Shown here in pieces: positions 1-41,653 of a DNA stretch of 41,653 nucleotides. The stretch's first letter is position 1, and the number at the start of each line of letters is the position of its first letter. The notes beneath the pieces are model-generated. The model saw only the letters and a list, made by a program, of their open reading frames with translations, was not told the origin of the DNA and made no database searches. Source of the stretch: Alphaproteobacteria bacterium (GTDB lineage: Bacteria > Pseudomonadota > Alphaproteobacteria > CACIAM-22H2). The translations under genes were made by a program, and so were the position numbers. The stretch spans positions 1 to 41,653 of the forward strand of contig JAEUKZ010000002.1 of the NCBI GenBank assembly GCA_016793045.1. Reading direction: 5' to 3'.

Positions 1-252
1 CAGCTTCTCGACAGCGCCGACGGCCGTATCATCACCATCACGGCGACGCCGGCGGGAACCGCGACGCGCACCCGCGGCGGCCAGCAGACGCAGGTCACGA
101 TGTGGAACATCAGCGCCGTCAGCGGCTTCAGTGACATCGTCATCGGCTATACGCCCCGCGGCGAGTGGGCGGCGATGCATTTCCGCTCGCGCGGCTCGCG
201 CATCGACTACGCCGAACCCGGCGCGACCTCCGCGTCGATGCTTACGCGCTGA
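1..252 (+). CDS. C-terminal part of an unidentified protein (cut by window edge)
   Basis: An open frame runs from the first base to a TGA at 250-252 and gives the last 83 residues of a protein whose start lies outside the window. I do not recognise the family. The segment has alternating hydrophobic and polar stretches (for example ITITATPAG, VTMWNISAVSGF, DIVIGYTPRG) suggesting beta-structure, and ends in MLTR. No catalytic motif or membrane segment is visible. It is codirectional with the AlkB-like gene that starts 26 bases later. Its frame overlaps the long upstream extension of that gene's reading frame, which argues for the shorter AlkB-like start. That this frame is coding is an inference from its lack of stops and its tight spacing to the next gene. 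Confidence 0.45.
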   Translation, partial: QLLDSADGRIITITATPAGTATRTRGGQQTQVTMWNISAVSGFSDIVIGYTPRGEWAAMHFRSRGSRIDYAEPGATSASMLTR

Positions 253-278
253 CCCCGGCGGCGCGGACGCCAACCGCG

Positions 279-1367
279 ATGACTGCCCACCCTGCCGAGA
301 GCGCTGCGACGCCACCAGCTCCGTCCCGGGGGCTCGTCGCACTCGAGATCGCGCTGCGCTGGGGCAGCGTGATCTCGCTGCCTGCGCTGGCGATCGGCTT
401 CCTGACCCTCCCCTGGCCGCTGGCTGAACGATCGTTCGTCTTCGCGGCGGTATTCGTCCTGTCCGCGCTTCACGACGCGATCGGAATGCGCGCAAGGCCC
501 CTGCCGCTGCCGGCGCTGGATCGCGCCGCACGCGCTGCCGACGCCGCCGTGTGGGGCGCCGTGCCGCTGATGGGGGTGGCGGTTGCGGCCGGCGCGTGGA
601 TGGCACCTGCGCTCGGCAGCGTCGAACTGGCGGCGGCAATGCTGATCTTCGGCGTTGCCAGCGGAACGACGGCGATCAGCGCGTCGCACGAACTGATCCA
701 CCGCCGCACGCGGTGGGAGCGCATGGCCGGGACCGCCCTGGCGATACTGGCGTGTTATCCGCATTTTCCCGTCGTCCACCTGCTGGTCCACCACCCGCTG
801 GTCGGCACCGACCGCGATCCGGGCACGGCGAAGCGCAACGAAACGCTGCCCGCCTTCCTGCTGCGCGCGGCACCGCTCTCCTGGCACGGCGCATGGCAGG
901 CGGAACGCCGCCAGCTCGCCCGCCGCGGGCTCGGGGCGTGGAGCCTGCGCAATCGCGTGCTGCGCAATACGGCGGCGCTTGTCGCACTGATCGCCGCAGC
1001 CGGCCTGGCCTGGGGGCCGTCCGCCTCGCTCTTCATCGTCGGCCAGGGCGCGGCGGGCATGCTGCTCGCGCTCATCGTCGACTACACCCAGCACTACGGG
1101 CTCGTGCGCGCGGAGATCGCGCCGGGGCGGCTCGAGCCGGTGCAGGCCGCGCATGCATGGACCTCGAACCACTACTCGAACCGCCTGACCTTCAACCTCG
1201 GCCTGCACGCGGCACACCATCTCGAGCCGGCGCGGCCGGGGATCGCCCTCGACGACCCGCCCGGTTCGCCGCGCACGCCGCTCGGCTATCCGGGCCTGGT
1301 GCTGCTGGCGCTGGTGCCGCCGCTGTGGTTCCGGGTCATGAACCGGCGCGGCACCGCAGCGCGTTGA
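279..1367 (+). CDS. AlkB-type membrane di-iron hydroxylase (fatty acid desaturase superfamily)
   Basis: This 362-residue membrane protein belongs to the alkane 1-monooxygenase / fatty acid desaturase superfamily, which uses a histidine-bound di-iron centre to hydroxylate alkyl chains in the membrane. The histidine boxes are in order: HELIH at residues 137-141, HLLVHH at 167-172, the AlkB-type DYTQHYGL box, and HAAHH at 310-314. Hydrophobic segments lie before the first box, between the second and third, and near the C-terminus (GLVLLALVPPLWF). I chose the ATG at 279 because an upstream in-frame start would overlap the preceding gene; no clear ribosome site supports either. It converges on the oxygenase at 1371 with three bases between stops. 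It is a divergent relative of the AlkB homologue at 16416-17540. A role in oxidising the acyl chain of the neighbouring synthase product is inferred from context only. Confidence 0.8.
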   Translation: MTAHPAESAATPPAPSRGLVALEIALRWGSVISLPALAIGFLTLPWPLAERSFVFAAVFVLSALHDAIGMRARPLPLPALDRAARAADAAVWGAVPLMGVAVAAGAWMAPALGSVELAAAMLIFGVASGTTAISASHELIHRRTRWERMAGTALAILACYPHFPVVHLLVHHPLVGTDRDPGTAKRNETLPAFLLRAAPLSWHGAWQAERRQLARRGLGAWSLRNRVLRNTAALVALIAAAGLAWGPSASLFIVGQGAAGMLLALIVDYTQHYGLVRAEIAPGRLEPVQAAHAWTSNHYSNRLTFNLGLHAAHHLEPARPGIALDDPPGSPRTPLGYPGLVLLALVPPLWFRVMNRRGTAAR

Positions 1368-1370
1368 CGG

Positions 1371-2000
1371 TCACGAGCGGTTGAACATGCGCCAGGCCCG
1401 ATAGGCGAGCTTCTGCATCAGGCCGGCGCGCGGCAGATGCTCCTTCTCGATGAAATCGATCAGCTCGGGCGTGAACTGCGGGTTGAGAATCAACGGCCCG
1501 CGCCGGAACGGATTGCGGAAATCCAGCAGCAGGATGGTGCGCGCGCGGTCCCCGTGGTTCCACGCCTCGTGCTCGAAGGAATCGTCGAAGACCAGGCACT
1601 TGCCCGGGGTCCAGGTCCGCGTTTCGTTGCCGACACGCAGCCCGCACCCCTCAGGCACGTCGAGCGCGAGGTGGCAGCGCAGCACCAGCCCCGAATAGCC
1701 CTCGTAGCCGCAATGCGGCTTGATATGGCCGCCGGGCGCGATGCGGCTGAAGCCCGCCATCATCATCTTCGGGACCTTGCGCACCAGCTTCGCGGTCTCC
1801 GGGCAGAGCGCGCAGCCGCGCTTCTGGCGCTGGGCAAAGGCGTAGAGTCCGAAGGTGTTCCAGCCCTTCTCGCCATAGATCGAGTGCTCCGGCCAAGCGA
1901 TGAACTCGCCCTCCTGCAGCGCCTGCATCTCGCGCCGGATCGTCTGCCAGTTCTGCTCGAGCAGCCTGACGAAGGGGAATTGTTGCGGGTCGTAGAACAT
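1371..2000 (-). CDS. Aspartyl/asparaginyl beta-hydroxylase-family dioxygenase
   Basis: A 209-residue soluble protein of the Asp_Arg_Hydrox family: Fe(II)/2-oxoglutarate oxygenases that include LpxO and bacterial enzymes hydroxylating amino-acid or acyl substrates. The core is visible as GGHIKPHCG (H96 likely an iron ligand), then LVLRCHL, then FDDSFEHEAWN (H144 the second ligand) followed by R154 and a hydrophobic strand, as expected for a 2-oxoglutarate clamp. The start codon overlaps the stop of the giant synthase gene as TGATG (1998-2002), so the two are almost certainly one transcript and translationally coupled. This makes it a prime candidate for tailoring the synthase product, for example hydroxylating the acyl chain or the glycine-derived end. 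The substrate is unknown. A longer in-frame extension exists upstream but lies inside the synthase gene and is rejected. Confidence 0.85.
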   Translation of the reverse strand: MFYDPQQFPFVRLLEQNWQTIRREMQALQEGEFIAWPEHSIYGEKGWNTFGLYAFAQRQKRGCALCPETAKLVRKVPKMMMAGFSRIAPGGHIKPHCGYEGYSGLVLRCHLALDVPEGCGLRVGNETRTWTPGKCLVFDDSFEHEAWNHGDRARTILLLDFRNPFRRGPLILNPQFTPELIDFIEKEHLPRAGLMQKLAYRAWRMFNRS

Positions 2001-2002
2001 CA
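1998..2002 (-). promoter_or_regulatory. TGATG stop/start overlap coupling synthase and oxygenase
   Basis: Read on the minus strand these five bases are TGATG: the TGA ends the hybrid synthase and the ATG sharing its final A starts the beta-hydroxylase-family gene. Such overlaps usually mean translational re-initiation and matched expression. It also fixes the start of the downstream gene. Confidence 0.85.
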
Positions 2003-5000
2003 GACCTCGGCCATCCGTCCGAAACTCCGGCGGAACAATGCGAGCTCCGCGGCAGCCGGACGATAGAGATCGAAGTGAATCGGCACCGGCCCGAAGCCGA
2101 GTCCGGCGAGCGCCTGGTAATGCGCGCGGCAGCTGGCAAGGTCGGTGAGGCCGGTCGTCGGCGGGAGCCTCGGGCCGGACGCCGAGAGCAGCCCGGACAG
2201 AACGCAGCCGGTGATCCGGTCGTGATGCAGATTGCCAAGTGCGGCGAGCAGCAGGGGATGCTCGAGAAAGCGCAGCGCGGCGGGCGGCACGGCGAGGCGC
2301 CGCACGATCGCGCCGGGCGCGCGCACCAGCCCGCCGGCCGAGAACATGATGTCGCCGCTCCGGCGCGCCCGCTCCACCGCCTTCGCCATGGAAAAGCACG
2401 GCGGGAACGAGTCGTCGACGATCACCGTCCCAGGCATCAGCCGCTCGACATCGAGCACGTCGGGTGCGTTGGTGGCGCCGACGATGAAGCTCGCCTCGTA
2501 AGCGGCATCGGGCGCCGCGCCGGCGCTCGTTGCCATGGCGACCTTGATCGGCCCGGCGAAGCCGCGCCGCTTGACCTCGCTCGCCAGCGCACGGACCTTC
2601 GCCGATTGCGCGGGCAGGTCGCAGAGGATGAGCGACGCGGGATGCGGCAGGCGGTCGAGCATCAGATCGAGCACGGCGCCGCCGATCGAGCCGAGGCCGA
2701 GCACCGCGACGCATTCCTGTGAAAGATCGCGTCCCGCCTCCCGGCTCGCTTCGGCGATGTTCATCACCATCGCCGCCGCGGTCGTGGCATGTCCGGTCGT
2801 GATCGCCGGCAGGGCATCGGTTGCCGCGATCGCACGGCCATAGTCCGTCGCCGCCGGGATAAGCCCCGTGAGCGCGACGGCGCGGGCTCCCATGCGCGCG
2901 CTCAGTTCGGCCGCGCCCACCACCTGCCGCACGGTCGCCGCCTGGTCGACGAACAGGTCGGATGCGAACATGGGCAGCGTGACCACCGCTATGCGCCCGA
3001 GCGGCATCTCGTTGACGGCATACCAGAACGGGCGGTCGCCGAACCACTCGCGGGCAATGCGCTGGCGCGGCATGCGCGTCTGCAGGGCGAGGAAATCCGG
3101 AAGGTATGCGATCGCCGCGGCGTCGATGGGGCCGACCTGACCCGCGGCGCGCAGCAGGGCGAGCGGCCGCCATTCCGCTGTCGCCGGCGGTTGCGCCGCC
3201 CCGGCCGGCGTCCCCACGGCGTCATCGCCGGCGAACTCGGGCGGAAGGTCTGCGGCCACCTTGCGCAGCACCTCGACGCGCTCGGCGAGCGATGCCACCG
3301 TCGGGTGGCGCAGCAGGTCGGCGACGCCGAGGTCGACACCCAGCGCTTCGCCGGCGCGCGCGATGTAGCGCACCGCCAGCAGCGACGTGCCGCCGATGTC
3401 AAAGAAGCTGGCGCTGCGCGATATGTGGTCGCTGCCGAGCAGCTTGCCGAGGATCGCCGCCAGCTGCTCTTCGACCGGACCGTGATACGCGGCCCCGTTG
3501 CCGTTGGCGCCCTTCACGGCTGCGGTGGCGGCCGGCGCACCGCTCAGCGTGCGCAGCCTGGTGCGGTCGATCTTGCCGTTGGGCGTGAGCGGCAGGCGAT
3601 CGAGAACGGAAATGCGCGCCGGTACCATGTAGCCAGGCAGGCGCGTCTGCAGGAATTCGCGCAGCTCGTCCTCGGAGGGACCGGACTCCTCGGCCACGAC
3701 GAAGGCGTGCAGGGTCACCGCCGCGAGATCGGTCCCCTGCCGGACCACCGCCGACGCACGGACCGACGGATGCTCGGCGAGCGCGGCTTCGATGTCACCG
3801 AGTTCGATGCGGAAGCCGCGCAGCTTGATCTGGCTGTCGCGCCGGCCGACATAGACCAGGTTGCCGTCGCCCCGCCGCCGCACGATGTCGCCGGTCTTGA
3901 ACAGCCGGGCATCCGGATCGCGGGGGTCGGCAACGAATCGCGCGGCCGTCAGGTCCGGCCGGCCCCGATAGCCGCGCGCCACGCCGGCACCGCCGATGAA
4001 CAGCTCGCCCGCGACGCCGTCAGGCACGGCGCGCATCATTGCGTCGAGCACGTGGCACGTCGTGTTCGCGATCGGATGGCCGATCGGCACCGGACCGCTG
4101 CCCGGCGCGACGCGCATCGCAGTCGACCACACCGTCGTCTCGGTCGGACCGTAGAGGTTCCAGACCGCTCCGGCGCGCGCGAGCAGCGCATCGGCGAGGT
4201 CGCGCGGCAGCCGCTCGCCGCCGCACAGCGCCGTGAACCCGGCGCCGCCCGTCCAACCGCCGTCGATGGCCATGCGCCAAGTGGCCGGCGTCGCCTGCAT
4301 CTTGGTGATGTCGCCGCGCGCCAGACGCGCGGCGAGAAGCTTTCCGTCGCGCGTCATCGCTTCGTCGGCGATCACGCTGCGGGCCCCGACCGTGAGCGGC
4401 AGCAGCAGTTCGAGCACCGCGATGTCGAACGACAGCGTGGTGACCGCGAGAATTGCACTGCGCTCGTTCATCCCCGGTTCCGCGGCCATCGCGCGCAGGA
4501 AATTGGCGAGCGCACGATGCGTGATCTCGACCCCCACCGGCCGCCCGGTCGAGCCCGAGGTATGGATCACGTAGGCCAGGTCATCGAGGCCGCGCGTGCC
4601 TGGAGATGGCGGGGCACTGCGCCACCAGGACGGATCGTCGAGCGCGAGCACCAGATCGTCGCCAACTGGGATCTGCGTGCGCGTCGCCGCATGCACGAGA
4701 ACCGCCGCGGGCATCGTGCCCTCGATCATGTGCGCGAGTCGCTCGGCCGGATAGGTCGGATCCAGCGGCACGTATGCCGCGCCGGCCTTGACGGTCGCGA
4801 GCATCGCCAGCGGCAGATCGACCCCGCGGCCGATCGCGATCCCAACCAGGGAACCGCGGCCGATGCCGCGGGCGGACAGCGCGCCGGCGAGCCTCCCGAC
4901 GCGCGCGCCGAGCGCGCGATAGCTCAGGCGCTCGCCGCCGCACTCGACGGCGATCGCATCGGGACGCGCGGCGACCTGCGCCTCGAACATCGTCACCAGA

Positions 5001-8000
5001 TCGGCCCCATCGTAGCGCTGGACCGCATGCGGCATCGCGCCATTCGTTGCCCGGGCCGCGAGCGCGATCGCGTCGAGCGGCTGGTCGGGACGCGCGGCGA
5101 TCGCAGCCAGGATCGCCTCGTACTGGCCGATCATCCGGGCGATCGTCTCGGGGTCGAACAGGTCGGCCCGATAGTCGACGACGCCGTAGACCTTGCCGTC
5201 GAACTCCTCGACCACCAGCGTAAGGTCGAACTGGCTGCGGTCGCGTTCGAGCGGCACCGAGTCGAGCTGGTAGTCGCTGAGCCGCAGGCTGGGGCCGCCA
5301 GTGTTGAGCAACGTAACGGCAAAGCCGCGACTGTCGACGCGCGCAGGCCGCTCCATCGCAAAGCCGACCTGGAACAGCGGCGAACGGTCTTCGTAGCGGT
5401 CTGCGTGCAGGTTCTGCACCAGCAGCGCGAACGGATAGTCCTGGTTCTCCAGCGCGGCGGTCACGCTGCGGTTCGCCGCGTGAAGAAGGTCGCGGAAGGT
5501 CGCCTCCGCCGCGACGCGCGTGCGCACGACCACGGGATTGACGAAGTATCCGACCGTGCGCTCGAACTCGGCGCGCGTGCGCACGGCGACCGGCACGCCG
5601 ACCAGCAGGTCGTCCTGGCCGGTGAGCCGGTAGAGCAGCGCCTTGTAGGCCGCAAGCAGCACGGTGAAGAACGTCGCATTCTCGGCCTGCGCGATGCGCT
5701 TGAGTGCCGTGACTAGCTCCGGTCCGAGCGCGAAATTGCAGGCGCCTCCCTTGGCGGTCTGGGACGGCGCACGCGTGCGATCGACCGGCAGATCGAGCGG
5801 CGGCGGCAACGCACTCAGCTGTTCGCGCCAAAAGGCGAACTGCCGCTCGCCTTCGCGGCCGGACACGAAGTCGCGCTGCCAGCGCACGTAGTCGGCATAG
5901 CCGTGCGCGACGGCAGGCAGGGCGACCGTGCCGCCACTGCGCGACGCCATGTAGATCGCGAACATCTCCTCGAGCGCGATCGACAACGACCAGGCATCGG
6001 CGATGATGTGGTGCAGGCACAGCAACAACACGTCGCGATCATCCGGCCGGTGGAACAGGTCGAGTCGGATGAGCGGCTCGGCGGCAAGGTCGAACGGCGC
6101 GTTGGCGCGCGCAGCAAGCAGCCGGCGAAACTCGTCGTCCGCCAAGCCGGCGGCGTCGTGTTCGGCGATGTGGAACTCCTCGACCGGCCTGATGATCTGG
6201 ATCGGCACTCCGTTCTCGAGCGGGAAGCTCGCGCGAAGCCCGCCATGGCGCGCGACAACCTGCGAGAAGGCTCGAGCCAGGCTCCCGACGTCCAGCCGCG
6301 GCCGTATGCCGACACAGTAGACGAGGTGGTAACTCGCACTCGACGGATCGAGGGCGTGCAGGAAGGCGAGCGCCTCCTGGCCGTAGGACAGGGCGTGTGC
6401 CCCGGAAGCCGGCTCCGCGACAACAAGCGCCGACGCCTCGCCGCCGTCGGCGGCGCCGAGGCGCTCGAGGAACGCGTCAGTCAGGGTCTCGACGCTCGGC
6501 CGCTGCAGGAACTTGCCGATCGGAATGCTGAGTCCGAGTTGCGTCTCGATGCGGTTCTTAAGCTCGAACGACGTCAGCGAGTCGAGACCGAATTCGCTGA
6601 GCGGCCGCGCCGGCTCGACCATCGCAGGTGCAGTCTTGAGCACGCTCGCGACCTGGCGGCGCAGGTAGTCGGCGAGCATTGCGCCGCGCGCTTCGGGCGG
6701 CGCGGCAAGCAGCTCGGCACGCACGGTGCCGTCGCCCTCTTCGTGGCGGGCGGCGACGCCGAGATTGCGGCAGCGCGGCGAGTTGCCGAGTGCGGGATTG
6801 ACGCGGGCAAGCCGCTGCCAGTCGACGCCGGCATACGCCACCGTCGCCACATCGCGCTGCAGAAGCCGGCCGAGCGCACCGAGCGCCTCGTCGACCGGGA
6901 CCGAGGCGATTCCGGCCGCGTTGAGATAGCGCGCGACGTCGTCACGCTTCACCAGGTGTCCGGCGCCCGCGAGCGCTCCCCAGCTCACCGAGAGGGCCGG
7001 CAGCCCGCGCTGTCGGCGGTATTCGGCGAGGGCATCAAGGAAACGGTTGGCCGCGACGTAGTTCGCCTGACCGTTCGACCCGACCACGGATGCGATCGAC
7101 GAATAGAGAACGAAATGATCGAGCGGCAGCGTCCGCGTCGCCGCGTGAAGATGCCAGGCTCCAAGCAGCTTTGGCGCCATCACGCGCCGCATGCGCGCAT
7201 CGTCCAGCCTGGCGATGAAATCGTCGTCGAGCACCATGGCGGCATGGAAGACGCCGGCCAGCGGCACCCCGGCGGCAGCGATCGTCGCCAACAGCGCGTC
7301 GACATCGCTCCGGCGCGTGACGTCGGCTGCAACCTGTGTGACGGCGGCGCCGCGCGCGCGCAGCTCTTCGAGCGCCCCTGGCGGCGCGACGCCCGACCGG
7401 CTCGCGAGCACGAGGTGGCGTGCGCCGTTCCGCACCAGCCAGTCCGCGGTCGCAAGTCCGAAGCCGCTCAGCCCGCCCGTGACCAGATAGGCGGCATCGG
7501 CACGGAAGGCGATCGGTCGATCGACACGGCGCACGATGCGGGCCGGTTCGCCGCCGAACGTCACCACCACCTTGCCGATGTGCTTCGCCGTGGCCATCCG
7601 GCGGAACGCATCGGCGACGCGCGAAAGAGCAAAGCGCTCGACGGGTAGCGGCTTGAGCTCGCCCGCCGCGAGCTGTTCAGCGATGCGCGCCATGCCGTCG
7701 ACCAGGATCTGCGGCCGCTGCGCGGCCGCACGCGCGAGGTCGACGACCATGAAGGAAACATTCTGGCGCAGCGCGTTGAGGCCGATCGGCGTGTCGGCAT
7801 AGATGTCGCGCTTGCCGATCTCGACGAAGCGCCCGAACGGGGCGAGCGCCGACAGGCCCTTCTCGATGAACGCGCCAGGCAGCGCGTTGAGCACAACGTC
7901 GACGCCCCGCCCGCCCGTCGCCGCCATCACTTCGTCGGCGAAGTCGAGCGAGCGCGAATCCATGACATGGCGCAGGCCGAGCTTGCGCAGGTAGTCACGT

Positions 8001-11000
8001 TTCTCCGCGCTGCCCGCGGTCGCCAACACCTCCGCACCGGCGCGCCGGGCGATCTGTATCGCCGCGAGGCCCACGCCGCCTGTCCCCGCGTGGACGAGCA
8101 CCCGTTCCCCCGCGCCGACCCGCGCCAGCGTCGTCAGCGCGTGGTGTGCGGTGAGGAACGCGGTCGGCAGCGCCGCCGCCTCGGCATCGGACAGGCCCGC
8201 CGGCTTTGCGAAGGCCAGCGCCGCAGGGACGACCACATGCGACGCGAAACTGCCGCGTGCGATGGCGATGACCGCATTGCCGATCGCGTGCGTGGTGACG
8301 CCGTCGCCGACCGCCACCACGGTGCCGGCGCATTCGAACCCCAGATTCCGCCACGCCGCATCGTCTTCCGCTTCGGCGGGAAGCAGGCCGGTCGCCGCCA
8401 TGACGTCGCGGAAATTGAGGCCGACGGCACTCACCCTGACGAGCACTTCGCCGCCGGACGGGCGCGGCAGCGCCATCTCCTGCAGCGTCAGGTTGTCGAT
8501 CACCCCCGGCGACGACATGGTGAGGCGAAACGGCGGCGCGCCGTCAGCGGCCGCGACCATCGACTGGGGGGCGATGTCGTCGAGCCCGACGCGCTCGATG
8601 CGACCGACGACGCGTTGGTCGTGGCGATAGGCGATCTCGGGCTCGTCGTCGGCGGCCGCGATCTCGGCGAACAGCGGCTCGGCCGCCGGCGCGGCCGCGT
8701 CGAGGTCGATCGTCGTGCAGCGGAGCTGCGGATACTCGTTGGCAATGGTGCGCGCGAGTCCGGCGACGGGCGACGCCGCGAGGCTGAGGTCCGGTGTCGT
8801 GCCGTTCGAGCCGTGCTCGACGAGTTGCGCACCGGCGGTGGCGATCCACAGCCGTGGCGCGGCGCCCGCCGCGCCGAACGCCTGGACGAGCTTGAGAACG
8901 TGCAGGCTGCCCTCGTTCTGCGCGGCCCAGAGGAATTCGCCGTCGAGGCGCTCCGGCGCCGCGGCATCGAGGCTCCACAGATGCGCGACGCCCGTCACGT
9001 CGGAGGCTGCGAGGCCGGCTGCAGCGAGCACGCGGGCGAGGTCATCGGGCGCTCCCGGCCGAATCGTAAAGCGGCCCGCCCCGCCTTGGCGGAAGCGGGC
9101 GCCCGCCCGGAGGACGAGCGCAGTGCCACCCGCCGCGGTGATGCGCGCGGCAAGACCTTCGCCGACCCTTCCGCGATCCGCGAACACCAGCCAGTGCCCT
9201 GCCGGCGATTCGCCGGTCTGTGCGGGCAGGTCCCGGCGGACCCAGCGCGTGCGATAGTGGCTGGCGCTCGCCGCATCGGCGCCATCGGTCGCGGCGCGCC
9301 GCAGACGGCGGCAGGCAAAGCCCCGAATCGCAGCGACGCAGGCGCCGCCCTCGTCGAACACGTGCAGGTCCGCGTCCAGTCTGGCATCGTCGAGCGCGAC
9401 CCGGCGGCCACGGCTGAACAGGCGTCCGTTTGCGCGGCCGAACAGGCGCACCTGCGCGATCTTGACAGGCATCGCCACGTCGCCGCCGTCCTGATCGCCG
9501 AAGCCGCGGAAGCCGCGGACGACCTGGAAGCAGCTGTCGAGCAGCGCCGGATGGAGCGCAAATCCTGCGACCGCTCCGGCAATGGCCTCGGGCACGACGA
9601 TGCTGCCAAGTACCTCCTTCTCCGAGTGCCACGGCAGATCGACGCCGCGGAAAGCAGGCCCGAAGTCGTGGCCTTCATGGCGCAGCTGCTCATAGAACCG
9701 CCGCCCGCCGACACGCTCGGGCGGGACCGCGGCCGCCATCCAGGCATCGGCAGCAGGCGGCGTCGCATTGCAGATCCGCACGCGCGCGCTCGCGCGCAAC
9801 GTCCATTCCGCCTCGACGTCGCGCTGCCGGCTGAAGATCGCGATGGTTCCGCGTGTCGGCTCGTGCACGGTCTGCAGCAGCACCGAGCGCCCATCGCCCA
9901 GGAACAGCGCCGCGTGAAACGTGATGTCCTCGGCCTCGCAGGCGACGTCGCCGAACAGCGCGCGCGCCGCCGCGAGCACGATTTCGACATAGCCCGCGGC
10001 GGGGAACACGACCGCGCCGTCGATGCGGTGATCCTTGAGGAAGGGCTGAAACTGCTGGCCGATTTCGACCTGCCAGATCGACCGCGCCGCATGAAGCCGC
10101 GTGCCGAGCAGCGGATGGACGGGGGCATCGAAACGCGCGGCGCGGGCCTCCTCGGAGTCCGCCCAGAAGGCGCGCTGCTCCCACGGATATCGCGGCAGCC
10201 GCAGGTCGGCCCGCCCGCCGGGCGCGACCGCGTGCCAGTCGACCGCCACGCCGCGCGTCCACAATCCGCCGAGCGACTTGAGCATCGTCTCGCCGTCGGG
10301 CTCGTGCCGGCGCAGCGAACCGGCCGCGAAGCCGGCGCAGCCGCGCTCCTCGAGGCAGGCCATCGTCGGTGCGGCGAGTGCCGGATGCGGGCCAAGCTCG
10401 AGGAAACCGCGATGGCCGGCCGCGATCAGGTGGTCGATCGCGTCGCGGAACCGTACCGGCTCGCGCACGTTGCGCCACCAGTAGGTGGCATCGAGCGCAC
10501 CCTCCTCGACCGGCCGCCCGGTGACCGTCGAGATCATCGGCACCGCCGGCGCGGCCGACCGCAGACCGGCGAGGCTCGCGAGCATCTCGCCCTCGAACGG
10601 ATCCATCTGCCGGCTGTGAAAGGCGTAGTCGACCTTCAAGAGCTGCCGGAGCACGCCCGGCGCGCGCTCGTCGACCAGCGCGAGCAGCGCATCGAGCGCC
10701 GCACGGTCGCCCGCAACGGTGATCGATTGCGGGCCGTTGACCGCGGCGACTTCGAGCCGGTCCTCGAAGCCGCGCAGCAGTGCCGGCGCCTGCTCCGCCG
10801 ACACACCGATCGCCGCCATGGCGCCCTGGCCCCGCGTACGCTCCTGCAGCCGCGAGCGGTGCCACACGACGCGGGCGGCGTCGTCGAGCGAAAGCGCGCC
10901 GCAAACATGCGCCGCGGCGATCTCGCCGATGCTGTGTCCGACCACCGCGGCGGGCACGATGCCCCATGCGCGCCAGCGCGCTGCAAGTGCCACCTGCAGC

Positions 11001-12847
11001 GCGAAGGTCGCCGGCTGTGCCACTGCCGTCTCGTTCATGCGTGAACGATGCTCGTCGGCCGACATCTCGTCGAGAACCGACCAGCCCGCGATCGCGCGGA
11101 AGATCGCGTCGCAGCGTTCCATCGCAGCGCGGAACACCTTGTCGCCCGCCAGCAGGCCACGCCCCATCGCCCACCATTGCGCGCCCTGGCCGGTGAAGAC
11201 GAACGCCAGGCCGTTCTGGTCCTCGCGCCGCCCCGCGACGACTCGCGCCGGGCGCTCGCCCTTGGCGACCGCGGCGAGATCGGCGGCCAGATCGGCCCGC
11301 GTCGCCGCGACGATGGCGACACGGTGATCGAGATGCGTGCGCCGTGCACCGAGGGTCGCGGCAAGATCGGCCGGCGTGACCGCCGGATCGTCGAGCACCG
11401 ACGCGATCCCCGCGGCGACGCGGCCGAGCGCGGCCTCGCTCGCCGCGGTCAAGGGGATCAGCACCGGCACGTCCGTGCCGGCCTGCGCGGCGCGCGTCGG
11501 CGGCGCGGCGCCGACGATCGCACAGGCATTGGTTCCGCCGAAGCCGAACGAGTTGACCGCCACGATCCGCTCGCCGGCGGGAAACGGCGTAAGCCGCCGC
11601 GGCACGTCGATGTTCAGCTGGCCGAACGGGATATTGGGATTGGGCGTCTCGAAATGCAGATTGGGCGGGATGGCGCCGTTGCGCACGCACAGCACCGCCT
11701 TGATCAGGCCAGCGATGCCGGAGGCCGATTCGAGATGCCCGATATTGGTCTTGCAGGAGCCGATCAGGCAAGGCGCTGCGCGTCCGACGCCGAAAACGCT
11801 GCCGATCGCCGCGGCCTCGATCGGGTCGCCCACCGCGGTGCCGGTGCCGTGCGCCTCGACATAGCCCACGGCCGAAGGCGCCACGTCGGCGCGCGCGCAG
11901 GCCGCGCGCAGCATCTCCTCCTGCGCTTCGCGGCTGGGAACGGTGATCGTGCTGGTGCGGCCGTCCTGGTTGACGACGGTGGCCCGGATCACCGCGTGGA
12001 TCGGATCGCCGTCCGCCAGCGCCCGCGCTAGCGGCTTGAGCGCAACGATACCGGCCCCCTCGCCGCGCACGTAGCCGTTGGCGCGCGCGTCGAAGGCTTT
12101 GCAGCGGCCATCGGGCGACAGCATCGCGGCGCGGCTGAAGCTGATCGTCACGTCAGGCGTGAGGATCGCGTTCACCCCGCCAGCGAGGGCCATTTCGCAG
12201 CGCCCCGTCCACAGCGCCGCGCATGCCGCATCGACCGCCACGAGCGCGGACGAACACGCCGTATCGACCGCGAAGCTCGGGCCGCGCAGGTCGAAGCGAT
12301 GGGAGATCCGGTTGGCGGCGATGCTCAGCGCGCTGCCGGTCGCGGTATGCACGTCGATCGTCGAGCGGCCGAATTTCTGGATGCCGTGATAGTCGGAGTG
12401 CGAGATGCCGACGAATACGCCGGTATTGGAGCGGGCGACGCGCTCGAGCGGCAGGCCGGCATCCTCCAGCGCCTCCCACGCACAGCGAAGCAGCAGCCGG
12501 TGCTGCGGATCCATCAGTGCCGCTTCGCGCGGCGAGATGCCGAAAAATGCGGCGTCGAACTTGTCGATGCCGTCGATGAACCCGCCGCGTCGTGAAACCG
12601 TCTTGCCTGGGATCGAAGGGTCGGCGTCGTAGTGCGCGTCGAGGTTCCAGCGGTCCGCCGGTACGGCGACGATCGCGTCGCGCGCTTCGCTCAGCAGCGC
12701 CCAGTATTCGTCAGGGCCGTCGGCGCCGCCCGGGAAGACGCACCCGATTCCGATGACCGCTATCGGGTCGCGAAGCTGCGGCCCGCCGCTCGATTCGTCA
12801 TGGACCGCCGGACGCTTGCTGGTACGAGGTTCGATCGCAGCCTCCAC
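2000..12847 (-). CDS. Hybrid PKS-NRPS megasynthase with C-terminal AAR-like reductase domain
   Basis: A 3615-residue assembly line. KS about 28-445 (C198 in DTACSS, H333, H371). AT about 545-840 (GHSIGE with S639; YAFHS at 741). DH about 911-1180 (H940; D1104 in LLDSCFQ). A structural region leads to ER about 1437-1765 (AGTGGVG). KR about 1781-1990 (GGLSGFG, S1917, Y1930, LDD motif of B-type). ACP S2090. C domain about 2150-2590 (HHIIADAW at 2279). A domain about 2615-3100 (YGPTETT, KTGD, LTPNGKID). PCP S3155. Residues 3225-3615 carry a Rossmann motif (GLGSIGG, 3384) and resemble cyanobacterial acyl-ACP reductase. No thioesterase and no methyltransferase domain is seen. The start is GTG at 12847; an in-frame stop lies 18 codons upstream with no better start between. 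Predicted job: build a reduced acyl chain, join it to an amino acid (pocket suggests glycine) and release it reductively. Product and iteration count are unknown. Confidence 0.92.
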   Translation of the reverse strand: MEAAIEPRTSKRPAVHDESSGGPQLRDPIAVIGIGCVFPGGADGPDEYWALLSEARDAIVAVPADRWNLDAHYDADPSIPGKTVSRRGGFIDGIDKFDAAFFGISPREAALMDPQHRLLLRCAWEALEDAGLPLERVARSNTGVFVGISHSDYHGIQKFGRSTIDVHTATGSALSIAANRISHRFDLRGPSFAVDTACSSALVAVDAACAALWTGRCEMALAGGVNAILTPDVTISFSRAAMLSPDGRCKAFDARANGYVRGEGAGIVALKPLARALADGDPIHAVIRATVVNQDGRTSTITVPSREAQEEMLRAACARADVAPSAVGYVEAHGTGTAVGDPIEAAAIGSVFGVGRAAPCLIGSCKTNIGHLESASGIAGLIKAVLCVRNGAIPPNLHFETPNPNIPFGQLNIDVPRRLTPFPAGERIVAVNSFGFGGTNACAIVGAAPPTRAAQAGTDVPVLIPLTAASEAALGRVAAGIASVLDDPAVTPADLAATLGARRTHLDHRVAIVAATRADLAADLAAVAKGERPARVVAGRREDQNGLAFVFTGQGAQWWAMGRGLLAGDKVFRAAMERCDAIFRAIAGWSVLDEMSADEHRSRMNETAVAQPATFALQVALAARWRAWGIVPAAVVGHSIGEIAAAHVCGALSLDDAARVVWHRSRLQERTRGQGAMAAIGVSAEQAPALLRGFEDRLEVAAVNGPQSITVAGDRAALDALLALVDERAPGVLRQLLKVDYAFHSRQMDPFEGEMLASLAGLRSAAPAVPMISTVTGRPVEEGALDATYWWRNVREPVRFRDAIDHLIAAGHRGFLELGPHPALAAPTMACLEERGCAGFAAGSLRRHEPDGETMLKSLGGLWTRGVAVDWHAVAPGGRADLRLPRYPWEQRAFWADSEEARAARFDAPVHPLLGTRLHAARSIWQVEIGQQFQPFLKDHRIDGAVVFPAAGYVEIVLAAARALFGDVACEAEDITFHAALFLGDGRSVLLQTVHEPTRGTIAIFSRQRDVEAEWTLRASARVRICNATPPAADAWMAAAVPPERVGGRRFYEQLRHEGHDFGPAFRGVDLPWHSEKEVLGSIVVPEAIAGAVAGFALHPALLDSCFQVVRGFRGFGDQDGGDVAMPVKIAQVRLFGRANGRLFSRGRRVALDDARLDADLHVFDEGGACVAAIRGFACRRLRRAATDGADAASASHYRTRWVRRDLPAQTGESPAGHWLVFADRGRVGEGLAARITAAGGTALVLRAGARFRQGGAGRFTIRPGAPDDLARVLAAAGLAASDVTGVAHLWSLDAAAPERLDGEFLWAAQNEGSLHVLKLVQAFGAAGAAPRLWIATAGAQLVEHGSNGTTPDLSLAASPVAGLARTIANEYPQLRCTTIDLDAAAPAAEPLFAEIAAADDEPEIAYRHDQRVVGRIERVGLDDIAPQSMVAAADGAPPFRLTMSSPGVIDNLTLQEMALPRPSGGEVLVRVSAVGLNFRDVMAATGLLPAEAEDDAAWRNLGFECAGTVVAVGDGVTTHAIGNAVIAIARGSFASHVVVPAALAFAKPAGLSDAEAAALPTAFLTAHHALTTLARVGAGERVLVHAGTGGVGLAAIQIARRAGAEVLATAGSAEKRDYLRKLGLRHVMDSRSLDFADEVMAATGGRGVDVVLNALPGAFIEKGLSALAPFGRFVEIGKRDIYADTPIGLNALRQNVSFMVVDLARAAAQRPQILVDGMARIAEQLAAGELKPLPVERFALSRVADAFRRMATAKHIGKVVVTFGGEPARIVRRVDRPIAFRADAAYLVTGGLSGFGLATADWLVRNGARHLVLASRSGVAPPGALEELRARGAAVTQVAADVTRRSDVDALLATIAAAGVPLAGVFHAAMVLDDDFIARLDDARMRRVMAPKLLGAWHLHAATRTLPLDHFVLYSSIASVVGSNGQANYVAANRFLDALAEYRRQRGLPALSVSWGALAGAGHLVKRDDVARYLNAAGIASVPVDEALGALGRLLQRDVATVAYAGVDWQRLARVNPALGNSPRCRNLGVAARHEEGDGTVRAELLAAPPEARGAMLADYLRRQVASVLKTAPAMVEPARPLSEFGLDSLTSFELKNRIETQLGLSIPIGKFLQRPSVETLTDAFLERLGAADGGEASALVVAEPASGAHALSYGQEALAFLHALDPSSASYHLVYCVGIRPRLDVGSLARAFSQVVARHGGLRASFPLENGVPIQIIRPVEEFHIAEHDAAGLADDEFRRLLAARANAPFDLAAEPLIRLDLFHRPDDRDVLLLCLHHIIADAWSLSIALEEMFAIYMASRSGGTVALPAVAHGYADYVRWQRDFVSGREGERQFAFWREQLSALPPPLDLPVDRTRAPSQTAKGGACNFALGPELVTALKRIAQAENATFFTVLLAAYKALLYRLTGQDDLLVGVPVAVRTRAEFERTVGYFVNPVVVRTRVAAEATFRDLLHAANRSVTAALENQDYPFALLVQNLHADRYEDRSPLFQVGFAMERPARVDSRGFAVTLLNTGGPSLRLSDYQLDSVPLERDRSQFDLTLVVEEFDGKVYGVVDYRADLFDPETIARMIGQYEAILAAIAARPDQPLDAIALAARATNGAMPHAVQRYDGADLVTMFEAQVAARPDAIAVECGGERLSYRALGARVGRLAGALSARGIGRGSLVGIAIGRGVDLPLAMLATVKAGAAYVPLDPTYPAERLAHMIEGTMPAAVLVHAATRTQIPVGDDLVLALDDPSWWRSAPPSPGTRGLDDLAYVIHTSGSTGRPVGVEITHRALANFLRAMAAEPGMNERSAILAVTTLSFDIAVLELLLPLTVGARSVIADEAMTRDGKLLAARLARGDITKMQATPATWRMAIDGGWTGGAGFTALCGGERLPRDLADALLARAGAVWNLYGPTETTVWSTAMRVAPGSGPVPIGHPIANTTCHVLDAMMRAVPDGVAGELFIGGAGVARGYRGRPDLTAARFVADPRDPDARLFKTGDIVRRRGDGNLVYVGRRDSQIKLRGFRIELGDIEAALAEHPSVRASAVVRQGTDLAAVTLHAFVVAEESGPSEDELREFLQTRLPGYMVPARISVLDRLPLTPNGKIDRTRLRTLSGAPAATAAVKGANGNGAAYHGPVEEQLAAILGKLLGSDHISRSASFFDIGGTSLLAVRYIARAGEALGVDLGVADLLRHPTVASLAERVEVLRKVAADLPPEFAGDDAVGTPAGAAQPPATAEWRPLALLRAAGQVGPIDAAAIAYLPDFLALQTRMPRQRIAREWFGDRPFWYAVNEMPLGRIAVVTLPMFASDLFVDQAATVRQVVGAAELSARMGARAVALTGLIPAATDYGRAIAATDALPAITTGHATTAAAMVMNIAEASREAGRDLSQECVAVLGLGSIGGAVLDLMLDRLPHPASLILCDLPAQSAKVRALASEVKRRGFAGPIKVAMATSAGAAPDAAYEASFIVGATNAPDVLDVERLMPGTVIVDDSFPPCFSMAKAVERARRSGDIMFSAGGLVRAPGAIVRRLAVPPAALRFLEHPLLLAALGNLHHDRITGCVLSGLLSASGPRLPPTTGLTDLASCRAHYQALAGLGFGPVPIHFDLYRPAAAELALFRRSFGRMAEV

Positions 12848-13024
12848 GGCGTCCGTCGTCCGCCCCCGATCACGAAGGGCTGCGCGCCGTGGTTTTGGCG
12901 GTCACGCCGGCCGGTCACGTCAATCGCCGCAGCCTTCGGGACCTCGATAGGCCCCATCCCGATAGCTCTCTTTTCTTAGCCAGTCGTGCGCCCAACGGTC
13001 AAGCTGCGTTCACGCGCGGGCGCC
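12848..13024 (-). promoter_or_regulatory. Gap upstream of synthase gene; weak sigma-70-like promoter and GGTCACG direct repeats
   Basis: This 177-base gap separates the phosphopantetheinyl transferase stop from the synthase GTG and is the longest break within the minus-strand cluster. On the minus strand a TTGACC (12997-13002) is followed after 18 bases by TAAGAA (12973-12978), a poor -10. Two identical GGTCACG heptamers (12900-12906 and 12913-12919, top-strand reading) sit 13 bases apart, closer to the synthase start, and could be a tandem regulator site. No terminator hairpin with a T-run is visible. All of this is pattern-spotting. Confidence 0.25.
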
Positions 13025-13756
13025 TCAGCAGTCCGCGAGCGACGCGGCGTAGTCGAAGCGCGCGATGTTCATGCCGGCCGGGCCCGCGTCCGCCGCCGGG
13101 CGCCGCGTCCAGGCCAGCGCCGCGACATGACCGGGAGCGGTCGCAAGCGACACCAGATCAAGCCCATCCGGTGCCGCGCCGGGATCGGCCCAATCGCAGA
13201 CCGGACTGCCGCCGGCCCAACCGATTCGCACGGCCTCTCCGGCGACCGCAAGCGCCCGTCCCAGCGCCTTGATGCACGCCTCATGAGCGGTCCACAACCG
13301 CAGGAAGGCGAGATCGCGTTGCCGCGGGTCGAGATGCTCCAGGCCCGCAGCCCCACGCGCGCCGATCACCCGGTCGGCGATCGCAAGCGCCTCGGGCATC
13401 GCGCGCACCCGCTCGACATCGATCCCGACGGCCCGCTCGCGCGCGACCGCGATCAGCGCAAGCCCGCCGGCATGGCTGAGATTGAAGGCGAATCCGCGTC
13501 GGGCGAACGGGCCGGCAAGCTCCGGCTTTCCCCACGGACCAGAAGCAAACTCGATGGCGGCCGGCGCGGCATCCAGATAGTGCCCAAGGACCACCCGCAG
13601 CGCCCCTCGGGCATGCAGAAAGGCGTCGCGGTCCTGGGGACGAACGAAGCGCGCGGCGCGCGCGCGCTCCTCGGCGTTGCAGATCGCGCCATCGTCCGGC
13701 CGCCCAGGCGGCGCGGCCGTCCACACATGCAGCTCATGGACCCCCAGCGCGATCAT
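13025..13756 (-). CDS. Sfp-type 4'-phosphopantetheinyl transferase
   Basis: A 243-residue enzyme that transfers the phosphopantetheine arm from coenzyme A to carrier-domain serines, here presumably S2090 and S3155 of the adjacent synthase. Diagnostic motifs are FNLSHAGG at 91-98, the magnesium-binding GIDVE at 111-115 and WTAHEACIKALG at 155-166. The usual lysine before the conserved glutamate of the last motif (WxxKEA) is histidine here, while the second lysine is kept. Length suits the Sfp/EntD class rather than the short AcpS class. I chose the ATG at 13756, just after the stop of the upstream sterol-desaturase-like gene (16 bases between), because a longer frame would run inside that gene. 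The context, same strand and next to a megasynthase, makes the function convincing. Confidence 0.9.
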   Translation of the reverse strand: MIALGVHELHVWTAAPPGRPDDGAICNAEERARAARFVRPQDRDAFLHARGALRVVLGHYLDAAPAAIEFASGPWGKPELAGPFARRGFAFNLSHAGGLALIAVARERAVGIDVERVRAMPEALAIADRVIGARGAAGLEHLDPRQRDLAFLRLWTAHEACIKALGRALAVAGEAVRIGWAGGSPVCDWADPGAAPDGLDLVSLATAPGHVAALAWTRRPAADAGPAGMNIARFDYAASLADC

Positions 13757-13772
13757 CGGGCCACCGGGCGGA

Positions 13773-14537
13773 TCAGAGCCCGAGGACCATGCGCAACGGC
13801 GGCGTGCGGTCCTGCGGCTCGAGACCGAAACCGAGCCCGCTGCGGTCGACCGAATCGGGCGGCACGTAGGTCCCGAAGAGGCGGTCCCAGAAGCTGAAGA
13901 CCGACCCGAAATTGCGGTCCCGCAGCGCCGGCAGCAGGCTGTGATGCAGCTCATGCAGCCGCGGCGTCACCACCACCGTCTCGATCGCACGCGACAGCGC
14001 CGCAGGCAGCGCGATGTTGCAGTGCATGACGTGATTCCAAAGGATCTGCAGAAGCAGATTGAACTGCGCGACGACTGCCGGCATGTCCATCAGCCAGGCG
14101 AATACGGCCGACGGCACGATCAACAGCGCGGTATGGGCGGCGGTGTCGCGATTGCCCGAGAACCAGTAGAGCTCGGCCACCGAATGGTGGAAGCGGTGGA
14201 TTGCCCACAGGCGCTGCGAGTGCATCGCCCAATGTGCCCAGTAGCGCAGCAGGTCGGTCACCAGAAAGAACAACGGGATCGAGATGATCCAGGGCAGCGT
14301 CGCAAGGCCGAGCGGATCGGGACCGATGCTGTTTGCGAACTCCGTGAACACGGCCAGGAACAGCCCTCCTGAGCCATAGGTCACCGCGAAGCCGATGATG
14401 TCCAGCTGCCTGCCGGACCGCTTGTCGACGCTGCGCAACGGCCGCCAGCGCTCGCCCGCAGCGAACAGCGCGCCGGCGGCAAAGAAGAACGCCAACGGCA
14501 CCGCCATGTCCCAGAGGATCCGCCATCCGTCGATCAA
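13773..14537 (-). CDS. Sterol desaturase / fatty acid hydroxylase superfamily membrane protein
   Basis: A 254-residue integral membrane protein of the fatty acid hydroxylase superfamily, histidine-rich di-iron enzymes acting on C-H bonds of lipids (sterol desaturases, beta-carotene hydroxylase, ceramide hydroxylases). The histidine clusters are HWAMH (102-106), HRFHH (114-118) and HELHH (195-199), embedded between hydrophobic segments at about 10-27, 45-65 and 82-98 and a long one around 135-180. It is the first gene of the minus-strand cluster that continues into the phosphopantetheinyl transferase and the synthase. This suggests it oxidises or desaturates the synthase product or a precursor, by inference. 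The ATG at 14537 faces away from the esterase gene to its right, so a promoter is expected between them. Confidence 0.85.
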   Translation of the reverse strand: MIDGWRILWDMAVPLAFFFAAGALFAAGERWRPLRSVDKRSGRQLDIIGFAVTYGSGGLFLAVFTEFANSIGPDPLGLATLPWIISIPLFFLVTDLLRYWAHWAMHSQRLWAIHRFHHSVAELYWFSGNRDTAAHTALLIVPSAVFAWLMDMPAVVAQFNLLLQILWNHVMHCNIALPAALSRAIETVVVTPRLHELHHSLLPALRDRNFGSVFSFWDRLFGTYVPPDSVDRSGLGFGLEPQDRTPPLRMVLGL

Positions 14538-14736
14538 CGTCGCCCTCTCGTCTGCTGCGACCCTTGTCCGCTACCACGGCGGCATGGCGCCGTCCAAGCC
14601 GTTTGCTTGCGCATTCTCCCGCGCCATCGGCGATGCGCTGCCCCTCGGCTTGCGCGTACAAACCGGCTATGCCATCGTTGTGATGCTCCGCGACCGTCGT
14701 TTCCAGCCTCTCGGATTCGCGCGACCTCGACCCCGC
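14538..14736. promoter_or_regulatory. Divergent intergenic region between desaturase-like and esterase genes
   Basis: The two genes point away from each other, so promoters for both strands must lie here or just outside. The right part may be coding if the esterase starts at its alternative ATG (14683). I see no convincing sigma-70 or sigma-54 box and no riboswitch-like structure. Confidence 0.3.
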
Positions 14737-15831
14737 ATGCTTCCGACATCGAAGGCGCCAGCCCGCCGTAGCACGAGCCGCCGCGCGCGACGCGACAGAT
14801 GCGTGGCGGCGCGGCTGTTCGCGTTCCTGTTACTGCTGGTCGGCGCCGGCGGAATGGGCGGATGCACGCTGGGCACCGGCGCAACCGCGTCGGTTCAGCA
14901 GCTGCTCACTGAAGTCACGGACTTCGCGCCCGGCCAGACGGCCAACTTGCGCATGTTCAAGTATGTTCCCGCAAGCGCCGGCCCCAATCCGCCGATGGTG
15001 CTCGTCCTCCATCACTGCTTCCAGGGCGCGGCCGACTATCTCGAGGACGCGGGGTGGCATGCGATCGCCGACCGTTACGGTCTGGTCCTCCTGCTGCCGC
15101 AGCAATCCGCGCTCAACGACCTCACCTATTGCTTCAGCTGGTCGCACCAGACGACTCAGACGCGCGGCCGGGGGGAGAGCTACGCGATCTACCTGATGAT
15201 GCAGCGGATGATCCGCGACCACAGCGTCGACCCGCGGCGGATCTTCGTCACCGGGCTGTCGTCCGGCGGCAGCATGTCGCTGATCATGATGGCGGTCTAT
15301 CCGGAGATGTTCGCCGGCGGCGGTGTAATCGGCGCGGTGCCGTTCGGGTGCGCGACGAGCGGCATCGCGTTCCCTTCCTGCCTGCTCGGCGGCGACACCG
15401 TGGCCAACGGCGGCGATCCGAGCACTCTCGCCGGCCGGGTAAGGGCCGCCAATCCCTCCTACCGGGGACCATGGCCGCGCCTCTCGCTGTGGCACGGCAC
15501 GGAAGACCGCGTTTCGCGGCCGGTCAACGGGCAGCTCATCCTGCGCCAATGGCTCGACTTGCATCACGTCGGCCCGAATCCCAGCGAATCGACCCGGATT
15601 GATCGCTACCCGCGCGACATCTACCGCAACGCACGCGGCCAGGTGGCGGTGGAGTTCATCGCGCTCACCGGCCTCGGCCACTCGACACCCGTCGATTCCG
15701 CAAGCGGCTGCGGCAGGCACGACGACAGCGTCGGCAACTTCATCGCCGATGTCGGCCTCTGCTCGAGCGAGGTGATCGCGCAGTTCTGGGGCCTGCGCCC
15801 GGTCGGAACAGCGCAGGCACCCCGCCTCTGA
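14737..15831 (+). CDS. PHB depolymerase-type esterase, possible lipoprotein
   Basis: An alpha/beta-hydrolase of the esterase PHB-depolymerase family (relatives include LpqC and feruloyl esterases), about 364 residues from the ATG at 14737. The catalytic triad can be read: the nucleophile serine in GLSSGGS (S175), an aspartate in LWHGTEDRVSRP, and a histidine in TGLGHSTPVD near the C-terminus. Before these, the VLHHCFQGA segment is the oxyanion-hole region. The N-terminus is basic, then a hydrophobic run (FAFLLLLVGAGG) ends in MGGC with C43. That looks like a signal peptide with a non-ideal lipobox, so an exported, possibly lipid-anchored enzyme is likely. An ATG at 14683 is an alternative start; neither has a clear ribosome site. 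It may hydrolyse an ester in the cluster product, or be an unrelated polyester or aryl esterase. Confidence 0.8.
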   Translation: MLPTSKAPARRSTSRRARRDRCVAARLFAFLLLLVGAGGMGGCTLGTGATASVQQLLTEVTDFAPGQTANLRMFKYVPASAGPNPPMVLVLHHCFQGAADYLEDAGWHAIADRYGLVLLLPQQSALNDLTYCFSWSHQTTQTRGRGESYAIYLMMQRMIRDHSVDPRRIFVTGLSSGGSMSLIMMAVYPEMFAGGGVIGAVPFGCATSGIAFPSCLLGGDTVANGGDPSTLAGRVRAANPSYRGPWPRLSLWHGTEDRVSRPVNGQLILRQWLDLHHVGPNPSESTRIDRYPRDIYRNARGQVAVEFIALTGLGHSTPVDSASGCGRHDDSVGNFIADVGLCSSEVIAQFWGLRPVGTAQAPRL

Positions 15832-15845
15832 GCGGGCGCGCCCGC
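15832..15845. repeat. Perfect 14-base palindrome between esterase and methyltransferase-like genes
   Basis: The sequence GCGGGCGCGCCCGC starts right after the esterase stop codon and is its own reverse complement. It could form a GC hairpin, but there is no T-run and the next gene starts 11 bases later. An attenuating hairpin or chance in GC-rich DNA are both possible. Confidence 0.3.
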
Positions 15846-15856
15846 GTCACCTTGCA

Positions 15857-16414
15857 ATGAACGTCGTCCTGCTTGCGCTCGCGACCGCATCGTACGCCGC
15901 GCATTGCTGGTCGGCGGTCGGCCATTTCCGCTATGTCGACGGCGTCCCCTACGCGCTGATGGCGCTGTCGACGGTGTGGGCGGCCGCTTTTGCGGCGCAA
16001 GCCGCGGCCCTGTGGCCCGGTCGCGCGCTGGCTCCGACGGCATGGCTCGCGCTTCCGTTCTTCCTCGCCGCGCTCTTGCTCTGGCTGTGGACGGTGCGCG
16101 CGAGCCGCCGCGCCCGGCTGTCTGTCGCATTCTCGCGCGACACGCCGACCCGCCTGCTCGACGCGGGCCCCTATCGCTTGATCCGCCACCCATTCTATAC
16201 GGGCTACGCGCTCAACTGGTTCGCCGGTTGCGTCGCTACCTGGCACTGGTGGGTGATCGCACCGAGCGTCGCCGCGGCGGTGATGCTTGCGATCGCGGCG
16301 CGCTCGGAGGAGCGCAAATTCGCCCGCAGCCCGCTTGCCGCGGACTACGCCGCCTATCGCGCACGCACCGGCATGTTCCTGCCCCGGCTCCGGCGGGGCT
16401 CGCGGCGCACCTAG
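15857..16414 (+). CDS. Isoprenylcysteine carboxyl methyltransferase-like membrane protein
   Basis: A 185-residue polytopic protein of the ICMT/PEMT membrane methyltransferase group, which methylate small lipophilic substrates with S-adenosylmethionine. The C-terminal signature is clear: GPYRLIRHPFYTGYAL followed about 50 residues later by RSEERKF...DYAAYRARTGMFLP, the SAM-binding core of the family. At least four hydrophobic segments are visible (near residues 1-15, 32-50, 58-78 and 115-148). It follows the esterase by 25 bases on the same strand, so cotranscription is likely, and it converges on the AlkB gene with only one base between stop codons. Substrate unknown; O-methylation of a carboxyl group on the cluster product is one possibility, but proteins of this family are also common stand-alone genes of unknown role. 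Confidence 0.75.
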   Translation: MNVVLLALATASYAAHCWSAVGHFRYVDGVPYALMALSTVWAAAFAAQAAALWPGRALAPTAWLALPFFLAALLLWLWTVRASRRARLSVAFSRDTPTRLLDAGPYRLIRHPFYTGYALNWFAGCVATWHWWVIAPSVAAAVMLAIAARSEERKFARSPLAADYAAYRARTGMFLPRLRRGSRRT

Positions 16415-16415
16415 C

Positions 16416-17540
16416 CTAGCGGGCGGTCGCCGGCCGCGGCGCCGCCAAGAGCGCGCGCTCGCCGTCGCTGGCCAGTTCGCGATCCCAGCGCGCCAAACGT
16501 CGGTCCATCTTGCGGAACCACAGCGGCGGCACGAGCGCCATCAGGCCGCTCAACATCAGCCCGCCGGGCAGGCGCGGCGCGGCAGCCTCGACGGGCAAGG
16601 CCCAGTACGGCCGGGCCGACATGTGATGGGAGGCGTGGCGGCCGAGATTGAACATCCCAGCAGCACTCATCGGCGCGGTCGTGTCCCAGGAGTGACGCGC
16701 CTCGATGCGAGTGCCGGCGACACGCACGAGCCCGTAGTGTTCGACGTAGTTGATGATCTCCAGAAAGGCCTTGGCGATCACGGCGGCGGCAAGGAACGCG
16801 AGCATGGCGCGCCAGCCGGCGATCGCGGCAGTGGCGCCGATGATCGCGAGGCTCAGCGCCAGGCCGCGCAGATTGCGGTTGTGCCATGACCACAGCGGCA
16901 GCGCGCGGCGCGCGAGCCGCCGGCGTTCGATCGCCCAGGCGCTGCGGAACCCCTGGAAAGTCGAGCGCAGGATGAAACGGTAGACGTTCTCGCCGCGCCG
17001 CGCCGTCGCCGGATCGTCGCGCGTGCCGACCTTGAGATGGTGGCCATAGACGTGTTCGATCGCGAACGCGGCGTCGAGGATGAACGCGAGCAGGACGCGC
17101 CCGGCGAGCATCGAGGCGCGCGAGCGCGTGCGATGGACCAGCTCGTGCGCCGTGGTGGTGCCGGCGGTCGAAATCGTCACCGCCAACGACACGATCGCGC
17201 CGACGAGGGTTGCCGGCGTCGCCAATGCGCGGCGCGCCTGCGCGACCTCGCCGAGCCGGCCGCCGAGATTCGCCGAGATGCCCCCGACGCCCGCAAAGCA
17301 CAGTACGAAGGCGGCCCAGGCCAGCAGGATCAGCGGCACCTGCGCGAACAGCAGGGCATCGGCCAGCGTGCCGCCGCTGGAGGCGGGCGGCGTCTCGTCG
17401 CGGGGGCCGAGCTCGTCCCAGCCGAGGTAGAGCGCGCCATAGACCGCGGCGCCGAGCCAGCACCACCATCCGCCGGCCAGCAGACCTGCGGACGTCGCCA
17501 GCGGCAGAATGCAGATCGCCGCGAAGCGATAGCGATGCAT
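16416..17540 (-). CDS. AlkB-type alkane 1-monooxygenase family protein
   Basis: A 374-residue membrane hydroxylase with the complete AlkB histidine signature: HELVH at residues 132-136, EHVYGHH at 162-168, NYVEHYG at 264-270 and RHASHH at 301-306. Hydrophobic segments (about 7-39, 62-85, 108-126, 226-262) fit the AlkB topology. Enzymes of this family hydroxylate terminal carbons of alkanes or fatty chains using rubredoxin-delivered electrons; no rubredoxin gene is in the window. The start at 17540 is firmly supported by a strong ribosome site (AAGGAGG, seven bases upstream), so the longer in-frame extension is rejected. The four boxes are closer to classical AlkB than those of the homologue at 279-1367. 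It is transcribed away from the acyltransferase gene. Whether it serves the synthase locus or alkane use is undecided. Confidence 0.87.
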   Translation of the reverse strand: MHRYRFAAICILPLATSAGLLAGGWWCWLGAAVYGALYLGWDELGPRDETPPASSGGTLADALLFAQVPLILLAWAAFVLCFAGVGGISANLGGRLGEVAQARRALATPATLVGAIVSLAVTISTAGTTTAHELVHRTRSRASMLAGRVLLAFILDAAFAIEHVYGHHLKVGTRDDPATARRGENVYRFILRSTFQGFRSAWAIERRRLARRALPLWSWHNRNLRGLALSLAIIGATAAIAGWRAMLAFLAAAVIAKAFLEIINYVEHYGLVRVAGTRIEARHSWDTTAPMSAAGMFNLGRHASHHMSARPYWALPVEAAAPRLPGGLMLSGLMALVPPLWFRKMDRRLARWDRELASDGERALLAAPRPATAR

Positions 17541-17838
17541 GCGCGCGCCTCCTTGTGCGCGAAGTGGCGGCGCAGCCTCTCGCCGGAGCGACGCGCCGCG
17601 CGACCCAATCGAAATCCGATCGGCATGATGGTCGAGTTCCGGCAGGCTTTCCAGCATGGCCTGCCGCGGCCGCTCGTCACGGATTCAGGCGGCCACGGGC
17701 GGCGCACATAGCGTCTTGCCCGGCCGCACCGCTGCCGGCACACTTGCGTCCCGATCGCAACCTTGGTTTTCCGGGAATGTTCGGCATGCAGCGAGGCGCG
17801 TTGCGCGGTCCGCGACGGCAACCGGGACAGTGCCTCGG
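17541..17838. promoter_or_regulatory. Divergent promoter region with inverted repeat TTGCG-N7-CGCAA
   Basis: This 298-base region separates the AlkB gene (minus) from the acyltransferase gene (plus). Next to the AlkB start is a near-ideal Shine-Dalgarno AAGGAGG (17548-17554, minus strand). At 17744-17760 an inverted repeat TTGCG-TCCCGAT-CGCAA forms a symmetric 17-base site, a plausible operator for a dimeric repressor acting on one or both genes. I find no convincing -35/-10 pair. Confidence 0.4.
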
Positions 17839-18645
17839 ATGAACGAAGCCAAGCCCGCGCGCGGCCGGTTTCGTCGGTTGTCGCTGCAGCGGCGGCTGAT
17901 GGCCGACCTGATGGCCGCGAGTTTCCGCACCCCCATCATCGCGGGCGAACGCCTCCTTCGCGTCGGCGAGGCGGCAAGGGCCCGACGGTCCTTCCCCAAG
18001 GCGCCGGGATGGACCGCGATCATCCTCAAGGCCTTTGCGATCGTCTCGACGCGCCGGCCGCTGCTGCGGCAGGTGCGCGTATCGTTCCCTTTCCCCCATC
18101 TCTACGAGCATCCCGTAAGCGTCGCGACGGTGCTGATCGAGCGCGAGTGGCGTGGCGAGGGCGGCGTCTTCTTCGATCAGATCGTCGCGCCGGAAACCAT
18201 GCCGCTCGCCGAACTCGACATCGTCATCCGCGGCTTGCGCGACCGGCCGGTCGAATCCGTCGGCGGCTTCCGCCGGATGCTGCGCTTCACCAAGTATCCC
18301 TTGCCGCTGCGCCGGCTCCTCTGGTGGCTTGGTCTGCGCGGGTCTGGCTACCTGCACGCCCGCTACTTCGGCACGTTCTCGGTTAATTCGATCAGCCTGC
18401 CGCGTGCACGGATGGTGCAGACCACCACCCCGATCACGATCTCGCTGATCCACATGCCGCTTGAGCCGTCCGACCAGATCCGGCTTAGCGCCGCATTCGA
18501 CCACCGCGTGCTCGACGGCATGGAGGTCGGCCGGGCCCTGGGCGAGGTCGAAGCGGTGATCAACCGCGAGATCGTCGCCGAGCTGCGCGCGATGGCGGCG
18601 GAACGATCGCGCGCTTCGGGCGTCGCACCCGCCCCGGCACGCTGA
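17839..18645 (+). CDS. E2-type (2-oxoacid dehydrogenase) acyltransferase domain protein without lipoyl domain
   Basis: A 268-residue protein with the chloramphenicol-acetyltransferase-like fold of 2-oxoacid dehydrogenase E2 catalytic domains. The key evidence is the C-terminal active-site segment AAFDHRVLDGMEVGRAL, matching the E2 consensus DHRxxDG, in which the histidine is catalytic, and a preceding strand ITISLIHM. There is no lipoyl domain and no peripheral-subunit-binding domain, so it is not a standard pyruvate dehydrogenase E2. Such free-standing proteins are annotated as putative acyltransferases and have unknown substrates. The start ATG at 17839 was chosen over a longer in-frame extension because protein-like composition begins here; no strong ribosome site is visible. 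Neighbouring lipid enzymes suggest an acyl-transfer role in the same pathway, by inference. Confidence 0.7.
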   Translation: MNEAKPARGRFRRLSLQRRLMADLMAASFRTPIIAGERLLRVGEAARARRSFPKAPGWTAIILKAFAIVSTRRPLLRQVRVSFPFPHLYEHPVSVATVLIEREWRGEGGVFFDQIVAPETMPLAELDIVIRGLRDRPVESVGGFRRMLRFTKYPLPLRRLLWWLGLRGSGYLHARYFGTFSVNSISLPRARMVQTTTPITISLIHMPLEPSDQIRLSAAFDHRVLDGMEVGRALGEVEAVINREIVAELRAMAAERSRASGVAPAPAR

Positions 18646-18757
18646 CGGGCCGCCGGCCAACCGCACCGGGCGCGACCGGACCTGCCGCACTCTTGCCCCG
18701 GGGCCGCAACCGGTTCAGCATTGGGCCGACATTCCAGCGGATTGACGGTAGCCATCT

Positions 18758-20413
18758 ATGCGCGTCGTAACTCTCCCGATTGCTGCACGCGCCGCGGCGG
18801 CGGCGATGGCCATCGGCGCCGGCGTCGTCTGCGGTCCCGCCTTCGCGCAGGCGCCAAACGCGGCGGGGACCGCGCCGGCATCGTTGCCCGAGCTGCCGGC
18901 GGCGCGCCCGCTCGCCGCCACTGAATGCGGCGCATTCAGCGGCGGCGCGCTGATGACGTGCCTGCGCGCCGCCGACGACGATGCCGGGTCGCTGGTGGCG
19001 CTCGGCCGGCTGATCGCCGACGGCGCGACCGGCGCGCGCAACGAGGCCGCGTCGCTGCGGTTCTTCAGCCTCGCCGCCGGGCGCGGCAGCATGGAGGCGC
19101 TCAACGAACTCGGGCTCGTCTACGCAGGCGGTCGCGGCGTCGCCCGCGACCCGGCCCGCGCCGTCCAGCTGTTCCGCGCCGCGGCGGAGGGCGGCAGCGC
19201 CGAGGCGGCCTACAACCTCGCGCTCGCCTATGCGAGCGGCCAGGGCGTCGAGCAGAGCGACAGCGAGTCGATCGCGTGGCTGACGCGTGCCGCCGCCGCC
19301 GGCCATCGCGAGGCGGCGCACCAGCTCGGCCGCGCCTACGAGGACGGCGTCATCGTGCCGGAGGACGTCGCGCGTGCCATCCAGCTCTACCGCCAGGCGG
19401 CGGATCTCGGCCTCGCGGCGGCTCAGTTCGATCTCGGAATGCTTCTGCAGTCGTCGCGCCGCGGGCAGCCCGACCTCGCCGGCGCGGCGCAGATGTTCCG
19501 GCGCGCGTCGGACCAGGGACACGCCCAGGCCCAGCGCGCGCTCGCCGCGATGATGCGCGATGGGACGGGCATGACGCGCAATGATGCCGGCGCGGCAGCG
19601 CTGATGCGGCTTGCAGCGACGCAAGGGCTGCCGGCGGCGGAGTTCGAGCTGGCCGAGATGATCGAGCAGGGACGCGGCACGCTTCGCGATCTCGGCGAAG
19701 CCTTGACCTGGTATCGACGCGCCGCCGGGCATGGCGTCGGTCCGGCCGTTGCGGCAGTGGCAAGGCTCGAGCGTCTGCTGGCCGAGAGCCGCGTCCGCCC
19801 GCCGACCGCACCGCCGGTTGCGCCGCCGGTCGCGCCGCCGACGCCGCCCGCCGCGCCCGCGCCGCAGCAGGCGACCGCGCCACCGGCGCCGCCCAACCCG
19901 CCGCCAACGACGCCGGCCAATGCCGAGGCGGCCGCATGGCGCGCGATTGCGCGCAGCACCAAGCCGGGCGACTTCGAGGCCTTTCTGCAGCGCTTTCCCA
20001 ACGGCACCTACGCCGCACAGGCGCGCAGCCGCCTGGCACGGCTCAGCGAACCGCAGGCGGCCGCGCCAAATCGCGACGCCGTCGCGCCGGCACGGCCGCG
20101 GCCTGCGCCGTCGCCCCCGGCGACCAGCGGCCTGTGCCAGTATGTCGGCCCGCAGGGCATGAATGCGCTGACCCGCTACGGGGCCGCATCGATGACGGTG
20201 TCGCGCAACTGGCAATGCAGCGGCGTCGCGACCGACATGCTGCTCAACCCGCAGATCGAGACCCCGCCGCGCAACGGCCGTGCAGACGCGGGCGGCGTGC
20301 GCCACACCTATCGCCCAAATCCCGACTATGTCGGTTCGGACAACTACGTCGTCAGCTACACGATCGACGGGCGCCGCGTGAGTGTCGCGGTCAGCGTCAC
20401 CGTCGCGCCATGA
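18758..20413 (+). CDS. Secreted Sel1-repeat protein (paralogue 1) with C-terminal beta domain
   Basis: A 551-residue exported protein. Residues 1-30 form a signal peptide ending PAFA-QA. A short conserved lead (RPLAATECGAFSGG) is followed by about seven or eight Sel1-like repeats of some 36 residues (pattern A..LG..Y..G.GV..D...A...F..AA..G) to about residue 345. Next comes a proline-rich linker (about 347-390), then a segment seen in many caspase-like alphaproteobacterial proteins (AIARSTKPGDFEAFLQRFP). The last 100 residues hold a beta-rich domain with YRPNPDYVGSDNYVVSYTI, reminiscent of bacterial Ig/cadherin-like repeats. Sel1 repeats are protein-interaction scaffolds. The N-terminal half is strongly similar to the protein at 29385-30914, so the two arose by duplication around the T6SS block. 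A role as T6SS accessory or immunity protein is an inference; it could also be a general periplasmic scaffold. Confidence 0.82.
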   Translation: MRVVTLPIAARAAAAAMAIGAGVVCGPAFAQAPNAAGTAPASLPELPAARPLAATECGAFSGGALMTCLRAADDDAGSLVALGRLIADGATGARNEAASLRFFSLAAGRGSMEALNELGLVYAGGRGVARDPARAVQLFRAAAEGGSAEAAYNLALAYASGQGVEQSDSESIAWLTRAAAAGHREAAHQLGRAYEDGVIVPEDVARAIQLYRQAADLGLAAAQFDLGMLLQSSRRGQPDLAGAAQMFRRASDQGHAQAQRALAAMMRDGTGMTRNDAGAAALMRLAATQGLPAAEFELAEMIEQGRGTLRDLGEALTWYRRAAGHGVGPAVAAVARLERLLAESRVRPPTAPPVAPPVAPPTPPAAPAPQQATAPPAPPNPPPTTPANAEAAAWRAIARSTKPGDFEAFLQRFPNGTYAAQARSRLARLSEPQAAAPNRDAVAPARPRPAPSPPATSGLCQYVGPQGMNALTRYGAASMTVSRNWQCSGVATDMLLNPQIETPPRNGRADAGGVRHTYRPNPDYVGSDNYVVSYTIDGRRVSVAVSVTVAP

Positions 20414-20429
20414 GCCGCGGCCGGGAAGT

Positions 20430-20654
20430 TCAGTCGACCTGTCCCAGGACCACGGGATAGGCCAAGTCGCCGCCTTCGAAGGCGACCATCACCGTCGCGC
20501 CGACTTGGATGCCCCAGGCGCAGTTGCAGGTATAGCAGACCGGTGCGTTCACGGTGCTTGCGCCCGCTGCGGGGACCATGATCCGCACCCGGCCCCGCGC
20601 CGCGAGCTCCGACGTGTCGAGCACCTTGCCACGGTAGACGCCATGCGCTGGCAT
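20430..20654 (-). CDS. Small gp5/Vgr-type OB-fold protein
   Basis: A 74-residue protein resembling the OB-fold of phage baseplate gp5 and VgrG: it opens with HGVYRGKVLDTSE, has GRVRIMVPAAG in the middle and ends VGATVMVAFEGGDLAYPVVLGQVD, the typical close of such domains. A central VCYTCNCAW adds three cysteines in C-x2-C-x-C spacing, unusual for the fold and possibly metal-binding. I chose the ATG at 20654, which has an AGGGAG ribosome site nine bases upstream, over a longer frame. It is the last gene of the minus-strand T6SS block, 53 bases downstream of the caspase-like gene. Inference: a mini spike or tip adaptor that helps load the neighbouring candidate effector, or a remnant of a contractile-tail spike. 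It converges on the Sel1-repeat gene with 16 bases between stops. Confidence 0.6.
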   Translation of the reverse strand: MPAHGVYRGKVLDTSELAARGRVRIMVPAAGASTVNAPVCYTCNCAWGIQVGATVMVAFEGGDLAYPVVLGQVD

Positions 20655-20707
20655 ATTGCGATACTCCCTGACGTTGCTCCGCCGACGACGCGCCGCACCG
20701 CGCGCGA

Positions 20708-21520
20708 TCACACCCTTTCGACCTTCTCGGCGCGCGAGAAGGCCCAGCGGCGCAGGTCGACGCCGCCGGGGAAGGCCGTCACGAGCTGCCCGGTCAGCAG
20801 GAAGTTCGCTTTGCCCTCGGCGCTCTGGCTCTCGGTGCTTGCGGTCACCGGGACGTTCCAGATGTCCGCGAGATTGCGCAGCAGGGCCGCCCCGGCGGCC
20901 CCGAGCGCCACCCGGCAGGCGTGAAACTCGACGAAGCCGAAATCCGCCATCAGCTGGGCCATCTGGCGAAGCGCCGGCGCCAATGTCGCGACAGTCTTGC
21001 CGTTGAGCACCGTCAGCGTCGCCTCGTGGTCGATGCCCTTCACGAGGTCGAGCGAGCGCTTGCCGAAGGTGAGCGACGCCAGACCTGGGCCGCCGTGGCC
21101 GTGAAAACGCATGAGCAGCAGCTTCGACTTTTCCGCGACCTGCGCCTTGATGTCGGTCATCACCTGGATGACGCCGTTGGTCATCGCACCGGTCTGGATC
21201 GGCCGACCGAATTGCCCCAGTTCCGGCACCACCGCGTCGAGCACGACGGGATCGGTGACATCGACCGCGTCGGCCGCCTGGAGGCCCGCATTGCGGATCA
21301 ACTCGAGCCAGAGCGGCCCGTCGGCGAGGTCGCCGGAACCGGAGGTCTTCATGACCTCGTTGCGGAAGCGCGCAACCGCATCGGACGTGTTCTGCCCGTA
21401 GATGCCGTCCGTCACCAGAATCTTGCCGAAGCGCCGGTTGAGCAGGATCTGCAGCGCGATGATGCGCGGCCCCGACTCGTTGCGCTTGACGATCAGCATC
21501 GCACGGGCCGCATCACGCAC
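20708..21520 (-). CDS. Peptidoglycan-binding plus caspase-like (clan CD, DUF4347-type) protein; candidate T6SS effector
   Basis: A 270-residue protein from the GTG at 21520 (or 263 from the ATG at 21499; neither has a clear ribosome site). Residues about 12-55 match a PG_binding_1 domain (LQILLNRRFG...VTDGIYGQNTSDAVARF). From about 90 to 255 it resembles the caspase-fold DUF4347 family: MRFHGHGGPG puts a histidine-glycine pair at 140-143 after a hydrophobic strand, and VEFHACRVALG puts C202 after the next strand, the His/Cys dyad layout of clan CD peptidases. It then continues GAALLRNLADIWNVPVTAS. No signal peptide is seen, as expected for a T6SS cargo. The gene starts three bases after the tagH stop and is followed by the small OB-fold gene. 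A cell-wall-targeted protease toxin is my inference; it could instead be a structural accessory. No obvious immunity gene adjoins it. Confidence 0.6.
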   Translation of the reverse strand: MRDAARAMLIVKRNESGPRIIALQILLNRRFGKILVTDGIYGQNTSDAVARFRNEVMKTSGSGDLADGPLWLELIRNAGLQAADAVDVTDPVVLDAVVPELGQFGRPIQTGAMTNGVIQVMTDIKAQVAEKSKLLLMRFHGHGGPGLASLTFGKRSLDLVKGIDHEATLTVLNGKTVATLAPALRQMAQLMADFGFVEFHACRVALGAAGAALLRNLADIWNVPVTASTESQSAEGKANFLLTGQLVTAFPGGVDLRRWAFSRAEKVERV

Positions 21521-21523
21521 GCC

Positions 21524-22852
21524 TCAGCCATGGCGATTGGCTTCAGCCTCGTAGGCCGCGGTGAAGGCCTGGCCGAGCTGTCCCGCGAAGTTGTTGGCGA
21601 CGTCGCGGCGAAGCTCGGCGTAAGCGGCCTCGTAGCGCTCCCACTGCTTGCTCTTGCCGGAGAGCAGCCCACCCTTGGCGCTCGCGGCGATCGCCTCCGG
21701 CGACAGCCGCTGCAGCAGCAGATCGAGCGCCGCACGAAATCCAGCGAGCAACGAAAGCTGATGGGCCTCGAGATCGCGGCAGGCATCGGCCAGCGCGGCC
21801 GGACCGCTGAGGAACCCCGGCCGAACCGCGCCGAACAGCAGGAGGAGCATCTCGCCTTCGTCGGCGGAGAACTTGAGCGGATTGTTGTCGCGGGCCCCGA
21901 TCACGGTCTGGGAAACGCGGAATTCGCCCTTGATCGCGCGCCGGGCGGCAAGCAGCCGCGCAAACGTCCCGAGCATGATGCGGCTCGATTCCCCGAGCGC
22001 GCGCATCGCGGCGACCGGATCGATGCCGGGCGGCAGGGAGTCCATGCCCGCGCCGGCGAGAAAGGCCTGCAGCAGCGCATCGGATGCCATGGCCGGCGGC
22101 GGGGCAACGTCTTGCGCGATGGGCGGGCGGGCGGTCCGCTTCGCCGCGGGCTGCGGCGGTGCAGCAGCGGGTTCCATCCAGTCGTCCGGCAGGCCGCCCG
22201 GCTCGATCGCGTTGTCGGCGCGCGGCACCGGCACGGCATGCACGTCGAACGGCGCCGGTTCCGACGCGGCCGGCCCCGCCGGCCCCGGGCGCGCCGGCCA
22301 CGGCTCGTCGAACGGCGAGCGCGAAGGCTGCGGCCGGGCCGCCTCGTCCGGCCGGCTCAGGTCATCGAACAGGTTGGCATCGGGCGGTATCGCCGGGCCG
22401 CCGGCATCAGCAGCAAAGTCGTGCGGCGTCCGCTGTGCGAGATCGCCGACGCCGAAGGGGTCGATCGGATGCGATGCGGCCGCGACGGCCGGCGGCGCGG
22501 CGCCGATCCCGTCGCCCACGCCCGCCGGCTCGACCGCCAGCACGTAGTCGCCCATGCGGATGCTGTCGCCGGGCTGGATCGGCGTCGCACGGCCGCGCGT
22601 CACAGGCACGTCGTTGACGAGAGTCCCGTTGGTGCTGCTGTCCTCGAGCTGCCACACGCCGCGCACAGGCGCGATCCGGCAATGGCGGCGCGACACGAGC
22701 GCCAGCGGGTCGGGCAGCATCAGGTCGTTGTCGTCGCCGCGTCCGATCGCGACCGGCGCATCGGAGAGCACGATCGCCTGGGCCGAAGGCGTCTGCCCGA
22801 TGGGGGCCGCCGCGACACGCAATCGAAGGGACGGCTGCGCCGGGTCGCTCAT
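21524..22852 (-). CDS. tagH: T6SS-associated FHA-domain protein TagH
   Basis: A 442-residue cytoplasmic protein. An N-terminal FHA domain (about residues 25-105) shows GRGDDNDLMLPD, SRRHC and DSSTNGTLVND, the phosphothreonine-binding loops. A long Pro/Ala-rich linker (about 110-260) leads to a C-terminal helical domain (about 265-442; DALLQAFLAGAGM..., then RVSQTVIGARDNNPLKFS and DLEAHQ), the TagH/ImpI/VasC C-terminal region that precedes contact with the secretion apparatus. In studied systems (Pseudomonas H1, Agrobacterium) the FHA protein is the output of the PpkA/PppA phosphorylation switch, whose genes are at 38116-41044. The ATG at 22852 has GAGG six bases upstream and starts the recognisable FHA protein; the longer frame runs under the PAAR gene and is rejected. 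Confidence 0.9.
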   Translation of the reverse strand: MSDPAQPSLRLRVAAAPIGQTPSAQAIVLSDAPVAIGRGDDNDLMLPDPLALVSRRHCRIAPVRGVWQLEDSSTNGTLVNDVPVTRGRATPIQPGDSIRMGDYVLAVEPAGVGDGIGAAPPAVAAASHPIDPFGVGDLAQRTPHDFAADAGGPAIPPDANLFDDLSRPDEAARPQPSRSPFDEPWPARPGPAGPAASEPAPFDVHAVPVPRADNAIEPGGLPDDWMEPAAAPPQPAAKRTARPPIAQDVAPPPAMASDALLQAFLAGAGMDSLPPGIDPVAAMRALGESSRIMLGTFARLLAARRAIKGEFRVSQTVIGARDNNPLKFSADEGEMLLLLFGAVRPGFLSGPAALADACRDLEAHQLSLLAGFRAALDLLLQRLSPEAIAASAKGGLLSGKSKQWERYEAAYAELRRDVANNFAGQLGQAFTAAYEAEANRHG

Positions 22853-23005
22853 TTGTGCCTCGTCTTCCGGTCTGCGCGAACAGCGCCCCGCAGCCGTGCC
22901 GGCCCGCGCAGCGCGTGCCCGCCCGCCGCCCGGCCGGCGCGCCCGGGGCCTTGCCGCGGGGCAGGCGGGATGTGAGACTGCTCCATCCGCGTTGTCGTGG
23001 TGATC
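22853..23005. promoter_or_regulatory. Divergent region between tagH and PAAR gene
   Basis: The FHA gene leaves to the left and the PAAR gene to the right, so this 153-base, extremely GC-rich stretch should contain promoter elements for both. I see no clear -35/-10 boxes and no sigma-54 GG-N10-GC site. Confidence 0.25.
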
Positions 23006-23302
23006 ATGCCTCCAGCCGCACGCCTTGGCGACCTCCATGTCTGTCCGATGGCGACCCCCGGGGTCCCGCCGATCCCCCATGTCGGCGGCCCGATCAGCGG
23101 GCCCTGCGCGCCGGCGGTGATGCTCGGCGGGATGCCGGCGGCACGGGTCGGCGACCTCTGCCTTTGCGTCGGGCCGCCCGATGCGATTGTCACCGGCAGT
23201 CCGAAGGTCCTGATCGGCGGCATGCCGGCGGCGCGCATCGGCGATTCGACGCTGCATGGCGGACAGATCGTCATGGGCTGCCCGACCGTCATCATCTCGT
23301 AG
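23006..23302 (+). CDS. PAAR-domain T6SS spike tip protein
   Basis: A 98-residue stand-alone PAAR protein. It starts MPPAARLGDLHVCPM and contains the repeated PAARxGD pattern twice more (GGMPAARVGD and GGMPAARIGD), with GG-rich turns and cysteine or histidine residues (C16, H28, C37, C54, C56, H87, C94) that can supply the zinc site at the cone tip. PAAR proteins cap the VgrG trimer and sharpen the spike; this one has no effector extension. It is alone on the plus strand inside an otherwise minus-strand T6SS block, between the FHA gene and the DUF6931-like gene. The ATG at 23006 is preferred over two in-frame GTGs just upstream, because PAAR homologues begin near this point; no strong ribosome site helps. 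Confidence 0.9.
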   Translation: MPPAARLGDLHVCPMATPGVPPIPHVGGPISGPCAPAVMLGGMPAARVGDLCLCVGPPDAIVTGSPKVLIGGMPAARIGDSTLHGGQIVMGCPTVIIS

Positions 23303-23329
23303 CCCCCGCCCACAGCCGCCGCCAGCGCC

Positions 23330-23932
23330 TCATCCCGGCGCCGCGATGCGTCCGTTGCCGCCGGCCGCAATGTCGATGCCCTGGGCGACGAGCTGCGCGT
23401 AGCGACCGGGAATCTTGTCGGGCGGACCGGCAACCGCCGCCAGCGTGACCGCGCCGATCACCGCCCGCGCGATCAGAAATGGCGGCGGCGGCACCACGGG
23501 GGCATTCGGCGGTGCCATGCTGCCACCGCTCCAGAACGCCGCCACCGCGGCCCAGGCGCCGGCGCTGTCGAACTGCGTGGACTGCGCCTTTGCCATCGCC
23601 GCGCGCCGGTTCTCTTCAGTCGGCTTGTAGACCCAGGCCTCCGCCGCGGCGAGCGCATCGGCATCGCCCGGCTTGCGCATCACCGCCATCGCCGCGTGCG
23701 CGGCGAGCGCCGCCCACCAGACCGCTTCGCGCGGCATCAGCGACACCGCGAGAACGCGCACCGCGTCGTCGTGGAGCGACTGCGCGGCGAGCGCATCGAC
23801 CAGCGCATTGACGCCCTGCGCGCGCGCGGCGATCGCGCCCGCGCTCTCGGAGATCTGCGCCGCGGTGACGACGTCCGTGAACGGCGCGTTGATCAGTTTG
23901 GTGAAGGGTCGGCTGGGCATGGCGCGGCTCAT
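23330..23932 (-). CDS. DUF6931-like T6SS accessory protein next to VgrG
   Basis: A 200-residue helical protein of unknown function. It has TAAQISESAGAIAARAQG near the N-terminus, a well-conserved looking LMPREAVWWAALAAHAA segment, AAEAWVYKPTEENRRAAMAKA, and an alanine/proline-rich tail (VVPPPPFLIARAVIGAV). From memory it resembles proteins annotated as DUF6931 that sit beside vgrG and PAAR genes; I cannot confirm this without a search. Its ATG overlaps the vgrG stop as ATGA (23929-23932), so the two are translationally coupled. This suggests a role at the spike, for example as an adaptor or chaperone for tip assembly or cargo loading, by inference. It lacks a signal peptide and any catalytic motif I can see. 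A second in-frame ATG at 23920 is a less likely start. Confidence 0.7.
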   Translation of the reverse strand: MSRAMPSRPFTKLINAPFTDVVTAAQISESAGAIAARAQGVNALVDALAAQSLHDDAVRVLAVSLMPREAVWWAALAAHAAMAVMRKPGDADALAAAEAWVYKPTEENRRAAMAKAQSTQFDSAGAWAAVAAFWSGGSMAPPNAPVVPPPPFLIARAVIGAVTLAAVAGPPDKIPGRYAQLVAQGIDIAAGGNGRIAAPG

Positions 23933-25758
23933 CCGATCAGCATGATGCCGCCGTGGAGAATCAGCATGCCGGAGGCGTTCTCGGTGATCATGGGCGCCTG
24001 CGTGATCACGGCCGTGGTCCCCTGCACGGAGATGAGGAGCCCGTTGAGCCGTATGCCGGTCTGGTCGACGGTCAGCGTCGACGTGCCCACCTTCAGCTCG
24101 ATCATGATCCCCGCCTCGATCTTGCACATGCCGAGGGGCACTTTGAGCGTGTCGTTGCCAAGCGTCACCTCGACCGAGCGGTTCCGCTTGATCTTCTCGC
24201 TCTGGTCGTTGCCGACATCGAGCGTGTCGTCGTTCTCGACCACGCGCGTAAAGTCCTTCTCGGCGTGGAAATAGATCTCCTCCGATCCGGTCTTGTCCTC
24301 GAAGCGCAGCAGATTCGCGTTGTCGTCGCCGCCACCCTGCGAACTGCGGGTCTTGAGGCCGCTCTGCGTCGCCGAGCCCTGCGCCGCCCAGTGGGGCATG
24401 TTGTCGCCGTTGAACACGCATCCGGCGACGATCGGCTGGTCGGGATCGCCGTCGAGGAACTCCACCACCACTTCCATGCCGATCCGCGGCGTGAAGGCCA
24501 TTCCCCACTTCTTGCCGGCCCATGACTGTGCGACGCGGATCCAGCACGAGCTCTTCTCGTCCTTCTTGCCCCGCCGGTCCCAGTGGAACTGGACGCGGAT
24601 GCGGCCGAACTTGTCGGTGAAGATCTCCTCGCCGGCCGGCCCGACGACGAACGCGGTCTGGGGGCCCGGAATGATCGGGCGGCGGGTCTTGCGCGTCGAG
24701 CGCAGCAGCACGTCCTCGGGCACGCAGGCGAAATTGTTGGCGTAGCTCGGCGCGGGCGAATTGGTCTGGTGGCTCAGGTCGGTCGCGCTGTGATAGACGC
24801 TGGCGACGACCCAGGTCTTGCCGACTTCGGCGTCGATCTCGTGAAAGGTCATCGTGAACTTGCCGCCGGGCGCGAAGAACCGGCAGGCGCCGCCGCCCTC
24901 GACGATGGTGAAGCCCGATTCGAGCGCTTCCATGCGCGTCTTGGCGAGGCTGCGCCCGCGCGCCTTTTCGGTGTACTCGCCGCGCCAGTCAAAGATCTCG
25001 AAGCTGCCGCTGCGCTCCAGGCTGACGACGCTGCGCGTGTCCGCAAGCAGGTTCTTGGTCGGCACCTGGAAGTCGTAGTCGTGATGGGCCCAGCGGTTGG
25101 GCAGGAAACGGTGCTGCTGCTGCCAGGAACTCACCGCAGTCAACGAGACGGTGCCGCCGCGCAGCTCGATGTTCGGCTCCTCGATCTTGAAGTATGCCGA
25201 GGTCTTGTCGGTCAGGATGAGCTTGTGGCTGCCCTGGGCGTGCTTGAAGAAATAGACGATGCCCGCATCTTCCATCAGCCGCGAGATGAAGGCGAAGTCG
25301 GTCTCCAGATACTGGACGCAGTATTCGAGCTCGGGATGGCCCGCGAGGCCGACCGGCTCGAACGGCGGCAGCCCGGCCTCCTGCAGAACCTTCTGGATGA
25401 TGTCGGGGGCGGTCTGGTTCTGGAAGATCCGGCAGTCGATCCGCTGCGTCAGCAACCACAGCTCCGGAACCACTTCGGCGCGGTAGGTCCGGTGATCGCC
25501 CTCCGTCGCGGCACCGGCCACGAAGCGGCTGACGATGCCCGAGAAGAATCGGGTCTTGGTGCCGGCGCGCACCGAGAAGGACACCGGTTTGCCGAGAATC
25601 TGCGCTGGCCGGATGTCCATGTTCGGCGACAGCAGATCGAGCTGGAACTCGAACAGGTCGTTGACACGCTCTTCGCCGCCCAGCCCCATCAGCACCAGCT
25701 GATCCTCGCCGAGCGGCGATTCCATCTTCAGCGTGCGATTTTCCTGCGTGATCCTCAT
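23929..25758 (-). CDS. vgrG: VgrG / TssI spike protein
   Basis: A 609-residue T6SS spike protein. The gp27-like hub occupies about the first 370 residues (EDQLVLMGLGGEERVNDLFEF..., VQYLETDFAFISRLMEDAGI). The gp5-like OB domain follows (VVGPAGEEIFTDKFGRIRVQFHWD, SCWIRVAQSWAGKKWGM, GMEVVVEFLDGDPDQPIVAG). A repetitive beta-helix spike then reaches the C-terminus (EKDFTRVVENDDTLDVGND..., ending LHGGIMLIG). There is no extra effector domain, so cargo must be delivered through PAAR or separate partners. The ATG at 25758 is chosen because the family's N-terminus begins around here; a GTG at 25791 is possible. It lies 136 bases downstream of hcp on the same strand, and its stop overlaps the next gene as ATGA. 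Confidence 0.95.
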   Translation of the reverse strand: MRITQENRTLKMESPLGEDQLVLMGLGGEERVNDLFEFQLDLLSPNMDIRPAQILGKPVSFSVRAGTKTRFFSGIVSRFVAGAATEGDHRTYRAEVVPELWLLTQRIDCRIFQNQTAPDIIQKVLQEAGLPPFEPVGLAGHPELEYCVQYLETDFAFISRLMEDAGIVYFFKHAQGSHKLILTDKTSAYFKIEEPNIELRGGTVSLTAVSSWQQQHRFLPNRWAHHDYDFQVPTKNLLADTRSVVSLERSGSFEIFDWRGEYTEKARGRSLAKTRMEALESGFTIVEGGGACRFFAPGGKFTMTFHEIDAEVGKTWVVASVYHSATDLSHQTNSPAPSYANNFACVPEDVLLRSTRKTRRPIIPGPQTAFVVGPAGEEIFTDKFGRIRVQFHWDRRGKKDEKSSCWIRVAQSWAGKKWGMAFTPRIGMEVVVEFLDGDPDQPIVAGCVFNGDNMPHWAAQGSATQSGLKTRSSQGGGDDNANLLRFEDKTGSEEIYFHAEKDFTRVVENDDTLDVGNDQSEKIKRNRSVEVTLGNDTLKVPLGMCKIEAGIMIELKVGTSTLTVDQTGIRLNGLLISVQGTTAVITQAPMITENASGMLILHGGIMLIG

Positions 25759-25894
25759 GCCGGGCACCCGGTTGTGGCGCGGTCGATCCACGCCCGCGCG
25801 GCACCGCCCCCGCCGTCGCCGACCGCCGCGACACGGGTTCGCGGCGGCACGGCCAGTTCATGATCGCGCCGCCGCAACGCTCGGCGCGGTGGGG

Positions 25895-26380
25895 TCACAT
25901 CTTCGCCGCCTTGGCGACGTCGTAGCCGGCGATGATCGGACTGCCGGTCACCGCACCCTTCTGGTCCATCTTGTAGTGCGAGATCATGACCTTGGTGAAG
26001 TTCAGCGACACCGATTCCATCGGCCGCCCATCCCCCGAGCTTCCCGACATGGTGTACGAGCTGACGAGCACGTTCTCCAGCTTGACATCGAGATACTTCA
26101 CGCCCGGGCTGCCGGTGCTGACGAATTCGATCGTCACCTTCTTGCCGTCCGTTCCGATGACGGCCTCTTCGAACAGCTTCGCCGATGCGTCGTCGTTCGG
26201 CTTCGTGATCACCACTTCGGAGATGCTCGGCTCGCTTGCCTCGCGGTCGGCCGCGCGCCCGGCAAGCGTGGTCATGCTCCGCGCCGCCCCGAACTGGCAG
26301 CTGAGGATCTCGATCCACTTCTCGTGGCCCTTCTGGGTCACGCTGCCATCGATCCCGTCGTACTTCATGTAGATTGGCAC
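25895..26380 (-). CDS. hcp: Hcp / TssD tube protein
   Basis: A 161-residue inner-tube protein. It begins MPIYMKYDGIDGSVTQKGHEKWIEI, the classic Hcp opening, and continues with PSISEVVITKPNDDASAKLFEEA and the VKLENVLVSSYTMSG and VSLNFTKVMISH strands. Length is normal. Hexameric Hcp rings stack to form the tube propelled out by sheath contraction and can carry effectors in the lumen. The start is a GTG at 26380, set by a strong ribosome site, CGAGGAG, seven bases upstream and by homology (the next ATG, 26368, would cut conserved residues). It lies between clpV and vgrG, with 164 bases separating it from the clpV stop and 136 from vgrG. Confidence 0.95.
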   Translation of the reverse strand: MPIYMKYDGIDGSVTQKGHEKWIEILSCQFGAARSMTTLAGRAADREASEPSISEVVITKPNDDASAKLFEEAVIGTDGKKVTIEFVSTGSPGVKYLDVKLENVLVSSYTMSGSSGDGRPMESVSLNFTKVMISHYKMDQKGAVTGSPIIAGYDVAKAAKM

Positions 26381-26387
26381 GGTTCAT

Positions 26388-26394
26388 CTCCTCG
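26388..26394 (-). promoter_or_regulatory. Strong ribosome-binding site deciding the GTG start of hcp
   Basis: On the minus strand the bases read CGAGGAG, seven bases before GTG 26380. This strong site fits the very high translation expected for Hcp and decides the GTG over the internal ATG. The rest of the gap back to clpV (26395-26543) shows no terminator and no clear sigma-70 or sigma-54 site. Confidence 0.75.
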
Positions 26395-26543
26395 TTTGTT
26401 GGGACAGTTTCTGCATCGGAGAAAAGCGGCGAATCTGCGCGCGAATCGGCGCCGGCGCACTGCGCCTCGCCCAGACCGTATTCCCTCTACGAACGCGCGA
26501 CACGCCACGCCCATTCCCTGTCGGTCGGTCCACGGCGCCGGCA

Positions 26544-29174
26544 TCAGCCGACATCGTACTCGAAACGTCCCGCACCATCCACAGCCACCCGCGCGCGGGC
26601 AATCGGCTGGCCGTCGGCCATGCGGCCGAGGAAGCGCGCCGACAATTCCGGCAGCAGCGTCCGCGCGATGATCTGTTCGACGTTGCGCGCGCCGCTTTCG
26701 ACCTCACGGCAGCGATTGGCGATCGTCTCGACGAGGTCGGGCGCATACTCGAGCTTCGCCTTGTAGTTCTCGGCGACGCGCTTGACCACGCGATCGAGCT
26801 GCAGCTTGACGATGCGACGGATCGTGGCGTCATCGAGCGGGTAATACGGCACCACCGTAATGCGGCCGAGGAAGGCCGGTTTGAAGGTTTTGAGCAGCTC
26901 AGGCCGGATGGCCTCCGCGAGCGCATCCGGCTCCGGTCGCGTATCCGGGTCTGCACAGAGCTTGGCGATGACGTCGGTCGCGGCGTTCGACGTGAGGATG
27001 ATCAGCGTGTTCTTGAAGTCGATGTCGCGGCCTTCGCCGTCGCGCAGCATGCCCTTGTCGAACACCTGGTAGAACACGTCCTGGACGCCGGGATGCGCCT
27101 TCTCGACTTCGTCGAGCAGCACGACCGAATAGGGATGCCGGCGCACCGCCTCCGTCAGCACGCCGCCTTCGCCGTAGCCGACATAGCCGGGTGGCGAGCC
27201 GACGAGCATCGAGACCTTATGCTCCTCCTTGAACTCCGACATGTTGATGATGGTCAGGTTCTGGTCGCCGCCGTAGATCAGCTCGGCGAGCGTCAGCGCC
27301 GTCTCGGTCTTGCCGGTGCCCGAGGTGCCGATGAGCATGAACACGCCAAGCGGCTTGCGCGGATCGGTGAGTCCCGCGCGTGCCGACTGCACCGAGCGCG
27401 CGATGATCTCGAGCCCGTGGTCCTGCCCGATCACGCGCTCCGCCATGCGCGACTTGAGGTTCAGGACGGTGCGAATCTCGTCGCTCAGCATCCGGCCGAC
27501 GGGAATGCCGGTCCAGTCGGCGACGATGCTCGCCACCGCCTGGCCGTCGACCAGCGGCTGGACGAGCGGCGTTTCCCCCTGGAGCTTGCGCAGCTCCGCC
27601 GTCTTCGCCGCCAGCGCTTCGCGCTTGGCAGCCGCGTCGGCCGGCGGCGGCTGCGCCTCCAGCGCAGTGCGCAGCGCGGCGAGTTCGGCGACGAGCGCCT
27701 TTTCGCGCGTCCACCGGCCGTCGAGTTCGGCGAGTTCCGCTTGCAGCTTCTTTTCTTCGGCCTCGCCGTCGGCGATGGCGGCGCCGTTGTCCGCACCGGC
27801 CGCGGCCTCGCGCCGGAGGATGCCGAGCCGCGTCTTCAGCAGGTCGAGGCCGCGGCGCGCATGCTCGATCGGCGCCGGCGTCGCGGCGAGTCCCATCGCG
27901 ACGCGGGCGCATGCCGTGTCGATCACGCTGATCGACTTGTCCGGCAGCTGCCGGCCGGGAATGTAACGGCTCGACAGCCGCACCGCCTCCTGCACGGCCT
28001 CGTCGAGAACGCGGACCTTGTGGTGCGTCTCCATCACGTTGACGAGGCCGCGCATCATGTCGATCGCGACGGCTTCCGTCGGCTCCTCGACCTTGACGAC
28101 CTGGAAGCGCCGCGTCAGCGCCGGGTCGCGTTCGAAGTACTTCTTGTATTCGGCCCAGGTCGTCGCCGCGATCGTGCGCAGTTCGCCGCGCGCGAGCGCC
28201 GGCTTGAGGAGGTTGGCGGCATCGCCCTGCCCCGCCTGGCCGCCGGCGCCGATCATCATGTGCGCTTCGTCGATGAACAGGATGATCGGATTGGGGGACG
28301 CCTTGATCTCGTCGATCACGCCGGTGAGGCGGCGCTCGAACTCGCCCTTCACGCCGGCGCCGGCCTGCAGCAGCCCAAGGTCAAGGGCGCGCACGCTGCA
28401 GGTCGCGAGTGCCTGCGGCACGTCGCCGGCCACGATTCGCGCCGCGAGCCCTTCGACGACCGAAGTCTTCCCAACGCCAGCCTCGCCGGTCAGGATCGGA
28501 TTGTTCTGCCGCCGCCGCGTCAAGATGTCGATGCACTGGCGGATCTCGTTGTCGCGGCCGAGAACCGCATCGAGCTTGCCGGCGCGCGCGCGCTGGGTCA
28601 GATCGGCGGTATAGAGCGCGAGCGCCCCGCCCGCCTTCGGCGCCGCCGCTGCCGCCGCCGTGGCGTCGCCCGCGGCCGCCGGCGCGCCGGAAAGCGCCGC
28701 TTCGGACGATCCCTGCGTCGCCGCCGCGAAGTCGCGCCGCAGCACGTCGCCCGACAGGCGCGACAGCTGGTTCGTCGCTTCGCGCACGCTGACCGCAAGC
28801 GAGTCGTCGCTGAGCAGCGCCGCGACGACATGGCCGGAGCGCACGAGCGACGCGCCGAGATCGATCGATCCCGCGAGCCAGGCCTCGCGGATCAGTGCGA
28901 CGAGGTTCGGCGACAGGCTCGGCGCGCGTCCGTTGCCGGTCTTGAAGCGGTCGACCGCGCGGTTGATGTCGGCCTTGAGCCGCGCCGGGTCGACCTGGTA
29001 GTGCGCGAGGATGCGCACGAGGTCGCCATCCGCGATGTCGAGCAGCGTCAGCAGCCAGTGCTCGATCTCGACATTGTAGTTCGTCCGCGACAGGGTGAGG
29101 CCAGCCGCCTGCTCGAGCGCCCGGCGGCAGGGCTCGTTCAGCTTGCCGATCAGCGCCTTCAGATCAATCGACAT
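26544..29174 (-). CDS. clpV: ClpV / TssH AAA+ sheath-disassembly ATPase
   Basis: An 876-residue Hsp100 ATPase that unfolds the contracted TssB/TssC sheath for recycling. An N-terminal Clp-N domain (residues 1-150, starting MSIDLKALIGKLNEPCRRALE, ClpV-typical) is followed by an Ala-rich linker. AAA+ domain 1 has Walker A GEAGVGKT at 230-237 and Walker B ILFIDEAH near 298-305. A coiled-coil middle region spans about 440-535. AAA+ domain 2 has GTSGTGKT at 616-623 and VVLLDEVEKAH near 690, then the C-terminal D2-small domain. The start ATG at 29174 has GGGAG ten bases upstream. It is first in the minus-strand T6SS block (clpV-hcp-vgrG and onward), away from the plus-strand tssK operon. Length and motifs are intact. 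Confidence 0.95.
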   Translation of the reverse strand: MSIDLKALIGKLNEPCRRALEQAAGLTLSRTNYNVEIEHWLLTLLDIADGDLVRILAHYQVDPARLKADINRAVDRFKTGNGRAPSLSPNLVALIREAWLAGSIDLGASLVRSGHVVAALLSDDSLAVSVREATNQLSRLSGDVLRRDFAAATQGSSEAALSGAPAAAGDATAAAAAAPKAGGALALYTADLTQRARAGKLDAVLGRDNEIRQCIDILTRRRQNNPILTGEAGVGKTSVVEGLAARIVAGDVPQALATCSVRALDLGLLQAGAGVKGEFERRLTGVIDEIKASPNPIILFIDEAHMMIGAGGQAGQGDAANLLKPALARGELRTIAATTWAEYKKYFERDPALTRRFQVVKVEEPTEAVAIDMMRGLVNVMETHHKVRVLDEAVQEAVRLSSRYIPGRQLPDKSISVIDTACARVAMGLAATPAPIEHARRGLDLLKTRLGILRREAAAGADNGAAIADGEAEEKKLQAELAELDGRWTREKALVAELAALRTALEAQPPPADAAAKREALAAKTAELRKLQGETPLVQPLVDGQAVASIVADWTGIPVGRMLSDEIRTVLNLKSRMAERVIGQDHGLEIIARSVQSARAGLTDPRKPLGVFMLIGTSGTGKTETALTLAELIYGGDQNLTIINMSEFKEEHKVSMLVGSPPGYVGYGEGGVLTEAVRRHPYSVVLLDEVEKAHPGVQDVFYQVFDKGMLRDGEGRDIDFKNTLIILTSNAATDVIAKLCADPDTRPEPDALAEAIRPELLKTFKPAFLGRITVVPYYPLDDATIRRIVKLQLDRVVKRVAENYKAKLEYAPDLVETIANRCREVESGARNVEQIIARTLLPELSARFLGRMADGQPIARARVAVDGAGRFEYDVG

Positions 29175-29384
29175 GCGCTTGCTCCCGTGGCGGTCAGTCC
29201 AGCGACACCGCAGAATGCCCGGACCGGGCCGCGCCGTCGAGGGCCGTCACTTGCGTGTGTGTGCACGCTGCGGCCGCGGACTCCCCAACTGCGCTGCGAT
29301 GGAGTAGTGTTTGCGACCGCGCGGCCATCGCCGATGGACGCTGCGGTCTGTCCCCGAAACGGCCACAAGGCGGCGAACTGCGCC
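29175..29384. promoter_or_regulatory. Divergent region between clpV and Sel1-repeat gene 2
   Basis: This 210-base region separates two genes reading outward, so promoters for the minus-strand T6SS block and for the Sel1 gene are expected here. A GTGTGTGTGCAC run (29253-29264) is the only notable local pattern. I see no clear promoter boxes. The right end may be coding if the Sel1 protein starts at the in-frame ATG at 29334. Confidence 0.3.
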
Positions 29385-30914
29385 ATGGTTTTGCTTCGGT
29401 CCTGCTTCCGAATCGCCTGCCGCGCGACGCTCGGCGCGCTCATGCTGTGCGCCGCGCGCGACGCGTCCGCGCAGGCGCGGCCCGACCTGCCGCCGGCGCG
29501 CCCGCTCGCGGCGACCGAATGCGGCACCTTTACTGGCGAGGTGCTGACGACGTGCCTGCGTGCGGCCGACGATGATGCCCAGGCGCTGCTCGCGCTCGCA
29601 CGTCTGCATGCGGCGGGGACTCGCGTCGCGCGCAACGATGCCGAGGCCGTCCGCCTGCTGACGCTGTCGGCCGGGCGCGGCAACAACGACGCGCTCAACG
29701 AACTCGGCGAGATGATCGCCGACGGCCGCGGAATCGAGCGCAACGAGGCGCTCGCGGTCCAGTATTTCCAGGCGGCGGCCGCGGCGGGCATCGTCGACGC
29801 CGTGTTCAATCTCGCGCAGGCCAATGCCACCGGGCGCGGCGTGCCGCAGAGCGATGCCGACGCGATCCGCCTGCTCACCGAGGCAGCGGCAGCGAATCAC
29901 GCCGAGGCCGCGCTCCATCTCGGCCGTGCCTACGAGGAAGGCGTGCTCGTGCCGGAGGACGCCGCGCGCGCCGCGCAGCTCTACCGGCAGGCCGCCGATC
30001 TCGGCGTCGCGGAGGCGCAGTACGACCTGGGGATGCTGCTGCAGTCCGGCAACGGCGTGCCGCGCGACCCGGCCGCAGCGGCGCAGATGTTCCGGCGCGC
30101 GTCGGCGCAGGGCTTTGCGCTCGCACAGCATGCACTTGCGCGGATGCTCCGCGAAGGCAACGGCGTGCCGCGCGATGCGGCGGCCGCGTCGCTGCTGCTG
30201 CGCAGCGCGGCGGACCAGGGGCTTCCAGCCGCGCAGTTCGCCCTCGGCGAGACCCTCGAACAAGGACAGGGCGTGGCGCGCAATCTCCCCGAGGCGCTCG
30301 AATGGTACCGCCGTGCCGCCGCCCAGGGCGTCGGCCCGGCGGCGGCCGCGATCGCACGGGTCGAGCGCGCGATCGCCGAGGAGCCGCGGCAGGCGAGCGC
30401 ACGCCCCGCTGAGGCCGCGCCGGCGCCGCAGCCCCCGCCGCAGGCGCAGCCCGCACCGCAGCCGACGCCCGATCGCCAGCGCCAGACCGAACGCACGCCG
30501 CCGGCGGGCAATGTCGCATCGACGACACCGCGGCCCACGCCGCCTGCGCCGCGTCCGCCGGTGCCCGACCGGCCGCGGACGCAGCGCTGCCCGGCGGCGC
30601 AGCCGATCCGGGCGGATCAGTGCAACGACATCGAAGTCAACCTCGCCGGTCCCGGCGCCATGCAGCAGATGGGTGCAATCATGCAGATCTGCGACCGCGC
30701 CGTTTCCGGCAATTCGCAGGCCTACTACGAACTCGCGATGATTTTGCTCAACGGCGACCGCGGGGCGCGTCCCAACCCGCAGCTCGCGCAGCGCCTGCTT
30801 GCGCATGCGGCCGAACTCGGGCTGCGGCCCGCCTATGTTGCACTCGAACGCCTCGGCTGCGTGCCCGGCGCGCCGGCCCGGGGCGGCGGCCCCGCCGATA
30901 CGCGGCCGAAGTGA
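29385..30914 (+). CDS. Secreted Sel1-repeat protein (paralogue 2)
   Basis: A 509-residue exported protein. The N-terminus MVLLRSCFRIACRATLGALM leads to a signal cleavage site DASA-QA. Then comes PARPLAATECGTFTGEVLTT, nearly the same lead as in the protein at 18758-20413, followed by about eight Sel1-like repeats of 36 residues to about residue 330. A Pro/Ala/Gln-rich linker (about 340-400) comes next, then a separate C-terminal module with four cysteines (TQRCPAAQPIRADQCNDIEV, MQICDRAV, ERLGCVPG) and one last Sel1-like unit. Start ATG 29385 is chosen for the signal peptide; 29334 is an in-frame alternative. The repeat halves of the two paralogues align well while the C-terminal domains differ completely, so they share a scaffold with different ends. 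It stops 166 bases before tssK. Its link to T6SS is inferred from position. Confidence 0.82.
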   Translation: MVLLRSCFRIACRATLGALMLCAARDASAQARPDLPPARPLAATECGTFTGEVLTTCLRAADDDAQALLALARLHAAGTRVARNDAEAVRLLTLSAGRGNNDALNELGEMIADGRGIERNEALAVQYFQAAAAAGIVDAVFNLAQANATGRGVPQSDADAIRLLTEAAAANHAEAALHLGRAYEEGVLVPEDAARAAQLYRQAADLGVAEAQYDLGMLLQSGNGVPRDPAAAAQMFRRASAQGFALAQHALARMLREGNGVPRDAAAASLLLRSAADQGLPAAQFALGETLEQGQGVARNLPEALEWYRRAAAQGVGPAAAAIARVERAIAEEPRQASARPAEAAPAPQPPPQAQPAPQPTPDRQRQTERTPPAGNVASTTPRPTPPAPRPPVPDRPRTQRCPAAQPIRADQCNDIEVNLAGPGAMQQMGAIMQICDRAVSGNSQAYYELAMILLNGDRGARPNPQLAQRLLAHAAELGLRPAYVALERLGCVPGAPARGGGPADTRPK

Positions 30915-31080
30915 GCCGCGCCCGGTGTATCGACCCGTTGCGGCCAACAACCTTTTGCTCCAAGCCGAGTTTGGCTAGGATGGATTCCGCAACGACCTCC
31001 GGAAAAGAAAATCGGTCCATTGCGCCGGTCGCGAATGCCGCTATGACGAATAACGGACGGCGGAGGATGAGGCGGCGTAA
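30915..31080 (+). promoter_or_regulatory. Upstream region of the tssK operon with weak promoter-like element
   Basis: This 166-base leader is less GC-rich than its surroundings. TTTTGC (30953-30958) followed after 17 bases by TAGGAT (30976-30981) is a weak sigma-70-like arrangement; the -10 matches four of six consensus bases and the -35 only two. Near the end, GGAGGATGAGG (31063-31073) provides the tssK ribosome site. This is the likely promoter position for the plus-strand operon. Confidence 0.35.
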
Positions 31081-32430
31081 ATGAGCAGCGACAATCGGGT
31101 TGTCTGGGCGGAAGGCATGTTCCTTCGCCCGCAGCATTTCCAGCAGCAGGTCCGCTACTTCGAACGCATCCTCCACCAACGGGTGGATGCCGTCCGCGCC
31201 TTCGGCTGGGGGGTGGTGTCCCTCGGCATCGACCGCGCGGCGCTCGCGATCGGCAAGTTCGCGGTGACCGAGGCTGCCGGCATGCTCGACGACGGCACGT
31301 CCTTCTCGATCCCGCACGACGCCGACGCGCCGCCGCCGATCGATCTCGCTGAGACCGTCCGCGGCCAGCGCATCTTCCTCACCCTGCCGATGCGCCGCGC
31401 CGGCATGCCCGACACCGTCCTGCGCGATCGCGAGGATGTCGCGGCGCGCTACGTCGCACGCGACTACGACGCGCCGGATGCGATCATGGGCAGCGACCTC
31501 GTCGCGTCGGTGCAGGTCGGCCGGCCGCGGCTGCGCTTCGCCGTCGAATCGCCGCAGGTCGATCTCGGCGGTTTCGCCCTGCTGCCGATCGCGCGCGTCG
31601 TCGAGGTCCGCGGCAGCGATCGCACCGTCGTGCTCGACGATCAGTTCATCGCGCCCTGCCTGTCGATCGACGCGGCGCCGCCGCTCGCCGCGTTCGCGAC
31701 CGAGTTGCAGGGACTGCTGCAGCATCGCGCGGAAGCGCTTGCATCGCGACTCGCCGCACCTGGCATGCGCGGCTCGGGCGAGATCGCGAACCTGCTGATG
31801 CTGCAGGTGACCAACCGCTTCGCGCCCGTGCTGGCGCACTATGCCGCCGGGTCAGGCGTCCATCCGCGCGACTTCCACGAGCTGATCGTCGGCATCGCCG
31901 GCGAACTCGCGACCTTCACGACGACACGGCGGCGCCCGCCCGAATTTCCCGCCTATCGGCATGACGATCTGCAGGCGAGCTTCGCCCCGGTGATCGCGGC
32001 GCTGCGCCAGTATCTCTCGGCGGTCCTCGAACAGGGTGCGATCCAGCTGCCGCTGCAGGAGCGCCGCTACGGCGTCAGGGTGGCGGTGATCCCGGACCGC
32101 ACGCTGCTGCGCAATGCGACCTTCGTGCTCGCCACCCGCGCCGAGCTTCCGCCCGATTCGCTGCGCCGCAATTTTCCCGGCAGTACGAAGATCGGCCCGG
32201 TCGAGCAGATCGCGCAGCTCGTCAACGTCGCGCTGCCGGGCATCGGGCTGCACCCGCTCCCGGTCGCCCCGCCGCAGCTGCCCTATGTCGCCCAGACCAC
32301 CTATTTCGAGCTCGACCGGTCGAGCCAGTACTTTCGCGATCTCGCCAACTCGGGCGGGATCGCGATCCATGTCGCGGGCGAGTGGCCGAAACTGGAATTG
32401 GAGCTCTGGGCAATCCGGGCGCAGACCTGA
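31081..32430 (+). CDS. tssK: TssK baseplate-membrane complex connector
   Basis: A 449-residue TssK protein, the trimeric adaptor that joins the T6SS baseplate to the TssJLM membrane complex. The N-terminus NRVVWAEGMFLRPQHFQQQVRYFE is the family signature (W-x-EGMxLxPQHFQ). Later hallmarks include PCLSIDAAPPLAAF, the helical middle with ELIVGIAGELATFTT, and the C-terminal FPGSTKIGPVEQIAQLVNVALPGIGLHPLPVAPPQ stretch, read here in pieces. Length is normal for the family. It opens the plus-strand operon; tssL begins 15 bases after its stop. The start ATG is supported by the GGAGGATGAGG ribosome site just upstream. Confidence 0.95.
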   Translation: MSSDNRVVWAEGMFLRPQHFQQQVRYFERILHQRVDAVRAFGWGVVSLGIDRAALAIGKFAVTEAAGMLDDGTSFSIPHDADAPPPIDLAETVRGQRIFLTLPMRRAGMPDTVLRDREDVAARYVARDYDAPDAIMGSDLVASVQVGRPRLRFAVESPQVDLGGFALLPIARVVEVRGSDRTVVLDDQFIAPCLSIDAAPPLAAFATELQGLLQHRAEALASRLAAPGMRGSGEIANLLMLQVTNRFAPVLAHYAAGSGVHPRDFHELIVGIAGELATFTTTRRRPPEFPAYRHDDLQASFAPVIAALRQYLSAVLEQGAIQLPLQERRYGVRVAVIPDRTLLRNATFVLATRAELPPDSLRRNFPGSTKIGPVEQIAQLVNVALPGIGLHPLPVAPPQLPYVAQTTYFELDRSSQYFRDLANSGGIAIHVAGEWPKLELELWAIRAQT

Positions 32431-32445
32431 CGACGGGAGGACGCC

Positions 32446-33867
32446 GTGAGCACAGGCGGGAATCCGCAGGATCCGTTCGCTGAAGGCCCGGGACCGAACC
32501 AGGAGCCGCAGCGCACGATCATCCGACCGACGCCCGGACGCGCCGCACCGTCGGCGGGCCCGCCCGGTGGCGGGACGGCCGCGCCGGCGGCGCAATCGCC
32601 GCTGCAGCGCCATGTGCAATCGGCGGCGATGGCCGGCCTGCCTGCGGCCGCCGATCCGGCCGATCTCGAGCGCGGATCGAGCAATCCACTGATCGCCGCG
32701 GCGATGCCGCTGCTGGGGTTCGTCGCGCGGCTGCGCAACGTCGCGAGCGGGGTCAATCTCAACGCCATCCGCGAGCGCGTCTACGAAGAGCTTCGCACCT
32801 TCGCGGCCGCCGGGCGCAACGCCGGCCTCGCCCAGGAGCCGCTGCGCGCCGGCCACTACGCGCTGTGCGCGACGGTCGACGACGTCATCATGAACACGCC
32901 GTGGGGCGCCCACGGCGGCTGGAGCAAGCGGACGATGGTGAGCGCCTTCCACGGCGACGTGGAGGGCGGCGAGCGCTTCTTCGGCCATCTCGACCAGATG
33001 CTGCAGGCGCCGGCCGCGAACCGGCCTGTGCTCGAACTGATGTACGCGAGCCTGTCGCTCGGCTTCGAGGGCCGCTACCGGCTGCATCCGCGCGGGCCGG
33101 CCGAACATGCCAAGGTCCGCGAAAATCTCTACAACACCTTGCGCGGACTGCAGGGGGCGACCGAGCGCGAACTGTCGCCGGAATGGCGCGGCGTCAACGC
33201 ACCGGCCCAGGCGCGGCGCAAGGGCGTGCCGATCTGGCTCACCATCGTGGCCGCGATGCTGGTCGCATTTCTCGTCTTCGCGGGATTGCTGATCGCCCTC
33301 GCCGCACGGTCCGACGCGGTCGAAGGCCGGTTCGCGGACCTGCTGCCGATGCGGACCATCGAGCTGCCGCGCGTCGCGCGCCCCGCGCCGCCGCGTCCGG
33401 CGCCGCCGCGCCCGCAGCCGCCGCCCGCCCCCAACCGCTTTCGCCAGCTGCTGGCGCCCGAGATCGCCGCGGGCACCGTCACCGTCGAAGAGGTCGGCCG
33501 CAACGTGCGGATCGCAATCAACTTTGCGGAGATGTTCGCGTCGGGCGACGCCTCGCCGCGCCCGCAGCTCGCCGCCCTGCTGCAGCGCATCGGCGAGGAG
33601 TTGAAGACACCGGAAGGGGCCGGCGCCGTGACGGTCACCGGCCACACCGACAATCTCCCGATCCGCTCGCTGCGCTTCCCGTCGAACCAGGTGCTGTCGC
33701 TCGAGCGCGCCAACAACTCGGCGCGCATCATCACCGGCGTTCTCGGCGATCCCTCGCGGGTGACCGCGCGCGGGCGCGCCGATGCGGAGCCGCTCGCGGA
33801 CAACCGCACGCCCGAAGGGCGCGCGCGCAACCGGCGGATCGAAATCAACCTCGCCCGTCCGGGCTGA
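32446..33867 (+). CDS. tssL: TssL (DotU) inner-membrane protein fused to OmpA peptidoglycan-binding domain
   Basis: A 473-residue protein. An N-terminal flexible tail (1-50) carries PQRTIIRPTPGR. The DotU domain (about 75-255) has CATVDDVIMNTPWG at 141-154, the family's best-conserved spot. One membrane span (IWLTIVAAMLVAFLVFAGLL, about 263-286) is followed by a Pro/Arg-rich linker and a periplasmic OmpA-like domain (about 345-473) with VTGHTDNLPI, LSLERANNSA and GRARNRRIEI, which anchors the complex to peptidoglycan. The start is GTG 32446 with GGGAGG nine bases upstream. The threonine T24 tail may be the substrate of PpkA, as reported for the TssL tail of Agrobacterium. It lies between tssK and tssM as in many systems. 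Confidence 0.94.
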   Translation: MSTGGNPQDPFAEGPGPNQEPQRTIIRPTPGRAAPSAGPPGGGTAAPAAQSPLQRHVQSAAMAGLPAAADPADLERGSSNPLIAAAMPLLGFVARLRNVASGVNLNAIRERVYEELRTFAAAGRNAGLAQEPLRAGHYALCATVDDVIMNTPWGAHGGWSKRTMVSAFHGDVEGGERFFGHLDQMLQAPAANRPVLELMYASLSLGFEGRYRLHPRGPAEHAKVRENLYNTLRGLQGATERELSPEWRGVNAPAQARRKGVPIWLTIVAAMLVAFLVFAGLLIALAARSDAVEGRFADLLPMRTIELPRVARPAPPRPAPPRPQPPPAPNRFRQLLAPEIAAGTVTVEEVGRNVRIAINFAEMFASGDASPRPQLAALLQRIGEELKTPEGAGAVTVTGHTDNLPIRSLRFPSNQVLSLERANNSARIITGVLGDPSRVTARGRADAEPLADNRTPEGRARNRRIEINLARPG

Positions 33868-33911
33868 CGAGCATGATGGGCGGGCGAAGGTCAGGGATGG
33901 GCTGAACGCGC

Positions 33912-36900
33912 ATGCAGCGAATCAAGAACCTGCTCTTGAACCGATGGGTGCTCGCTGTGATCGGCATCGTGCTGATCGGCGTGCTGATCTGGTTCGGCGG
34001 CCCGCTGCTCGCGATCGGCGACATGCGCCCGCTCGACGACGAGCTTGCGCGCATCGTCGCCATCCTCGGCGTCGTCGTCATCGCGGTGCTGCTGGTCCTG
34101 TTCGGCATGCTGCGCGCGCGCAAGACCGAGGAGAAGCTCGTCGAAGGGGTCGTCGGCGGGGGGAAGAAGGACGACAAGGCGGATGCGATCGACGCCGAGC
34201 GTCTGGCGCTGCGCGATCGGCTCACCGCGGCCCTCGCGGACATGCGCAAGGTCAAGGCCGCGGGCGGGGGGCAGTATCTCTACGAGTTTCCCTGGTACAT
34301 CATCATCGGCCCGCCCGGCGCCGGCAAGACGACGGCGCTGCTCAACTCCGGTCTGCGGTTTCCGCTTGCCGAGCGCCACGGCGCCCAGGCGCTCAAGGGC
34401 GTCGGCGGCACGCGCAACTGCGACTGGTGGTTCACCGAGCAGGCGGTGATCATCGACACCGCCGGCCGCTATACCACCCAGGACAGCGACGCCGCGGTCG
34501 ACAAGGCGGGCTGGCGCAACTTCCTGGCGATGCTCAAGGACACGCGCCCGAGCCAGCCGCTCAACGGCACGCTGGTCGTCTTCGGCATCCCGGACATCGT
34601 GGCGCTGAGCGCGGACGAGCGGCGCGCGCACGCACACGCGGTCCGCTCGCGCCTGCTCGAGCTCCAGGAAAGTTTCGGGCTGAGCCCGCCGGTCTATGTC
34701 GTCTTCACCAAGCTCGACATGATCGCGGGGTTCAGCGAGTTCTTCGACGATCTCGACCGCGAGGACCGCGAGCAGGTTCTCGGCGTCACCTTCCCGCTCG
34801 ACCAGCGCGGGACGACGCCGCAGGCGGGCTTCGGCGCCGCCTTCGACCGCCTGCTCGCGCGGCTGCGCACGCGGCTGCTCGACCGCCTGCAGAACGAACG
34901 CGATCTCGCGCGCCGCAATCTGATCTTCGGCTTCCCGGTGCAGTTCGCGTCGTTGCGCTCGGTCGTCTCCGAGCTGCTCAGCGAAGCGTTCGACGAGTCG
35001 CGTTACGCTGCGCCGATCACCGTGCGCGGCGTGTACTTCACGTCGGCGACGCAGCAGGGTGCGCCGATCGACCGGCTTATGGGCGTCGTCGCCTCGAAAT
35101 TCGGCATGGCGCCGCAGGCGCTGCCGCAGCAGGTGGGCAGCGGCCGCGGCTTCTTTCTCCAGAGGCTGTTCGACAACGTCGTCTTCGGCGAGGCCGGGCT
35201 GGTCGGCGCGAACGCGGCGGTCGAGCGGCGGCGACGGCTGGTCCGGCGCCTCTCCTTCGCAGGCATCGCCGTCGCCACGCTCGGCATCTGCGGCCTGTGG
35301 ATCGCGAGCTATCTCCAGAACCGCGCGCTCGTCGACGACGTTGCACTGCGGGTGACACGGCTCGAGCCGCAGATCGCCGCGGCGGTGGCGCTGCCGCTCG
35401 GCAACGGCGACCTCCGTCCGATCCTGCCGATCCTCGCCCAGATCCGCGACCTGCCGACCGGATTCGCCCAACAGGCGAGCGGCGAGGCGGCGGCACTGGG
35501 GTTCGGCCTCTATCAGGGCGACCGGCTCGGCGTTCACACCGCGGCACTCTACCGGCGCGCCCTCGAAACGCTGCTGCTGCCCCGCCTGCTGGTGCGCGTG
35601 CAGTCCAACCTCGTCGCGCGGCTCGGCGATCCGGACTACGCGTTTCTCGCGCTCAAGGCCTATCTCATGCTCGGCGACCCGTCGCGGCTCGACCGCGCCT
35701 ATGTCGCGGCGTGGACGGCGAACGACTGGACCGCGCTGCCGGAGGCCGATCGCACGGCGCTGGCCGCGCATGTCGACGCGCTCACGGCCGAACCGTGGCG
35801 CGAAGTGACGCTCGATGCCGGCCTGATCGAGGACGCACGCCAGCGCATCGCCCAGCTTTCGCCCGCACAGCGCGCGCTCAACGCGCTGACGGCCAGCCCC
35901 GCCACCCGCGCCATCCCCGCCTGGCGAGTCGTCGACAATGCGGGCCCGCAGGCGAGCCAGGTGCTGACCCGCCGCTCCGGCCGGCCGCTGACGGACGGCG
36001 TGTCGGGCCTGTTCACCTTGCGCGGCTACTACAACGTCGTGCTGCCGGCGTTGCCCATCCTGCTTCGCGAGACCGCGAGCGATGCCTGGGTCTTCGGCGA
36101 GACGACGCAGCAGCAGGCCCAGCCCGCGACGCTGCAGCAGGACCTGCTGAACCTCTACATGCAGGCCTACATCCAGCATTGGGAAGGACTGATCGGCGAT
36201 CTCGCCTTCACCCAGTTGACCGAGCCGCGCCAGGCCGCCGAAGTCCTGCTCATCATCTCCGGACCGAACTCGCCTTTCGCGCGGCTGTTCCGCGCGATCG
36301 CGCGCGAGACGCATCTGACCCAGCCGCCGGGCGCCCCGGCGACGCCGTCGGCGGGCGGCGGTGGCGCGGCGGCAACGCCCGCGACCGCGCAGGGCGCCGC
36401 GGGCCTTGCCGGTCGCGCGCTCCAGCTCCTCGGCGGCCAGAACCCGGCACAGGTCGTCGACGACCGCTTCCGCTGGCTGCACGATTTTGTCGGCCCCGAA
36501 GCCGGGCCGTCGCAGATGGCGGACTATCTGCGGCGCGTCGACGCGCTCGGCCAGCAGGCGGGCGCCGCCGCGGTCGGCAGCGGCGGACCAGCCAGCGGCG
36601 CGGGCGTGGCGCAGCTCGCCAACCAGATCGGCATCGAGGCCGGGCGGCTGCCGGAGCAGATCGCGCCGATGGTTCGCAGCCTTGCCGAAGGCAGCGCGCA
36701 GATCGGCGCCAGCGCCGCGCGCCAGCAGCTCGCCCAGGCGTGGACCGCCGACGTGATGACGTTCTGCCAGCGCGCCACGCAGGGCCGCTATCCGTTCGTG
36801 CGCGGCGCTGCCGCCGCCATTCCGCTCGACGATTTCGGGCGGATCTTCGGGCCCGGCCAGCTGATCGACAGCTTCTTCCAGAACAACCTCCGCCCGCATA

Positions 36901-37382
36901 TCGAAACCACCCAACGCCCGTGGCGGCTGACGACGGCGGCGCTCGGCCTGTCCTCCGCCGCGGTCGAGCAGTTCATGCGCGCCGCCGACATCCGCGATGC
37001 GTTCTTCCCGCCGGGCAGCGCGGTGCCGTCGGTGTCGTTCACGATTGCGCCGCTGCAGCCCGGTGACGCGCGCCAGACCACGCTCGAGATCGACGGCCAG
37101 GTCCTGACCTTCGACAATGCCGGCAACATGCCGGCAATGCTGATGCAGTGGCCGCGCGGCGCCGGCATCGCGCGGCTGGCCGCCGACGGCGTCGACGTCT
37201 TCAAGATCGACGGCGCCTGGGCATTCCTGCGGATGTTCGACCGCTCGGGTCCGTCGCGGCGCAGCGACGATCGCTACGACCTCGGCATGGGCGGCGTGCG
37301 CTTTCAGATCCAGGCCCGCAGCGTGCGCAACCCCTTCTCGCTGCGCGCCTCGGTGGACCAGTTCCGATGCGTCCCGCTGTAG
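33912..37382 (+). CDS. tssM: TssM (IcmF) inner-membrane protein
   Basis: A 1156-residue membrane-complex protein that spans the periplasm. Two N-terminal membrane segments (about 11-30 and 46-66) precede a cytoplasmic NTPase-like domain with intact Walker A GPPGAGKT (133-140) and IDTAGRYTTQ. A third span (about 443-465, IAVATLGICGLWIASYL) leads to the large periplasmic region and the IcmF/TssM C-terminal beta domain (around 960-1130; SVSFTIAPLQPGDARQTTLEI, FQIQARSVRNPF). Length is typical. It follows tssL by 44 bases. Its end overlaps tagF by 16 bases. No tssJ lipoprotein gene is seen; the OmpA domain of TssL may provide the cell-wall anchor instead. Confidence 0.95.
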   Translation: MQRIKNLLLNRWVLAVIGIVLIGVLIWFGGPLLAIGDMRPLDDELARIVAILGVVVIAVLLVLFGMLRARKTEEKLVEGVVGGGKKDDKADAIDAERLALRDRLTAALADMRKVKAAGGGQYLYEFPWYIIIGPPGAGKTTALLNSGLRFPLAERHGAQALKGVGGTRNCDWWFTEQAVIIDTAGRYTTQDSDAAVDKAGWRNFLAMLKDTRPSQPLNGTLVVFGIPDIVALSADERRAHAHAVRSRLLELQESFGLSPPVYVVFTKLDMIAGFSEFFDDLDREDREQVLGVTFPLDQRGTTPQAGFGAAFDRLLARLRTRLLDRLQNERDLARRNLIFGFPVQFASLRSVVSELLSEAFDESRYAAPITVRGVYFTSATQQGAPIDRLMGVVASKFGMAPQALPQQVGSGRGFFLQRLFDNVVFGEAGLVGANAAVERRRRLVRRLSFAGIAVATLGICGLWIASYLQNRALVDDVALRVTRLEPQIAAAVALPLGNGDLRPILPILAQIRDLPTGFAQQASGEAAALGFGLYQGDRLGVHTAALYRRALETLLLPRLLVRVQSNLVARLGDPDYAFLALKAYLMLGDPSRLDRAYVAAWTANDWTALPEADRTALAAHVDALTAEPWREVTLDAGLIEDARQRIAQLSPAQRALNALTASPATRAIPAWRVVDNAGPQASQVLTRRSGRPLTDGVSGLFTLRGYYNVVLPALPILLRETASDAWVFGETTQQQAQPATLQQDLLNLYMQAYIQHWEGLIGDLAFTQLTEPRQAAEVLLIISGPNSPFARLFRAIARETHLTQPPGAPATPSAGGGGAAATPATAQGAAGLAGRALQLLGGQNPAQVVDDRFRWLHDFVGPEAGPSQMADYLRRVDALGQQAGAAAVGSGGPASGAGVAQLANQIGIEAGRLPEQIAPMVRSLAEGSAQIGASAARQQLAQAWTADVMTFCQRATQGRYPFVRGAAAAIPLDDFGRIFGPGQLIDSFFQNNLRPHIETTQRPWRLTTAALGLSSAAVEQFMRAADIRDAFFPPGSAVPSVSFTIAPLQPGDARQTTLEIDGQVLTFDNAGNMPAMLMQWPRGAGIARLAADGVDVFKIDGAWAFLRMFDRSGPSRRSDDRYDLGMGGVRFQIQARSVRNPFSLRASVDQFRCVPL

Positions 37383-38119
37383 AGGAGTCGCCGTCGCCGG
37401 CGACGGCCGATGCGGCGGCACAGCCGCCCGTCGGCTATTACGGCAAGCTGCCTGCGCGCGGCGATTTCGTGACGCAGCGTCTCAACGCCGGCTTCGTCGC
37501 CGCATGGGACGAATGGCTGCGCGCTGGCATCGTCGCAAGCCAGTCGACGCTCGGCGACGGCTGGCTCGACGCCTATCTCGCCGCGCCGATCTGGCGCTTC
37601 GTCCTGCCCGCCGCGGCGGCCCGCGGCGTCCCGATGATCGGCGTCGTGATGCCGAGCGTCGATCGCGCCGGCCGCTATTTCCCGCTCACGCTGGCTGCCC
37701 CGCTGCAGGGCGAACCGACGCTCGCGTTGTGCTTCACCGGCGCGAGCTGGCTCGCCGAACTCGAACGGGTCGCATTGCGCGCGCTTGAAGACACGGCCGG
37801 TCTCGACGGCTTCGAAGCTGACGTCGCGGCGATCTCGACGCCGCCCGCAACGCCCGCGCCGGTGCCCGAACCATGCGACGACGGCGGGCTACGCCTCGCA
37901 CTGCCCGCCGGCGCGGGCGATCCGATGGCGCAACTCGCCGCCCACGCGGCGGGCAATGCCTATGCGGGCCAATGCATCTTCTGGTCGCTGGGCGGCGCGC
38001 GCGTGGCGCCGGCCGCCCTACTCTCGCCGACGCTTCCCGCTGCGGCGCGGTTTGCCGAGTTCATCAGCGACGGCGCCGGTCGCGGTCCGATCGAAGATCT
38101 GTTCGGACCCGCGCCATGA
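37367..38119 (+). CDS. tagF: TagF (ImpM) T6SS regulator
   Basis: A 250-residue TagF family protein, a post-translational repressor of T6SS in Pseudomonas and Agrobacterium that binds the FHA protein. The signature GYYGKLPARGDFV sits near residue 23-35, followed by RRLNAGF-like QRLNAGFVAAWDEWLR, PIWRFVLP and VMPSVDRAGRYFPLTL, all expected of the N-terminal domain. The C-terminal half is less conserved. The ATG at 37367 lies inside the end of tssM (16-base overlap), which suggests coupling. The stop overlaps the start of the phosphatase gene as ATGA (38116-38119). The order tssM-tagF-pppA-ppkA groups all the phospho-switch parts. Confidence 0.92.
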   Translation: MRPAVEESPSPATADAAAQPPVGYYGKLPARGDFVTQRLNAGFVAAWDEWLRAGIVASQSTLGDGWLDAYLAAPIWRFVLPAAAARGVPMIGVVMPSVDRAGRYFPLTLAAPLQGEPTLALCFTGASWLAELERVALRALEDTAGLDGFEADVAAISTPPATPAPVPEPCDDGGLRLALPAGAGDPMAQLAAHAAGNAYAGQCIFWSLGGARVAPAALLSPTLPAAARFAEFISDGAGRGPIEDLFGPAP

Positions 38120-38916
38120 CCGACATCCCGACCCGCTCGCCGCGGACCGCGCCGCGTTTCACCACCGTCGGCGCCACGCATACCGGCCTCGTGCGCAGCG
38201 TCAACGAGGACTCCCTGCTCGACCGCGGCGACATCGGGCTCTGGCTCGTCGCCGACGGGGTCGGCGGCGCGGCGGCCGGCGATTGGGCAAGCGCCCAGGT
38301 CGCCGAGGCGTTCCGCGACATGAAGGCCGCCACCGATCCGCCGCAGTTCCTCGCGGAAGTGCGCGCGCGGCTCGACGCCACGAATGCGCGCCTCCATGCC
38401 CGCGCCGACGAAACCGACGGCACACCGGTTGCGACGACGGTCGTCATGCTGCTGGTCCAGGGCTGGCACTATACCTGCCTGTGGATCGGCGACAGCCGCG
38501 CCTATCTGCTGCGCGGCGGCACCTTGACGCAGATCACCCGCGATCACAGCGAGGTGCAGGAGCTGATCGATTCCGGCGCGCTCACGCCCGAGGCGGCCGC
38601 GCGCCACAGCCGGGCCAACGTCATCACCCGCGCGCTCGGGGCGGACTTCATCGCCGATGTCGACCGCGTCTCCGGCCTGGTGCATCCCGGCGACCACTTC
38701 CTGCTCTGCACCGACGGATTGACCAAGATGCTTGCCGACGACGAGATCCGCGCCCTTCTATCAGATCAGGCCCAGTCGAGCATCGCCGGCTCGCTGATCG
38801 CCGCGGCGCTCGCGGCCGGCGGCCACGACAACGTCACGGTCATGTCGGTCCGCTGCGAACCGCACTCCGGCAATGGCGACCAAGCGATGGAGGGCGTGGA
38901 TGGCGGGCGGTCCTGA
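38116..38916 (+). CDS. pppA: PppA PP2C-type protein phosphatase of T6SS
   Basis: A 266-residue PPM/PP2C serine/threonine phosphatase that reverses PpkA phosphorylation. The metal-binding motifs are present in order: GLVRSVNEDS with E31 and D32, LVADGVGG with D47, LWIGDSRAYLL, LLCTDGLTKML and GGHDNVTVM. Length fits the Stp1/PppA group. Its start is fixed by the ATGA overlap with tagF, and it overlaps the ppkA start by 17 bases, so expression of the three is coupled. No membrane segment is seen, so it works in the cytoplasm on TssL, the FHA protein or PpkA itself. Confidence 0.93.
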   Translation: MTDIPTRSPRTAPRFTTVGATHTGLVRSVNEDSLLDRGDIGLWLVADGVGGAAAGDWASAQVAEAFRDMKAATDPPQFLAEVRARLDATNARLHARADETDGTPVATTVVMLLVQGWHYTCLWIGDSRAYLLRGGTLTQITRDHSEVQELIDSGALTPEAAARHSRANVITRALGADFIADVDRVSGLVHPGDHFLLCTDGLTKMLADDEIRALLSDQAQSSIAGSLIAAALAAGGHDNVTVMSVRCEPHSGNGDQAMEGVDGGRS

Positions 38917-41044
38917 GAGCCCCGACGGCCGCGACGATCGCACCTTCGTCCGGCCGCCGTCGGCAAGTCCGGCCGGCGGATCGGGCGCGGGCCGCGGCTT
39001 CCCGCCCGGCAGCCGATTCGGCGAGGGCCAGTCGCACGCGCCGGCCGGCGGTCGCGGCTTCGTGCCGCTTTCGACCGGTTCCGTGCTCAACAACACCCAC
39101 CGCATCGAGGACCTGATCGCACGCGGCGGCATGGGCGAGATCTATCGCGCGACCAATCTCGTCACCGGCGATGTCGTCGCGGTCAAGACCGTCCGACCTG
39201 AATTCGCCGGCGACCCGAAGATCAGCGAGCTGTTCCGTCGCGAGGCGGCGGCGCTGCGCAAGGTCCGCAATCCCGCCGTCGTCTACTACGAAGGCGCCTT
39301 CTTCGACGATTCGGGCCAGCTCTATCTCGTCATGGAGTTCGTCGACGGTCCTTCGCTGGCGACGGCGCTGCAGTCGCGCCGGATCGAGCCGCCCGCCATC
39401 CGCGGGCTGCGCAACCGCCTCGCCGCCGGGCTCGCCGCGGCGCATGCCGAAGGTGTCATTCATCGCGACATTTCGCCGGACAACGTCATCCTGCCGGGCG
39501 GGCGGCTCGAAGATGCCAAGCTGATCGATTTCGGCATCGCCAAGCAGCAGGCGCATGCCGGCGGCACGGTCATCGGCGGCGACTTCGCGGGCAAGTACGC
39601 CTATGTCGCGCCGGAACAGCTCGGGCTCTACGGCGGCAACGTCGACGGCCGCTCCGACATCTACAGCCTCGGGCTCGTCCTCGCCGCCGCGGCGGCAGGC
39701 CGGCCGCTCGAGATGGGAAATTCCCCGGCGACGGCGGTCGAGGCGCGCAAGCGCGTCCCGGATCTCAGCCGCGTCCCCAGCGTGCTGCGCGACGAGTTGG
39801 CGCTGATGCTGCAGCCCGATCCCGCCGACCGGCCCGCTTCGATGGCGCAGCTCCTCGATCAGGCGCGCCAGTCCGGACGGCCGGGCGCCGGACGGCGGCT
39901 CGCGAAGGCCGCCCTCACCCTCGTCATCCTTACGGTCGTCGTTGCCGCGGCCGGCGGCGTCAGCTGGCTCGTCTACGACGCGCTCAATCCGGCGCTGCCG
40001 CAACGCCAGGCCAGCAACCAGACTCCGCCTGCACCTGCACCTGCACCTGCGCCGGTTCCCGTGCCGACGCCGGCGCCGACTCCCACACCGTCTCCGCTGC
40101 CGACGCCGACGCCAACGCCGGCTCCCGAACCGGCACCGGCACCAACGCCGGCCCCGGTCGATCCGACTCCGGCGCCGACCCCGACGCCCGAACCGGCGCC
40201 GGCCCAATCGCCGGAACCACAACCCGTCCCGGCGCCAAAGCCCGACGCCGCGCCGGAGCCCGCGCCCGCCCCGCAGCCGGCTCCACAGCCCGCCGTGGCG
40301 CCGCCCCCCACACCGGCGCCGGCCCCGCCACCGCCGCCTCCCCCGCCACCTGCTCCGGCTCCGCCCGCCCCCGCACCAACCGCGCCGGCGGCCGCACCGG
40401 TCAATCTCGCGGTGCTGCGCGCGCAAATTGCTGCGGTCGTCTCGCGGCAGCCCTGTTCCTGGTTCAACGTCGACCCCAACGAGCAGGGAATACTGACGCT
40501 CGAAGGCTTCCTCGGCCGTCCCAACGATCGGGCGAGCATCGTGGGCGAACTCGAACGCCTCGGCGGCGTGCGACAGGTGATCGATCGCCGCGTTACACCG
40601 AACTGGCCGATCTGCGACCTGATGCAACCGGTCGATCAGATCGACGGGCAAGACCTGCGCGTCCTGCCCGGCCGCGCCGATCGAACCTATGCGGTATCCG
40701 GTGAACCGCTCTCGGTGCGTGTCCTGGTCGCCGACCGGCAGATCGGGCTCGTCGACTCGTTCAAGGTCGTGGTCATCGGGGCGGACGGCACGATCTCCCA
40801 GCCCGCGAGTTGGGCCCAGAACGGCATTACACGGGTGATTCGCCTGACCGAACCGCCCGGCGCGGCCATCCGACGGACGCCGGGGCCGGCCATCATCCTC
40901 GCGCTGTTTTCGCCGCGGCCGCTGTTCACGGTCGGACGGACCCCGGTCGAATCGGCCTCGGCGTTCTTTTCCGCGCTCCGCTTCGCGCTCGCCTCCAATC
41001 CCGGGACGATCGCCGGGTTCGCCACGATCGAGTTCACGCCATGA
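38900..41044 (+). CDS. ppkA: PpkA-type membrane serine/threonine kinase of T6SS
   Basis: A 714-residue transmembrane kinase. The N-tail (1-60) contains DDRTFVRPPSA. The kinase domain (about 65-325) has IARGGMGEIY, K96 in VVAVKTV, HRDISPDN at 188-195 and DFG at 210-212. The usual lysine in the HRDLKPxN loop is serine. One membrane span follows (about 336-358), then a periplasmic Pro/Ala-rich spacer (about 374-500) encoded partly by tandem hexamers, and a C-terminal sensor-like domain (about 505-714; LRAQIAAVVSRQPCSWFNV, PICDLMQPV). In the known switch PpkA senses an envelope signal and phosphorylates a T6SS threonine read by the FHA protein. The ATG at 38900 is preferred to 38873 because GGAGGG lies six bases upstream. 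tssA follows after 134 bases. Confidence 0.92.
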   Translation: MAGGPESPDGRDDRTFVRPPSASPAGGSGAGRGFPPGSRFGEGQSHAPAGGRGFVPLSTGSVLNNTHRIEDLIARGGMGEIYRATNLVTGDVVAVKTVRPEFAGDPKISELFRREAAALRKVRNPAVVYYEGAFFDDSGQLYLVMEFVDGPSLATALQSRRIEPPAIRGLRNRLAAGLAAAHAEGVIHRDISPDNVILPGGRLEDAKLIDFGIAKQQAHAGGTVIGGDFAGKYAYVAPEQLGLYGGNVDGRSDIYSLGLVLAAAAAGRPLEMGNSPATAVEARKRVPDLSRVPSVLRDELALMLQPDPADRPASMAQLLDQARQSGRPGAGRRLAKAALTLVILTVVVAAAGGVSWLVYDALNPALPQRQASNQTPPAPAPAPAPVPVPTPAPTPTPSPLPTPTPTPAPEPAPAPTPAPVDPTPAPTPTPEPAPAQSPEPQPVPAPKPDAAPEPAPAPQPAPQPAVAPPPTPAPAPPPPPPPPPAPAPPAPAPTAPAAAPVNLAVLRAQIAAVVSRQPCSWFNVDPNEQGILTLEGFLGRPNDRASIVGELERLGGVRQVIDRRVTPNWPICDLMQPVDQIDGQDLRVLPGRADRTYAVSGEPLSVRVLVADRQIGLVDSFKVVVIGADGTISQPASWAQNGITRVIRLTEPPGAAIRRTPGPAIILALFSPRPLFTVGRTPVESASAFFSALRFALASNPGTIAGFATIEFTP
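40028..40050 (+). repeat. Tandem CCTGCA hexamers inside ppkA
   Basis: About 3.8 perfect copies of CCTGCA open the region coding for the proline-alanine spacer of PpkA. The whole spacer (to about 40400) is degenerate Pro/Ala/Thr coding DNA. Copy number could vary by slippage in steps of two residues without breaking the frame. Confidence 0.7.
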
Positions 41045-41178
41045 ACGCCCGCTCGGCCGCAGGCACGGGGTCGTGCCCGGAGTCACGCGGCGCAGTTTCT
41101 TCGCGGTCGCGAGGGGGCTATCCTGTGGTTCTATCGGTCCGGTCCGTTGCCTCGCGTCGCCTGGCTCCTTCAAGGTGA

Positions 41179-41653
41179 ATGCCCGACATGTCGTCACCGC
41201 CGACCCTCGATCTCGAATCGCTCCTCGCGCCGGTGCCCGGCGACACGCCGGTAGGGCCCGACCTCCGCATCGACGACAGCCCGGCCTCGCCGTACTTCCA
41301 GCTGCGCACGCGCCGGCAGGAATGCCGCGACGCCGAACGCCAGGCCGATTCCGGGGGCGGCGACGGTGCGGCGCCGGGCTGGGCCGACGTGCTGGCGGGC
41401 TGCGAGAAGATCCTGCGCGAGAAGTCGAAGGACTTCGAGATCGCCTGCTGGATGATCGAGGCGCTTGCGCGCCTCAACGGATTTGCCGGGCTGCGCGACG
41501 GGTTCCGGCTGGCCAATGGGCTGGTCGGCCAGTACTGGGACACGCTGCATTCAATTACCGACGACAGCGACCCGTCCGCGCGCGGCGAGCCGCTCGCGGT
41601 TCTCAACGGCAAGGGCCGCGAAGGCGCGTTGATCGCTCCGATCCGCAAGATCG
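41179..41653 (+). CDS. tssA: TssA (ImpA) baseplate/cap protein, 5' part only
   Basis: The first 158 codons of a TssA protein; the gene runs off the right edge. The N-terminal ImpA_N-type region is recognisable: LESLLAPVPGDTPVGPDLR near the start, then SPYFQLRTRRQECRDAER, WADVLAGCEKILREKSKDFE (20 residues, helical) and ACWMIEALARLNGFAGLRDG, with TssA-typical NGLVGQYWDTLH. TssA helps nucleate and cap the growing sheath. ATG 41179 opens the frame, but the AAGGTG at 41172-41177 is better spaced for the second ATG at 41188, so the true start may be nine bases later. The 134-base gap after ppkA (41045-41178) shows no clear promoter or terminator. The order suggests tssB, tssC and the other baseplate genes follow beyond the window. 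Confidence 0.9.
   Translation, partial: MPDMSSPPTLDLESLLAPVPGDTPVGPDLRIDDSPASPYFQLRTRRQECRDAERQADSGGGDGAAPGWADVLAGCEKILREKSKDFEIACWMIEALARLNGFAGLRDGFRLANGLVGQYWDTLHSITDDSDPSARGEPLAVLNGKGREGALIAPIRKI

Follow-up and report, generated by a model that had tools for sequence, protein, structure and literature searches.

A carmabin-type terminal domain with a predicted AAR fold closes a polyketide-glycine megasynthase

The window analysed here, a single stretch of 41,653 nucleotides, encodes a large PKS-NRPS megasynthase whose last 393 residues are, by sequence and structural model, a carmabin-type TAD, a known and structurally solved kind of domain with the fold of acyl-ACP reductase (AAR). Membership of this family, together with non-hydrolytic release through a cysteine and NAD(H), is in our judgement very probable, a confidence that excludes the identity of the product. 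The features that underlie this reading are collected in Table 1.

Table 1. Positions of the megasynthase, its domains and motifs, neighbouring genes, and sulfotransferase genes at related loci
Feature	Position	Strand	Basis or remark
Megasynthase KS-AT-DH-ER-KR-ACP-C-A-PCP-TAD	2000..12847	-	3615 aa, GTG start
Fully reducing PKS module KS-AT-DH-ER-KR-ACP	6452..12775	-	Pfam, motif check
Condensation domain	5033..6400	-	Pfam
Adenylation domain, code DILQLGLVW(K) = glycine	3563..4996	-	specificity code
PCP domain (S3155), presenting thioester to release domain	3263..3484	-	Pfam, motif check
C-terminal AAR-fold release domain (carmabin-type TAD), residues 3223-3615	2003..3181	-	sequence, profile, model, Foldseek
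TTGHATT motif, residues 3350-3356	2780..2800	-	matches AAR TTGNTHT
GLGSIG dinucleotide-binding loop, residues 3384-3389	2681..2698	-	Asp3410 follows at beta-2 end
DDSFPPC motif, residues 3478-3484	2396..2416	-	includes Cys3484; Pro3483 for usual His
Cys3548 codon (ITGC), AAR Cys294 equivalent	2204..2206	-	alignment of 66, profile-profile
4'-Phosphopantetheinyl transferase	13028..13954	-	true start probably inner ATG near 13756
Fatty acid hydroxylase superfamily protein (OlsE-like)	13776..14537	-	first gene of apparent operon
AlkB-like (alkane 1-monooxygenase family) protein	165..1364	+	
Second AlkB-like protein	16419..17657	-	
Sulfotransferase gene, locus L107	897-2006		
Sulfotransferase gene, locus L108	11905-13014	-	
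Sulfotransferase gene, locus L111	1368-2486		
Sulfotransferase gene, locus L033	4686-5795		

Pfam resolves the protein into KS (residues 27-400), AT (549-867), DH, ER, KR (1785-1960) and ACP domains followed by C (2152-2601), A (2621-3092) and PCP (3127-3191) domains, and a motif check found the catalytic motifs of every domain intact. The A-domain code extracted is DILQLGLVW, which we take, following the established specificity code, to select glycine; the GrsA reference used for the extraction gave back its own correct code. The predicted assembly line thus couples a fatty chain to glycine: the PKS module would build or extend a saturated acyl chain, and the C-A-PCP module would attach glycine to leave an N-acyl-glycyl thioester on S3155.

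Beyond the PCP no Pfam family scores above threshold, with neither a TE (alpha/beta hydrolase) nor an SDR-type R domain detected and the SDR and NAD_binding_4 families unmatched in this region, while NCBIfam returns weak matches to PigE, AAR and SbnB. An earlier note on this DNA had read the region as an AAR-like domain rather than a TE or SDR-type R domain, and the blank in Pfam and the AAR fold of the model bear it out. Each motif quoted there is present (TTGHATT at 3350, GLGSIG at 3384, DDSFPPC at 3478, ITGC leading to Cys3548, and the PCP serine S3155), and the extent given, 2000-3240, is roughly correct, although it reaches about 20 codons too far at the upper end, into the post-PCP linker.

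The resemblance to AAR is above chance: in a search with a profile built from 66 relatives, AAR structures score E = 7e-8 and PigE 1e-15. A phmmer search of solved structures, however, gave E 2e-81 for PDB entries 9E4X and 9E4S, the match spanning residues 46-432 of the 436-residue query, and E 0.1 for AAR. An AlphaFold2 model of the domain built on 54 relatives reached a pLDDT of 93.9 and a pTM of 0.93, and its top Foldseek ranks are held by ten chains titled "TAD from Carmabin Biosynthetic Pathway" (TM 0.90-0.94, 38-40% identity), with AAR at TM 0.63-0.66 and 17-20% identity (6JZU: TM 0.66, E = 2e-16). The structure search therefore recovers the AAR fold that had been anticipated but places the carmabin TAD much closer; the likeness to AAR is real in both sequence and model, yet AAR is the second-nearest family. 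The characters of the TAD family found in the window protein comprise a C-terminal domain with the AAR fold, about 390 residues long and placed behind a PCP, homology over the whole domain, both invariant cysteines, and GxGxxG with the beta-2 Asp.

Three other identities for the domain were considered and rejected. For an SDR R domain, the SDR/NAD_binding_4 families are unmatched and the TM to TAD is 0.94; for a TE, nothing behind the PCP matches an alpha/beta hydrolase; and for a plain dehydrogenase of the shikimate/saccharopine type, the weak Pfam hits seen in a few members are outweighed by the TM of 0.94 to TAD.

Cys3548 (domain C326) and Cys3484 (domain C262) are invariant in 66 of 66 relatives, as are all three glycines of GxGxxG, and H3353 of TTGH is near-invariant. 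Profile-profile alignment sets Cys3548 against AAR position 294, which is the one changed in AAR-C294S (entry 6JZZ), and the earlier assignment of Cys3548 as the equivalent of the AAR catalytic cysteine stands. Asp3410 (domain D188), at the end of the strand that follows the GxGxxG helix, is Asp in 65 of the 66 members; the AAR sequence reads Arg and then Asn or Asp at the equivalent position. By the usual Rossmann-fold rule, an Asp in this place points to NAD(H) rather than NADP(H) as the cofactor, in agreement with the NADH and NAD complexes of the carmabin TAD; the NADPH dependence first suggested is accordingly doubtful. The conservation of the cofactor site indicates that selection on it is strong. 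In the release that we propose, the N-acyl-glycyl chain would move from S3155 to Cys3548 as a putative acyl-enzyme, and non-hydrolytic release would be tied to bound NAD(H), presumably through a hydride step from NADH, to give a product that probably lacks a free carboxylate.

Among the carmabin TAD structures (PDB 9E4S, 9E4U, 9E4X, 9E50 and 9E56; released 2025-02-26) are ones bound to NADH, to NAD and, through a disulfide at Cys2238, to dephospho-CoA, the last being the expected outcome for a thiol meeting a phosphopantetheine arm. The titles of these entries leave "TAD" unexpanded and state no reaction; Cys2238 corresponds to the MGC cysteine if the protein is 2303 residues long and to the PHC cysteine if it is 2366. 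A literature search for AAR-type release or TAD returned the hectoramide B paper alone (PMC10949194), in which the C-terminal post-PCP domain of HcaD is 83.5% identical to that of VatR and is drawn as an amidotransferase, with ammonolytic release proposed and the enzymology unstudied. That proposal derives from the primary-amide ends of hectoramide B, vatiamides E/F, carmabin A and the dragonamides (PMC10949194). One of our relatives, a 1962-residue Moorena protein (L010), shares the layout of HcaD, namely C-A(Val code)-insert-PCP-TAD. The earlier statement that no described megasynthase uses an AAR domain for release is contradicted by the 9E4S group, which is the same domain, and by the ends of VatR and HcaD (PMC10949194).

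Since the products of cyanobacterial relatives suggest an amide, we rank N-acyl-glycinamide first among the possible products, if at a little under an even chance; N-acyl-glycinal or alcohol comes second and is a realistic prospect, and any other product is improbable. The amide draws support from the hectoramide B and vatiamide E/F synthetases, which end in the same domain and yield primary amides (PMC10949194). Aldehyde release as originally envisaged becomes doubtful, given that relatives with known products make C-terminal amides, but the reading may yet hold for the DDSFPPC sub-type described below. Plain ammonolysis can proceed without NAD; given the strong selection on the NAD site, the published ammonolysis idea is incomplete. 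A redox-neutral borrowing of hydride, in which the acyl-Cys would be taken to the aldehyde level, ammonia would add, and the same cofactor would oxidise the carbinolamine to the amide, would account both for the primary amides made by the carmabin group and for the conserved NAD site, and fits the resemblance of the domain to AAR and SbnB (ornithine cyclodeaminase family), whose model is matched by 43 of the 66 members; it was, however, reached by inference, and we regard it as rather unlikely.

The window protein and four Verrucomicrobiota proteins constitute, in sequence and architecture, a distinct TAD sub-type that is new here, having in common a fully reducing PKS joined to glycine and TAD, an orthologous PKS module, and DDSFPPC. 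Domain order is identical to that of the window protein in L024 and L037, the same architecture is spread over several genes in L030, and L033 is truncated by a contig end. Glycine-type A codes occur in all four Verrucomicrobiota loci, and the window PKS domains are nearest to theirs (KS 61%, versus 42% for the next). DDSFPPC is confined to the sub-type, all others having DDSxPHC except two with Tyr, in a scan that admitted H, P or Y alone at DDSxP(H/P/Y)C and that other variants would escape. The His, present in 60 of the 66 members of alignment A2, is replaced by Pro in the window, but it is a majority trait whose essentiality is not established, and its absence does not exclude the window domain from the family. 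The Glu of the EGG motif of cyanobacterial members is likewise missing from the sub-type, as it is from actinomycete members. Because both the His and the Glu are missing, amidation may not carry over to the sub-type.

A quick tree separates the window TAD, which sits on a long branch, from the Verrucomicrobiota TADs, but constraining them to one clade gave a likelihood 4.5 units better than the free search (p-AU 0.61), a result with which common descent of these TADs is compatible and by which it is not proven. The long branch would also suit a degenerate or structural terminal domain with a separate thioesterase releasing the product, as would the type II thioesterase that adjoins one relative (G146); the family-invariant residues are nevertheless all retained, the predicted neighbours scanned in the window contain no thioesterase domain, and we consider such degeneracy very improbable.

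The loss of the His and of the EGG Glu also speaks for AAR-type reduction, in which NADH would turn the Cys3548 thioester into N-acyl-aminoacetaldehyde, possibly continuing to the alcohol (N-acylethanolamine). This is the chemistry of the earlier note with NADH in place of NADPH, and it is quite possible, though we would not bet on it: it is consistent with the AAR fold and Cys294 equivalent, with the conserved NAD site, and with a sulfotransferase gene, suited to an alcohol product, that directly follows the PKS-Gly-TAD genes in 4 of 4 Verrucomicrobiota loci (about 51-88% mutual identity). The sulfotransferase could, however, target a chain hydroxyl; its gene is absent at every other fetched locus, and no homologue was found in the genome of the window; and the known products of TAD pathways (hectoramide B, the vatiamides, carmabin) end in amides, not aldehydes. 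That the DDSFPPC sub-type has switched from amide formation to reduction, releasing N-acyl-aminoacetaldehydes or N-acylethanolamines, is a speculative proposal that we think unlikely to be right. These weightings of the rival readings concern chemistry inside the frame of a TAD with non-hydrolytic release and overlap with our confidence in that frame.

Genes for the phosphopantetheinyl transferase and the fatty acid hydroxylase lie upstream of the megasynthase on the same strand. A whole-genome search of the 5.3-Mb genome found AlkB-like genes at two loci, both flanking the megasynthase cluster, which supports a link to the megasynthase; none was found in three Verrucomicrobiota genomes searched, and AlkB-like genes are therefore not part of the pathway core. 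The neighbouring AlkB-like proteins and fatty acid hydroxylases would probably oxidise the chain. Farther along, positions 23932-41653 hold type VI secretion genes (VgrG-like, Hcp, ClpV-like, TssK, TssL, TssM) with PP2C phosphatase and Ser/Thr kinase genes, and long open reading frames lacking a Pfam match lie in or beside this region (20921-22972 on the plus strand, 29250-30950 on the minus strand).

The TAD family is far broader than one would expect from its cyanobacterial origin. With a single sequence as query, genome_contigs yielded no relatives; an alignment scan found 97, of which 80 were fetched, the conservation counts given above being made on the 66-member alignment A2. The fetched relatives come from at least ten phyla (Cyanobacteriota, Chloroflexota, Actinomycetota, Verrucomicrobiota, Planctomycetota, Bacillota, Myxococcota, Pseudomonadota, Nitrospirota, Bacteroidota and others), and in almost all the TAD forms the C-terminal end of an NRPS or PKS-NRPS, behind the PCP or, in actinomycetes, behind an added C-like domain. 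Within phyla it is sparse: strong matches occurred in 2 of 399 genomes from the phylum of the window (its own included), 1 of 289 Verrucomicrobiota genomes drawn (the seed genome) and 4 of 292 cyanobacterial genomes (seed included), and none in 60 relatives of the window's genome, which gave one marginal fragment (E 7.5e-4). The family has likely spread horizontally.

Several relatives depart from the common layout. Actinomycete members carry an extra C-like domain between PCP and TAD; their clade (L052-L085, for example L004 4360-16137) is made up of large PKS-NRPS genes whose A domains all have one unusual code, DARS[HQ]GL[IV]N. A few TADs are free-standing, in Pantoea, Erwinia, Robbsia, Hahella, Actinoplanes and a Streptomyces plasmid (in the first four genera, loci L003, 11860-13149, L016, L022, L027 and L032), the Pantoea gene lying between a MupA-type luciferase-like monooxygenase gene and NRPS genes. 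In two unicellular cyanobacteria a gene for glutamine-dependent NAD synthase stands right after a C-A(Asp code)-PCP-TAD gene (L116 13050-14816; L117 12682-14355), an adjacency that may be coincidental or may reflect the supply of ammonia or NAD. Two TAD reading frames are interrupted, by an in-frame stop near 10697 in L013 and by a split across several frames in L084, through decay or assembly error.

Ammonolysis has been proposed as the way in which AAR-fold domains terminate assembly lines, although their cofactor site is conserved. With one PKS module, glycine, and natural changes by the second cysteine, the sub-type makes amide versus aldehyde testable with a small substrate, and should its chemistry differ, it would offer a defined release-domain tool. 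A switch to reduction, if true, would give bacteria a means of making N-acylethanolamine-type lipids on an assembly line; Verrucomicrobiota would then sulfate them, and the organism of the window would oxidise them with its AlkB-like proteins.

Among known systems, the nearest named NCBIfam family is the N-terminal domain of PigE from the prodigiosin pathway (PDB 4PPM), which all 66 members match, though over part of its 837 positions and at 52 bits versus 850; the Cys regions align in the profile search, but the PigE domain is fused to an aminotransferase and the window domain to a PCP. A canonical NRPS/PKS R domain, an SDR-type thioester reductase, shares the post-PCP position and a nucleotide cofactor site but differs in fold, whereas the window domain is Cys-based and has no SDR/NAD_binding_4 match. 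AAR (TIGR04058) has in common the overall fold (TM 0.66), the Cys294 equivalent, the TTG..T motif and the Rossmann site; identity is about 18%, and the window domain, at 18 bits against a cut-off of 449.7, falls below the curated family threshold. It also differs from the free-standing AAR, with its Arg-Asn/Asp, in having the beta-2-end Asp, a second invariant cysteine and fusion to a megasynthase. It occupies the same place behind the PCP as the carmabin TAD and the terminal domains of VatR and HcaD and has their fold (TM 0.94), both their cysteines and their NAD(H)-type Rossmann site, at an identity of about 39%. In contrast to those domains, which follow an N-methylating peptide module and carry DDSxPHC and the EGG Glu, the non-cyanobacterial window domain follows a fully reducing PKS and a glycine module and has DDSFPPC and no EGG Glu.
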